Below are positions 1-64,000 of a stretch of 64,000 bases of DNA, piece by piece. Every line of letters begins with the position of its first letter. The stretch's first letter is position 1. Source of the DNA: Paramacrobiotus metropolitanus (lineage: Eukaryota > Tardigrada > Eutardigrada > Parachela > Macrobiotidae); contig NW_026570227.1 of the NCBI RefSeq assembly GCF_019649055.1, positions 1,550,001 through 1,614,000 on the forward strand, read 5' to 3'. The notes under the pieces are model-generated. The model was given only the letters and a program-made list of their open reading frames with translations, searched no databases and was not told the DNA's origin. Made by a program: the position numbers and the translations under genes.

Positions 1-1852
1 TATCGGGACATTGATCATCAACGTCATGATTGCGGCGGTGAACGGAGCGGTGCTGATGTTCTATTTCGCCAACTTTGCCGTGATCAAGGAATTTCACGTC
101 TATGTTGTAGCGCTGATGAGCACCAATTTCCTGTTTGCCGCTGTCTTTGGACCGCTGGATGTCATGAATCAACACGTCGGAGCGTGGTGCTGGGGCACCC
201 ATTGGTGTACGTTTCGTCTGTATTCCGGTACGGTCGCCATCACTCTGCAGTATCTGATCCATACCACCGTCGCCATGTGTCGCTGTTGCGCGGTGATCTT
301 CCCGATACAGTATCGCCATCGGCATAACACCCGCCTTGCCGTAGTTCTCTGCGCTCTGTGCTGCATAGCCGCTCATCTCTTAGTTGTCCCGATTCTCCTT
401 ATGGATGCTCTGCTTTACCGACAACCGGAAACCTTGGTTGGCTGCGACTTCAACTACCAGATGCTGCCGGTACAAATCTGGTCGTATATTTATCAAGCTG
501 TCACCTATCTTACACTGTTCCTGGTACTGGCTCAGTATCCGACGGTTTTGTACATTCGCCGCAAACGTAACCGGACCCTACGGCAGGTTGGGCCCGCCGG
601 ATCGAAGAAAATCGGTGAGCCTAGTTCTTTAAAGCAATTATTTCATCTCTGGGCTACAATACCTTTCCGAGACAGTCATATAACAGTTTGCAAACGCACA
701 AGCCAGTCTACAAACTGAGCATATAAAGGAACACGTACAAAAAAATCGGCGCATTGGCAGCACTATAATGATAGCCGCGATACTACAGTAGGCGTGTGCC
801 GGGATTTTGTATTTTTCGCTGTTCCAGTGTACTTTCAAGTATGCGAAATCTGTGGTCCGGCTTGTACAAGCCAGTCCGGAAATTTAAGGGAAGTGGCCCG
901 GTACTTGGTACCAAATTCGTGCGCGTGGATGAAAATGTTCACTTTCGCCTCCCACACACTTCTCTTCTGTTTTATGACATTACGAAGAGTCAGACATCTT
1001 TCTCTGTTGGCTGGTATACGGCCAGTGCAGCGCACCATGGTGCATAAGCTATGATTCATAGAGATAAGAACGGGTATGTTAAAAAACGGAGCTCTGCAGC
1101 GCGGTATCTCGAATACGTGCGGTGTAGTTGTTTTGACCATTCAGAGCGTAGATAAGCTCCGGATCGTGATGACACATGTTACTACTGCGCCTACCAGTCG
1201 TTTCTACTGCGCATAATGCACAAAAAACCTACATAGGCGTTGGAAGATACCCGAATGTCTGAATCTGAGCATTTGCTCTGTTTTATGACATTTGCCCGAT
1301 GATTTGCGTACATAGGCGTAAAAACCGTTTGTCATTATTATTATTATTATTATTATTTATTATTATTCGTGGAGCAGGTAGCCCATTTCCGGCTAGGGTG
1401 ACATTGTAGCATGGGATTTAAACTCCATCACTGCATGTTTGTCACTTGTCGTACTTCCTGTTTAGCCATCCTGCGAGCTCGCTGCTGTCAACTTGTATTA
1501 CAGTATTAAAGTCATACTTAATTGCGTACTTCTTTGCATACTACATGCATGCATGACATTCATCTTTACAGGTGATCAAAGACAGCCGGTCGCTGCGTCA
1601 TCAACACCATCAAACAACCAGAATACAAAACCGGAGAGCAACGCTTTTCTACTGCTAACGTTGCTGACGGGCAGCGTGTTCATCTTCTGGACACCGACGG
1701 CCATCGTCACGCCGTTGGTGGCCATGGACGTCGATCAGGTCGCTTTGGGCTGGGTTTTCGAGCTCATGGAAGTGCAGGCCATAGTCGATCCGATCATCTT
1801 TGTCTTGTCTCTGCCGGATCTGCGCCAGCTGATATTTCGACGAACTCTCTGA
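1..1852 (+). CDS. Rhodopsin-type (class A) GPCR, 5' end outside window
   Basis: Seven-helix receptor, presumably in the plasma membrane and coupling to G proteins; ligand unknown. Two exons are visible: up to 614 (helices 1-5) and 1572-1852 (helices 6-7). The junction GG|GTGAGC ... TTTACAG|G has phase 1 and keeps the frame. Seen: a helix-1 Asn (AAVNGAV), a Trp in the first extracellular loop (GAWCWG), Cys at the top of helix 3 (WCTF) and in loop 2 (VGCDFN), helix 6 with FIFWTP, helix 7 with VDPIIF, and a short basic tail ending LIFRRTL. The DRY motif is CRC and NPxxY is DPIIF, so both micro-switches are non-canonical. The first exon or exons, including the start codon, lie upstream of the window. 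It resembles no specific ligand family that I can name; an orphan, lineage-specific receptor is most likely. Confidence 0.8.
1333..1368. repeat. (TTA)n microsatellite in GPCR intron
   Basis: About 36 bp of TTA/TTAT units inside the 957-bp intron of the GPCR gene. Low-complexity tract with no further role visible. Confidence 0.85.
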
Positions 1853-2570
1853 CAAACGGGGAACATCGTTCTTGTTTTCGCTGACGCAGTCATCTATATT
1901 ACGGCAGCACGAATTTCTTCTGCCGTTGCGCGGCGATTACGGTGACCTCGTGCCGCAGTCTCGCTGTGGTATCTTGGTGGCGTTCATGCTTGTGCGAACG
2001 CAGAAATTAGGCGATAGTACTTAACAAATGTACAAGTGAGAAATTTTGTTTCTCATTTTTTTAATTTAGTAGTGGACGGATTACATATTTATGACCTTTA
2101 TTCCGTTTAGCTTTCGTCCTGCGCGCGTACACGGTTTTTTATTACGGGTTTCATTTTGCATGATGAGTAACTAAATTTATCCAAGGCAGTAGGTTGCCGA
2201 TGCGGTAACTTCCCTGTCGGCTGTCGCGGTCCTGTTAGGTATTTTCGAACATAAGTTTACTCTTAGAGTGTTGCATCATCTCGCACATGGTGTTGTTAGC
2301 TACTTTATGTTTACGAAATATGTGACAAAACAAAGTACTTTTGGTTAAAGTGCGCGTAAAAATGTAAAGGTAAGAAAACAACTAAGAAAACGTCTGCTGA
2401 ACTGCAGTTGTTTACTTTACCGAATTCGCATTCATTTTTTGGGAAATGGCACTTCGGTTATAAGCGAAAAACTGCAAGTGCTCTAAAAGCAGACTGTAAC
2501 AAGGACTCAAGAAAACCACAGTTGAACAACTAAGCTGAAAACGTTCCTCCCGATTCCAGCCAAATCCTGT
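1853..2570. other. Intergenic: GPCR 3' flank, then receptor-kinase 3' flank
   Basis: No coding potential seen. From about 2395 to 2560 the sequence is a diverged copy of the DNA that follows the stop codon of receptor genes A and B (compare 16240-16420 and 24155-24320): shared words include aactgcagttg and agtgctctaaaa. The duplication unit that seeded the kinase remnant at 2571-3025 therefore included its 3' untranslated flank. Confidence 0.6.
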
Positions 2571-3025
2571 TAACAATCATCCGGAGCATCAGCGGCCCGT
2601 GCGTTCCAGTAGTCGAGACGAAGGTACGCCTGATCTGCAGCGTTATTATCACTGACGCTCCGCAGCGCCGCCGCTAACCGACCAGCGTCCGTTCGATCCT
2701 CCGGCATCCACGTCCAACAGTTACGCACTAAAGCATATCTGTAGAAGTCGTTAAGACAAGCATTACTATTAAGTTAGTGTTCTCCGTAAAAAAACTGTAG
2801 CTGATCAGGAACCGCTTACTTAAGGCTGGAACATTCTGTCGGTCTATCCAAATGGAATCCATTTTTCAGCAGTGTCCATAAAGCTGATTTATGAGACTGA
2901 TCCGTTTCAGCATCGGCGCAGGAACACTACCCAAGCTGAATATTTTTCTATGACCACGCCCACTGACCACACATCCGATTTCAGCGAAAATCGTTCTGAC
3001 TGATGGATTCTGGGGAAATCCAACG
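2571..3025 (-). pseudogene. Receptor pseudokinase fragment (last two kinase exons), frameshifted
   Basis: Remnant of the receptor family represented by genes A (16432-19006) and B (24328-27088). The last exon (about 2571-2750) is still open: it reads a kinase C-lobe end with NCWTWMPEDRTDAGRLAAAL, the tail YLRLDYWNARAAD and a stop. The preceding exon (about 2815-3025) matches the RWxxPESI, SDVWSVGVV and ALWTLLKNG segments, but in three different frames, so at least two indels break it. No kinase N-lobe, membrane helix or ectodomain lies upstream on this strand. It is a truncated, decayed duplicate and probably makes no protein. Confidence 0.8.
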
Positions 3026-3579
3026 AGCGCACAGTGACCCGGTTCGTTTCAGTAAAAAACTATATGTGCTCGAGACGTTTTCGGGTGTGCGCGGCTCGTA
3101 GAGAACACGACGGGGGCACTGTATGTTTACGATAGCGCCCGATAGAGGCACCTTTGCATGTAACCGCCATCCTGGCGATTGTGCCTACGGTCTGTCGCCC
3201 ACGTTAGCTTTCACCAGAAAGCTCGAAATTTCAACTTTGAAGTTCATCTTCGCATTTCAAGTTTTCAGCTGGTGATCAAACTGGAAGATGTGAAGTTTTT
3301 TGGTTGGCTCTCTCGTTTTCGACGTCATCGTCAACCAAATCTGAATTCTAACAGAGAAGAAGCACCTTATAGTTTTCCTGAAGTTTTTGCGATATCGCAG
3401 TGAAATGGTTACGAATGGAGTTCTTCGTGCTTGTGCTAGTAAACACTGGAGAAAGCTGCTCTCTGATAGCTTATCTGCTTATGCGAAGAACTACTCTGTG
3501 GCAGCGCTTATAGCAGTCCAGAAAGTTTGCCAGCAACATCTGCTCCTCATAAAAAGAAATGTCCTAGCCGCATGAGACG

Positions 3580-4266
3580 ATGTCGTCAGTATCCAGCCAG
3601 TATGGTGCGCGAAAGGTTCAACATGGAGAAGGGAGAGAAACTGTTCGTTCCAGATTTCCATTCGCAAAGTAAGTATAAATTCGGCGATGTCACTTAAAGT
3701 TCTGTACAACTGCTTTATTTACTTGGTGACGAACAGAATATTAGAAGAATGCGCCGCCTTATTCTATCGTCAAACAGACTGCTTATCTCCACGTATGAAA
3801 TCTGATTTCTTTGCTTTTTGTTTTAGGATGCAGCAACCCAAAAAACAAGAAGCTGAGCAGGAGATGCCCAGAAAGATCGACTCTGGCCGCCAGATGGCTT
3901 TCCCGATATCAGGAAACATGAGCCTTTGGAATCAACTCAACAATGACGAAATCGTCGCAGATACGGAGATTGCCCATGGTAAGTTTGCTTTACCTTTTTT
4001 AGCAATATGTGGGTTCTATGCTCTGATAACAACAATAAAAATTCGAACGTGGCTAAGACAATTTTGTCAATTGGAAAATATGTAATGCCCCTCTTTCTAA
4101 ACATGACTTGTAACTTATAAGTCATGTTCTGAAAGAAGGCTCTTGTTTTGATTCTCGTGCACACGAGAAGCGATTAATTTTTTAAAAGTGCGTTTTTTTC
4201 GTAGGATCACTTGACAGCTACTGTTACAACATTTCTGCCGTGATTTCTGGAATACGAATTAAATGA
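3580..4266 (+). CDS. Candidate small three-exon gene, 100 aa, unknown function
   Basis: Model: exons 3580-3668, 3827-3978 and 4205-4266. Junctions are CAAA|GTAAGT ... TTTTAG|GATG and CATG|GTAAGT ... TCGTAG|GATC; phases 2 and 1 match exactly and give 100 codons plus a TGA. The frame has an upstream in-frame stop just before the ATG, and an AATAAA signal lies at 4473, about 200 bp past the stop. The protein begins MSSVSSQYGARK, is basic in its first half, and has a middle stretch NQLNNDEIVADTEIAH; no signal peptide, membrane helix or known domain is seen. Because no part is long enough to be convincing alone, the support is the concordant splice sites and poly(A) signal. A competing frame across exon 1 (reading KKKCPSRMRRCRQYP) is also protein-like, so the frame is not certain. 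Confidence 0.4.
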
Positions 4267-4472
4267 CAATATTGTCTGGGCCTCCCGAAGCACTCGAGCT
4301 CCTGTCTGGATACTCTCAGAAAATGTTTCTAGGTTTTATTTTCGTAATCAAGTGAATGTATTCTAATTTGTGTCTTCTGTACAGACTCTGTAGTTCAACT
4401 ATTTTAATTTTAACTAGCGCACTTTTAAATTTTATTTTGTCATTGATAAAAGCCGTGGTGTAACGATATCGT

Positions 4473-4478
4473 AATAAA
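4473..4478 (+). terminator. Poly(A) signal AATAAA
   Basis: Canonical AATAAA on the plus strand about 200 bp downstream of the stop of the small gene ending at 4266. It supports transcription of that unit on this strand. Confidence 0.4.
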
Positions 4479-4991
4479 ACCTGTCCGAACTCATCCTGTT
4501 ACGGTGGAAAACTGAAAAGGCGGCCGGAAATAATAGGTACAGTAGTTGTAACAGAATCGGCACGCCGTTACAACCCCTGTACTACAGATTGCGCACACGA
4601 TCCCAATGGGATAGTTACCCGTTTGCGGTCAGTTCGTCACCATATCCGCACGTTCTGCGGTACCACTTCGCGACGTCGCAAGTAACGTCAGGAAAGCGAC
4701 GATAACTCTACTTAAACTATACACGCACAAGACGGTGACACTGCACGATGAATAGGTTTTGAGCAACGCTCCGCAACGTCTCGAGAATCCCCGGCACACG
4801 TTAAAAAAGTGCCTGCTGTCGAACCGGGTGATTGCAACTCACTGACTTGTATAGGCGCGAGGCGCATTCGTGTAGAAACCAAAACACAACCCAAAACAAA
4901 AAAGTCCTAGAATGTACTAGCAAATAATGGAAAGTACGAGTAAAGCCGTCACTTTACGTACACATTGCTACTGTCTGCTATACCTATTCCG

Positions 4992-5294
4992 TCAAGGCAC
5001 CTTTTGGCCCTGGACGGGGCATTCGGCTCCTTGTCTTGTCATTCCGAAATCCGATATTTTCGCCACGTGATCTTCGCAAATGAAGATGTTTCGAGCCGCT
5101 AGTTCGCGGTGGACAATGGACAAGGCGCTGAGATACTGCATTCCCCGACAAATCTGACCGGCAAATTGCAACAACATTCGCGTGGACAGAAATTGCCCTT
5201 CGAATTCATCACTGCCAGTTGGCACTGCATTCTGCTTGCTGAGCACTTTGACCTTTTCTGCTTCGTCTTCGTCGTACCGGAGGATCGTTGTCAA
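4992..5294 (-). pseudogene. Kinase-domain exon of a C/D-type receptor, catalytic Asp changed to Glu
   Basis: A single open exon equal to the central kinase exon of receptor C (22560-22963). It carries the kinase-insert motif DEDEAEKV, then LSTRMLLQFAGQ, the catalytic loop HRELAARN, an intact DFG as ISDFGMTRQG, and a donor site (CAAAAG|GTGCCT). HRD has become HRE, which replaces the proton-acceptor Asp. The exon is cut at its 5' end around 5287-5294, where it meets, head to head, a plus-strand piece of an A/B-type kinase. No matching next exon (RWMPPE region) is found further along the minus strand. It is a truncated duplicate, almost certainly not translated. Confidence 0.8.
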
Positions 5295-6225
5295 ACAATT
5301 GTTGCTGTATGAAGAGGCGGAGTTTGGAACGCTTTCCAGTTACTTGAAAACGCACCGCGGTGTCTGGTTCTACAACCACGTCGATCCGACCGAAGAACTG
5401 TTGTCCTACAACCAAGAAATCGCCGATGAACGGCAGCACGCTGCACTGCGAACTTCTCCGGATTTTGTTCTCGATGGACACGATCGGCTGCTCCTGTCCA
5501 CCCGCATCCTGCTACGCTTCCCTCAGCACATCACGCAAGGCCTGCAAACCTTCACGCTCGCTCCATCATCCACCGCGATTTGTCGGCAGATAATGTCCTG
5601 ATTTGCGGCGGACAACTGGCCAAGACTGCGGGATTCGGAATGGCAAAGCATGCGATGGAGTATGCAGCAGGCACACTGTAAGCACAGTAGGCGAGATTTA
5701 TCGACCGAAGAAAGCAAAGTAGATAATTTCGCACGCCTTACAGCAATTATATGTCAAACAAGAACCGCTGAGCACTCGCGCCATGGCTCCACAATCTATA
5801 AGCGATAAGCGATTTTCGCCCAAACCGGATGAGTGGTCAACAGGCGTGGTCCTGTGGGAAATGTTCAGCCTGGGCCGCTCCCCGCACGCCGATGTCGAAG
5901 TGGATCCGTCTGATGAATTTGCTTTGTCGGCGTTGCTGAAAAACGGGTTCCGCTTGGAGAGACCAACAGCGTGACCTAGTTTTGTGTAAGTGGTACAGGA
6001 TTGACTTTATCGCTGGCTTTACTTGTACTTGTACTCTTGTAGTCAGTGTTTTGAATGGCTTCAGATACGCTTTAAAGGGTGACTGTTGGATTTGGATGCC
6101 GGATGAACGAACGGACGCTGGTCGGTTAGCTGCGGAGCGTGAATGATAACACTGCCGACCGGGTGTATCTTCGCCTCGACTACTGGAACACACAGGCCGC
6201 TGATGATTCGGATGCCTGTTGAACA
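5295..6225 (+). pseudogene. Receptor pseudokinase pseudogene (A/B type), three exons, broken
   Basis: The plus strand carries the last three kinase exons of the A/B family. Exon one (5295-5684) reads LLLYEEAEFGTLSSYLKTH, YNQEIADERQ and STRILLRF; it then shifts frame near 5545, after which HRDLSADN and AGFGMAK appear in another frame. Exon two (5783-5974) is open with SISDKRFSPKPDEWSTGVV and ends at a premature TGA. The last exon (about 6055-6220) reads MPDERTDAGRLAA, then hits a stop and a frameshift, although the tail DNA is still recognisable. The DFG position already reads GFG as in A and B, so the pseudokinase state predates this copy. The flank to about 6560 matches the A/B 3' flank. The 5' half is missing at the inversion point near 5290. 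Confidence 0.85.
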
Positions 6226-6616
6226 GGATTTGGCTGGAATCCTGTGACGTTGTATCTACGATTGGGAGTAATGTTTTCTGCTTAGTTGCTCAGATACGTT
6301 TCTTTAATACCTTTCAGAGCCCCAGCACTCTTTCGTAAGTTTCACTGATAACAAAATTTGCTATTTGCATAAACTGATTGAGAATTTCGGTAGAACAAGC
6401 AACTGCAGTTTTGAAGACATTTTATTCCGGTATTCTAAAGGGCTGCCGTTAAAGATTTTGTTTCTGCGCAGATAGGCACGAATTACGTAATTAGTTCAAC
6501 CGTCGTTCAGGGATTCAAATACTTATGTTCAGACCATGTTTAGCATTTAGACGTGTCGGAAACTGCTTATCGTGGTTTAATGCATAAAAGTCTTATTTAC
6601 GGACTCGAATTAAACT

Positions 6617-6715
6617 GCGTTTGACAAGCTGGGACGGACGTTCTTGTTTATTGTATGCTATGAAGAAACCAACACGATTCTGCTGATGGGAAACGTTTGT
6701 AGCCCTCTTACCTGA
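6617..6715 (+). pseudogene. Orphan serpin C-terminal exon fragment
   Basis: The open stretch FLFIVCYEETNTILLMG followed by NVCSPLT and a stop is nearly the same as the end of the complete serpin at 12615-14099 (FLFIVCHIETNTILLMG). About 40 bp past the stop (gcttctttcggaccagctgta) also match. There is no hinge, reactive-centre loop or body upstream; only the last strand of a serpin fold remains. It lies directly behind a dead receptor-kinase copy, so one duplication event may have carried a junction of both families. Confidence 0.75.
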
Positions 6716-9700
6716 ATGTGCTTCTTTCGGACCAGCTGTAGTCTGTTGACATCCCAAAGTTTATTTCCGTAACAGAACTGGTAGCAGTTTAATACTGCGA
6801 CAGTTACTGAGTTATACTTTTATTTTGTGCCCCTTCCGTTCTTTATGTTTCAAAACAATTTTAAAATAAAGAAAGGCTACCTGTTCGAAACAATTGCAGA
6901 CACTTCATTATTCATGATTCAGCCCGTGTTCACTACTAAGTAGTCAGCAGGACTGTAGGAGTGTTGTCCGTGGGCGTGGCAATGTGAGAAATATTTTTTT
7001 TTGGGTAGTTCTCCGTACGCCGACGTGCAAGGAGATTACTAGTAACCTAATAAATCTCTTGTCAAATGAGCAATGTGACCTTTCAGGCTTTCACATAGCA
7101 GCCGCATTCAGGTGTATATGTTGGTTCGCTGATCATGTTAGTCAGCGACTTAGCGAGTACAAATAAACATCTGTGGCGTGTGGGAGTACGATCACACGCC
7201 TGGATGTACGTACGGATGCTGACTGTCCGCCTTCCACCTGCAACATAACGGATAATCTAGTCAATCAATGCTGTGATTTGCTGTTCTCTTTTACTAGCGG
7301 TGTATATGATGTCATAACGCGAAGTCTATATAAGTTTTGGTTGTCGCTAATATCGGTATCAGTAGTCTTGGATTACTTCTGAAGACTGCTTTCTAATTAT
7401 TACGATTTCCTTGTGTTGTGGACTATGTTGAGAATTGGATAAAGAGAAAACAAAACTTGTTCCTTCTGATGTACATGATCGATCCCGGATTATTGCATCG
7501 AATACAGGTTTGCTCGCGACACAATTGTCCTGGCTCTTTACTGATCCTCGTAGAAACCGCGACCGGAAGTTGTTGTTGGAGTGTTCCTGCTTAGGGATTC
7601 CCGAGTTCCTGTGTTCCTGAGACGTTCGTCCTATTCCTCCATAATTTAGCTGTTACAGTTTGAGATGAGAGTTGCCTACCGACTGACACTTACAGGCGTG
7701 GAAGAATAAAGATTGTTCATGGAGCTCTAACCAGCGTGAACGCTTATACACGACATCTGTATTTATTCTGGTGCTCTTTCGCTTCCATCTAATGTGGGCA
7801 GCACCGCCACAGCACCCGGACTGTCCACATGCTGACTCTGTTGAGCGAAATACGTACTTTATTCCCCGTCGGAAAAACCTTCCCTGAACCGAAAGCGACG
7901 CGTCACACCCAGAACTGCTAACACATAACATACATATCGTTTGTATTATTAACCAGCACAGCTCGATCGAACACCCATATCAACATTTGCCGCCGTTGTC
8001 GCCTAAAAGTCATCCGAACTTTTGCACGGCTTGATTGGAAGCGCTTTTATGCAGCATCTTTACCATAACCGTTTTCGCATTTGTAGAATATGAGTGGATA
8101 AGAAACAACAAATATGTGCAACCTGCGTTCGTTACGAATTGAGGATGAGCATGTCTGCAGCGAGCTCATAGAGATGTCCATAAACACAACACAACTTTAC
8201 AACATGAAAGCAATAATTATTCGTCATTATTGCGCGATTTGCACCTTGAACCGATCGATCCGATGCGCCACCCAGAGAATTAGAACAGCGCGAAAACTCA
8301 ATCGTTATTGCACTGCTTACATTAGTAAATCATGATCGCAGTAACCGTATGACATTTTCTTAATTGAAGAACGAGCTTATTGGAAATATACCGTGCATTG
8401 GTTTGAAGTGCGCTCTTTGAAGATTATTCAAAGCGATACAATGTGAAGTAACAAACTACCAACTTTATTTTCGTCAATTACACATTCACTATACTGTATG
8501 TATAGAAGTAGTGCTACGGTATGTACCAAACAGAATGCGGGTATCGGAATAATTTTACTGGAAGTATCGCAGCGAATGAAAGTACAAAAACAAGATTGGA
8601 AACGTAGCTAGACGAGAAGGAAAAGGAGTTGCAAAGAAGGTTTAGAAAACAGGAAACCAATACAAATCCGGATGACTGAAAATTGTACTGCACATACCGG
8701 TAACCACAATATTCTGATGCTTCATAATTATCCATCGCTGCGCAAAGGTGGGCAACGTGCGTTCATTTCATGAGGGCGATCAATAGTGTCCAGAAACCAT
8801 ATTACTGATAACCCTCATGAAATTAACGCATTAGAAGGAATATCTCCCAATGTCGTTAATCCCATCCTGCTATGCGGCATACCGAGTGCGACTGTCCTGG
8901 TTCCACTTGAGGTATAACTGACGAATCCATTATGCAGGATGGCCGAACATGATCGTTAAATAGTATGACTTCATTGACTTGCAAAATAAATGTACTTGAT
9001 GTGAATGAAGTACCAAAATGGCAAGACCATTCATTTTATTATTTTAAGGGTTAACCTTTTCTGTTTTTATTAAGCAACATCCAATTCAATTTTCTTCGTG
9101 GTTTTGTAATTGGGATAGATGTGAATGATTTAACTTTATGTTTCCTACGTGTGCGACAACGCTGATTCCGCTACGGTTACAAACTTCAAAAACAACCAAA
9201 ATCATAATAACTGGGACAGATTTTGTAATCGCGGATCTTCCTAACGGCCGCTGTTTCGTTGCGCAAGTCGGTGCCCCACGTGACCAGTTAGAATGCCGAT
9301 AATTTAGATTGTCACATGACGCAACAGTGGCCAGTAGTACTAATCCGTCATGAAGTAAATGGTTCATTTTAAATTAAATTCACAAATTAATTTATTACGA
9401 ATGATATAATTGAATAGTATGACTTACATTCGTGCTTTATCTTGAAAAGACTTTGGTTTTTTAAATTCGCATAATTGATGACTGATTAGATTTACAGCTA
9501 GGAATTTTAACCCAAATTGTATCAAGTCACAAACTAGAGTAGGCTTCCTCATTTTTAATTCATGAAATACTTGGATGACTTTCAGGTGGCACTGCTTCTG
9601 TTCTTATTCACAAAGAAATTTTTATCCGTATTTATGAGCTCTTGAAATCTGTCTACAATACAGCTAACCTTCCGATCAAAACCTGCTTGACAAATTAAAT

Positions 9701-10389
9701 TATTTTAAATAACATTAAAATACCTATTCGACGAAACTTGACTTGAACTGACTACGTTAAAAAAAACTAGAAATTCCGATAGATTTTCCTTTTATTGCGT
9801 TAAATATAAATTTTTTAAATTTTAACTATAATGCTAAGAATACGATAATAATAAAAAAATAGCACACGCACAATAGCAACTAAATGCTCAACTTACGAAT
9901 TACGATATATCCACCACACCGAAGCAGCTGTTTATTAGGGATCCACGAATTGATCACTATTCCAACCTGATGGGGTGTCCGTGAACGGTTCAGGAAAATC
10001 GCCGCCGATTATCGCGCTGATTTTCGGAATGCCGCAAAACAACCATGGCACAACGATGACTAATCTTATGTTTAGCAGGATTATGAATAATTTGTATCAC
10101 TTAGAACAAATACAAATTACAAGCCGCTTCCAATTCAAAAACTACCATCTGTATCCAGCGCGCGCCTTTAGGAGCCATTGCTTATATAATGCCAAAGCTT
10201 ACCTTTCCAAACCAACAGGGTTACATAAGTGAGAAAGCTTATAAGAAGTCAGCTTATGTATCAGTCAAAAAAATTTTACATAAGACAGCACGTTCACGTA
10301 TATTACGTAAGGCGTATTACGTGCTCATGTTCTGTCCGTTACGGAAATACCAGCAGACTTGCAGTTATCGAATAAGCGTTATTTCTGTA
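6716..10389. other. Gene-poor stretch
   Basis: About 3.7 kb with no supported gene. Short ORFs here lack splice context and family motifs. A TATA-like tatataag sits near 7326, inside a stretch (7165-7660) that has the look of a promoter or solo LTR but lacks a clear target-site duplication. A 12-bp inverted pair (atttcatgaggg / ccctcatgaaat) lies at about 8766-8825. 9360-9900 is AT-rich. Confidence 0.5.
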
Positions 10390-10571
10390 CAGTGAAACCT
10401 GTCTTTTACATACACCGGTAAATACATACACCTGGAAATTGCATACGCGGAAAGTTTAACCGGCGCGTCCCATAGACTGTAATATGGCTCTGTGTAATAC
10501 AGTACATACACCTGGATAACACATACGGTTTTGCTTTAACCGAAGGTGTATTTAGTAACCAGGTTTCACTG
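10390..10571. mobile_element. pogo/Tigger-type MITE, 182 bp
   Basis: Begins cagtgaaacctg and ends caggtttcactg, a perfect 12-bp terminal inverted repeat. TA lies on both sides (10388-10389 and 10572-10573), the target-site duplication of the Tc1/mariner superfamily. CAGT-starting ends rich in GAACCT/GAAACC are typical of pogo/Tigger elements. The interior has a repeated acatacacctgg motif and no ORF, so it is non-autonomous and depends on a transposase encoded elsewhere. Confidence 0.8.
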
Positions 10572-11334
10572 TACATGAGTGTTCCACTGCTAAAGTTCTG
10601 CCCATTTAGGGCTTTGCAGCCATGGTGTCATAACTCTGTAGTCGAGTGTGCACACTGCACAGTACTTAAGCAAAGCAACACAAGATTATTGTTATTCACC
10701 ATGAGTATAGTGGACACCGGACATCGCCACAAAAACACTAGCAACAAAATCAAATAAAAAAGCGCTAGATGCTAAACCTCTGCCCGCTACCGACTTCCAC
10801 TCATGGTTAATCGTGCGAGTGACATCAAGTCGGGTATTAACTTAATTTCAAGAATAGTTTGTCCTTGTACCTTTTGAACTTTATAGTGAAGAGCACCACC
10901 AAACTGAATATTTCTCACATAATAACACCTGGTGACAACTTCGATTTTCGGCAAAAATCGTTTTCAAACGAGAGATCGCATGGTCATGCTACGGGAGCGC
11001 GCGGTTTTCTGTTCAACCAGTTGGGTTGTTGTGCTTTACTTTGAAGAACCGTGTGAAAGCCTAGATTTGGCACGGTTTGTTTTCGCACGTAATGCGGTTA
11101 TTTTTTTCGTAACCGTCACCTCACGAGACTCGACGCAACTTAGCGCAAATGCATCCAACTCAGTGCAGCTCTAAATCACTTGTACAAATGTACTGCCTAC
11201 TGAGGTTTTCACAAACACGGTCCGAAAAGTATTGCCAATTTGCCAGACAACATATTGCGCGAAGTAATACATAATATATGCCAGACACGCCGCTAACGTG
11301 GCGGCTACTATTTGACGTTATCGTATCGTTATCG
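10572..11334. other. Gene-poor stretch
   Basis: No supported gene. Short ORFs at 10859-11174 have no recognisable motif, splice context or paralogue in the window. Confidence 0.4.
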
Positions 11335-11450
11335 CTTTCGCTTAATCCCACAGAACCACAATACAGCAACGGCAAATGCCATAAAGGTCACGGGAATGAT
11401 GCTGTTAAAACTTAAGATCACCCTCGAACCAAGCCCGATAAAAGTGACCA
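11335..11450 (-). pseudogene. Relic of receptor membrane-helix exon (A/B type)
   Basis: The minus-strand translation contains SIIPVTFMAFAVAVLWFC followed by KRKR. It closely matches the membrane helix and stop-transfer of receptor A (SIIPVTFIALAVAFVWFLG, KRKR). A stop follows immediately and no adjoining ectodomain or kinase exon is detectable. It is an isolated 0.1-kb scar of a further receptor copy, so the family once extended at least to here. Confidence 0.7.
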
Positions 11451-12614
11451 TTTTTTTAGGGCGGCCATAGGTTAAAATTGTGTGTTGTTATTAAGTTATT
11501 GTTTCACCAACGTGTTTTGTGTATTTTTTTAACTTTTTAAATGTGCATGATTAAAAGGTTTTGTAATCCGTTGAGAAAACGTAAGAAGGTTCTATCGAAA
11601 AATATTTTCGTATAACGTTTATATTTGTAATAAAATGTTGTAGCTATTTGAGGAAAATTTATTCGCCAGCTTCGCGCGAAAGTTATATGTATCATGAACG
11701 AATTAACACTCCGTCACTGTGGTCATAGCGCGCTAGAGACACCTTGAAAAACTTCGCCACAAATTAAAATACGTACAGTTTGTAAATAACTGTCGTGTTT
11801 GAACTACTCTGTATATTTCACAAAACTCTAACTTCCGACAACATGCTTTAACAGCAATGACAGGACCCGGAAATGTACCCTGGTTAGTTTTAATTTACAA
11901 TCATGTCATTCTTATTAACAGTGACTGTCAGTGAGTATGACATGAAGACTGGACTCATAATTCTGACAGTATCATGAGTAACGTGAAATATCAAAATAAT
12001 ACCAAATTATAATCAGTGAACCATGGCGTATATGACAAGCGGAATCATAAATACTTACTGAGTACATACAATTAAAATTTAAATCTTTTTTATTAGTGTA
12101 AACCCGCGCAAGCGTGTTGATCTGTTCACTGGTTGCTGCCGCTTAAAACTTACATACAGTTACAACGTACTGTATAATATACGAGTACATAACGGCGTCA
12201 TCCTTGTACCCGGCATTCCGGCTCAGCAGTAGCTCACTAGATGTGCTAGCATTTGTGAGCCACAGAACGGGCCACATTGCACTGCATGCAGGAGAAAATT
12301 GAATATCGATCCATGTGAAAGCGGTCCATGCGGTGTGATGCAGATGCTGCTTGTGTTCAGGAAACGATCGGTGCCGGTAAGAGGCTGAATGAAGTATATT
12401 ACTGTATGTGGTGAAATGATGTGATGCGTAATTTTCTTCTAATTTTCTGCTATCCCAAGGGTCAGGTGATTCTATGATTAGCTCAAGAAAGTTTTGTCTT
12501 GTGAAACTTTAACTGCCACTCTGAAGTCCGGTTTAGTGATCCCATTTGATCTTGATCCCCTGTCGAATAAATGCAGCTTGTGTACAAATATTGCGGACAA
12601 AATATCACAGCATT
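11451..12614. other. Gene-poor stretch upstream of serpin
   Basis: AT-rich DNA, no supported gene. The last few hundred bases precede the serpin start and presumably hold its promoter; no clear TATA box or other element was identified. Confidence 0.4.
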
Positions 12615-14099
12615 ATGGAAGGCCAAGAACATATTTTTATGAATCGTTTGCGTTTTTCCCTTAATCTATATAAAAGCATGTTGTCTCGTGCCTCAAAGAC
12701 CGATAATCTGTTAGTATCCCCTTTATCTGCCGAATTGGCTGCTGTTACGGCGTACACTGGAGCTCAAGGAAAAACACGAACTGAAATCGCGGAAGTTCTA
12801 GGCTTGATGGCGGATTACACAGTCGAGCGCATTTCTGACTGGTTAGCGCAAATGATCCGCGATGAAACCAAAGAGCTCGCCTTCGACGAAAACCTAGAAC
12901 GTAAGACGTGCAAAAAATGGCATTACTAGTCGATACCTGTCAGTGGCGAACTAAAACTCGTTTTTTAAGAGGCCAGATGATGACGATTGATGAGATTTCG
13001 ATTTTTCAGAGTGGTGCCGAAACTTCGAACTATCTTCTTGCGTTGGAATGTTCGTCGATGAAAGTGTTCGTGTGATCGAACGTTACACCGAAAGCGCACA
13101 GAATCTCGTCAACGCCGCTTGTTTGCCAGTGCCATTTGCGAGCGACCCGGATGGTGCTTGGGAAAACGTGAGAGCCTTCATAACGACGCCAACCAAAGGA
13201 AAAAGGCCGAAAATCCTTGATTCCTCAAAAATTACGCCGCCTACTAATTTAGTGTTGGCGACAACTATCAATTTTCGATCGAACTGGGCGGAGCCTTTCG
13301 ATGAAAACCAGACCGTTAAAAAATGGTTCACCCTGGCTTCGGGTGCCAAGATTCAGGTGGACACGATGCACGGAACGTTTACTCGTTTATTCCAATATCA
13401 CAAAAGCTGGAGGTTGCATGGCGCTAAAATCCTTCAACTGCCGTATTTGCGATTATGCTGCAAAGCCTATATCATCCTCCCGAGCAAGAGAACTTGGTAC
13501 TCTTGTCCACTGCGCAAAGACCGGCTGCGGCATCTCGAAGACCTGTTGACACCCAAACGCCTGCTACAGGAACTGAGCAAAGTAGACTATCCCCATGTTG
13601 TATATGCGGAGATACCGAAATTCTGCCTGCAACACACCATGGCGGTGGACAAATGCCTCGCGGAAATGGGCATGACCACCGCGTTCTCCGCCGACGCGGA
13701 CTTGTCCGGAATATGCACACGGTCCCCTCTGAACATTTCCGCCGTCTCCCAGGCAGCAGTTTTCGGTGAGCTCAGGTCACTGATTTCTTAGGGTTTTCAG
13801 ACCTTAAGGTTATAAACATAATGTATATGTGTGCCGCATATGAAAATGATATTTTATTGACGCATTGTAAACAATCATAAGCTAAATTGCGTACGCTTCA
13901 TTTGAAGTTTTGCGTTTCAGGGTTCGACGAAAACGGCAGCGGCTGTGGCCCCGTAAAAGTGGATCAGTACATGTTCATGTCCACGTACCCGCAAAGTCGA
14001 GTGAAGTTCATAGCCAATCGGCCGTTCTTGTTTATTGTATGCCATATAGAAACCAACACGATTCTGCTGATGGGACGCGTTTGTAACCCTCTAACCTGA
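12615..14099 (+). CDS. Serpin-family protein, 406 aa, probably intracellular and non-inhibitory
   Basis: Exons 12615-12900, 13010-13765 and 13921-14099; all junctions are GT-AG, phase 1, and give 406 codons. It begins MEGQEHIF with no signal peptide, like intracellular serpins. Family landmarks: LLVSPLSAELAAVTAYTGA (helix B), NLVLATTINFRSNW and FDENQTVKKWF (sheet A, shutter side), IPKF before the breach, and the closing strand RPFLFIVCHIETNTILLMG then RVCNPLT. The length is normal for a serpin. Inhibitory serpins need a small-residue hinge (EGTEAAAAT-like) ahead of the reactive loop; here the segment is DENGSGCGPVKV, with Cys, Gly and Pro at the hinge and no alanine run. That predicts a poor or non-inhibitor, perhaps a chaperone or storage role. 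An earlier ATG at 12546 is in frame, but 12615 fits the family start. Confidence 0.88.
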
Positions 14100-14357
14100 A
14101 CGGGCTTCTTTTGGACCAGCTGTAAATTATGCTCCATGTTTGGTCATAATTAAACAGCTCGCCTACTTTCCCATCCCCTCATGTCCGAATTCCGATCGCC
14201 CCAACGCCTCCGTAAACAAGCTTTATTTCTTTAAACTAACTTACTTTCTTTCAAGAAAGCATTTTCCTGATTACATCACATTGGTTTTCTTTGAATTATT
14301 AGGATCTATAACAACTAGGTAGTTGAGCCTTGAGGCAAATTCAGGCAACCACTTATC

Positions 14358-15618
14358 GCACCCGGACAATTGGGAGTGTGACATTTCGCCGCACTCAAAC
14401 TCGACGCGCGACTTTTCGCCGCGAAGACATTTCGTCGGCGGACATTCGGACGCTGGGACACTTCGGTTTGGGACTTAATGTTTTGAGACATTTAACCTTT
14501 GCGACATTTCGACGCAAGACATCTGGCCGCGGACAATTCGTCTTGGGACTTTTCGAACGATGCGACTGATCACCGCAAAATAATTAGCCGCTCTTAATTT
14601 TCACTAGTTTTTTTCAGTTTTTTTAGGTTTGTTCTTAGTTTTCTTTGGTTTTCTAGTCCTTCTTAAGCTTTCTTAGGTCGTCTTATTTTTTCCTAGGTTT
14701 TCTTAGGTTTCTTAGGTTTCTTAGGTTTCTTAGGTTTCTTAGGTTTCTTAGGTTTCTTAGGTTTCTTAGGTTTCTTAGGTTTCTTAGGTTTCTTAGGTTT
14801 CTTAGGTCGTCTTATTTTTTCCTAGGTTTTCTTAGGTTTCTTAGGTTTCTTAGGTTTCTTAGGTTTCTTAGGTTTCTTAGGTTTCTTAGGTTTCTTAGGT
14901 TTCTTAGGTTTCTTAGGTTTCTTAGGTTTCTTAGGTTTCTTAGGTTTCTTAGGTTTCTTAGGTTTAGGTTTCTTAGGTTTCTTAGGTTTCTTAGGTTTCT
15001 TAGGTTTCTTAGGTTTCTTAGGTTTCTTAGGTTTCTTAGGTTTCCTAGGTTTCTTAGGTTTCTTAGGTTTCTTAGGTTTCCTAGGTTTCTTAGGTTTCTT
15101 AGGTTTCCTAGGTTTCTTAGGTTTCTTAGGTTTCTTAGGTTTCTTAGGTTTCCTAGGTTTCCTAGGTTTCTTAGGTTTCTTAGGTTTCTTAGGTTTCTTA
15201 GGTTTCTTAGGTTTCTTAGGTTTCCTAGGTTTCTTAGGTTTCTTAGGTTTCTTAGGTTTCTTAGGTTTCTTAGGTTTCTTAGGTTTCTTAGGTTTCTTAG
15301 GCTTCTTAGGTGGTTCATTTGGTTTCTTCGGTTTCTTAGGTTGTTCGTTCGGTTTTGTTTTCCTGTTCACTTTTTCTGTCTCTTTTAGTTAGCTCAGTAA
15401 ATCATGTATCTGGAATCCGAAATGTCGCTTCGTCGAGATGTCCTTGCGACGAAATTTCCTTGCGTCGAAACGGCTGTGCGTCGGAAAGTCTCGCGGCGCA
15501 AAGTCCTACCGACGAAATGTCCTCCGACGAAACGTCGCGCGGCGAGATGGCCTTGCGGTGAAATGTCTGCGACTAAAAGTCCTGCGACTAGTTGTCTGCG
15601 GCGAAATGTCGCGGTGCC
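14358..15618. mobile_element. Foldback-like modular element FB1
   Basis: Three parts. The left arm (14358-14575) is built of degenerate units around gacatttcgccgcg. The core (14626-15345) is a 9-bp tandem array tttcttagg. The right arm (15415-15618) is built of the reverse-complement unit cggcgaaatgtc. The two ends differ: one is cacccggacaattgggagtg-like, the other ggcaccgcgacatttcgccg. The same two ends, arms and core recur in the opposite orientation at 20318-20682 and 32351-32964, with core and ends flipped together, so this is one oriented family. No transposase is encoded, and no clear target-site duplication was found. Confidence 0.7.
14626..15345. repeat. (TTTCTTAGG)n tandem array
   Basis: Roughly 70 copies of a 9-bp unit with a few ttt-ccta variants. 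The block taggtcgtcttattttttcc occurs twice (near 14670 and 14806), so part of the array was duplicated as a ~136-bp unit. Long minus-strand ORFs over it (K-K-P and L-R-N repeats) are artefacts of a 9-bp unit without stops in two frames. Confidence 0.95.
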
Positions 15619-16431
15619 ACCACTTATGGATACGAGCCATTCGGCCGGCTGTGTTCAGTTCGGGCAAGCAAACGCTGGCGCTGCCATTCTCACGGCTATT
15701 ACAAACCGACCACAATCATAAAAATAATGTTTTCTGTTCTAAATGCAGCGACCTGCAATAATCTGTTGATGATAACTCAGTGCACATAAACCCTATTAAC
15801 TTACGTACCCAGCTGGTTTAATTCGAGTACGTAAATAAGACAGTCCGCAAAACAAATTCCTTTATTTCCCGGGCGTTGCTGCGCGGGTTAAACAGAGTGA
15901 ACAGCTTGCTGATAAAGATTAATTAAAGGAAGGTTCGGATTTCGGAACCGGCTGAACGTTTGACTTTAAGTGCAAGGATTCTACCGTAGAACAGCCATCT
16001 GTTTTCAGTCTTGGTTGAAGTCTTGGTAGCAGTTGCATCTCCTGGTTGCATCTTCCAAGACTTTTATGCCCTAAACCTCGTTAATCGTAGGTTGCCTATC
16101 AGTTTGCGACACGTCTCAATGCTAAATATGGTCACATATTTAAATCCTTGAACCACGATTAAACTAACTAATTCGTGCCTACTGCATAGAAACAAATTCT
16201 TTAATGGCAGTCATTTAGCGTACCGGAATAAAATGTGTACTGAACTGCAGTTGCTTATTCTACCAAAATTCTCCATCAGTTTATGGCAAATGGCAGTTTT
16301 GTTTTGAACGAAATTTACGAAAGAGTGCCGGTGCTCTAAAAGGTACTAAAGAAGCGTATCTGAGCAACGAAGTAGAAAACGTTATTCCCGAATCGTAGAT
16401 ACAAGGTCACGGGGTTCCCGCCAAATCCTGT
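15619..16431. other. 3' flank of receptor gene A
   Basis: No ORF of note. From about 16060 to 16425 the sequence is shared with the flank of receptor gene B (24000-24325), including aggttgcctatcagtttgcg and tttatggcaaatg. The duplication that made A and B therefore covered at least 350 bp past the stop codon. Confidence 0.6.
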
Positions 16432-19006
16432 TCAACCTGTATCCGAGGCATCAGCGGCCCGTGCGTTCCAGTAGTCGAGACGAAGGTACGCCTGGTCCGC
16501 AAAGTTGTCACTGACACTCCGCAGCTCCGCAGACAGACAAGCAGCGTTTGTCCGTTCATCCGGCACCCACATCCAACAGTCACGCATTAAAGCGTACCTG
16601 CAGCCAGCCAACAACGCATAGGCAGCTTATTGCAAATAGTGCAGCAAAACAGGTAATCGTGCACCACTAACATAAAACCAGGACAACCTGCCGGTCTATC
16701 CAAACGCAATCCATTTTTCAGGAATGCCCACAAAGCGGACTCGTCAGGCTGAACTGCTTCCACATCGCCGTACGGGAGCCTACTCAGGCTAAATATTTCC
16801 CACATGACCACGCCCACTGACCACACATCCGAGTTTGCCGAATACCGCCCCTCACTAATCGATTCTGGAGCCATCCAACGAGTGCGCAGCGCTTCCTGTT
16901 CGGTAAATTCATTTACGCCGCCAGTTATTCTCGTTTGGTGAAAGAGAACAGTACCTGCGCATTAAGTGCAACATACTCCGTCGCATGCTTTGCCATTCCG
17001 AATCCGGCAATTTTCGCCACTTGTCCGTTGCAAATCAAGATATTATCTGCCGATAAATCGCGGTGGATGATGGAGCGAGCGTGGAGATATTCCAGGCCTT
17101 GCGCGATATGCTGAGCGAAGCGTAGCAGAATGCGCGTGGACAGGAGCAGCCGATCGAATCCCTCCTGACCTTCTCCCGGTGGAATGCGGAGTGCAGCCTG
17201 CTGCCGTTCGTCAGCCGTTTCTTGGTTAAAGGGTAACAGTTCCCCGGTCAGATCGACGTGGTTGTAGAACCAGACACCGTGATGATCTTTCAGGTAACTG
17301 GAAAGCGTCCCCAATTCAGCGAATTCATACAACAACAGCAGATCGCCTAAACAGGTACTACCAACTGCAGATAGACATAACGCTAATTGCTAAATCCTAA
17401 ATTGTAAGCGCACCTTTGCGGACAACTCCTAAAAGAGGAATTATATTCATGTGTTGGCCGGTGACTGTCATAATCTCCGCTTCTTCATCCAGTTGCCGAC
17501 GTTGGCTTGATTTAGGAGCGGCTTTTGAACTTTTTGCCGCCACAGCCGTCAGACTGCGCTCCCCGTTCAGGTCTTGGACAAACCCCTTTCGCACAACGCA
17601 AATCACGCTCTCATTTAGAATTCTATCTGTATCTGCAAAAGGCGCAGCGAACACTTGATATTATGAGGTTGATACGTTCCCATAAAACGGGCCACGGTTG
17701 CACGAACGTTCATGAAATTAAATTCAAATGCCAGCCACATAGGTCATTTTTCAATTTCACCTAATTGCACTCTGGCCAAGGGAATTTCCAAACATCCAGT
17801 GCGCTGCGCCGAGTTCAACTGCACAGTATTTGCATGTGTATCAGAAAGCGGAGGACTGGCTAATCCGCTGAGCATCATGTGCAAGCCATTGGCCAGATTG
17901 ACCTTCTCCATGTTCCCGTGCTTCGCTCGCTTTCGCTTCCCAAGAAACCACACGAAAGCAACAGCTAACGCGATAAAGGTCACGGGAATGATGCTGCATA
18001 AAAGCACTTTTGCAGCAAAACCTGTCAATGCACCGATGACCTTTAGTGGTAAGGCGAACATCACGAGACAATTTGGCTACCGGTGTCTGATCGAGTGGCG
18101 TTGGTGTATTGTAGGACCGACACGTAGTCCACCAGTAATTCTTGGTAGGGCGCCTCGCTTTCCTTATAAGGAAAATCCGGCTGGGAATACTGCGCTTCGT
18201 TCATCAGTGCGATCACTATGAACAGCCGCGGCCACATGGACAGTCCGGGCACGGTGTCATTGGAGACCATCGTGTCGTCGACGAACCAGCCCAGGAAATC
18301 GCGCGTCCACACCAGCTTGAAGAGATGGTAACCAGTGGACAGATCCGCATCACTACAATCAGGCAGTTCACTCTTAGCTTTTGGATCATTTAACCGTGCG
18401 GTGCCAAGTAAAAGCCTGTCCCGTAATTTCCACCGCATTACCACTGCGATAAATACCGATTCACGGGTACGCCAAACTCTGTCTGAGTACTTACGTAAAG
18501 AAATGATGCTCAGTGCGGGTCTCGTTACCGGCGGCATCCGGATACAAGACGACGCTCTTGAGGTGATGAGTGGCCGTGGACGTGCTGTCTAATTCAGCTA
18601 CAGGCAGCAGTTCTTCATCGGTGCAGTTGTGCTGTGGAGTGTCTTTGCACGGGGCCAACAAGATCCAGACTTTAGCATTGCGATTGCTGGGAACCGGATA
18701 TTTGGCTCGTAGGATCAGTTCTCCGTAGGTGAAGTTGAACTTTCCTCCCGTGCTGATCCGCGTCCCCGTCGGTCGGATTATCGAACCGTTGTGCAGGCTG
18801 CCCGTGCCCAGCACCAGTTGACCGTTTCGCAGCCGCAGATTGTCCGGCTCTAAATAATCTCCTCCAACCTCTCCGGGCGGGTACTTGTGCCACCAGGCAT
18901 CGTTCAGAACGTCGCTGTTGAAATCGTCTCGAAAAATCTCAACCATGTCACAACTGACCCAGTAAAAAGTGGCAAAGAAACACACGATGGTACAACTCCT
19001 GCTCAT
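16432..19006 (-). CDS. Receptor A: GH16-like ectodomain, membrane helix, tyrosine pseudokinase (681 aa)
   Basis: Exons (minus): 19006-18495, 18352-18081, 18021-17761, 17632-17414, 17346-16955, 16895-16672, 16597-16432; every junction is GT-AG and in phase, giving 681 codons. Residues 1-19 are a signal peptide. Residues ~20-260 read as a GH16 beta-sandwich: EIFRDDFNSDVLN, RISTGGKFNFTYGE, VWTRDFLGWFVDD, LLVDYVSVLQY. The catalytic ExDxxE is not kept (ELLPVAELD). The membrane helix (~266-290) is followed by KRKR. The kinase domain keeps the beta-3 Lys (AVAAK), HRDLSADN and MAPESI, but the Gly-rich loop is LNESVICVVRKG and DFG is GFG (KIAGFGMAK). A catalytically dead signalling receptor is expected, at the plasma membrane and perhaps sensing glycans. 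It starts head to head with gene C 860 bp away. The tail has YLRLDYWNA, a possible phosphotyrosine docking site. Confidence 0.88.
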
Positions 19007-19865
19007 TTTTCCCCTACTACAGTTGTTATTTTGTCACAAAAATTGTGCCGTGTTTAGTGCTTAGTAGTGGTAGAATTCCACGCCTAAATGTGTTCCGATT
19101 GTCGCGCAGCGGATATCAAGCGTCCTAATGGCTGCGGGGCGTTTACAAAAAAAAACAACGTTATCGACGTCTGTCACAGCCGGGTTTGGAAAATAATCTG
19201 TACGACAGCCGCCGCAGTGCCACGTCGTATCAGCAGCACAATACTGTCTACGACTTGCCAGACTAGCATAGAAAAAGCGTATCGAGTAGCGTACCTGAAA
19301 TTAGAAATCGGTTAGTATTCTGCTTGCCGTGCTGCCGTAGCAGCTGCCATGTTTTCTAGTCTCCCGGTGTGTCGCGAAACGCGAGTGCTTCGCTGTGCTA
19401 CACGATCTGAGCATCTAACGATTGCCGGTGCACGAACCACCAGGCCGATAACGAGGTAGTGAGTCACGGGAGTGTTGCTTTACCGTTAGAACTATGCTCT
19501 GCTCCATTCCAAAGCCAATATTGGAGGCAGATCAGTAAACCATTGAAACCGGTTTATACGCTTAAGACGCATGCTATTCAGTCACGTAAAGATTTAACGT
19601 ATGTTTCACTGTATCTGAACGAACTGGTTTTACGGATTTTCACAGCCCTGCAGCTCCTTGCTGTTTAGCTTGATGGTTGTTTTAAGCTTTCCTAAAAAAA
19701 CTATTTGGTATTTATGCCGGCCGTGCATTCTACCAGTTTTCGGTCTAGTTGCAATTTACTGTAACCGTAGAAGTAGTGAAGTACAGATAATGCAAGTATG
19801 AATTTCAATATTTAGTTACTTTACTGCGAGCCTGCAGCCTCGATGCACCAGTGCCAATAACGACG
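19007..19865. promoter_or_regulatory. Bidirectional promoter of receptors A and C
   Basis: An 859-bp gap between the divergent starts of A (minus) and C (plus). It holds the palindrome AACCGGTT (19547-19554), the canonical Grainyhead/CP2 site, then tatctgaacg, then ccctgcagct (19646-19655). The same ordered block occurs in the promoter between B and D, once in full at 27596-27703 and once partially at 27301-27487. No clear TATA box. Shared regulation of both receptors is inferred from the arrangement. Confidence 0.55.
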
Positions 19866-23518
<3,653 letters not shown>

Positions 23519-23900
23519 GTTCGCACATGCGGGCATTCTCAGATGAAAACTGTCTTTTATAACCTTGTGTCCCGATGGAACTTGTAATAACAGGAATCCT
23601 TGGCGAGAAAATCAATAAGAGTCATGAGAGCTGCCTAAACGTTCATCAATCCATCAAATGCCATCAAACGTTTGCTAAGCCAACTGCGCAGGTTCCGTGA
23701 TGATTTGACATTCGTGCACTCAACAGCAGTTCCTGTCAGAACCGCAGACGTGGGTACCTGCACCAACCAAAATTTCATTTTTTTCTTTCGCAATTTGTCA
23801 CGACTCACGTATCCCGTAATATTTTCGTTTCTTTTGAATTTATTGAGTCAGTAAACGACTCACTGTGATTGTCCGACTTTCAACTAGTAAACGTTAAACG
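23519..23900 (+). promoter_or_regulatory. Receptor C 3' flank, then BTB-Kelch-type promoter block
   Basis: From about 23780 the DNA matches the region upstream of the BTB-Kelch gene at 38098: cgactcacgtatccc, then a tttattnagtcagtaaacg block, then the start codon. The promoter piece was duplicated together with the first-exon fragment that follows. Confidence 0.5.
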
Positions 23901-24006
23901 ATGTCGAAGCGAAAACGTCTGACAACGATCGCCTTGCTAATGATTATCTCTCTGTGGGGTCGCTGCGCAGACTGCGCGAACAGCAGTCGACGGGGACGTT
24001 CTGCAG
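23901..24006 (+). pseudogene. BTB-Kelch first-exon fragment
   Basis: It begins ATGTCGAAGCGAAAACG and reads MSKRKR, as the complete genes at 34109 and 38098 do. Homology runs on through ctgcgcgaacagcagtcgac, but a frameshift ends the reading frame. At about 24006 the exon breaks off in mid-BTB and is joined to receptor-kinase 3' flank. It is a rearrangement scar; no functional product is expected. Confidence 0.75.
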
Positions 24007-24327
24007 TTAATCGCAGGTTGCCTATCAGTTTGCGACACGTCTAAAGGTCATATATTGAAATCCTTGAACGACGATTGGACTCATTAATTCGTGCCTATCT
24101 GCGTAGAAACAAAACCTGTAATGGCAGCCATTTGGCGCACCGTAATCAAATCTCTACTGAACTGCAGTTGCTTATTCTACCAAAAATCTCCATCAGTTTA
24201 TGGCAAATGACAGTTTTGTTGTGAGCGAAACTCACGAAAGGAGTGCCGATGCTCTAATAGTGCTTATTAAAGAAACGTGTCTGAGCAACTAATTAGAAAA
24301 CGTTAGTCCCGAATTGTAGATACAAGG

Positions 24328-27088
24328 TCACGGGGTTACAGCCGAATCTTGTTGACATGCATCCGAAGCATCAGCGTTCCAGTAGTCGAGACGAAGGTAC
24401 GCCTGGTCGGCAGTGTTATCATTGACGCTCCGCAGCGCCGCCGCTAACCGACCAGCGTCCGTTCGTTCCTCTGGCGTCCACATCCAACAGTCACGCATTA
24501 AAGAGTGCCTGAAGCCATTCAAAAACACTAACTAAAAGGCTATAGTTAAAAGCGCCAGAGCTATAGTTAATCCTGCAGCACTCACACAAAACTAGGACAC
24601 GCTGCCGGTCTCTCCAAACGCAACCCGTTTTTCAGCAACGCCCACAAAGCAAATTCATCAGACAGATCCACTTCAGCATCGGCGTACGGAGAGCTGCCCA
24701 CGCTGAATAATTCCCACAGGACCACGCCCACTGACCACACATCCGAATTCGGTGAAAATCGCTTTTCCTTAATCGATTCTGGAGCCAACCAGCGAGTGTT
24801 AAGCGTTTCCTACTCGACCCGTTTTCGATTTATTTCCGCCAGCAAAGCCGAAAGCTAACCTAGTCAGTAAAGCTAGCCTACTGTGTCTACAACGTACCTG
24901 AGTATTAAGTGCGATATACTCCGTTGCACGCTTTGCCATTCCGAATCCCCCAATTTTGGCCACTTGTCCGCCGCAAATCAAGACATTGTCTGCCGATAAA
25001 TCGCGGTGGATGATGGAGCGAGTGTGGAGGTATTCCAGGCCTTGCGCGATGTGCTGAGCGAAGCGTAGCAGAATGCGCGTGGACAGAAGCAGCCGATCGT
25101 GTCCATTGAGACCAAATTCCGGTGGAGTTCGGAGTGCAGCGCTCTGCCGTTCGTCGGCTATTTCCTGGTTGAATGGCAACAGCTCTCCGGTCAGATCGAT
25201 GTGATTGTAGAACCAGACGTCGCGATGTGTTTTCAAGTAATTGGAAAGCGTTCCAAACTCCGCCCATTCGTACAGCAACAGCGGTTTGCCTAAATATATG
25301 CGCTTGCAGCAATGTGCACGGATAAATCGTAACACACTGCGAACCTTTTAGGATAACTCCCAGCAGAGCAATAATGTTCATGTGTTGACCAATAGCTGCC
25401 ATAATTTCCGCTTCCTCGCGCAGTTGCCGCAGCTGGCTGCTGGGGGCTGCCGAACGTTTAACCGCCGCAGCCGTTAGACTGCATTCCCCGTACAAGCCTT
25501 CCACAAATCCTTTTTGCACGATACAGCTTGCGCTTTCGCTGAGAGTTCCGTGTACTTAAAAGTAGCAACGTAATTTTTTGAAAATGAATCGGAACAGAGC
25601 AAATTAAATTATGTCGGCGTAAACAAATTCGAACTTAGTTGACAAGTTCTCCGGAGAGTGTTGAGGTTGTGTAAAGAATACGCTTTACTGCAGTACCTTC
25701 AGATAATGCTTGCATCTCACCTAATTGCACTCTGGCTAAAGGAATCTCCAGACACTGAACGCATTGCGCAGATTCCGCTTGGAAAGTGGATGTCTGTGCG
25801 TGAAAAGGCGAGTACGCACTTAAGCTGGATAACACACTGCTCGCCATTTGCAGGACGTTGGCCACACTAGCAGTTTTCTTCATGTTTCCGTGCTTCGCTC
25901 GCTTCCGTTTGACAAGGATCCACAGGAGGGCCAAGGCCAATACGACAAAGATCACCGGTACGATGCTGCTTAAAACCATCCCTGAAGCAATCCCTGTAAA
26001 AGTGACTTTTGGTCTCGGCGCCACTGCTGCGTCAAAGAAGGAAATAGAGTTTTAATACCAGTATTCGACCGAGTTGTGTTGGAGAACTGAAGGACCGAGA
26101 TGTAATCTATTAGCAGTTCTTGGTAGGGCGCCGCGTTTTCTTGGTAGGGGAAGTTCTCTGGCGCGGAATACAGTATCTCGTTCATCAGTCCGACCACGAT
26201 GAACAACCTGGGCCACGTGGACAGCCCGGGCACGGTGGCATTGATAACTAGCTGGTCGTCGACGAACCAGCCCAGGAATTCGCGCGTCCACACCAGCTTA
26301 AAAAGATGGTAATCCGCGGAAAGATCCGCATCACTGCAACCATTCCTTTCTTTAGGTCTTCCTCCTTGTCATGTATTCGTTTAATACAGCTTTACTGATA
26401 CTGTGCCGGCAGTCAGCTGCCTGCTAAACAGTGACCTACGGGTATGTACGTAAAACATTGGGGCAACCATACCGTTGTCAACCGCAAGGTCATAGTACAT
26501 CACACTCCTTAAAACTTTCGTAGCCGGATTTCGGGCGTGGTGAAATCTTATAAAATAATGCGCTTACATGTGCACATGGTCGCTGGTGAGGTTCCTGTTA
26601 CCGGCGGCATCCTTATGTATGGTCCTACTGGTAAGAAAATGCGTAGCAACGGATATGCCCTCTAACCCGGGTATGGGTACCAATTCGTCGTCGGTGCAGT
26701 TATGCTGTGGAGTGTCCTTACATGGATGCAGCAAGATCATCGATGTGGCTAGATGATTGCTGGGAACGGGCAGTTTGGCGCGTAGGGTCATTTCCCCGTA
26801 GGTGAAGTTGAACTTGCTCCCCGTGCTGATCCGCGTCCCCGTCAGTCTGAACGCAGATCCGTTGTGTCGGCTGCCCGTGCCCAGCACCAGTTGACCGTTT
26901 CGCAGATGCAGATTGTCCGGTTCATACAGATTCCCCTGAATTTCTATGGGTGGTGGTTTAATCCACAGGGCATCGTTCAGAACGTCGTCGTTGAAGTCAT
27001 CTCGAAATATTTCAATCAAGTCACCACGGACGAGGCGAACAGCGACAAAGACACAGAGCATCGCAAACCGCTTATGCATTCTTCGCAT
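24328..27088 (-). CDS. Receptor B: GH16-like ectodomain, membrane helix, tyrosine pseudokinase (691 aa)
   Basis: Exons (minus): 27088-26568, 26333-26059, 25993-25721, 25554-25345, 25289-24898, 24809-24586, 24508-24328; all phases match receptor A and the last-but-one exons have identical lengths (392 and 224). It gives 691 codons without a stop. Domains: signal peptide, GH16-like region (IEIFRDDFNDDVLN, RISTGSKFNFTYGEMTL, VWTREFLGWFVDDQLV, LLIDYISVLQF) with the catalytic motif lost (ELVPIPGLEG), membrane helix then KRKR, and a kinase-like domain. The loop LSESASCIVQKG has no glycine triad. HRDLSADN is kept and DFG is GFG (KIGGFGMAK); TRWLAPESI and YLRLDYWNA follow. Predicted catalytically inactive receptor, sister of A. 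It starts 770 bp from, and opposite to, receptor D. The intron between exons 2 and 3 is only 65 bp. Confidence 0.88.
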
Positions 27089-27856
27089 TCCTTTACACTA
27101 AGCTTTTTGTTGTTTACCAAAAAATGGTTCAGTAATGTTAAAATTTTCACATAGACGTGTATTGCGGCTGTCGCATCCAGCGTTATATAGCTGCTAGGCA
27201 TTTACAGCAAACAAATACAGCTACTGCTGTTTTTTGTAGCTTTATGCCTTGATATACAAAGTCAACGGTTGACTTGTGAGAAGGATCCCTATACCACAGA
27301 AACCGGTTAATGCGCTTGACAGTTCGACAAACGTGCTTGTCGATCACGTTTCGATGAAGCGTACGAGTATGATGCGATAATAATACTGTAAGCGCATCAA
27401 AAATAATAAGCGTAATAAGCGTATCAGAAATGATAAGCGTAATAAGCGTAAAGAAGGCTTACTACGGATTTCTGCTGCCCTGCAGCTGCCGGCTGATTGA
27501 TGATTTTTTTCGGCTGTTGAAAAGAAACTACATGTCGACTATTTATCTAAGCAGTTTGTCTAGCTGTGATCTGCAGCAAATTAGTAAGCTACCGAAACCG
27601 GTTTATGGGCTTCACCAACGTCTTTTCGATCACGTGCCCATTCAACGTACGTGGGTATCTGAACGCACTAATTTTTTTTACCGATTTCCACAGCCCTGCA
27701 GCTGTCAGCTACTTGATTATTGTTTTCGTTAGTTTTTGAACTTTTTAATGAGAGTACATGTCGACTGTTTAAAGTAGTTTTTGTCCGACTAGTTGCGATT
27801 TACATCGCGCGACAAACATGTACGGTTCTTAACGGTTCTAGTGCGAATAAAGAAGG
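27089..27856. promoter_or_regulatory. Bidirectional promoter of receptors B and D, with duplicated module
   Basis: Two AACCGGTT palindromes (27301-27308 and 27596-27603), each followed by ccctgcagct (27478-27487 and 27694-27703). The second block aligns with the A/C promoter over about 150 bp (gaaaccggtttat, tatctgaacg, cagccctgcagct). Between the modules lie tandem ataagcgta units (about 27395-27452). The module appears to have been duplicated within this promoter. Confidence 0.55.
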
Positions 27857-28541
27857 ATGGCCTTCAAGCAGTCTGCTGCTTTACTGACCGCAGCGGGATG
27901 GATCGGGCTGTACTTATACTTCCTCGCCGCACCGGTCGGTGCCGAGGAAGATATGACGGAGATTTTCGGGGACGATTTCGAAACACTGGATCGCGAACAA
28001 TGGGATATTCTACAAGCGTCTGGCACATTCGGATTTTTTGATGCGCGAAACGTCCGCGTGCAGGATGGGGTAATGGCGCTGAGAAGCAGTATGCAGTGCA
28101 TCAACGGTTCACTGTACCGCAACGTCACCCTCCTCCGAACAAGGAGCTTCACGTTCAGATACGGCGAGATGCTGATCCGCTCCAGGTCCCCAAACACCTC
28201 CAGAGCGAAGGCATACCCCTCCCCGATGTGATGGTTGAAGCGTTTCAACCTTACTGTTTTACCTTCAGTATCTTTGAGCTCATACCCAATGCAACTTGGC
28301 GCACACGTGAATTACATACCACCGTCCGGCAAGGTAACCAATTATGGTCGAATGTACCACAGGTATGTCCACGTCCAGCAGATATAATAGCAATAATCGA
28401 TGTGATATCTGTTTTATCCTTCAGTGGTTGAAACGTTAGGTGTTATTGGCAGGGCTGCCGGTTTTAACCGAATTGTTGCATTGGCGTACTTTTATTGGTC
28501 AAATGAAAAACGCGATACACAGATACAAAAGACACGCAAAA

Positions 28542-29775
28542 CTATAACAGAAAAATTTCGTTACGCATATCTAGCCCTTCCATCGTGCCCAGCACTGATG
28601 CCGCATTTCCCCGTTGAATTTCTATGGACAAACGCTGCCGAATGAATTCATGCGAGCGTGCTTCTCTGGTGTGCTGCTGCAGTCTTTTTCTCAGATCTTT
28701 GATGATTACGATCGCCGACGGTCCCCACGGGCCAAGCGTTTCGAAAGCGATCGGAACGAAGAGGTAGCGGCCAGCAAGATATAAGTATAGTCTTGATTTC
28801 TTATCCTCCGTCTGCACGGCGGCCGCTCCCGGCGTGGTGGAAGTGGCTTTAACGTGTGACAGCGCAACTGTGTCTACACAGGTCACATCGGTCACATCCC
28901 ATGCGAGACACAATCCGCGTTTCCAGGAAAATGTTTTGCAGCCGTCCGGGCGACATTCAGATGTGTGAGAAGTGCCGCGTGGCTCCAGTTTCGCAGGCAC
29001 ACCAGCGGATACAAACCCCCTACAAAGGATGCTATTTAAACCGCCGTGACGCGGATGCCGTCCGACGGGAAAAGCACATGACAGCCCATGGTGTCCGTAA
29101 CCATCTACAGCTTTATTGCATTTGGTGCAGTCGTGGGGGTCACAGATGGTGGCACCGAGGCGGAGACAAGTGCTGATCTTCAGCTCGTCGTCGCCCAATA
29201 GGTTAGCAATGTGAGCGGACGGTAAGGCATTCAACTAGAAGCTGGCTTCTGGTCTTCACCGGGCAAGCAGGCGAGCTGTGTGAAACACCTCCAGCGGTGC
29301 CGCAAGAGTTGCATAATGTCCCAGGACTTTTGGAACTTCCGAAACGCATTTTTATTGAAGATCCGGTTGACGAGCTTTTAGTTTCCATGATTACGACGCA
29401 CCAGTAACGTCAACAGCGGCGTGGTTAGGCAGTAGTACATACAGCAAGCCGGACACGGAATGAATCGAAGCCAAGTAGGCTGGAAGGGATAATTCTTCCG
29501 ACCGGAGGATGCCGATTCCACCTCAGCTAACAGGAAGAGTTGTTTGACGCCAAGGCGGGTAGTCATGGTGGTTCGACAGATTTCGTCCTAACGTTCGACA
29601 GATTCTGGAAGCAAGAGCGCATCGCTTCATCCAGCTGGTACAGTAATGCGGGGTATTTCCACGCATTACAGCACCGCAGCATATAGATAACTTTCGGGGC
29701 GCCGAGACAGTTTTTCAGGAGAAACAGTGCTTGATGGCTAGGTAGTAGTTGAAGTCGCTCACACATCAACCTCAA
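28542..29775 (-). mobile_element. LINE 3' part (reverse-transcriptase protein C-terminus)
   Basis: The longest retroposon copy here. From the 5' side it shows LLPSHQALFLLKNCLGAPK and YMLRCCNAWKYPALL (region after the RT palm), a broken stretch at 29235-29560, and then an open 230-aa end with CKTFSWKRGLCLAWDV, FVPIAFETLGPWGPSA, RQRLSIEIQRGNAASV and LGTM. A CxxC near DPHDCTKCNKAVDGYGHHG suggests a zinc knuckle. It is frameshifted and 5'-truncated, as is usual for dead LINEs, and is antisense within an intron of receptor D. Confidence 0.8.
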
Positions 29776-29784
29776 GGTGCTGGC

Positions 29785-30285
29785 CTTTCGTTGAGCAGAG
29801 GTGCTGGCCTTTTCGTTGCTTCATCCAGTACAGGTGCACGCAATTTGCTTACCGACAATTTGCTTTCCTTCAGTTGTCTGCCTTTCTGCCCGAATTTTTT
29901 GCTGAAAGTACTTCAGTGACCGACAGTTTGCTTACCGGATTTTCTAGCGTTCTTAGTGTTTTTTTTTAGTTTCTTTGGTTTCTTAAGGTTTTCCCATGTT
30001 TTTAGAATTCTCGGGTTCATTTGTGTTTCTATGGTCTGTTTACGGTATTAAGTTTGGTCTATTTCGGGTAATATTCCTAAGATTTCTTGTTCGGTTTCTT
30101 AGAATTTTGTAAGCTGTGGACTTCGGGAAGCTCGTATGTACAGATAGGTCATCAAAATGTAAGTGTTCAGCAAACCGTCGCTCAACAACCTGCCGATCAC
30201 CGAGTTATCGTTTCAGCAACTTGTCGGGTAAACATTTTGTCGGCCGGCAAATCGCCGGAGTGCCGACAACCGGACTGGGGACCTC
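29785..30285. mobile_element. Degenerate foldback-like element FB4
   Basis: Left arm words such as gcaatttgcttaccgac, a core with ggtttcttaag words (about 29940-30110), and right arm words cggcaaatcgccgg ending near gacaaccggactgg. The layout is that of FB1-FB3 but strongly diverged. It lies in an intron of receptor D. Confidence 0.5.
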
Positions 30286-31613
30286 ACTGACTATCACTAC
30301 AATGCAGCAATCGAGACCTGTCACGTGACTACCATATTCAGCGCCTGATCTGGACGAAGGAACGTATGGAACTGCACATGGACGGCATCCACATCCTCAA
30401 CCTCACCGTTCCGGGTCTGGACAGCTGGCCCGCACTGGGCATAATGCTGGATACATCCATAGACCCAGGGACTCTTGTCGCACCGGTCGCCGACGCTGAC
30501 GCGTGCGTAAGTCCGGCGTTGGAATGGTCGCACGAATGGCTGATAGATTACATCATTGTGCGGCAGTACAGGAGCAACGTGCACCAAGGTAATATCGCTG
30601 GCAACAGCGACCAGGATCGTCGCTGCCCTTCTTCAAAGTTTCTGTGCTTCCAGAGGGTGGCGTTCAGATCACGTTGGGCGTGGCAATTCCGTTAGCAGCC
30701 GCAGCGTTGGGAATTATTCTGTGTCTCATCCTGCTGCGCCGCGCCCGACGTCGCCGTATCGAGCGAACCATGTCCAAACTGACGATCGTCGCTTCCAGGG
30801 CAAGCAACCCGTACCTGACAGCATTCGAGTTCACGGCCGAAGCTGCGGATTTGCTCACCAATGAATGGGTGCGAGCCATGGAAATCCCTCTGGCAAATGT
30901 GCAAACGGGTACGTACTTACGTTATTGTCTCACGTTTGCCTGAAATATTGGCTCGTACAGACATCACAAGTGAAGCGTTTTCTTGCAGCCGAAATAGTTT
31001 TGGGGCGAGGCGCGACGAGCGTTGTAAGTAAAGGCGTGGTCGATGGGCTTGCCGGTCAGCCACGCCTACTCGACGTCGCAGTGAAAAGTGTTCGAGACCA
31101 CAGCGAAACGGTGGAAAGACGACAATTGGTTCAAGAATTGAAAGTTATGGCAAAGCTCAACTGTCATCCGAACATTGTCCGCCTCATCGGCGTCGCATTG
31201 AGAGGTGACGAATCGCATTAAACTGCAGCATTCGAAGCTGACCACGGACTGGTTTTAGGCGAACTTCTCTTGGTTGTCGAGTAGACAAAATTTGGTTGTC
31301 ACCGGTATTTGTTCAAATCACTCAGCGTGAAACGCTTTTACAGCCATGTCAGTCCCGATGGAACCATCCTGCCGTACGACGAAGACGAAGCGGAAAAATC
31401 AGACTCTTAAGCAAACAGACGGCAGCACCACTGAAGTTAGATCGCTAACAGTGTGTCAGTCGTCGTACTTCACTAAAGTATTAAAAATAGTAGTAGAATA
31501 CACGAAAAAAATATACTCGTATACAGTAAAATTAACAGATTGTTGAGAAACATTGGAGCATGGACGTAGATCGAACATGCCGAAAGCGGTATCAACTCCG
31601 TTTGGTCGCACAG

Positions 31614-31863
31614 GGACCTGGTCATGCGGCGCAGTGAACCCGGGTGTGTGTGTCTGGATGGGAAGCTGTACGTTCTCGGGGGGTACGCCGACGAGGACGG
31701 AGACGACTGTCTGGACAGCATCGAGGTGTACGATGAAGCGGCAGACAGCTGGGCGCTGCATGCATGCCGGTTGCCGCGGGCCCGGTCTGGATGCGGCTGT
31801 GCAGTGATGAAACTGAGAACACCACTCGCCACTTTAATGCCGACCGCGGTGGATTTAGGATGA
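31614..31863 (+). pseudogene. Orphan last Kelch exon
   Basis: An open frame equal to the final exon of the BTB-Kelch genes at 34109 and 38098: DLVMRRSEPGCVCLDGKLYV, LGGYADEDGDDCLDSIEVYD, WALHACRLPRARSG. It then runs past the usual end to a TGA at 31861-31863. An acceptor-like cacag precedes it, but one base of the usual codon is missing. No BTB, BACK or other Kelch exon is upstream; instead it abuts the broken kinase of receptor D. A leftover of unequal exchange. Confidence 0.8.
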
Positions 31864-32350
31864 ATGTGTCCGCCGTCCGTTTGAGACGGTGCACTGCGCC
31901 ATTATGCCGACGTTTCATTTAGTTCTTATGCCAGATTTGCTCTCTTTTTATCGGATTCATTTCAGTACGGAATTCCCACAGCCTCTTGAATTCGCCGTTT
32001 CCCAGTTTGTGTTCATAGTAAGATAGTGATTTGTGTTAACAGTAAAAAAAAGATAAGATGAATGTTCGTGCTTTTCTTGTTTGTTTTATAAAAACGACAC
32101 AAGAAATGGTACTTAATTTCTGAAACAGCGGATAAGTATTGCTGCTTTTGTACAGGAGACGTTTTGCATTGATAGCAGACTGTTTGAAGCCTGTTTGAAG
32201 CGGCCTTGTGTAGTATAAATCTGTAAATCTGTCAGTCTGACAGTCAAAGGAATCGCAAATACCGAAGAGCAACAGGCACCTGCAAAAAAGCTTGATACAA
32301 TAAGGGTCCATGCCTCCTTGATTAACTGGGTGTAACTTCCGTGTAAGTTC

Positions 32351-32964
32351 GGCACCGCGACATTTCGCCGCCGACAACTCGTCGCAAGACTTTTGGTCGC
32401 AGACATTTCGCGGCAAAGTTATCTCGCCTGGCGACGCTTCGTCGCCGGACATTTAGCCGGCAGGACATTACGCCGCGAGACATTTCATCGTCCGGCCGTT
32501 TCGACGCCGAAACATTTCGCCGCTGGGCTGTTTTGACGAACGAACAGAAAACCTAAGAAACCTAAGAAACCTAAGAAACCTATAAGAAACCTAAGAATGA
32601 CATAAGAAACCTAAGGATAACCTACGAATAACCTAAGAAACCTAAGAATAGCCTAAGATTAACCTAAGGCTAATCTAAGAATAGCCTTAGAACAACTTAA
32701 GAAGCCCAAAGACCTAAGAAAACCTCCCAAGAAACCCGGAAAACCTGCAAAAATTAAGCTTGTCGAATGCTTTTGCGGCGAGTGTCCGCGACCAGACGTC
32801 TTGCGTCAAAATGCCGCAAAGTCAAAATGTCTCAATGCTAACTGTCCCTAACCGAAGTGTCCCAGCGTCAAAATGTCTCACGGCGAAATTTCTTCGCGGC
32901 GAAAAGTCGTGCGTCAAAAATTTAATTGGGACGAAATGTCACACTGCCGAATGTCCGGGTGCGG
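32351..32964. mobile_element. Foldback-like modular element FB3
   Basis: Left end ggcaccgcgacatttcgccg, about a dozen gacatttcgccg-like units to about 32530, a core of cctaagaaa and cctaagaata words (32548-32750), then right-arm units such as cggcgaaatttc, ending gccgaatgtccgggtgcgg. The orientation is as in FB2. No ORF of transposase type. Confidence 0.7.
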
Positions 32965-34108
32965 AAAGTTCAGTGGCGGCGATAGTGCATGACCTTTACA
33001 TTGCCACTCATACAGCTGCGCCTATAAGATCCTGTAAACATTCAGTATAGAACGTGCCGCGACGAATAAATATATTACTGTTGTAGCGCCGTGTACACTA
33101 GCCGGTTACACTACTCTGCTGCTTCTGTATAGAATGTACGGTATTTCTACGTAGAAGCGAATGTTAACTAACCAGTTGCCTTGGAATGAGTTGTCAGACT
33201 TTTATTAAATCTGATTTTGATGTTATTTTGATGAAGAAAAGTGGAAAAAGTGACTTAGCTTTCGTTCGTTTCGTATTATTCTAATAAGAAATATAATTAT
33301 CATCATAATTATGAACCCCATGTATAAGGGATTAGTGTAGTCCCGGGGCAAACCACTACACTGTACTCTTCATATTACGTGACAATGGATTTGTCGAAAA
33401 CGCGAGCCATTTCCAGTACATCCAGTTCTGGAACAAAGTGGACAAAATAAATAAATCCGGCAAATCCTCGTTTACAGTTTGTGTCCTAGCAAATAATCCA
33501 GAAATGGGGCTGCTGTTTATTACTTAACTCCAAGGTCCCCGCCGCTGTGACATAGATGGGTGACATGGATATCAGTCCGTCGGCTTGGACGAGTTGGCAG
33601 CACCCAAACAGTGTACTAAATAAAGGTTGCTCTATCTATTTAGTAGATTTGGTTTCTTATACGGTGAGCCGTGAGGCGTTATGAACTTATTTCTCGTTTA
33701 ACCACCCTTATTTATACGAGTCTACGTGGTGGACGCCACTGGACGGGCAAGCCGACACCGAAAGTGAATTGACTGGAACTTCTGCTAAAACTGTCGAATT
33801 TAACTGGCTGATTTAAACCAAATGCGAAGTCAACGAACGATTTGATTGGTTAGAGCTGCCCAGTCAATATGCTGGTGAAATCAATCTGTTTAATGTAAAG
33901 GGCCACGAACACTCACGAACGTAGGTAAAAGTGTAAAACCATGAAGGGCATCGAATTTCAGTTGTTCTTCTTTCCCGATTTGTACAAACACGGATCTCGA
34001 AATATATTATTTCAATTTCTTGTGGACAGTTGTGGTTGCATTCCGTCGTTAAACGGCTCATTCGTCAACTGTAAACGTCCAACGAAACGTCCTCGTAAAC
34101 GTCCAACG
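32965..34108. other. Intergenic, ends in BTB-Kelch promoter
   Basis: No supported gene. The final 100 bp has repeated gtaaacgtcc words ahead of the start codon at 34109, also present before the gene at 38098; they may be promoter or 5' UTR elements. Confidence 0.45.
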
Positions 34109-36750
34109 ATGTCGAAGCGAAAACGCTCTGACAACGGTCCTCGTGCTAATGATTATCTTCCTGTGGGGTTACTGCGCGGACTGCGCGAACAGCAGTCGAC
34201 GGGGACGTTCTGCGATGTCGTTCTGAAAGGCAGCGAGGAATCCGCGCTGGGCATTCCCTGCCATCGCGCTCTCCTCAGCGCGCACAGCGCGTATTTTCGG
34301 GCCGCCTTCTCAGAGAACTGGAAGGACTCGAAGCAGCACGTATTTCAACTGTACAATATCGACAGCCGCACCTTAAACGAGTGAGTGGCTCTCTATTAAA
34401 CACTAACACTTATTGTAATTGGTGCTGGCATTTAAAGCTTTGGTGCAGCTGGAGGATGGCATAAGTAAAAGCCTTACTCTTTGTGTGTTTTTCAGGTTGG
34501 TGAAGTATTTCTATACCTTGGACATCAACCTGAACAATGACAACGTGGAAGAGATCTTGATTGCGGCGCAGTTCCTGCAGCTGGATTCCCTGGCCAAACG
34601 CTGCTGGCGCTACGTGGTAGAGCACATGTGCCTGTCGGACTCCCTGGCAGTCCACGCTCTGGCCTCGCAACACCATAATTGTGTTCTGGCTGAGAAGGCT
34701 CTTGGTTATATCCGACGGCGCTTTCCTCAGTTCGCGCAGAGCCAAGACTTCCTGCAGATGGACGCACAACAGGTACTAACTGTGGCAGACTTTTGTATTG
34801 TGATACACATTTTTGAATCTCATGGCATCTGTGCTTTCCCAAGCGGAAGTTGTGTGCACCCACGGTTTAGCATTCAATGGTTTATACAAACCATTTCGCT
34901 TACATTTTTACACAATGTTTTAAAATGATGCAAAATAGCGTTTGGAAACGCGCAGAAGTGGCAGGCACCAGTTTCCATGAAGTTTAACTTGTTTGCAGCT
35001 GATTGAACTGCTTGTCTCGGATGAGGTGGACGTGGGCAGTGAGGACCAGGTGTTGCAGGCTGTGCTGCGCTGGCTGGATCACGACCGTCCCGGCCGAGTG
35101 GCGCACGCGAGCACGATCCTACAGGGCGTCCGCGCTGCCTTTCTGAGCGAGCAGTGTCGACAGGAGTACACGCTGGCTCGGGATAGCGTGCCAGCTGTAG
35201 CGTCTGCGTGCCAGTCTGCACTGACCAGCGCATTGTCCGATGCGACGACGAAGCCCACACCGCGATATTCGTACGGTAAGGTTAACGCGTTAACCTTACG
35301 TATTAGAAACTGAAGACATAGAAACTCTGCAAATTATTGTTAGATGCGCGCGACGTGATCCTGTGCGTGGGTGGATGCGGTCGGGAGGACGCGGCCTGCG
35401 TCCGAGCGACGGTGGACGTCTTCTGTCCCTCACTAGCGGCCGTCTGGCGCCTACAGCCGCTGCCCACGAATGTGGGTTGCTGCGGCGCAATGATGCTCAG
35501 CGCCGGCGCGCTGCTGATCACCCGATTTGACCACACGGTGACGGTGCAGCGCGACAGCCACTACACGGACCTGCAGTACAAGTGGTCCCGGGGAGCCGGC
35601 ATGCAGACACTGCGCCGGTCGGAAGGTCTGGCGGCGCTGCAGGGTCGCCTGTACGCGGCCGGCGGTTATGGTTTGGGCGGTCGCGCCATCCAGCCACTGT
35701 TGTCCGTGGAGTCCTACGATCCCCCTAGCGATGCCTGGAGCGCCGTGGCCGCGCTGCCCGTTGGTCTGGCGCAGCCGGCGATGGTGGAGTGCAACGGTCG
35801 GTTGTACGCCTTCGGAGGCGAACGCGAAGGCCGAAACCCCTGCAGTTCGGCATTCGTGTATGATCCCGCAGCGAATGTCTGGAGCCGACTGGCCGATATG
35901 CCCACGGCACGCCGGCGTTGCGTGGATTGTGTGGCTCCCAGTGGACTGATTTACGTTATCGGTACGCGCAGTAAGGGAAGCAACATAAGATGGTCTGAAT
36001 AACAGTTTAAGATTTCGCTGTATTGTAGTGCGTCTAAATAATTTCTTGTTTTGCCTGTGGTACAGCGTAATTTTATAATTACTGCAAGGCGCAAGCATCA
36101 CCAATTTTAACAACATCAGAATTTCATTAAACTTTTGTGCTCCTTCCATCGTTCCCGTAACCGATGCCGCGTTACCGCGCTGTATCTCCGGTGACAATCT
36201 GCGGCGTAAACACTCATGAGAACGGGTTGCGCCTGTGTGTTTCTCGAATCTAAATAATTGCTTATTTCACCTACAGTTGCCATCATAAATGAATTTCTCG
36301 GCGCCAAGTCTGTTTAAAAATCGATGGTGGTATGAGGTTATATGAAACAGGGAGGAACCTTTGAACTGACTCTTGTGCATTGCTTAGGTGGCGAATTTGG
36401 TGATGCACGAGACACGGGACGCTGTGTGGAAGCGTACAACCCCGTCACCAATCAGTGGTTCACAAAACGTAAGTGTACTGCTATTACCGATGTAGATTGA
36501 ACACAACGGTGTACCGACTCGCTTGGTAACCGCAGGAGACCTGATCATGGGGCGCAGTAATCCCGGCTGTGTGTGCCTGGACGGGAAGCTGTACGTTCTC
36601 GGAGGGTACGCCGACGAGGACGGGGATGACTGCCTGGACAGCATCGAGGTGTACGATGAAGCGACGGACCGCTGGGCGCTGCACGAGTGCCGCTTGCCGC
36701 AGGGCAAATTCGGTTTCGGCTGTGTGGTGATGAAACTGCGACGAGCTTGA
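34109..36750 (+). CDS. BTB-BACK-Kelch protein K1, 579 aa
   Basis: Exons 34109-34380, 34496-34772, 34999-35275, 35344-35961, 36388-36468 and 36536-36750; all GT-AG, phases consistent, 579 codons. The N-terminus MSKRKR is followed by a BTB domain (TFCDVVLKG, GIPCHRALLSAHSAYFRAAF), a BACK domain (LIAAQFLQLDSLAKRCW, then VLRWLDHDRPGR) and about five Kelch blades with GG and W marks (GRLYAAGGYG, DAWSAVAALPVG, GRLYAFGGER, KLYVLGGYADEDG). Such proteins recruit substrates to Cul3 ubiquitin ligases, BTB binding Cul3 and Kelch binding substrate. Next to sister gene K2 in the same orientation, so likely a tandem duplicate. The intron after exon 4 contains an antisense LINE scrap (36116-36210). Confidence 0.9.
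36116..36210 (-). mobile_element. LINE tail scrap
   Basis: Minus-strand frame RRRLSPEIQRGNAASVTGTM, nearly the same as the ends of the LINE copies at 28542 and 57400. Only the last ~30 codons are left. Lies within intron 4 of the BTB-Kelch gene K1. Confidence 0.75.
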
Positions 36751-37292
36751 AGGGTGCGCCGGTCACAACGCGCCCCTTTCCTGCCGCCTTTCGACGGATT
36801 TGCAGCGAGTAGATGCGCCATGAGTGTGGAATGAACCGTTCGCAACGGGATAGGTGCAGCACGCTGTCGTTTTATTGAGTTATTTTTGCCGGGTGACGGT
36901 GTTGTTCATCTTTCACTGGTTTCGTTGCATTAAGGGATTCCAACGACCTCTCCAACTCCCGTTCTCCGAATCTGTGTTAATACTTTTTAGTAATGATGAT
37001 GTTTCTCGTTTTCTTTTGTTTATTTTATTGCAAGGAGCAGGAAACAATTAGTTTCTGAAACAGTGGATAAATATTGCACGGATAGTCTACCAAGACGTAC
37101 TGGTTTGCACCGAGCGCGAAGCGCGAGGTGCTGCAATAAGTCCGGTTCATGCCGTCTGATTTCCTACACGGGCATTCTCAGACAACAGCTGTTTTCAGCA
37201 CCCTTGTGTCAACATGGATCACGTAATCACCGTGTGAGGAGAGAAGCGGCTCACGTACAGCGACAAAATCTTTCAAATGATTCCAACGTATT
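36751..37292. other. 3' flank of K1
   Basis: No gene. Part of it resembles the DNA after the orphan Kelch exon (31900-32050). A small GC-rich hairpin, gcaccgagcgcgaagcgcgaggtgc, lies near 37107-37131. Confidence 0.4.
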
Positions 37293-37363
37293 GCGCCGTG
37301 GTGCAGTGGGACTGCCTACGCGGATCTAACGATGTAGCCGGGGTTCGATTCCCCCATCGGCGC
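37293..37363 (+). tRNA. tRNA-like Pol III unit (pseudo-tRNA or SINE head)
   Basis: 71 nt with an A box TGGTGCAGTGG, a perfect B box GGGTTCGATTCC, acceptor ends gcgccg/cggcgc that pair over six bases, and a TTTTT terminator at 37365-37369. The anticodon arm does not fold into a normal 5-bp stem with 7-nt loop, so I do not assign an amino acid. The unit at 53532-53601 shares boxes, spacing and a GGATC core, which points to one tRNA-derived family. Confidence 0.4.
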
Positions 37364-38097
37364 CTTTTTCAGCCGTCTCTCGGTTTCCCTCGGATTGCGC
37401 CCTGCTTAGAACCGGAAGCCAGGGGCTCGGGGCAAGCATGGTTATATTATAGATTTCTCTGGTAATTGTACAACTGCGCACCGAACAGGTAGTGTACCTT
37501 TCTGTTGAAGGCCGACTTGTGGCTTAATTCAACGGTGCTGTAATCTGCAGCTGGCTGGAGGAGCTAGCCAAATTTCCCAATAATGTTTTTCTGAAGTTTC
37601 TGTACATGTTAGACAACCCCGCATATCGCCAATGCCAGGTAAGCCTGGTAAGGCACGAGTGCCGCGGCGCTTCAAACCAAGTTGCATGGAGAAGAAGCTC
37701 GGAGGTTTGACTTCTGTCACTTTCACCTAACGTCATGTGCCAAATCGGTTACCTTTGTAATCTTCTTCCTTGACTTACACAATTACGTTACTTCTGTACG
37801 TGCATAACGAGAAAATTAATAAGAGTCATAAAATCTGCCAAATTGTTCATCTGAATGCAGAACATGAGCATAACTTCACGCCCCCTTTGGCTGGCAGTTA
37901 CGAACATTCCACCACCGCAAACGTGTTTGAAAACGCGAGCACCGCAAACGTGGGTATTTCAACCATCCAAACTTCATGTTTTCTAGCGCGATTTGTCCCG
38001 ACTCACGTATCCCATATTGATTTGTTCCTTTGGAATTTATTTAGTCAGTAAACGGCTCACTGTCCTTCTCCGACTTTCCTCCCGTAAACGTCCCGTG
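37364..38097 (+). promoter_or_regulatory. Intergenic with BTB-Kelch K2 promoter
   Basis: No gene. The last 110 bp (cgactcacgtatcccat, ttagtcagtaaacggctcac, cccgtaaacgtccc) is conserved with the promoter piece before the fragment at 23901 and in part before K1. Confidence 0.5.
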
Positions 38098-41000
38098 ATG
38101 TCGAAGCGAAAACGTTGTGACAACGATCGTCCTGCGAATGATTATCTCCCCGTGGGGTTGCTGCGCGGACTGCGAGAACAGCAGTCGATGGGGACGTTCT
38201 GCGATGTCGTTCTGAAAGGCAGCGAAGAGTCCGCGGTGGGCATTCCCTGCCATCGCGCTCTGCTCAGCGCGCACAGCGAGTATTTTCAGGCCGCCTTCAC
38301 GGAGAACTGGAAGGACTCCAAACAGCCAGCATTCCAACTGCACAACATCGACAGCCGCACTTTGAACGAGTAAGTAGAACTTGTGTTGAACATATTGTAA
38401 ATGGCGCTGGTAATTCGGGTCTTCGGTGAAGGCCTTGAGGTTGGAGCTTTGTATAAGTATAAAGCCTATTCTTAGTGTACTGTTTAGGTTGGTGAAGTAT
38501 TTCTACACCATGGAAATCAGCTTGGAGGATGACAACGTGGAGCACGTCTTGATTGCGGCGCAGTTCCTGCAGCTGGATCCCCTCTCTAAACGGTGCTGGA
38601 AATACGTGGAAGAGCACATGCAGCTGTCGGATACCCTGGTGGTCCATGCTCTGGCCTGCCAGCACCATAATCCCCATATGGCCGAAAAGGCCCTCGGCTA
38701 CATCCGGCGCCGCTTTTCGCAGTTCGCACAGAGTCAAGATTTTCTGCAGATGGACGCGCAACAGGTGCTGACTCGGGCAGTACTGCAGTTACCCATTATG
38801 TTTAGAAATTTAAAACGAATTTCTTAGGTTTGAACAATTCAGTTTTAAATGTGAAAAAAATTCTGGAAGTCAGGCTCCGCGCCGCGCGAACATCTTAGCT
38901 TATGGGCGCTTTTGTACAGAATTTGATAGGTCTATGAGACTTCTAGTACAACTGTTCGTTTTTAATGCTATAAGATATTATTTCCTCAACAACTGTCCAA
39001 CCGGATGTTAGATTTTCTAACGTCAGCATATACAAATCATGCGACTACACAACGTCATCCGATAACTGCAAAACAGTGTTTGAAAACGCCCGAAAACGGA
39101 AAGATCCGGCCCATTGACACGCATTTGGCCGGTCAGACTTCTCTGACGTTAAATTTCCTTGCAGCTAATTGAACTGATTGCCTCGGATGAAGTGGACGTG
39201 GTCAGTGAGGATCAGGTGTTTCGGGCGGTGCTGCGCTGGCTGGATCACGGCCACCCCGGACGACTGGCGCACGCGAAGGCTGTTTTACAGGGCGTCCGCG
39301 CTGTCTTTCTGAGCGACCAATGTCGACAGGAGTATACACGGTGACCCTCGCCAGTGCACCGGCAGCCGTGCCGTCCTGCCAGTCCGCATTGGTTAGCCAA
39401 GTAACGGACGGAACGACGGAGAAGCCCGCCCCGCGACATTCGTACGGTAAGGTGAACACGCGTTCGGCACTGTTGGTAGTGTTTGGTTGGTATGGGCGCG
39501 TGCATCAGCAGCAGACCGCGCGTTGGGGGCGGCCCCCCGGTGGCGCGAGCCGCCAGGGTGGCGCTTTAAAATTCGAAGTTTTTTTAAATGTTTTTAACAA
39601 CGTTCTGCGTTTTTTTTGAAGTTTTCTTAGGTTTTTTTTTCATGTTTTCAAGCTTTTTATGATTCTTTGTATTATTTTTCGCTTTTTCAAAGCTTTTTGC
39701 TTATTTTTAATAAAATTTTTGTAAAATTAGTCGGCCCCCCGATTTCCACAAAATTTCAAAAATTCGCTGCATGCCGGCGGATTTTCAGCTTTGCGCCCCC
39801 TCCCCCTCACCGCCGCTTCCTCCGGGGGACGGTGTAGAGGTATCCAAAAAACCCCAGCGCGTGCCTGCCTGCCTAGCGGCTCTAATCCCTAGCGGCTCTA
39901 ACAATGTCAGAATACACGGTTATGGTGTATACTGTTATATTCGTATACGGTTTTCCAATCTGGTACTCGATTTGATGTTGCAGCGAAAGCTCCCTGGACC
40001 GCCCGCACCAGGCGTCGGTGTGAAGGTAGCCGGCAGTTGTTGGACGGTCCTGGGGTTTTCTCTGTCTCATAATATCGTGTACACAATAAACATTGCAAAA
40101 TAAATAAACTCTCCAGCTGTTGTTAGATGCACGCGAAGTGATCCTGTGCGTGGGCGGACGCCGCTTGGACGGCACGGTGGACGTGTTCAGTCCGTCGATC
40201 CCGGCCGTGTGGCGTCTGCAGCAGCCTGAAGCCCGCTTTGTGGATCCCTGCGGCGTCATGGTGCGGGACGGCAGTTCGCTGCTGATCGCCCGATCGTACG
40301 ACGTGGTGACCATGCAACGGGACAGCCGCTACGTCGGCCTGGAGGAGCAGTGGCGCCGGGGAGCCCGGATGAAGATCGACCGGCATGCGCCCGGTCTGGC
40401 CGCGCTGAATGGGCGCATGTTCGCGGCCGGCGGTTTCGGTTCGGGTACGGGTAGGGGTCCACTGGCGTCCGTGGAGGTCTACGACCCCAGCAGCGATGCC
40501 TGGAGCGCGGTGGCCGCGTTACCCGTTGGTCTGGCCCGTTTGGCGATGGTCGGGTGCGGCGGTCGGTTGTACGCCTTCGGAGGCGAACGCAACGACGACC
40601 GGGACGCCAGCAAGTTGGCTTTGGCGTACGATCCCGCCGCCAATGCTTGGAGCCGACTGGCCGACATGCCCACCGCACGCGGCTGTTGCGTGGCCTGTGT
40701 TGGTCCCAGCGGGCTGATTTATGTCATTGGTACGCGCAGTAAGGGAATTGTAGGATGTTCAAAATATTTCTCATTAGTCAACTACAGTTGTCAACACCTT
40801 CCAACTGAATTTGAGGTTAGGTTAAATTGGGCATAAGGCTCCAAACGACGCATTTAGCTGGTTAAAACGGCATTTTCCAATTTACCTTGCTTTGATTTCT
40901 TATGTTTTCTTCTGTTTTCCTATGTTTTCTCATGTTTTCTTATGGTGTATCTTATGTTGGAGATGTTTAATTTCGGATACCGAATTTGAAAGAATTTGTA

Positions 41001-41429
41001 GAAATGACTGAACTGGTTCTTGTGGTGAATCGCTTAGGTGGCTCTTCCTGGACCGGCTATGCACAACGGATAATACGTAATCGTCGGGACGGGACGGGGC
41101 GCTGCGTGGAAGCATACGATCCCGTTAGCAATCAGTGGCTGCTGAAAGGTAAGGCACATCTCCGTTGTCTGCGTACGGATGTCGGTTGGACTTAGCTCGG
41201 TGTGGTCGCCACAGGGGACCTGGTCATGCGGCGCAGTGAGCCCGGCTGTGTCTGCCTGGACGGGAAGTTGTACGTGCTCGGGGGATACGTCGATGAGAAC
41301 GGAAGGGACTGTCTGGACAGCATCGAGGTGTACGACGAAGAGGCGGACCGCTGGGAGCTGCACGAGTGCCGCTTGCCGCAGGCCCGGTCGGCCTTTGGCT
41401 GCGCGGTGATGAAGCTGCGACGAGAATGA
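38098..41429 (+). CDS. BTB-BACK-Kelch protein K2, one frameshift
   Basis: Same six-exon plan as K1: 38098-38369, 38488-38764, 39165 to about 39445, 40127-40729, 41038-41148 and 41215-41429, with the same phases. BTB (TFCDVVLKG, IPCHRALLSAHSEYF), BACK (LIAAQFLQLDPLSKRCW, DEVDVVSEDQVFRAV) and Kelch (RMFAAGGFGSGTG, RLYAFGGERNDD, KLYVLGGYVDENG) are all present. In exon 3 the frame QCRQEYTR runs into TGA at 39342-39344, while the homologous continuation (SAPAAVPSCQSALV) is one base out of frame. So there is either a one-base indel making it a recent pseudogene, or a sequencing error. Exon 5 is longer than in K1 by ten codons. Role as for K1 if functional. Confidence 0.8.
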
Positions 41430-42808
41430 CGGGAGCGCCGCTGACGTTGCGCCATCGTTGTGCCGACTTTTGCGGATTATAGGATGAAGGCGTCCGTCTT
41501 GAGTTTGTAACGTGTAGTGTAGTGGCTACGCGCCATATTAGCGCGTAGCAACCCGCATGGCTGTGTTGACCTGTAGAGGACGCATTTTATGTGGTACTAC
41601 GAGTATTTCATTATTCAGTATCTATCCGGCCAGAGTGGCACAATAAACATCTGTGCCAAGACGTGACATAACGGTACATTGGGAATGAGATAAGTGCAGT
41701 GATGCACACGTTTTCGGTTCTTTTGCGAGGTATATTTTGCTCATGCTTCCATTGCATTTATGTCATTTCATTTTCATTGATCTGCAGAGTGCACGTGAAA
41801 AATAATGACTAATAACGAAGCAAAGACGCTTGGTAACATAGAAGGGTCTACGGTCCACTGATTTATAAGACGCATGTTGAGAAGTGTGTTTTATGTGTGT
41901 CAGCCTTTATTGTCATTTGTCATAGTGGTTGGTACAGTTCAAGATCCTCGATGCAAGTAGTTCACAGTTTCACGAAAATGATCAAACAAATGGTCACGTA
42001 ATTGGCAATAAGGCAACACTTTGGCGCCGCAGAAACAGGGCAAGCCGGCTTGCATATAATATTTATGAATCAACGTTAAAAGTTTAAATGCCTCGAAAAT
42101 TTTGACGTTGTGAGAGAGCAAAATGAAAGAACTACCGAGCCGACCTAAAGAAGATCGTTACGTTTACCCACCAGAGAAGCAGAAAAGGAAGGAAAGACAC
42201 CAACAGCCAAAGCTGCTCTTGTCGTTAAATAGGCCAAAAAATGTAGCGGTAAATAGTGACATGCTCAGATGCCTGCCCTAAGCTTTCCGTCTCCTGCAAC
42301 TCCTTAAAAGTGGTTTTATCCCGGCATCAAGCACGGGATAGTCTTTGCGAACGAGTTAAGCGTGGATGAAGAAGCATGGGTTCACGCTCGGAACGCTTCG
42401 CTTATCCCGTGTATGGCCAGTTTGCTCCACGTGCTTACGTCTACACACCGCAAATCGACATTCTCCCATGCTCTTGGTCTTCCGTCCGCGTGGAATCCGC
42501 TGAATCTGCAACACATCACGCGGCATATAACTAATATTGGACGTTGTAGATCCGCTCTCAAATAAATTGCTAAGCAGTTGCTTTGTCGGTTTTCGAGGAT
42601 AGAAGGATCGTACACGATACAGGCCTTCGCCCTCACCGTTAGTTGCTACCTTTACAAAACCCGTTTAAGTATTTTGGAAGACCTCGCCTTCATGCGATAC
42701 CGATGCACAAAACTCCTACCGATGATCATATTTTCTTCAGTAATCTTTGAGACATGACTGTCACGAGTCCCATCTACTTTACTGTACCGCATTAGTATTT
42801 ATTCGAAC
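41430..42808. other. Gene-free stretch; 3' flanks of K2 and the F-box gene
   Basis: No supported gene. Around 42360-42500 the DNA resembles 45830-45930 (cgcaaatcgacattctccca versus cagatcgacatcgttccatg), which lies at the same side of the F-box gene fragment. This is part of a tandem duplication. Confidence 0.4.
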
Positions 42809-45302
42809 TTACAGTTGTAGGTAATAGCGAATATGCTGCCAGTCATCGGGATAGGTCAGGCTCCGCAGCCAGCGTGCATGGATCGCCGTGACCTTTGCCA
42901 GCATGTCCTCCGTGATTGGCGGGAAGTCATCGTTCAGGGCACACATCAAGCGACTAGTCATGCCCATCTTGCCGTCGCTGCAGCGCAGAAGCAGATTCGG
43001 AAGGGTGATCTGCAGCTTATCAATGGACAGTTCGTTCGACTCCTCCGTGAGTTGCACCATCCACTCCCGCTCGTGGGCCGGCAGGGCAGGAAGGGTCATG
43101 CCGAAATGTGGTGCGTGGTGGATAGGCTGCTGGAAGACTTGCCACATATGGCGACCGAAGAGGCCGGCAACGGTCCACTTGTGCAGCAGGACGAAGCTGC
43201 ACACGTGCTTATACAGCGCGATATTCCACGCTGCCCCGTGTTTGACGCGCGACTGGTGCTGCTCATATCCTCCTAGCCTGACGTTATTATGGCCTTTCAG
43301 CACCAGCCAGTGCAGTTTTATTTCCTTGGTCTCCAAGATCGTAAGTAAAAATGCAGCGTAGCGTAATGGGAAGGAATTCAAAAGGGTGAGGCTGATTGTC
43401 GTGCTGTTGACGGAGCGGCTGAGCAGCGAAGCTACCTTAAAGCAGTTGTCGGAGTCGGCTCTCCGGGCGCCGTTGGCTTCGAGCGGACAACAGCTTTCGA
43501 AAGAGAAGATGACGTGCTCCCCCATCCGCGAGCTTCTCAGCAACAACTGCCATAAGAAGCACACTCTATAATAAGAAACACACACAGTATTAATACCGCT
43601 AGCGGTGTTAGATACTTATATGTATCAGTGCACCGAGCGAGCGCCAGTACCACTGGAAAATGATATCGGTCATTTGATATGACATTGTGACATTGGAATA
43701 GCGTAACCCGACGCCAACATTTCGTTGATGCTAACACCGACATTCTGACCGAAACACGGTAGGAGAACTGCAAACGTGACGCAGCTGTCGGTCAGCGAAA
43801 TGGTTTTGGCAAGAAGTCGCGCAGCGAAACTGTAAGAAAGCAAATTTTTGCTGACCGACAGCTGCATCACGTTTGCAGTTCTCCTTAGTGACAGAGAGAT
43901 CAGTACGATAGGAACAGTTACCGTAATAAACTACCCTACCGATCTTACTCAACGACAGAGTATGAGCTGATATCTCAATGTGGCATAGCTAACCCTAAAA
44001 ATCTACGCGAAGGGAGAACTGCATCTCCCACGATAAATTTAATTGATAAACCCCGACGCTGCCAAAACTCAGAATGAGAAAAGTGAATGGCGGATGATGC
44101 CAAAGTACTGCCACTTATGGACTTCTATAGGCGCAAACCATATCCGTATAGAAAACCAAACTAAACCCAAAACAACGGAGAATATGACATGTGTCAACAC
44201 GGGACATAACATAACAACGTCAACCTCTGCCGTTGTTGGCGATGACCTCTGGTGATGACCTTTGTTTTGAAGTTCAAAAATGCGCAAACCGCAAAGATAT
44301 CCCGTACCGTTTGGCTCTCATGCGTGATTGCAGGTCCAAATGTGAGAAGATGTCGATCAGTAGCATCGGCGTTAAATCCCGAAGACAGGCAGTCAACACT
44401 AAGACATCAGCGTCGACATCTAAGAAAACAAAACCGTAGCTTAAACCAATTTTAAGCGCCACCAGATAGAGATCATGAAGCTGCTTACCGTTTTCGCGAG
44501 GGAAATCGTCATTTGCACGGAGTGCTCGATTATCGACGGCCGGTTGATGAACGCGACTGACCGGTTGCATTTCCAGGATCTCAGTCAGGATTTCCGTCAT
44601 CCTGTGCGTCGCCTGCTTGTCTGGGGCGAGACTGACGATGACAAACATACAGCCACTGGGTTCGATGCGCAGATGAAACCGGCAGCAGTCAATCAGATAT
44701 TCCCGTTGGCGTTGTATTGCGGTATCTAATTCCTTATGAACAGCCTCACAAACATGTTTAACGATGCGAAATTTATCGAGCGGCTCGCTGAGAACGGCGC
44801 TGGCATGGCCAAGCGGAATGAAGTACTTGGTGTACAGCACACCGCTGCGGCGGCCCAGCAGTGGCGGACCAGGAGGTGGCAATGCAGTAGCCACTTGGCG
44901 CCGGTGGACCAGCTCATAACGAGCCGGGGCGGTTTGGGAAGCGACAGTTCTGATACAAAACATCACATTCTGCGGGTGACAGCCCCACAGTGCGTCCAGC
45001 ATAACAGCTGGTCGGAAACGAAACGGTTCGTTATCGTCATCGCGGAGTGCCGCAAATATTGGAACGTTGTCGTAGTCGTAACTGGTACGCTCGCTGTCCC
45101 AGTATAACGGTAGTGGCCAGACGTCTTGCATATGGATCCAACGCGCTTTGGCTGTTGTGGAGTTGAAGTGGATGAACGCGTAATCGGCATCAATGTCCTG
45201 AAGGTGTCCCAGCCACCAGGTGTCGTCTGCATTGCGAACGGCAACAGTATTGTGATAGCTGCTTTGATTGGCTTCCACCAATATCGGCTGATAGAGCGGC
45301 AT
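42809..45302 (-). CDS. F-box-like protein, 583 aa
   Basis: Two exons (minus): 45302-44308 and 43565-42809; junction AAACG|GTACGG ... ATTATAG|AGTG, phase 2, 583 codons. The splice rebuilds a typical F-box helix pair: LRDLTPMLLIDIFSHLDLQS, then RMRAKRVCFLWQLLL. The N-terminal ~300 residues carry paired aromatic motifs (DDTWWLGHLQDI, KARWIHMQDVWPLP) that suggest Tudor/agenet-like folds, a guess. The C-terminal ~240 residues are of unknown fold, ending DDWQHIRYYLQL. F-box proteins bind Skp1 and present substrates to SCF ubiquitin ligases. A partial duplicate lies upstream at 46070-46309. The intron contains a near-perfect hairpin (43762-43884). Confidence 0.75.
43762..43884. repeat. 35-bp-arm inverted repeat in F-box gene intron
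   Basis: The left arm starts ggagaactgcaaacgtgac; the right arm ends gtcacgtttgc-like, agttctcc. Arms of about 35 bp (43762-43796 and 43850-43884) differ at about one position and are separated by 53 bp. Could be a small MITE or a structured intronic RNA; no target-site duplication seen. Confidence 0.7.
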
Positions 45303-46069
45303 CGCTTCCAGCTCAGACAGGAGTCTTAAAGAAAACTTGGTAGAACCTTTAATAAGTATCGACCACAGGATACAAACTTAGTACCAAAAACAAAATAACT
45401 ATTATAACAGAAACACTTCCTCTATGCTATCTTGATAGGGAACCGTACCCGTTACACAAATCGCGTTTAACCGTTGTATTTGGATAGATAACCGCTGCTT
45501 AAAAATATTGCAACGTTCCCTATGGGATTACTATTTCGAAACCCATGGGAATGCGAAGTCTAACAAATGACAAATGACGATAGTCCCTACCGCTACGCGT
45601 CATACGGCGCTGTGTTATATATTGCGAGCATAACCAGCTGCCATAAAATTTGGATCGGATGCTCGGTCAGTAGCATGCTTCGCCACTGTTTTCTGCTTGA
45701 ACGATGAACTGCGCGGCTGCGCCTGATTGGTCTGTTTCATAAATAAACTCTTTTTTGTTAACGCGAAATGGAGCTACTCCCCAAGAACAGCCAGAATGGC
45801 TGAATCGTCATTTCTAACGGGTTCAGCGTGGATGCAGTTGAATGGCTTCACATTCGGAATACCTCCATGTGGATGCATCCGGACACCACAGATCGACATC
45901 GTTCCATGTTCTTCCATCGAGTGAAACTTGCGGACCTGTTAAACACACAATCACACGCTACTCTGTGAGCTGCAAAATTAACAAGCGACTTCGAAAGCAC
46001 AGCATTGACAGAGTGAGTTACGGTAATACTTGCCAGTGCCTATTAGCAATCGTCCCGACTACATAGTAC
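45303..46069. other. Upstream region of F-box gene
   Basis: No supported gene. It contains the duplicated flank noted at 42360. Presumably also holds the promoter of the F-box gene. Confidence 0.4.
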
Positions 46070-46309
46070 GTTAAGAGAAAGCCGCCGAAACGGTGCATGG
46101 ACAGCCGTGACCTTTGCCAGAATGGTAAACGTGACCGAAAAGTTGTCGTTCAGGCCGCACCTAGAACGACTGGTCATGTGCAGCTTGCCGTCGCCGCACG
46201 GAAGCATGCAGCTCCGCAATGCTAATCTACAGTCTGTCGATGACTCGATGGTCAGTTTGTGTGGCGACCAGGTGAATCTTCCCCACAGTTCGGAGATCTT
46301 CTCAACCAA
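46070..46309 (-). pseudogene. F-box gene C-terminal fragment
   Basis: The minus-strand frame reads CGDGKLHMTSRSRCGLNDNF and ILAKVTAVHAPFRRL, paralogous to the end of the neighbouring F-box gene (CSDGKMGMTSRLMCALNDDF and MLAKVTAIHARWLRSL). No F-box or N-terminal region is found upstream. Truncated tandem duplicate; not expected to function. Confidence 0.75.
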
Positions 46310-46754
46310 CAGCCTCCTAAAAAAAATCTAACACCAGAGTTATAGTGTTGTGCTGCTAAATAAAATTAAATAACGGCCATTTACTTGTTAGTAAAAGTCG
46401 GCCTAATATTAAAAGTGTAGTAAATAGTAAGGTTGGAGAGCCAAAGTAAGTAAAAGCAAGTATATGTCAGGCTGCAAGTGGCAATAGTAAGTAAATAGTA
46501 AACTAGTTTAAAACGTGAAGAAACTTCTAAAAACTTTCTTTGTACATAACGTACTAACAACCACATTATCGGGCGATCTCATTGCCGACCTACCGATGCA
46601 CGAAAACGCACGCATGCAGCTATAGGGGCCTGATCCATATTTTTTTCCATATTTTTTTTTAATTTTTGAATGTTTAAATAATATATAAATTTATTTTAGA
46701 ATTTGAAAAGAATGGTTGAACTCTTAGTTGTGACTGTGAATTGTCAGTCAGCAC

Positions 46755-47515
46755 CTGTTGCGCGTCCATCTGCAAAAAGTCTTGACACTGCGCAAACGTA
46801 GGAAAGTGTCGCCAGACATCCTCCAGGGTTTTTTCAGCCAGATCGGGATTATCGTGTTGAGAGGCCAGAATGTAGACCGCTAGGGAGTCCGACCGCTGCA
46901 TGTGCTTGTCCACGTGCTCCCAACACAGTTCGGCGAGGGGCGTCATCTGCAGGAACTGCGCCGCAATCAAAATCGACTCCACGTTGTCGTTGTTTAGCTT
47001 AATATCCAACGTATAGAAATACTTCACCAACCTGAAAAGCGCAACAAGACTGATGCTTTTTATAGTTCTCCAGCAATGGTTGCGGTTGAGAACCAGACTC
47101 AACCAGTGAAAACATCAGTCCATCAAGAATTCAAGACCGCCAGTTACCAGTTCACCTGAACGAAGTTACTTACTGCAACCGTGCAACTGACAGTCAGACA
47201 TCCGTTTACTACAGAAAACTCTGTACACTGCTACTGTGCTACCCACTCGTTCAACGTGCGACTGTCGATGTTGTGCAGTTGGAATACCGGCTGTGTCGAA
47301 TCCTTCCAGTTCTCTGTGAAAGCGGCCCGAAAGTACACGCTGTGCGCGCTGAGGACAGCGCGATGGCAGGGAATGCCCACCGCGGATTTCTCGCTGCCTT
47401 TCAGAACGACATCACAGAACATTCCCGTCGACTGCAAATCCCGCAGTTGGCGCACCAACTCTGCAGCGAGATAACCATGTACAGGATGGTTTGCAGACCG
47501 TTTTCGCTTCGACAT
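46755..47515 (-). pseudogene. BTB-BACK partial gene K3 (first two exons only)
   Basis: Exon 1 is 47515-47247 (MSKRKR, MFCDVVLKG, IPCHRAVLSAHSVYFRAAF) and exon 2 is 47031-46755 (LIAAQFLQMTPLAELCW, QDFLQMDAQQ), with the family's normal splice sites and phases. Nothing equal to the third BACK exon or the Kelch exons follows on this strand before 46310. If transcribed it could yield a Kelch-less BTB protein by reading into the next intron (a stop follows after about 20 codons), which would bind Cul3 without a substrate arm. More likely a truncated copy. Confidence 0.75.
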
Positions 47516-49269
47516 TACTTAGTTGGTTGAGTAGAAAAGCGGTTAATGAATGGAGTCTTTAAAATCAACAAGTAAAATCAAGGCATTACACTTGTTGCTC
47601 CTGCGCCGTGATAAATAAAAAACTTTCACGATCACACGCGAGTTGGTGGTGATCTGTTCATGACTGATTTGCAGTTTGCAGCAGTTGAGAATTTGAGATT
47701 GAACGGTGGACACTGTAACCGCCGGCCTTGGGAGTTCTGACAATCCAAAAATCATGCGTACTGGCTACGATACAAAGCATCACCACTTCTGTTTTTTTTA
47801 GCATGGAATGGAGGATAATTTAAGGAATGAAGATAATGTTAGATAATATATGAAAACGTTTTTCTCTGATTATCGGTTCATACTTCATACATACTGGCTA
47901 CTCGTGGCGAGAAGCGCTTTCAAGAATGAATCCCCGCAAATTACAACAAAAATGTGGGTGAGGACTGCGCATCGCACTGTATAGACTGCAAACCGGCGAC
48001 GCCACGAACTTGGAATTTATTCTACAACCTGTGGGTCCGCTGACGGAAATTTCCGTAATTTTACATTATTACTGTATTTTGTCCCGAAACTGCTGACATG
48101 TCGCTGTCTACAGAAATCAACTGCACACGACTATTTAAATAAATCGAATATTTAAATACTTTCATTTAGGTGCGAGAATTAACCCGGGAATGCCCGAGGT
48201 ATCAAGGAATTTTTTGTCGAAGTTGAAATTCATACCATAGAATAATAATAATATAATGAACTTATACTATTGTTTTCAAAATTTTTGCTGCAGTAGTTTA
48301 AAATTTGAAGGGTAGGTGGAAATTCCACCGCTTGGGCATCAAGGATATACAATACGCACGGTGTGGGTAAGGTGGTTGCCGGTGCGACACCACACAAATT
48401 CCGTTGTACACAACATTGTGGCTACTTGATCTACTCGAATCAACCTGGTTGTGGTAGCTGTTTACAATAGTTAGCTTGTGCAATTTAATTCATCATGAAA
48501 AGATTCACGGTTGAATTTATAATCCAAAAAATGTGTGATTTCCGGTCAGTATGCAACAGGGTCATGCTGGGCTGCGCCAGTTTACATGCGCACAACACTG
48601 ATCACAGCCAGCCATATTTATGACTGGCTGCTTCGATCTCAACGTCGTTTTACTATTCTTTTTCCTATTGCAATCGAAAAAAATATTGCGATATGATAAG
48701 AAAAATGTTTTATTACTATTTATGCTATTATAAAGGCACTCAGAGGTCCTTATATGTTTACATTTTGATCAGTTAGCTGACACTGTTATGGTTTGGCTAC
48801 TCTGTTAGTGTGCAACGGCTGAATCATATGAAGTGTGCGGCTCTGGTCACTGTGCCTGTTCAGGCAGCATGCTACTGTCCTACGCCAATGCCCAAGCGGT
48901 GGAATTTCCACCAGCTGTTTTTGAAAATTCACAGTTTTTTACAGAAGAGCTGCAGACTTTTGTTTAATACTGAAATTGTGAGATACTCACATGAAGTTAT
49001 CACTAATTTAATTCCAAATTTTTACCATAACAGCCGATTTAGATACACTTCGTAGAACTTGACGTTATTTTTTCAGTGTTTTTCAAGCATTGTAGGTTTT
49101 TTATGGTGTGTTTGATCAAAAAATTAAAATTCACTGTGCTAAGATTTATCTTTGCTCTATCTAATATATATGTAACCCAGGCAATGACAATAGTCCTGGA
49201 GTTGTAAAAATTGGCGAACTTTACTGGTGGTTTTTCCACCTAGCAGACGTTGCCGGGTTAAATTATTCG
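47516..49269. other. Gene-free stretch with an inverted repeat
   Basis: No supported gene. Contains the inverted repeat described at 48314-48915. Confidence 0.4.
48314..48915. repeat. Inverted repeat with 25-bp arms, ~600 bp apart
   Basis: The arm ggtggaaattccaccgcttg (then ggcat) near 48316-48340 recurs as its reverse complement near 48889-48913. Each arm itself contains the palindrome gtggaaattccac. Possibly the ends of a MITE-like element; neither target-site duplication nor ORF supports this. Confidence 0.45.
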
Positions 49270-49800
49270 AAGCTTTGGTTTTATCAGTGATCGATTATTG
49301 TGCCTCCTGCGTTCACCCAGTGTTAAAAACGTCCAGCGATACGGTAGACGTTTTACAAAAGCCTTGCAGCTAGGAAAAGACCCGGCAAACTACGAAGAAC
49401 GTCTGAAAGAGCTGCAGTGGGACAGTTTAAAATTACGTCGCATTAAGAAAGCGGTGATTTTTATTTAAAGTTTGGCAAGGTGCCTTTAGGTGACCTTTGC
49501 ATTATTCCTTTTGTTAGTTCGGTTGCTGCCCTTGAATCTACTGCAGGTAACACTCGGCATCACGCTCGGTTGACTCAGCATCCATTTCCGATAGCACCGG
49601 CTCCAACGTCTATTTGCGGTACAACGGTGACCGCCGTCCATGGATCACACCTAAACGAACTGACTACCTTGTGGAACGAACTCTCTTTTCCTGTGGATCC
49701 TATCAGTCAGCATCCACGTTCAAGGCTGAACTGGATCGGGTTCCGTGGGACGACCTTGCATGGATCAAGAAACATCCTTTGTTTGTTAAAAATACTTAAA
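49270..49800 (+). mobile_element. Second LINE type, 3'-end fragment
   Basis: The plus-strand frames read NVQRYGRRFTKAL, YEERLKELQWDSLKLRR and AVIFI, then after frameshifts STFKAELDRVPWDDLAW and HPLFVKN. The QRRFTK-YEERLKxLxxxSLxxRR pattern is the C-terminal end of CR1/L2/Jockey-like reverse transcriptases, and the SxxxFKxxLD tail is its last part. Broken; dead insertion. It is a different LINE from the QRGNAASV type elsewhere in the window. Confidence 0.75.
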
Positions 49801-50348
49801 TTTTTAGCTTTTGCCACATAACTCGTTTAAATTTCAAATCGAACGAATACGTAGTTTCGATGCTTGTACGTTTCTTTTCCGTAATTATTGCACCACAAAC
49901 TTTAAATTCGCATCCTGGGTTGCTGTCATGATGTCACGCTTTTTTGTTTTCCCTTCTTATTTAGAATTTTCTGTCTTAGCTTAAAAGGAGACGAAGCCTC
50001 GTAGCAAAGGGCAATAAACCAGATAATATTATTACGACATATCGTGAAATACTTCATGTTTCATAAAAAACCATGTAGATGACCGTAAAAAGGCTTTACT
50101 GCAACTAGGAAATTTCGCAGTTTATTTCCTAATTTCTAAAAATCTCAACTTGGGAAATTCTCAGACTTAAGAAATTCTTAACAAAAAACGTCCAAGAAAC
50201 GAAAGCACAATTTCTTATAATCAGCAACAAAAGTGCATAAATCTGTTCATCACGGTATGTATCCCATCCCCACCCGACCGCTTCAGATTTAACAGGGACA
50301 AATCCGGTCTTATGGGTGCAAATCTTAGGGGCTCATCCACCTTGCGCC

Positions 50349-52909
50349 TTACAGCCGGCTAGCCGTTGCCCGCGGCCGCTTTAGTTTCATCACGACACAG
50401 CCAAAGCCAAATTTAGGCTGCAGCAAACGGCACTTATGGAGCGCCCAACTATCCGTCTCCTCATCGTACACTTCGATGCTGTCGTGGTACACGCCTTCGG
50501 TAAAGATTCCCCCGATCGCATACAGCCTCCCACCCACGCAGACGCACTCGTGCTCCGAACGCTCCACCACCAGATCGCCTGTAGTCAGAGAGCGTTGCTG
50601 GCGTTAGACACCACGACCACCATGAGAGTACAGGAAATTAATGGCAGCTGTCGCACTGACAGCGCGACAATAGTCCTACACGGTTGTACCCACCTTTCCT
50701 GTGCCATTGATTGGTAACGCGGTCGTACGCTTCCACATGCACACGACGTGCCATAGTCCCTGTTTCTCCACCTACACCACGTACCGTGAATCAGTTACGA
50801 CAGCGGCAGAAACTGTTAAGCGAAGTGTAGTGACTGGAATAGCCCAGCTCGCTATTTTAATATTCGATCACGCTCAGTAAATATACATAGGAAGGTAGGT
50901 ATTTCACAGTGCCTGTTTACGGGCAATTATTTTTGTAGGTGTACTGGCTACCGCTGAATAAAACAAATCAACCATGCTGGCCTTACTACACCGTTCACGT
51001 ACCGGTAACATAGATCAGCCCGTTGGGAGCCACACAGCCTCGGCAACCGCTGCGCGCGGTCGGCATATCCGCCAGTCTTGTCCAGGTATTCGCTGCGGGA
51101 TCGTAGGCGAATACAGCATTCGAAACGTCCTCCGTGTCTTCGCCGCCGAAGACGTACAACCGCCCCTTACAAGCCACCATCGCCAAACCCATCAATCCAA
51201 TGGGCAGCGCGGCGACGGCGCTCCAGGAATCGCTCCTGGGATCGTACGCATCCACGGATGCCAGTGCCTTTACTCCTCCGTAGGCAAACGGATCAAAACC
51301 GCCGGCCGCGTAGACACGCCCATTCAGTGAGGCCAGCGCTCCCGCTTGGCGCAGTGGCGATTCTCGGAGCGGCTCCCGATGCTCCGGCAGGATGCCCTCG
51401 ATAGCCCGCCATTCGTCGCGCAGGCCGGTGTAGCGGCTGTTGCGCTGTACGGTCCCGATGCAGTTCATGCTGTTGATCATGATGCAGCCGGGGTCCAGCA
51501 GCACCGCCGAGCAGCACTCGACGAGGTCGGGAAGATCCTTAAGGCGCCACACGGCCGGGATCGACGGACAGAAGACGTCCACTCTGGCTTCCTCCTCGAC
51601 AAACGGCTCCTCACAGGTGCCTCCCAAGCACAGAATCACTTCCTGCGCTCCTAACACCCTCAAACGCAACAATTAATTAACTTAAGATTTTAACAGTAAC
51701 GTAGTGTGCCTGCGCTTGCACTCCTTGTTACTTTGACGGCTATTGCCTATTAAAGTGTTATTAACTAGAGAAACCAGATCGTACTGTACTGCAACAGGAC
51801 GCATTATCCTTACCGACTGAATGCCGTGGCTTGGCGATCTGCGTCGTACCGCCGACCAATTCCACCGTGGACTGCGGCATTCCCGCCGGCACGCTGCGGA
51901 GGATCAGCGCGTATTCCTGCCGACACGGCTCGCTCAGGCAGGCAACACGCACCATCGGCAGAAGCGTCGGCACGTGCGTCAAGCGTGCCGGACAATCGTG
52001 ATCCAGCCAGCGCAGCACCGCCTCCCACACCTCATCCTCGCTGACCACGTCCACGCTATCCGATGTGAGCACTGCAATGAGCTACAAACAAGCCAGCTGA
52101 ATTAGGGTTGGAACTTAAAAACTAACAAAACGTTAAATTTCGTGATAAAATGCAGCTTGAACTTTGAGATATACCCTTTCCATCACTTATGATCGCTGGA
52201 TGAATCACGACGTAATACAATTTTTTTTCGACAAAGCGTTTTTGTATGAGTCTGTTCTTTGCCTACAAATAAAGAGAGTACCTGTTGCGCGTCCACCTGC
52301 AGAAATTCGTGGCTCTTGGCCACCTGCAGGAAGTAGAGATAGATAAAACCCAGGACGGTGTCGGCCAGACCGGGGTTGTGGTAGTTAGAGGCTAGGGCGT
52401 GGACGGCCAAGCAGTTAGACAGGTCGACGTGCTTCTCCACGTAGTCCCAGCACAGGCGGGCCGCGGCGGTCATTTGCAGGAACTGCGCGGCAATCAGTAT
52501 GGATTCCACATTGTCGTCGTTCAAGTTCAGTTCCAGGGTGTATGCGTAGTTTACCAACCTACCCAGTATACCAAGGATGATCGTAATCAAAACTTTTTAA
52601 CGATTATATCATTGTACTAAGTACCATTTTGCTGTATAGTACTCACTCGTTCAGTGTGCTGCTGTCGATGTTGTGCAGCGGGAATATTCGCTGCGATGAG
52701 TCTTTCCAGTCCTGTGTGAAGACGGCCCGAAAGTAATCGCTGTGCACGCTGAGGACATTGCGATGGCAAGGAATGCCCACTGCGGACTCTTCGCAGCCTT
52801 TCAGTACCACATCGCACAGGGTTCCTGTCGATTGCTGTTCACGCAGTCCGCGCAGAAACTCAGCCAGACAACGATGAGGAGGATGATCGGAACTGCCAGG
52901 CTTCGACAT
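50349..52909 (-). CDS. BTB-BACK-Kelch protein K4, 587 aa
   Basis: Exons (minus): 52909-52647, 52558-52282, 52081-51814, 51650-51003, 50771-50694 and 50578-50349; all GT-AG, phases as in K1, 587 codons. BTB: TLCDVVLKG, GIPCHRNVLSVHSDYFRAVF. BACK: SILIAAQFLQMTAAARLCWD, VLRWLDHDCPAR. Kelch: GRVYAAGGFDPFAYGG, DSWSAVAALPIG, GRLYVFGGED, GRLYAIGGIF, DSWALHKCRL. A Cul3-type substrate adaptor. With K5 and K6 it forms a subgroup that starts MSxPSS and has LSVHS rather than LSAHS in the BTB. The last exon extends a few codons beyond K1 (RPRATASRL). Confidence 0.9.
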
Positions 52910-53531
52910 GATTTACATGATCATCATCCAGCAACAGTGGATAGAAAGTTTCGATGGACAAATCAGAAATTAAATCGTTATCAAACTATAGGGAGTTAGA
53001 GACTAATTAATAAAGTCAAAAAAGCTCAAAACCGAAAACTTAAAAAGCCCCACTCACAGTCAAGTCAGTACGGCATCTGTTTGCATCGACAGACTTGTCG
53101 TGACTCGTAGTGACACAGTCAAATAAAACACCGTAACTTCCAGCGAGGGGGTTTGGTTCGGAACGCTGCTGCAGTTTCTGAAATCACTAAAACTAGATAT
53201 TTTACATTTTGTTGACCTCTCCTTTTTGCAGGGAAAAGTACCCCCACCATAGTTCACGGGCAACAACTCACAAGTCGCTTGCAGGATTTTTCCTCAATCA
53301 CAAACTGCGTGGTCAGTTGGATTTGTTACGGTCTGTCCTGAGACACTTCTGATCACCGTCGACAGTCGACAGTAGCAGCCGACGTTACCAGCAACCGCTG
53401 CTGTTGCCAGGATTCTTAGACCAACATTATCAGATGCTGCCATAAACACGGCTGTCCGTGGGTATCTCAGCGAAGGGAGGGCGGCCAGATGAAGTCCGAA
53501 AGAATTTCCTGTTGAGGAAATTCTGAAAAAT
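52910..53531. other. Upstream region of K4
   Basis: No supported gene. It should include the K4 promoter, though no element shared with the MSKRKR-type promoters was found. Confidence 0.4.
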
Positions 53532-53601
53532 GGCGACGGAGCGGAATCGAACCGCTGGCTACCGAGTGTGATCCACGAAGCACAGCCACTGTGCCATCGC
53601 C
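53532..53601 (-). tRNA. tRNA-like Pol III unit (pseudo-tRNA or SINE head)
   Basis: On the minus strand: ends GGCGATG/CGTCGCC pair over seven bases; D-arm GCAC/GTGC; T-arm AGCGG/CCGCT with the loop TTCGATT; A box TGGCACAGTGG; B box GCGGTTCGATTCC; a TTTTT terminator follows at 53526-53530. The middle (TTCGTGGATCACACTCGG) does not form a proper anticodon arm, so the isotype is not called. Sister of the unit at 37293. Confidence 0.45.
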
Positions 53602-54499
53602 GTTGTTGGCTGAGATCAAGATATTTGTGCTTGAGCTTGAGACAACCAGGTAGACGGCGGATGGGGCGGCTGTCCTGAGTACCGAGCCTTCTGCTCTGAC
53701 AACATGAAGACTCGTTCTCTTGGAGGACTGCCAGAATCTGGAATGACCTCGGTTTGGACCAATCATCCTATCGCTCACTACATGTATGTATTCCAGGCAG
53801 CGCTTGTAAACTTCTCATGGAAAGGCGTCGCATTTGTTGCACTGTTGTTTCTTAGTTGTTTGACTAATCTATAGATCTCGATGAGGAGTGATTCTTTGTA
53901 TCTGTAGACATTAAGCATTTAAAACCTAAACCGAGCAGTTGACTGGCAGCGATGTCACGGAAGTCCCGCCCCGCTTCAGCCGGCCGTTCTCATAAATAAC
54001 GAGGCCTTCCAGCCGCCAACAGTCAGTCCGTTCTTCAGCAGCAGTCTAGCTTTTGAGTAGTTGTAGAAGTCTAGCTTTTGAGTAGTTTAGGCTGCTTGCC
54101 TAAATCGGCCGAAGCAAAAGAAAATGGAAGCCGATCGTTGATCACCGAACTGAATTCCGCATCGCTTTTTTTCTGTTAGTTTTAGTTGAGTGGGTTTTAG
54201 ATGAGGATGATTGAAACTGTAAATCAAATCAGCCGCCACTTCGTCTGCTGTACAAAGCATTAGTATTAACAAAGAAACTCAAAACGAATTCGCTTCATGA
54301 ACTGGGTTTCTAACACCAGACCGGCCTGCACTTAGCGCAGCCGAATGCTGGCTGCAAAAACGCTATCATACAGCATCCGCCAAAACTGCAGCACATCAAC
54401 CGTCTAAAAGCCAGAGCAGGGCCGGAATCATGAGCTATGGCGTATGAGTAGACCGCTCTGATTTGCCCCAGGCTGCTGTAATGCTATACACTGTAATGG
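53602..54499. other. Gene-free stretch
   Basis: No supported gene. A 19-bp direct repeat gtctagcttttgagtagtt occurs twice near 54045-54090. Confidence 0.4.
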
Positions 54500-55529
54500 T
54501 CAACTTCCTCCAAATGGATTAGTTTGTGGGAACGCATGCGACCGAATTTCCGGATGGTATCGCTGCATATGTGGCGCTGCAAGATGGAAAATACAACTGT
54601 TTCAGCCTTAACGGATTCTGCATTTGCAGATGAATCGCAGGGGCTATAAATTATCGTTTTCATGGTAATGAGCGACTCACGAAGGGCGAAAAAGTGCATA
54701 GCTTACCTATAAGATCCGGCGAAGCCAGTCTGTACTGGTTGGCCTGCAGTGCCGCTTTACACAGCCGACACACCAGTTGACACTTCACTTGCCCGTTAAG
54801 CAGCGGGTCATCGGCGTCCTCCACTCCTTGGTCGAACTTGTCGCGCAGAAACTGCAGATTCTTGCCGTAGCAATACCGGCTCTGCTGGAGATGCTGCTTG
54901 AAATGCGCGGCATAAGGCGTCCCCGGGCGTCGTGTCGGTAGCGTTTCCAGGCAGAAGACACAGAAGAAATCATATCCAGAGAAGAGGGACCAATCGCACA
55001 GCGTGCTGGATGCGGTCTGGTTGGCGGATGTCGTTGTGGAACCGAGAGAAGAGGTCGCAGGAATAATGGGCGTTGTCGTTGTTTGCCGTGATGGGTGCGC
55101 CGCATTACGTTCCGGCAAGAGGCCCATGTGGTCTCCTTTTGACAACGTCGAACGGTGCTTCAGTGCTGACTTTTTAGGGGGAATCGCGGATGAATTGCTG
55201 GCAGGGCGACGTTTGGAAGACTTGACAGGAACGTCATAGTTAGGTCCAGTATCAGTGATGTTTTTTCCACGGTGTATTTTCTGCTCACTTTTAACAGGAG
55301 CCGAATTTTGCTGGCTCATGCACCACCAATTTCGCTTTGCGGCGTTCTGTGGTACTAAAGGATAACATTGAAGGACCTGTAGGTGTATGGACCGCCTATG
55401 GATTCCGTACGGCGAGGACGGACGGGGAAGCAGTTTCTTACGCACGGTGCCATTCGGCTTTGCTTTCAGCGTTAATGCCATTGCAAGCGGAGAAGCGGGT
55501 TGGTGCGGCATGATGGGATTGTTTTGCAT
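54500..55529 (-). CDS. Putative zinc-finger protein, 299 aa
   Basis: Exons (minus) 55529-54707 and 54576-54500; junction CTTATAG|GTAAGC ... CTTGCAG|CGCC, phase 1. The start ATG at 55529 is in a good context (caccATGc); the frame is open further upstream to a ttgcag that may be an acceptor, so a 5' exon is possible. The first ~180 residues are basic and low-complexity (PPKKSALKHRS, SSKRRPASNSS), probably disordered and possibly nuclear. Then comes one C2H2-like finger, CVFCLETL with HFKQH. A second is completed only after splicing: CRLC in exon 1 and HMQRYH from exon 2, C-x2-C-x20-H-x4-H spacing like BED fingers. Role unknown; DNA binding is a guess. Confidence 0.6.
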
Positions 55530-57099
55530 GGTGCACCGCTGCAACACAAAATTCGTTTTTGACCTGTGGGGTTTAGAAGGCAGGCATGCACTAAAGGGAA
55601 AGGTTAAACCGATAGCATGGCATATACTGATTTCGTTTTGGCCCAGATCACTGCATTACCCAGTACCCACTTGATGTTTCATATTGCATTTTCGTCTTTT
55701 TTTTTCTTTTTTCATATTGCATTTTCATATTGCTTGATAAGGTCTCGTTTTCTCTTAAAGCAATAATGGGTGCCACAGAGGTTTCTTCATGATTTTACAT
55801 TACAGTACTATGGTATAGACCGTACAGTACAGACTACAGATATCGAAGGGAGACACGATTTACACGAGATAGCTACTTACTATTCATCGAACAGGGCGTA
55901 GCAAAAGTGGGCAAATTCTCTTGTTGACTATCGCGATGCTAACCTTCTCTTGTAGCATGCAGATGCGGTTTGGCTCTATCCGGTTTTTGCTAAAAAAAAA
56001 TGCTCCGTTGGTACTTATGGGTCCAAATATAAGGAGTAATGCACCGTTTTAGGACTATGGCCATGGACATAGGAATAGGCGTTTGCATGCACCGACTGAC
56101 ACTGGCAACTTTATAAACGAAAGTCCGCACTTTTGCACCTGATAGCAGGAATTTTCATTAAAAAATGCATGTCATGCAACAAAACACTCGACAAATACGA
56201 GTGCTCTGAGAAAATGCGAGTGCTATACGCTGAAATATACTTTGTTATTTGACGAGTAAGCACTAAGCAGTGGTTACTACGAGCACTCATGTAGGCGTAT
56301 GTGCTATTCAGTATTCACAAGTACAGTTAGATGTGTATGCAGTACCAGTTAGGCTGGAACAGCCGAGCTGTGTACTCGATATATTACTGCGTGTTAACGG
56401 GGATTTAGAAACCTGTGAACTCAAGTCTCTGTCAAAAAATTCTCGAATACGTTGCGCTTTTAATCAGAGGTACGTAACGTCCAGAGGGACCACCGCTCTT
56501 CCGTTACTAACGGAATAGTATTTCATGGAAAATGAACGACTTTAACGTGTACTGATTTATTTCTCAATATGTACAAAGGCGAGCTTCGCTCAACAAATAT
56601 GATCAAATGAAGAACTTGTCCCAATTAACATGGGAAGGGACTGTGCAGGGACGACTTTAACTGTCATATCTGCGTAGTCGTACTGCATTTCGCTCGCTTA
56701 CGACTGCTTGCTGTACACTACTTACTTTGATCATTGGCTCATAATGATTTTTTTCTGCCTAGAATGTACGTAACAGTCTAGTGGCTTGCGTAAATCAGTT
56801 ACACTTGATATTAGAAAAATTTCCTTTCCTACAGAAAACTAAAGAACATATAAGTACCTTAAAGAGGGTTAATTCGCACTCGGAAAGTTGTAACCGTGGG
56901 GAAACTCTAACAAAATGCGTCCACTAAGTAAAAGAAGAATTATCTTTGACCAGCCACACGAGAGACCTCGTGCTTACTAATACCAACACCGCACGTGTAC
57001 AGTACCATTCCAAACTAAACCCGAACAAACCAGCTCCTCATCAGCCAGAGCTTCATGCACATCACGCTTTAACTGGCGAGCCGCCGTTCCACGTCCGCT
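55530..57099. other. Gene-free stretch
   Basis: No supported gene. The ORF at 56270-56518 has no motif or splice context and is probably chance. Confidence 0.4.
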
Positions 57100-59628
57100 T
57101 CACTCCCGTTTGAGTTTCATCACCACGCAGCCAAACATCGACTTGGCCTGCGGCAAACGGCATTCGTGCAGCGCCCAGCTATCCGTCGCTTCATCGTACA
57201 CCTCGATGCTGTCCTGGTACATCCCTGCAGCAACGAACCCTCCCATGACGTACAGCCTCCCACCCACGCAGACACATTCGTGATCCGTGCGTTCCTCCAG
57301 CATATCTCCTGCGATAAGAGGACGATATAGCACTATGTATGAATTTATTGGTTTGCTTATCGTTCAGAAGTTTCAACATCAACATCATAAAACAAAGTAA
57401 ACAGCGTTAAAACCATCAGAACGCGGTACGGTTGAAGTCACGGACAGCGCATTACACCGCTGTTTTTCAATGCTAATTCGCTGTAGCAGAAACTCGTAAG
57501 AGCGTCGTTCTCCCGTAGCATCCTTTAACCGCCTGCCCAATTCTCGCAAAAACTTAATACATGAAGGGCCAGCGACGCCAAAAGTTTCAAAAGCCAATGC
57601 AACAAAATAGTACTCAGGTGATAAATATTCATATTTCCGCCGCTTTTCGTCTTCTATTTCGCTTTTCGTCTCAGCACTATTACCAGCCGGTAAGTCTAGC
57701 TGATGTCCGACGCACCTTTCTTGTGCCACCGATCGGTAACACGATCGTACGCTTCCACGTGCACACGCAGTGCCGCATCCCCCGTTTCGCCACCTGAAGC
57801 ATGTATGTGCAACGACAATTATGTAGTGGGGCCATGGGAACAAAGTGCTGAGCGAAATCTGGTAAGTTGAATAGTCCAGCATTTCTAAGTTCTTCAGTAG
57901 GTTTCTTAGCGTAAGTATATGTTACTTCACGAGTAAGTATGTGTTACACACTCTGATCACGTACCGGTAACATAAATCAAACCGCTGGGCGCCACACAGG
58001 CACGACAACCACTGCGTCCAGTGGGCATGTCGGCCAGTCGGCTCCAGGCATTCGCTGCGGGATCGTAGGAGAACACAGCGTTGGACACCCCCGCCGCGTT
58101 GTACCCGCCGAAAGCGTACAGTCGACCCTCACAGGCCACCATCGCCAAGTCGCTCAATCCAACGGGCAGCGCGGCGACGGCGCTCCAGGAGTCGCTCACG
58201 GGATCGTACGTCTCCACGGAGGACAGGGCTGCTTCCGATCCTTCCACACCATACGGATCAAAACCGCCGGCCGCGTAGACGCGCCCATTCAGGGACGCCA
58301 GCGCTCCGGCCTGGCGTAGTGTCGAGACTTGGGCCGTCTCGCGCCATTCGTGGCGCAAGCCCGTGTAGCGGCTGTTGCGCCGCACGCGGCCGACGCAGTG
58401 CATGCTGTTGATCAGGATGCAACCGGGATCCAGCAGCGCCGCCGAGCAGCACTCCACGAGTATTCGCAGATCCATCACGCGCCACACGGCCGGGATCGAC
58501 GGGCAGAAGACGTCCACGGACGCTTCCTCGCTGCCGACCGGATCCTGACAGGTGCCGCCCAGGCACAGGATCACTTCCCGCGCTCCTGACACCGAACACA
58601 ACCATCGTTCAGGAAACTTCATGGTATATCGCGAATTACAGCGCACAGCGACAAAACGATCGATCCTTACCGTAAGAAGCCCGGGGGCTGGTATTCGGCG
58701 TCGTCTCACCGGTTGTCTGACTCGGGCAGGGTGGCGAAACCTTCAGTGCGCTGGTGAGGATCATCGAGTAATCCTGTCGACACTGCTCGCTCAGGAAGGC
58801 CACACGGATCGTCTGCAAGATGGCGGCTGCGTCATCCAAGCGTTCCGAACGGTCGTGATCTAACCAGCGCAGCACCGCTTGCAACACCTGATCTTCACTG
58901 AAGACGTCCACGTTATCCGATGCGAGCAGTGCAATCAGCTGCCAACAAGTTAAGTAAAAGCACATATCAACTGAATAGTTCAGAACATTCTTTCCGTCAA
59001 ATTTTATTTTTATGTCACCTGTTGCGCGTCCAGCTCTAAAAAATCTTGGCTCTCTGCCACCGGCAGGAAGTGGAGAAGGGTTAATTCCAGCGCTGCCGCG
59101 GCCAGACGAGGATGGTGGTGGTTGGAGGCTAGAGTGTGAACGGCCAGGTAGTTGGACACGCGCATGTGTTGCTCGACGTAGTCCCAGCACAGCAACTCTA
59201 GCGAACCCATCTGCAGGAACTGCGCGGCAATCACGATGCGCTCCACGTTGTTGTCGTTCAGGTCCACAATCAAGGTGTAGGCGTATTTGACCAACCTAAC
59301 CGTCGAAATGACAATACTTCATCATTAACACGGTAAAAAAAGGCAAGCTGCGGAGTACTCACTGGTTCAACGTGCGACTATCGATGTTGCGCAGCTGGAA
59401 CACAGGCTCAGATGAGTCTTTCCAGTCCTGCGTGAAGACGGTCCGAAAGTAGGCGCTGTGCACGCTGAGGACGTTGCGGTGGCAGGGAATGCCCAGCGCG
59501 GATTCTTCGCAGCCCTTCACGACCACATCGCACAAGGTCCCCATTGACTGCTGTTCGCGCAGTCCGCGCAGAAGCTCAACCAGACAACGGTGAGGAGGAT
59601 GATCTGCGGAGCTGCTGGGATTCGACAT
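57100..59628 (-). CDS. BTB-BACK-Kelch protein K5, 572 aa
   Basis: Exons (minus): 59628-59363, 59295-59019, 58938-58671, 58585-57965, 57793-57716 and 57308-57100; all phases as in K1/K4, 572 codons. BTB: TLCDVVVKG, GIPCHRNVLSVHSAYFRTVF. BACK: RIVIAAQFLQMGSLELLCWD, VLRWLDHDRSERL. Kelch: GRVYAAGGFDPYGV, DSWSAVAALPVG, GRLYAFGGYNAAG, GRLYVMGGFVAAG, DSWALHECRLPQ. Start chosen at the second of two adjacent ATGs, matching MSxPSS of the sisters; 59631 is the alternative. Cul3-type adaptor by family. Close sister of K4 in the same orientation. The intron before the last exon has taken up a LINE fragment. Confidence 0.9.
57400..57690 (-). mobile_element. LINE 3'-end fragment
   Basis: The minus-strand frame reads KRRKYEYLSPEYYFVALAFE, TFGVAGPSCIKFLRELGRRL, RRSYEFLLQRISIEKQRCNA. 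It is a diverged copy of the retroposon end at 28542-29234. Sits in the last intron of K5 in the gene's own orientation. Confidence 0.75.
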
Positions 59629-60086
59629 CATGCAGAATGTCACGGTAGACAGTCAGAGATAAAGAACGATTAAATCGCAGTCAACTTTTCTATCACTAGG
59701 AACTGCGAAGTATGCAGTACAGAGTCTCCAGTTCTGAACTGTAACAGAAGAAAACCGAGAAAACTCAAAATACTGTTTTCTGTCGTGGAAACCACTACTG
59801 AAAATGCAGAAAAAGTGAAAGTGTGGACTTCAAGCCTGCCGTGAAAAGTAGCAAGGAATAATCGCAACTGCCAGCTGGAGGGGGCGATCAAGCACAGGCA
59901 ACAGTGAACGAACTAACGGAACCTGAACCTCTCCAGCCGGCAGTTACGTAGTCAAGCGGGCGAGCGAAGCGAGCCCGCGTTTCTAATTCAAGACATGTTG
60001 AGGGTTCGATGTAACGGAAGTGACAGTGACCTTTGGTTCGCCGAGTGACCTTTGGGTCGCCACCGATTTTCATCGTGATTCCTATA
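59629..60086. other. Upstream region of K5
   Basis: No supported gene; presumably contains the K5 promoter. Leads directly into the 90-bp satellite. Confidence 0.4.
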
Positions 60087-60640
60087 CAGTTTGATGTGCT
60101 GAGTCGAAATGAAGTACTCTCGGGGACCTCGAACCCGGGTCTCCGAGGTCGCCACCACGATATGTATTACAAATGTACAGTTTGACCTGCTGAGTCGAAC
60201 TGAAGTACTCGGGGACCTCGAACCCGGGTCCCCGAGGTCGCCACAACGATATGTACCATATATGAACAGTTTGACGTGCTGAGTCGAACTGAAGTACTCG
60301 GGGACCTCGAACCCGGGTCCCCGAGGTCGCCACCACGATATGTACTACAAATGCACAGTTTGACCTGCCGAGTCGAACTGAAGTACTCGGGGACCTCGAA
60401 CCTGGGTTCCCGAGATCGCCAAAGCGATATGTACTACAAATGCACAGTTTGACCTGCCGAGTCGAACTGAAGTACTCGGAGACCTCGAACCTGGGTTCCC
60501 GAGGTCGCCAAAACGATATGTACTACAAATGCACAGTTTGACCTGCCGAGTCGAACTGAAGTACTCAGAGACCTCGAACCCGGGTCCCTGAGGTCGCCAT
60601 AACGATACGTACTATATCTGTACAGTTTGATGTGCTGAGT
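60087..60640. repeat. ~90-bp satellite, about six copies
   Basis: The unit starts cagtttgacctgctgagtcg (or gatgtgctgag) at about 60087, 60177, 60267, 60356, 60446, 60534 and 60622. Each unit has a hairpin with stem ctcgggga/tccccgag. On the minus strand the hairpin reads cgggttcgaggtcc, close to a Pol III B box. Copies at the ends are more diverged. ORFs on the minus strand follow the repeat and are not genes. Confidence 0.9.
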
Positions 60641-60682
60641 CGAACTAAAATGTTTGGGCAGTGACAAAAAATGAATGTACTT

Positions 60683-61114
60683 TTAAATAATTCTAAATAA
60701 TTCTAAATAATTCTAAATAATTCTAAATAATTCTAAATAATTCTAAATAATTCTAAATAATTCTAAATAATTCTAAATAATTCTAAATAATTCTAAATAA
60801 TTCTAAATAATTCTAAATAATTCTAAATAATTCTAAATAATTCTAAATAATTCTAAATAATTCTAAATAATTCTAAATAATTCTAAATAATTCTAAATAA
60901 TTCTAAATAATTCTAAATAATTCTAAATAATTCTAAATAATTCTAAATAATTCTAAATAATTCTAAATAATTCTAAATAATTCTAAATAATTCTAAATAA
61001 TTCTAAATAATTCTAAATAATTCTAAATAATTCTAAATAATTCTAAATAATTCTAAATAATTCTAAATAATTCTAAATAATTCTAAATAATTCTAAATAA
61101 TTCTAAATAATTCT
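60683..61114. repeat. (TTCTAAATAA)n decamer array
   Basis: About 43 almost perfect copies of the 10-bp unit taaataattc, with one taga variant at the 3' end. The low divergence suggests recent expansion by slippage. It directly follows the 90-bp satellite. Confidence 0.97.
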
Positions 61115-61180
61115 AGATAATTCTCTGAAAAACTAAACAACCAACAGTAAAAATACCTGTGCGCTTCAGTGATTATACGA

Positions 61181-61790
61181 GACCCCATTCGACCTCGAAA
61201 GTTTTTAGAGTAAATCTGGACAACTTTTCTCGCGTTTTTTTGATATGGAAACCATTTTTCAAAATTTTTTTTAAAGAAAAAATTTCTGACAGCCGGGGTA
61301 CCTCACGAACTTCAATCACAGTGGGCGATTGCAGTAGCGCCACTAACAAAACTTTTGTTTTTGCATTTTAAACACTTTTTATAGGTGAACCAATGTTGCT
61401 GATTCTGAATAATAATATTTTGTCAGAAATAGTTTTGTGGCAAGAAAAAATTTTTTTTTGATAAAAGCAAAATTTTGCAAATCTATATTCTAAGAATTTT
61501 AAATCATGAAATCCTTCCTTCCGATAACTAATACAATTTTCTGACAAAATTTTCAGAATCCACGACATCGATTCACCTAGAAAAAGTGTTTATAACGCAA
61601 AACGAAATGTTTTTTAGTGGCGTATTTGCAACCGCCCAAAAGGTTTGAGGGCGTATTGGGGCCCGGCAGTCAGCAATTTTCTCTTCAAACAATTTTTGAA
61701 AACGGTTTCTCTACATCATAAAAATGCGATAAAAATTATTCCGACGTAAGATTTGCTCTAAAAACAAAGTTTCCAGGTGGAGGGGGTTTT
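61181..61790. repeat. 0.6-kb imperfect palindrome (foldback/MITE-like)
   Basis: Arms 61181-61437 and about 61524-61790 are reverse complements with roughly 70-80 percent identity by eye. Matching pairs include tttttagagtaaatct / agatttgctctaaaaa, tagcgccactaacaaaa / ttttttagtggcgtatt, aaacactttttataggtgaa / ttcacctagaaaaagtgttt, and ttttgtcagaaa / tttctgacaaaa. No ORF and no proven target-site duplication. Confidence 0.75.
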
Positions 61791-63645
61791 GTATATTCAC
61801 CGATTCACCTGAACTCTAAATACTCACTTTCAAAAATGTAAATAACTACAAGTCTGCAAGCTGTCCATTTTAAAACATTTATATTGGTTAAATAAATTAA
61901 AAACTTAAAGAGCAAAATAACAAAATAGCCGGAAAAAGGGATGATGAGAAACTTCAGCAGCTAGGTACGGAAATTTTTAAATACTTCATTTGCTCAACTT
62001 TCAGGTCTCTGATTGAGAGAATATCGAATGTTAGAAACTTAGAATACCTTAGATAAATGTATATGTAAAAAATTATCTTCGAAGAAACTGATAGTTGCCG
62101 TTGAAACCAATTCAGAAACCCTGGTTTCCCACATTTCGTGTGCTGCTCTAAAATGCAAGATTAAAATGTAACAAAAGTAATGCAAACTAACATTCAAGGA
62201 ATTTCAAGAAATTCTGAAATTATGAATGAACGTTTCTAACTCAAAATTCATAATTAAATAATATTTCAATAAATTTGAATTGGAAACCGAATTATTGCTC
62301 TCAATGTTTAAATTATTCCCGAATTTAGCTTTGAATCGCTTTTACTTACAAGCGAATTCCAAAGTATTACTATATAAAACATTAAACTTCAGCGCAAAGC
62401 TTTTTTAAATTTAAATTTTTAATCCAGTAAGTTACTTTTTGAAATTTGTTTCTGCTGATTCGTTAAGTATACAGTCAACTTTTAATCAAAATCTGATTTC
62501 TATATTATTTTTTTGGATTTCGTGTCTGAATTCTTATCAGTTTTTATAATTCGCAGCAAATTTCCGAGGCATCGTTTTTGTTCAGGTATGATTCCAAACC
62601 GAATAAGTTCTAACTTATCAAATTACTTTTCCTAACGTTGCAATAGCAGTCAATCTGAACGTAACTGTCGATTAATTTTTTAACGGTTACCGCAAGTCTT
62701 AGCTCCTCAAAAATGCATATTATATTTTGACTTATTTTTTAACATTGTATCATTTGCTTTCTGGGAATGCAGCGGAAAAACAAACTTTTGCAAAAACAAT
62801 TAGATATTTTAATTTCCCTTAAATCTATTCGACAGTTATTTTCTGATCTGCAGATGACACAAAAGCATGAACATCTTTTGGGCTGAAAAACTTACCCCAG
62901 CATTCGATTAAGGAGATTTTACACGGAAGTAAAAGAAACATAGTGTCGCTAATTCTTTCAGGTTTTTAAATAATTTTTATATTTCCTGGGAACTATTCTA
63001 AAATTGAAAAGTAACTGCGCCGTTGTGCGGTGTGAACCGGTGTGGATATCCATGCGCATCTACTTACATGAAATTTTTGAACAAGATAGTTTGCATTCTA
63101 TAATGAGACCCTTGATATACCGATTTACTTTAGGTTATTGAAATTTCTCCATTTCTATAATTCTCCAAATGTATGGTGCGACCCCCAACAGCTTTCTTGT
63201 GGGTATATGCAATTCGACAAAATGTCTTGAGAGAATGTGAAAAAGTACGTGTGATTACGCGAAAGCGAAAGTTTTCTCGAAGTAAAACGTATTAATAGTA
63301 TCATGTACCCTGCGCTTCCGTTAAACTTATACAGAATTTATTAATTTCCAGGATTAATTCTGCAGCTTCAGCGCTTACGTGTTTATAAGACTGTACTTCA
63401 TACATTCGCTGCCTTATACAATAAAAATTAAACACCGCCGCCCGCTTGCCCTAAGGGCGTATGAGACCTTATACTAGTACTAATAACTTACAGTACGGCA
63501 GTTTTCGATTTTACGCTAATATCGCTCCTACTTCTACTTCGTTCCTACTTCCAGTTTAGACTTGTTGATTGGTTCCGACTTAAGCAATTCTTTAGTAGAC
63601 GACAAATCTGTTTCTTTTTGACTACAAGCTTTACCATTCTAAACG
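61791..63645. other. AT-rich gene-free stretch
   Basis: No supported ORF, RNA gene or clear repeat. The final 100-200 bp should contain the promoter of the BTB-Kelch gene K6. Confidence 0.5.
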
Positions 63646-64000
63646 ATGTCGAAGCGACCGAGTTCTGCCGATCATGCTTCTCACGATTGTCGGGCTGAAG
63701 AGTTCCTCCGCGGACTGCGTGAACTGCAGTCGACGGGGACGTTCTGCGATGTTGTTCTGAAGGGCTGCGAGGACTTTGCGGTGGGCATTCCCTGCCACCG
63801 CAACGTCCTCAGCGTGCACAGCGCCTACTTTCGGACCGTCTTCACGCAGGACTGGAAAGACTCATCTGAGCCGGTCTTCCAGCTGCACAACATCGACAGC
63901 AACACGTTGAACGAGTGAGTAGAGAAAGCACACAGCTGGAGCGCGGATAGTTTTAATTCTTAGCTATGGTCCACTGGGTAGGTTGGTCAAGTACGCATAC
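63646..64000 (+). CDS. BTB-BACK-Kelch protein K6, cut by window end
   Basis: Exon 1 is 63646-63914: MSKRPSSADH, TFCDVVLKGCEDFAVGIPCH, RNVLSVHSAYFRTVF, then TLNE and a donor (ACGA|GTGAGT) at the family position, phase 2. Exon 2 begins at 63982 after tgggtag and reads LVKYAY to the window edge. Most like K5, on the opposite strand. BACK and Kelch parts lie outside the window. Confidence 0.88.

Follow-up and report, generated by a model that had tools for sequence, protein, structure and literature searches.

Genes at the Locus

The window, a stretch of 64,000 nucleotides from Paramacrobiotus metropolitanus, contains two head-to-head gene pairs, A/B and C/D. Gene A (16432-19006, minus strand; 681 aa) and gene C (24328-27088, minus strand; 702 aa) each have seven exons in the same layout. 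The exons of A are 18495-19006, 18081-18352, 17761-18021, 17414-17632, 16955-17346, 16672-16895 and 16432-16597. Those of C are 26568-27088, 26059-26333, 25721-26026, 25345-25554, 24898-25289, 24586-24809 and 24328-24508. Both models are stop-free across the seven exons, and all introns are GT-AG. The predicted order in both proteins is a signal peptide, a GH16 ectodomain, one membrane helix and a tyrosine-kinase domain. Gene A was characterized by gene model, Pfam, fold, kinase motifs, hydropathy and dN/dS. Its GH16-like ectodomain (18081-18946) is encoded by exons 1 and 2, with one intron between them (18353-18494). Based on the gene model and hydropathy, the exon at 17761-18021 encodes the single helix across the membrane as well as LEIPLARVQL, a juxtamembrane motif, and the kinase exons occupy 16432-17632. 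The signal peptide and the membrane helix of A and C were called from hydropathy only, as a weaker N-terminal hydrophobic stretch and one strong helix in each protein.

Genes B and D, both of the R1 clade, are encoded on the plus strand. Gene B (19866-23518), divergent from A, has ectodomain pieces at 19962-20105 and 21092-21355, a helix and juxtamembrane region at about 21942-22222, and kinase pieces at 22290-22511, 22571-22969, 23111-23338 and 23396-23482. An in-frame TGA (20151-20153, plus strand) in its first ectodomain exon is either a mutation or an assembly error; the kinase pieces of B give a good reading. Repeat-like DNA was seen by eye behind the stop. Gene D (27857-31401), divergent from C, is a receptor remnant with ectodomain pieces at 27953-28207 and 30309-30569, a helix and juxtamembrane region at about 30638-30909, a first kinase exon at 30988-31209 and a kinase fragment at 31288-31401. 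Its kinase is truncated, with 112 of 307 profile positions covered, and the remainder was not found. A preliminary description of this DNA counted four copies with the full architecture. Two of them, A and C, are complete, and the motifs it quoted (EIFRDDF, KFNFTYGE, GWFVDD, and DYVSVLQY) are those of A and C; the count fails for B, with its ectodomain stop, and for D, with its truncated kinase.

The region between A and B (19007-19865, 859 bp) is a candidate shared promoter. A 133-bp stretch of the region between C and D (27089-27856, 768 bp) shows 71% identity to it (E 1e-12). Kinase fragments of the same family without an ectodomain lie at 2654-5291 (minus strand), as a remnant, and, divergent from these, at 5296-6137 (plus strand), where they are of the P clade and contain HRDLSADN and AGFG.

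The stop in B, the truncation of D, the kinase fragments at 2.6-6.1 kb and the pseudokinase motifs of A and C, described below, would all fit decay, with A to D being pseudogenes or near-pseudogenes of a once useful array. However, the frames of A and C are complete, and dN/dS between them is 0.33 in the ectodomain, 0.28 in the kinase, and 0.28-0.33 across four parts. These values indicate that A and C have been kept by selection as proteins. Other members of the family also look intact and, by motif, catalytically competent. It is quite improbable that the genes in the window are decaying relics.

GH16-like Ectodomain

The GH16 profile PF00722 was matched above the Pfam cut-off by A (E 5.7e-6) and C (E 5.8e-8), and also by the family loci L002, L004, L006, L026, L036, L037, and L040. 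The predicted model of the A ectodomain (pLDDT 76.9, pTM 0.79) had laminarinases as its best PDB matches among those listed (Foldseek E 4.2e-17), with Z 24.8 and 2.4 Å over 223 residues. Among the best 50 structure matches listed, only glycoside hydrolases were seen. A laminarinase fold is predicted for the ectodomain of A. At the sequence level, the ectodomain of the paralog L004 matches laminarinases with E 1e-33. Profile search and fold prediction thus both bear out the GH16 ectodomain that was originally proposed from the sequence by eye.

The catalytic motif E.D..E is intact in only one of 53 GH16 pieces. The sole keeper is L026, which has no kinase nearby. At the aligned catalytic columns, A has P/A/D and C has P/P/E; the placement of these columns is uncertain in both, the loop being modelled at pLDDT about 40-55, and the pieces of B and D do not cover them. 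The loss of the motif in 52 pieces suggests a lectin-type function; the outer part looks like a dead-glucanase, lectin-type ectodomain placed on an FGFR/PDGFR/VEGFR-like kinase.

Other copies have two motifs in common with laminarinases, the strand motif WPALW and the loop GG.F.G.PD; A and C have neither. The loop is also absent from the R-clade pieces that cover it. The loss of two laminarinase-like motifs means that the ligand of A and C may not be glucan, and the case for carbohydrate binding appears weakest in these two, the intact genes of the window. The direct sensing of beta-glucan-like sugars first suggested for the family is thus no more than a possible function. These losses, together with the loss of the catalytic residues, are also what would be expected if the proteins were ordinary receptor tyrosine kinases (RTKs) that respond to a protein or a hormone, with the GH16 fold as a mere beta-sandwich scaffold whose sugar binding is lost. 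Clustered, diverging copies would suit an arms race over any ligand. On the other hand, L001 to L006 keep WPALW or a close variant together with the GG.F.G.PD..T.FP loop, and in L004 this loop aligns with its laminarinase counterpart. Such conservation would be needless in a pure scaffold. The scaffold explanation is somewhat unlikely, and a lectin-type ectodomain is preferred for the family.

Kinase Domain

The kinase profile PF07714 was matched above the Pfam cut-off by A (E 2.9e-60) and C (E 2.5e-58). Both retain the kinase lysine (in A within AVAAK) and HRD, and both have lost the glycine loop (NESVIC in A) and the DFG aspartate (GFG in A and C). Due to these losses, A and C are predicted to be pseudokinases. 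The tyrosine-kinase domain first noted in these copies is therefore present by profile, but in A and C it is probably not an active enzyme. The preliminary description mentioned neither these losses nor the arrangement of the four genes as two head-to-head pairs. Competent motifs (glycine loop, lysine, HRD, and DFG) are found in B, where the glycine loop is GRGATS, in L001, L002, L004, L005, and L006, and in others. Among the kinase pieces that show the respective site, the lysine is present in 44 of 44, the HRD aspartate in 47 of 51 and the DFG aspartate in 35 of 51.

The matches listed for the L001 kinase begin with an EGFR-named entry, followed by PDGFR, VEGFR, FLT3, FGFR, and KIT. An EGFR-named entry is also first for A. 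Nearly all of the best 60 matches of L001 and A fall in the FGFR/PDGFR/VEGFR group, in which FLT3 and KIT are counted for L001. Judged from these match lists, the kinase domain appears most like the FGFR/PDGFR/VEGFR group.

Receptor Architecture and the Family in the Genome

The joining of the ectodomain to the kinase is seen most directly in L037, where a single open frame contains GH16 (E 2.4e-12), the helix and positions 1-43 of the kinase profile (E 5.4e-4), reaching the N-lobe. In each of L001 to L004, L006, and L007, the ectodomain, the helix and LLEI(P/S), a juxtamembrane motif, are read in one continuous frame. The kinase query of L001 opens with this motif, and in the match table the PDGFR-alpha matches begin at residue 3 of the query. 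L037, together with the exons that join ectodomain, helix and juxtamembrane motif in a single frame, rules out chance or a neighbour artefact. In the case of A and C, the predicted membrane helix speaks against a secreted GNBP-like protein.

The search covered the genome to which the window belongs, 169,799,020 bases in 533 contigs. Lipocalin hits in it, examined as possible tardigrade SAHS proteins, looked like ordinary fatty-acid-binding proteins in the 60 of 249 PDB matches listed, a result that speaks neither for nor against a tardigrade. Sixty-six gene groups were obtained, and 39 of them, including A and C, have at least 150 of 233 GH16 positions and at least 200 of 307 kinase positions on one strand. 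Dozens of cell-surface receptors with GH16 outside and a tyrosine kinase inside are thus predicted. Thirteen groups are ectodomain-only within the fetched stretch, at least three of them at fetch borders. For two of these, L024-447 and L027+8616, kinase pieces lie just past the border, in L023 and L028 respectively; at L020-420 the fetched sequence ends. L026 is a true GH16 gene with no kinase, and two more such genes lie at L006 (688-3838). Automatic splicing of nine loci took its intron phases from A and C, and agreement in phase therefore carries no independent weight. The spliced model of L005, which skips the juxtamembrane motif, was left out, and those of L010, L012, L014, and L035 lack the first ectodomain exon.

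Ectodomain and kinase distances among 41 genes are correlated (r 0.74; reached in 0 of 5000 permutations), and 27 of the 41 genes have the same nearest neighbour by both domains. Such agreement would also arise if a GH16 gene and an adjoining tyrosine-kinase gene had been copied together as a block and were misread as one receptor. The search matches come per exon, and the groups without a kinase in the fetched stretch would fit this as well. Nevertheless, the open frame of L037, the single frames reaching LLEI(P/S), the PDGFR-alpha matches starting within that same segment, and the seven stop-free exons of A and C all speak against two genes, which is extremely improbable. The GH16-to-kinase receptor architecture is considered real on Pfam, fold and the L037 frame, with the signal peptide and helix assigned by hydropathy, in agreement with the receptor put forward in the preliminary description.

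Head-to-Head Pairs

All nine labelled divergent neighbour pairs in clusters, A/B and C/D among them, combine a P-clade (pseudokinase-type) member with an R-clade member. Such complete mixing was reached in 256 of 100,000 label shuffles, suggesting that P and R receptors are co-expressed partners. The R partner belongs to the R2 clade in five of the nine pairs. None of the seven R2 members showing the site keeps the DFG aspartate (six HFG and one GFG, counted by hand). A dead-plus-active pairing is therefore possible in only four of the nine pairs, and in three of these, with B, L009-, and L034- as R partners, the DFG of that partner is directly visible. With B and D damaged, the partners proposed for A and C in the window may not work.

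Proposed Function

These genes probably form an expanded RTK family with a catalytically dead GH16 ectodomain, one helix and an FGFR/PDGFR/VEGFR-like kinase. The domain order, the GH16 fold, the catalytic loss, the kinase motifs, the dN/dS below 1 between A and C, and the pairing are read from the DNA; the lectin and co-receptor steps are inferred. The ectodomain would act as a lectin for glucan or another polysaccharide, and perhaps for something else in the most diverged copies. Ligand binding would bring receptors together, and active members would trans-phosphorylate. The predicted pseudokinases A and C may assist a partner encoded divergently from them, either as co-receptors or as scaffolds, much as HER3 does with HER2. 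The most likely use is immune recognition of microbes; feeding or cuticle sensing is possible.

A further-reaching proposal is that these dead-glucanase receptor kinases, many in head-to-head pseudokinase/partner pairs under a shared promoter, constitute a surface recognition system of the tardigrade lineage. They would work only as heterodimers and would directly sense polysaccharides of microbes or algae, standing in for the GNBP-Toll-NF-kB route. This proposal as a whole is unlikely.

Comparison with Known Systems

GH16 laminarinases (PtLam, 8xph; Thermotoga, 3azx; ZgLamC, 4crq) share the fold over the whole A ectodomain with Z 24-25, and sequence likeness is seen in L004. In contrast to these enzymes, the receptors lack the catalytic residues, are membrane-anchored and are joined to a kinase. 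The FGFR/PDGFR/VEGFR receptors share the helix and the domain order, and their kinase sequence appears to be the most similar. Human members have Ig-type ectodomains.

The insect beta-glucan recognition proteins, or GNBPs, have a non-catalytic GH16-like domain; they are secreted and often carry an N-terminal CBM39. Pfam listed no CBM39 in A or C up to E 1. The likeness lies in the non-catalytic GH16-like domain and in the candidate role in microbe recognition. GNBPs are extracellular and upstream of Toll, whereas here the GH16 domain sits on a receptor kinase. According to the text of PMC7056985, fly GNBPs act in the Toll pathway, homologs of GNBP1/3 were undetected in any sample of that study (data not shown there), and intracellular Toll components and NF-kB are reported missing from tardigrades. 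If the lectin step is true, the present family would be a concrete candidate recognition system for animals in which GNBP1/3 and NF-kB homologs were not detected (PMC7056985).

The preliminary description knew of no described animal RTK with a GH16 ectodomain, and among the literature matches listed no such description was found either. The text section of the holozoan kinome survey PMC8662651 names none. If the lectin step is true, the family would represent an animal polysaccharide-sensing receptor kinase, with an apparently glucanase-derived domain joined to an RTK. Direct polysaccharide-sensing receptor kinases are known from plants, with a different kinase type. There, the lectin receptor kinases and CHRK1, a chitinase-like receptor kinase, combine a single-pass Ser/Thr kinase of the IRAK/Pelle type with an ectodomain that is ConA-like or a dead glycosidase. 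The working design is similar, but the kinase type differs and the origin is independent.

HER2 and HER3 are a pair of an active kinase and a pseudokinase, and the same logic is proposed for the P/R pairs. The ectodomains are unrelated, and the partnership here is deduced solely from divergent gene pairing, with the R2 partners in five of the nine pairs also lacking DFG. The repeated divergent pairs of a pseudokinase-type receptor and its partner would offer a natural series for how pseudokinase co-receptors arise.

Domain architecture of the receptor genes

Gene A (19006..16432) and gene C (27088..24328), both on the minus strand, are each modelled with seven exons, GT-AG introns and no stop, encoding 681 and 702 aa, respectively. 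The preliminary description had proposed a GH16-type ectodomain joined to a tyrosine kinase in one receptor. The Pfam profile search agrees, finding PF00722 (GH16) followed by PF07714 (tyrosine kinase) in A (E 5.7e-6 and 2.9e-60) and in C (E 5.8e-8 and 2.5e-58), with GH16 above the cut-off in both. Hydropathy indicated a single strong membrane helix between the two domains and a weaker hydrophobic stretch at the N-terminus. The dN/dS ratios between A and C (Nei-Gojobori) are 0.33 for the ectodomain and 0.28 for the kinase, indicating that both domains are retained by selection.

Gene B (plus strand, from 19866) has the same domain order. Its first ectodomain exon contains a TGA at 20151-20153, followed by DNA that looks repeat-like by eye, and its kinase pieces read well. 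Gene D (plus strand, from 27857) retains pieces of the ectodomain together with the first exon of the kinase; it then ends abruptly, covering 112 of the 307 kinase profile positions. A Kelch-like fragment begins directly after this truncated kinase. Between the ectodomain and helix exons of B (about 21500-21910) and D (28540-29234), related coding-like DNA was seen by eye on the minus strand, with 80 bp at 82.5% identity. It is perhaps a retroelement remnant; its longer frame had no Pfam match.

That ectodomain and kinase belong to one gene appears to be borne out on the DNA level by L037 (G000:C130:320910-322106), a family locus elsewhere in the genome, where GH16 (E 2.4e-12), the helix and the kinase start share one 399-aa frame. 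The first 43 kinase profile positions are covered there (E 5.4e-4, under the cut-off as a fragment), and more kinase pieces follow downstream. In six other loci (L001-L004, L006, and L007), the ectodomain, the helix and the juxtamembrane motif LLEI(P/S) lie in a single open frame. When the L001 kinase query starts at this motif, the PDGFR-alpha match begins at query residue 3.

Other features of the window

At the edge of the window (2-715, plus strand), an open frame encodes a rhodopsin-type 7TM receptor (PF00001, E 4.1e-16), and a serpin gene fragment forms a single open frame at 12994-13788 (plus strand; PF00079, E 3.1e-40). The stretch 31600-59000 carries several open frames of Kelch-like sequence, some on each strand, which suggest a Kelch gene cluster; those at 40108-40833 and 50998-51672 were identified by Pfam, the rest by eye. 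A 711-bp array at 14632-15342 contains 78 copies of the 9-base unit TTCTTAGGT. Related units are present at 32550-32725 and, by eye, near 20450 within B. Two repeats lie side by side at 60086-60646 and 60684-61124, one a tandem array of an 89-base unit (6.3 copies) and the other with a 10-base unit (44 copies, 99% match).

Ectodomain

The structure of the A ectodomain was predicted together with 19 paralogs (mean pLDDT 76.9, pTM 0.79), with low quality in the loop that surrounds the former catalytic site. The predicted fold is consistent with the proposed GH16 fold: laminarinases are the best among the PDB matches listed, with Foldseek E 4.2e-17 to 3azx and, for 8xph, Z 24.8 and rmsd 2.4 over 223 residues. 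By sequence, the L004 ectodomain matches laminarinases with E 1e-33.

The catalytic E.D..E is kept in only one (L026) of the 53 GH16 pieces covering the site, a count excluding B and D, whose pieces fall short of these columns. Of the remaining triples, A-S-D is the most frequent (11 pieces); genes A and C show P/A/D and P/P/E, respectively. The ectodomain thus reads as a glucanase-derived lectin. A WPALW-type strand and a GG.F.G.PD..T.FP loop are present in L001-L006, but A and C have neither, so the sugar step is best supported outside the window. B and D have no such loop, and the strand lies outside their pieces.

L026 (G000:C25:1200800-1204500) is a GH16 gene with an intact catalytic motif, EIDVME, and no kinase within the fetched 3.7 kb. 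It is possibly a living relative of the enzyme from which the ectodomain arose.

Kinase domain

Among the PDB sequence matches listed, the L001 and A kinases are near FGFR, PDGFR, VEGFR, FLT3, and KIT, and an EGFR-named entry is the top match for both. Counted by pieces rather than genes, with L007 counted three times, the ATP-binding lysine is found in 44/44 N-lobe pieces with letters at the site, and the HRD and DFG aspartates in 47/51 and 35/51 C-lobe pieces. A and C retain the lysine and HRD, but GFG replaces DFG and the glycine loop is absent; they are therefore predicted pseudokinases. The B kinase has GRGATS and DFG.

In L007 (2303-3439 of the reverse complement), the kinase catalytic segment is repeated threefold in frame, with HCD in place of HRD. 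This repeat could be an assembly artefact.

Family size and clades

Profile hits in 44 fetched stretches and in the window up to 34 kb formed 66 gene groups, which are no census, as the stretches were drawn from hits and some hits (e.g., on contig C520) were left out. Both domains lie on one strand in 47 groups; 39 of these, including A and C, cover at least 150/233 GH16 and at least 200/307 kinase positions. GH16 only was found in 13 groups and kinase only in six, several at fetch borders. One of the groups, L006, is a composite of a receptor and two GH16 genes that have no kinase. Some receptors on contigs C25 and C144 (L014, L023, and L025) have two GH16 domains in tandem. After GH16 and a membrane helix, L030 and L031 have a short YENT-containing tail that ends in a stop, with no kinase within the fetched stretch; these are possible kinase-less co-receptors.

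FastTree trees were built for both domains, and clade labels were assigned by reading them. For the P clade (A, C, and relatives), local support is 0.98 in the ectodomain tree and 0.94 in the kinase tree; in the latter, the clade also takes in a fragment at 2654-5291. R1 (B and relatives) is supported at 0.98 and, in the ectodomain tree with D as a member, at 0.99; the second partner clade, R2, has 1.00 and 0.99. By hand count of genes showing the site, the DFG aspartate is present in 0/9 P, 7/7 R1, and 0/7 R2 genes. Ectodomain and kinase distances are correlated across 41 genes (r 0.74; 0/5000 permutations), and the nearest neighbour is identical for both domains in 27 of them.

All nine divergent neighbour pairs of labelled cluster genes are of mixed P/R type; the profile hits of the two partners lie 699-1472 bp apart. 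Label shuffles reached 9/9 mixed pairs in 256 of 100000 trials (11 P and 14 R genes, labels entered by hand), but the nine pairs are not independent, because A-B and C-D look like copies of one pair. Their intergenic stretches have 133 bp in common at 71% identity, which may be a shared repeat. D, L034+, L020-420, and L027+8616 were labelled from the ectodomain tree only, and L008-7070 from the kinase tree only. The pair count omits the two divergent fragments at 2.6-6.1 kb, as one of them is unlabelled, grouping with P in the kinase tree yet having DFG. The R partner is R1 in four pairs and R2 in five; judged by their motifs, both members are probably inactive in the latter.

Proposed mechanism and comparison with known proteins

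Most likely, the lectin-type ectodomain would gather receptors on a polysaccharide. Active members would perform phosphorylation, and P members would serve as pseudokinase co-receptors. We infer the receptor dimer, the ligand and an immune use.

PMC7056985 reports that neither GNBP1/3 nor NF-kB homologs were detected in tardigrades. The main text of a holozoan kinome survey (PMC8662651) contains no word starting with glyco or lectin, and a term search of PMC5531438 gave no match for tyrosine kinase or glucan. The joining of GH16 and a receptor tyrosine kinase in one family was not found among the open-access papers listed in literature searches. Tardigrade proteome annotations may well already carry the architecture uncommented. 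Receptor tyrosine kinases and GH16 lectin-like proteins are both known kinds of protein, and the present family joins the two in one receptor.
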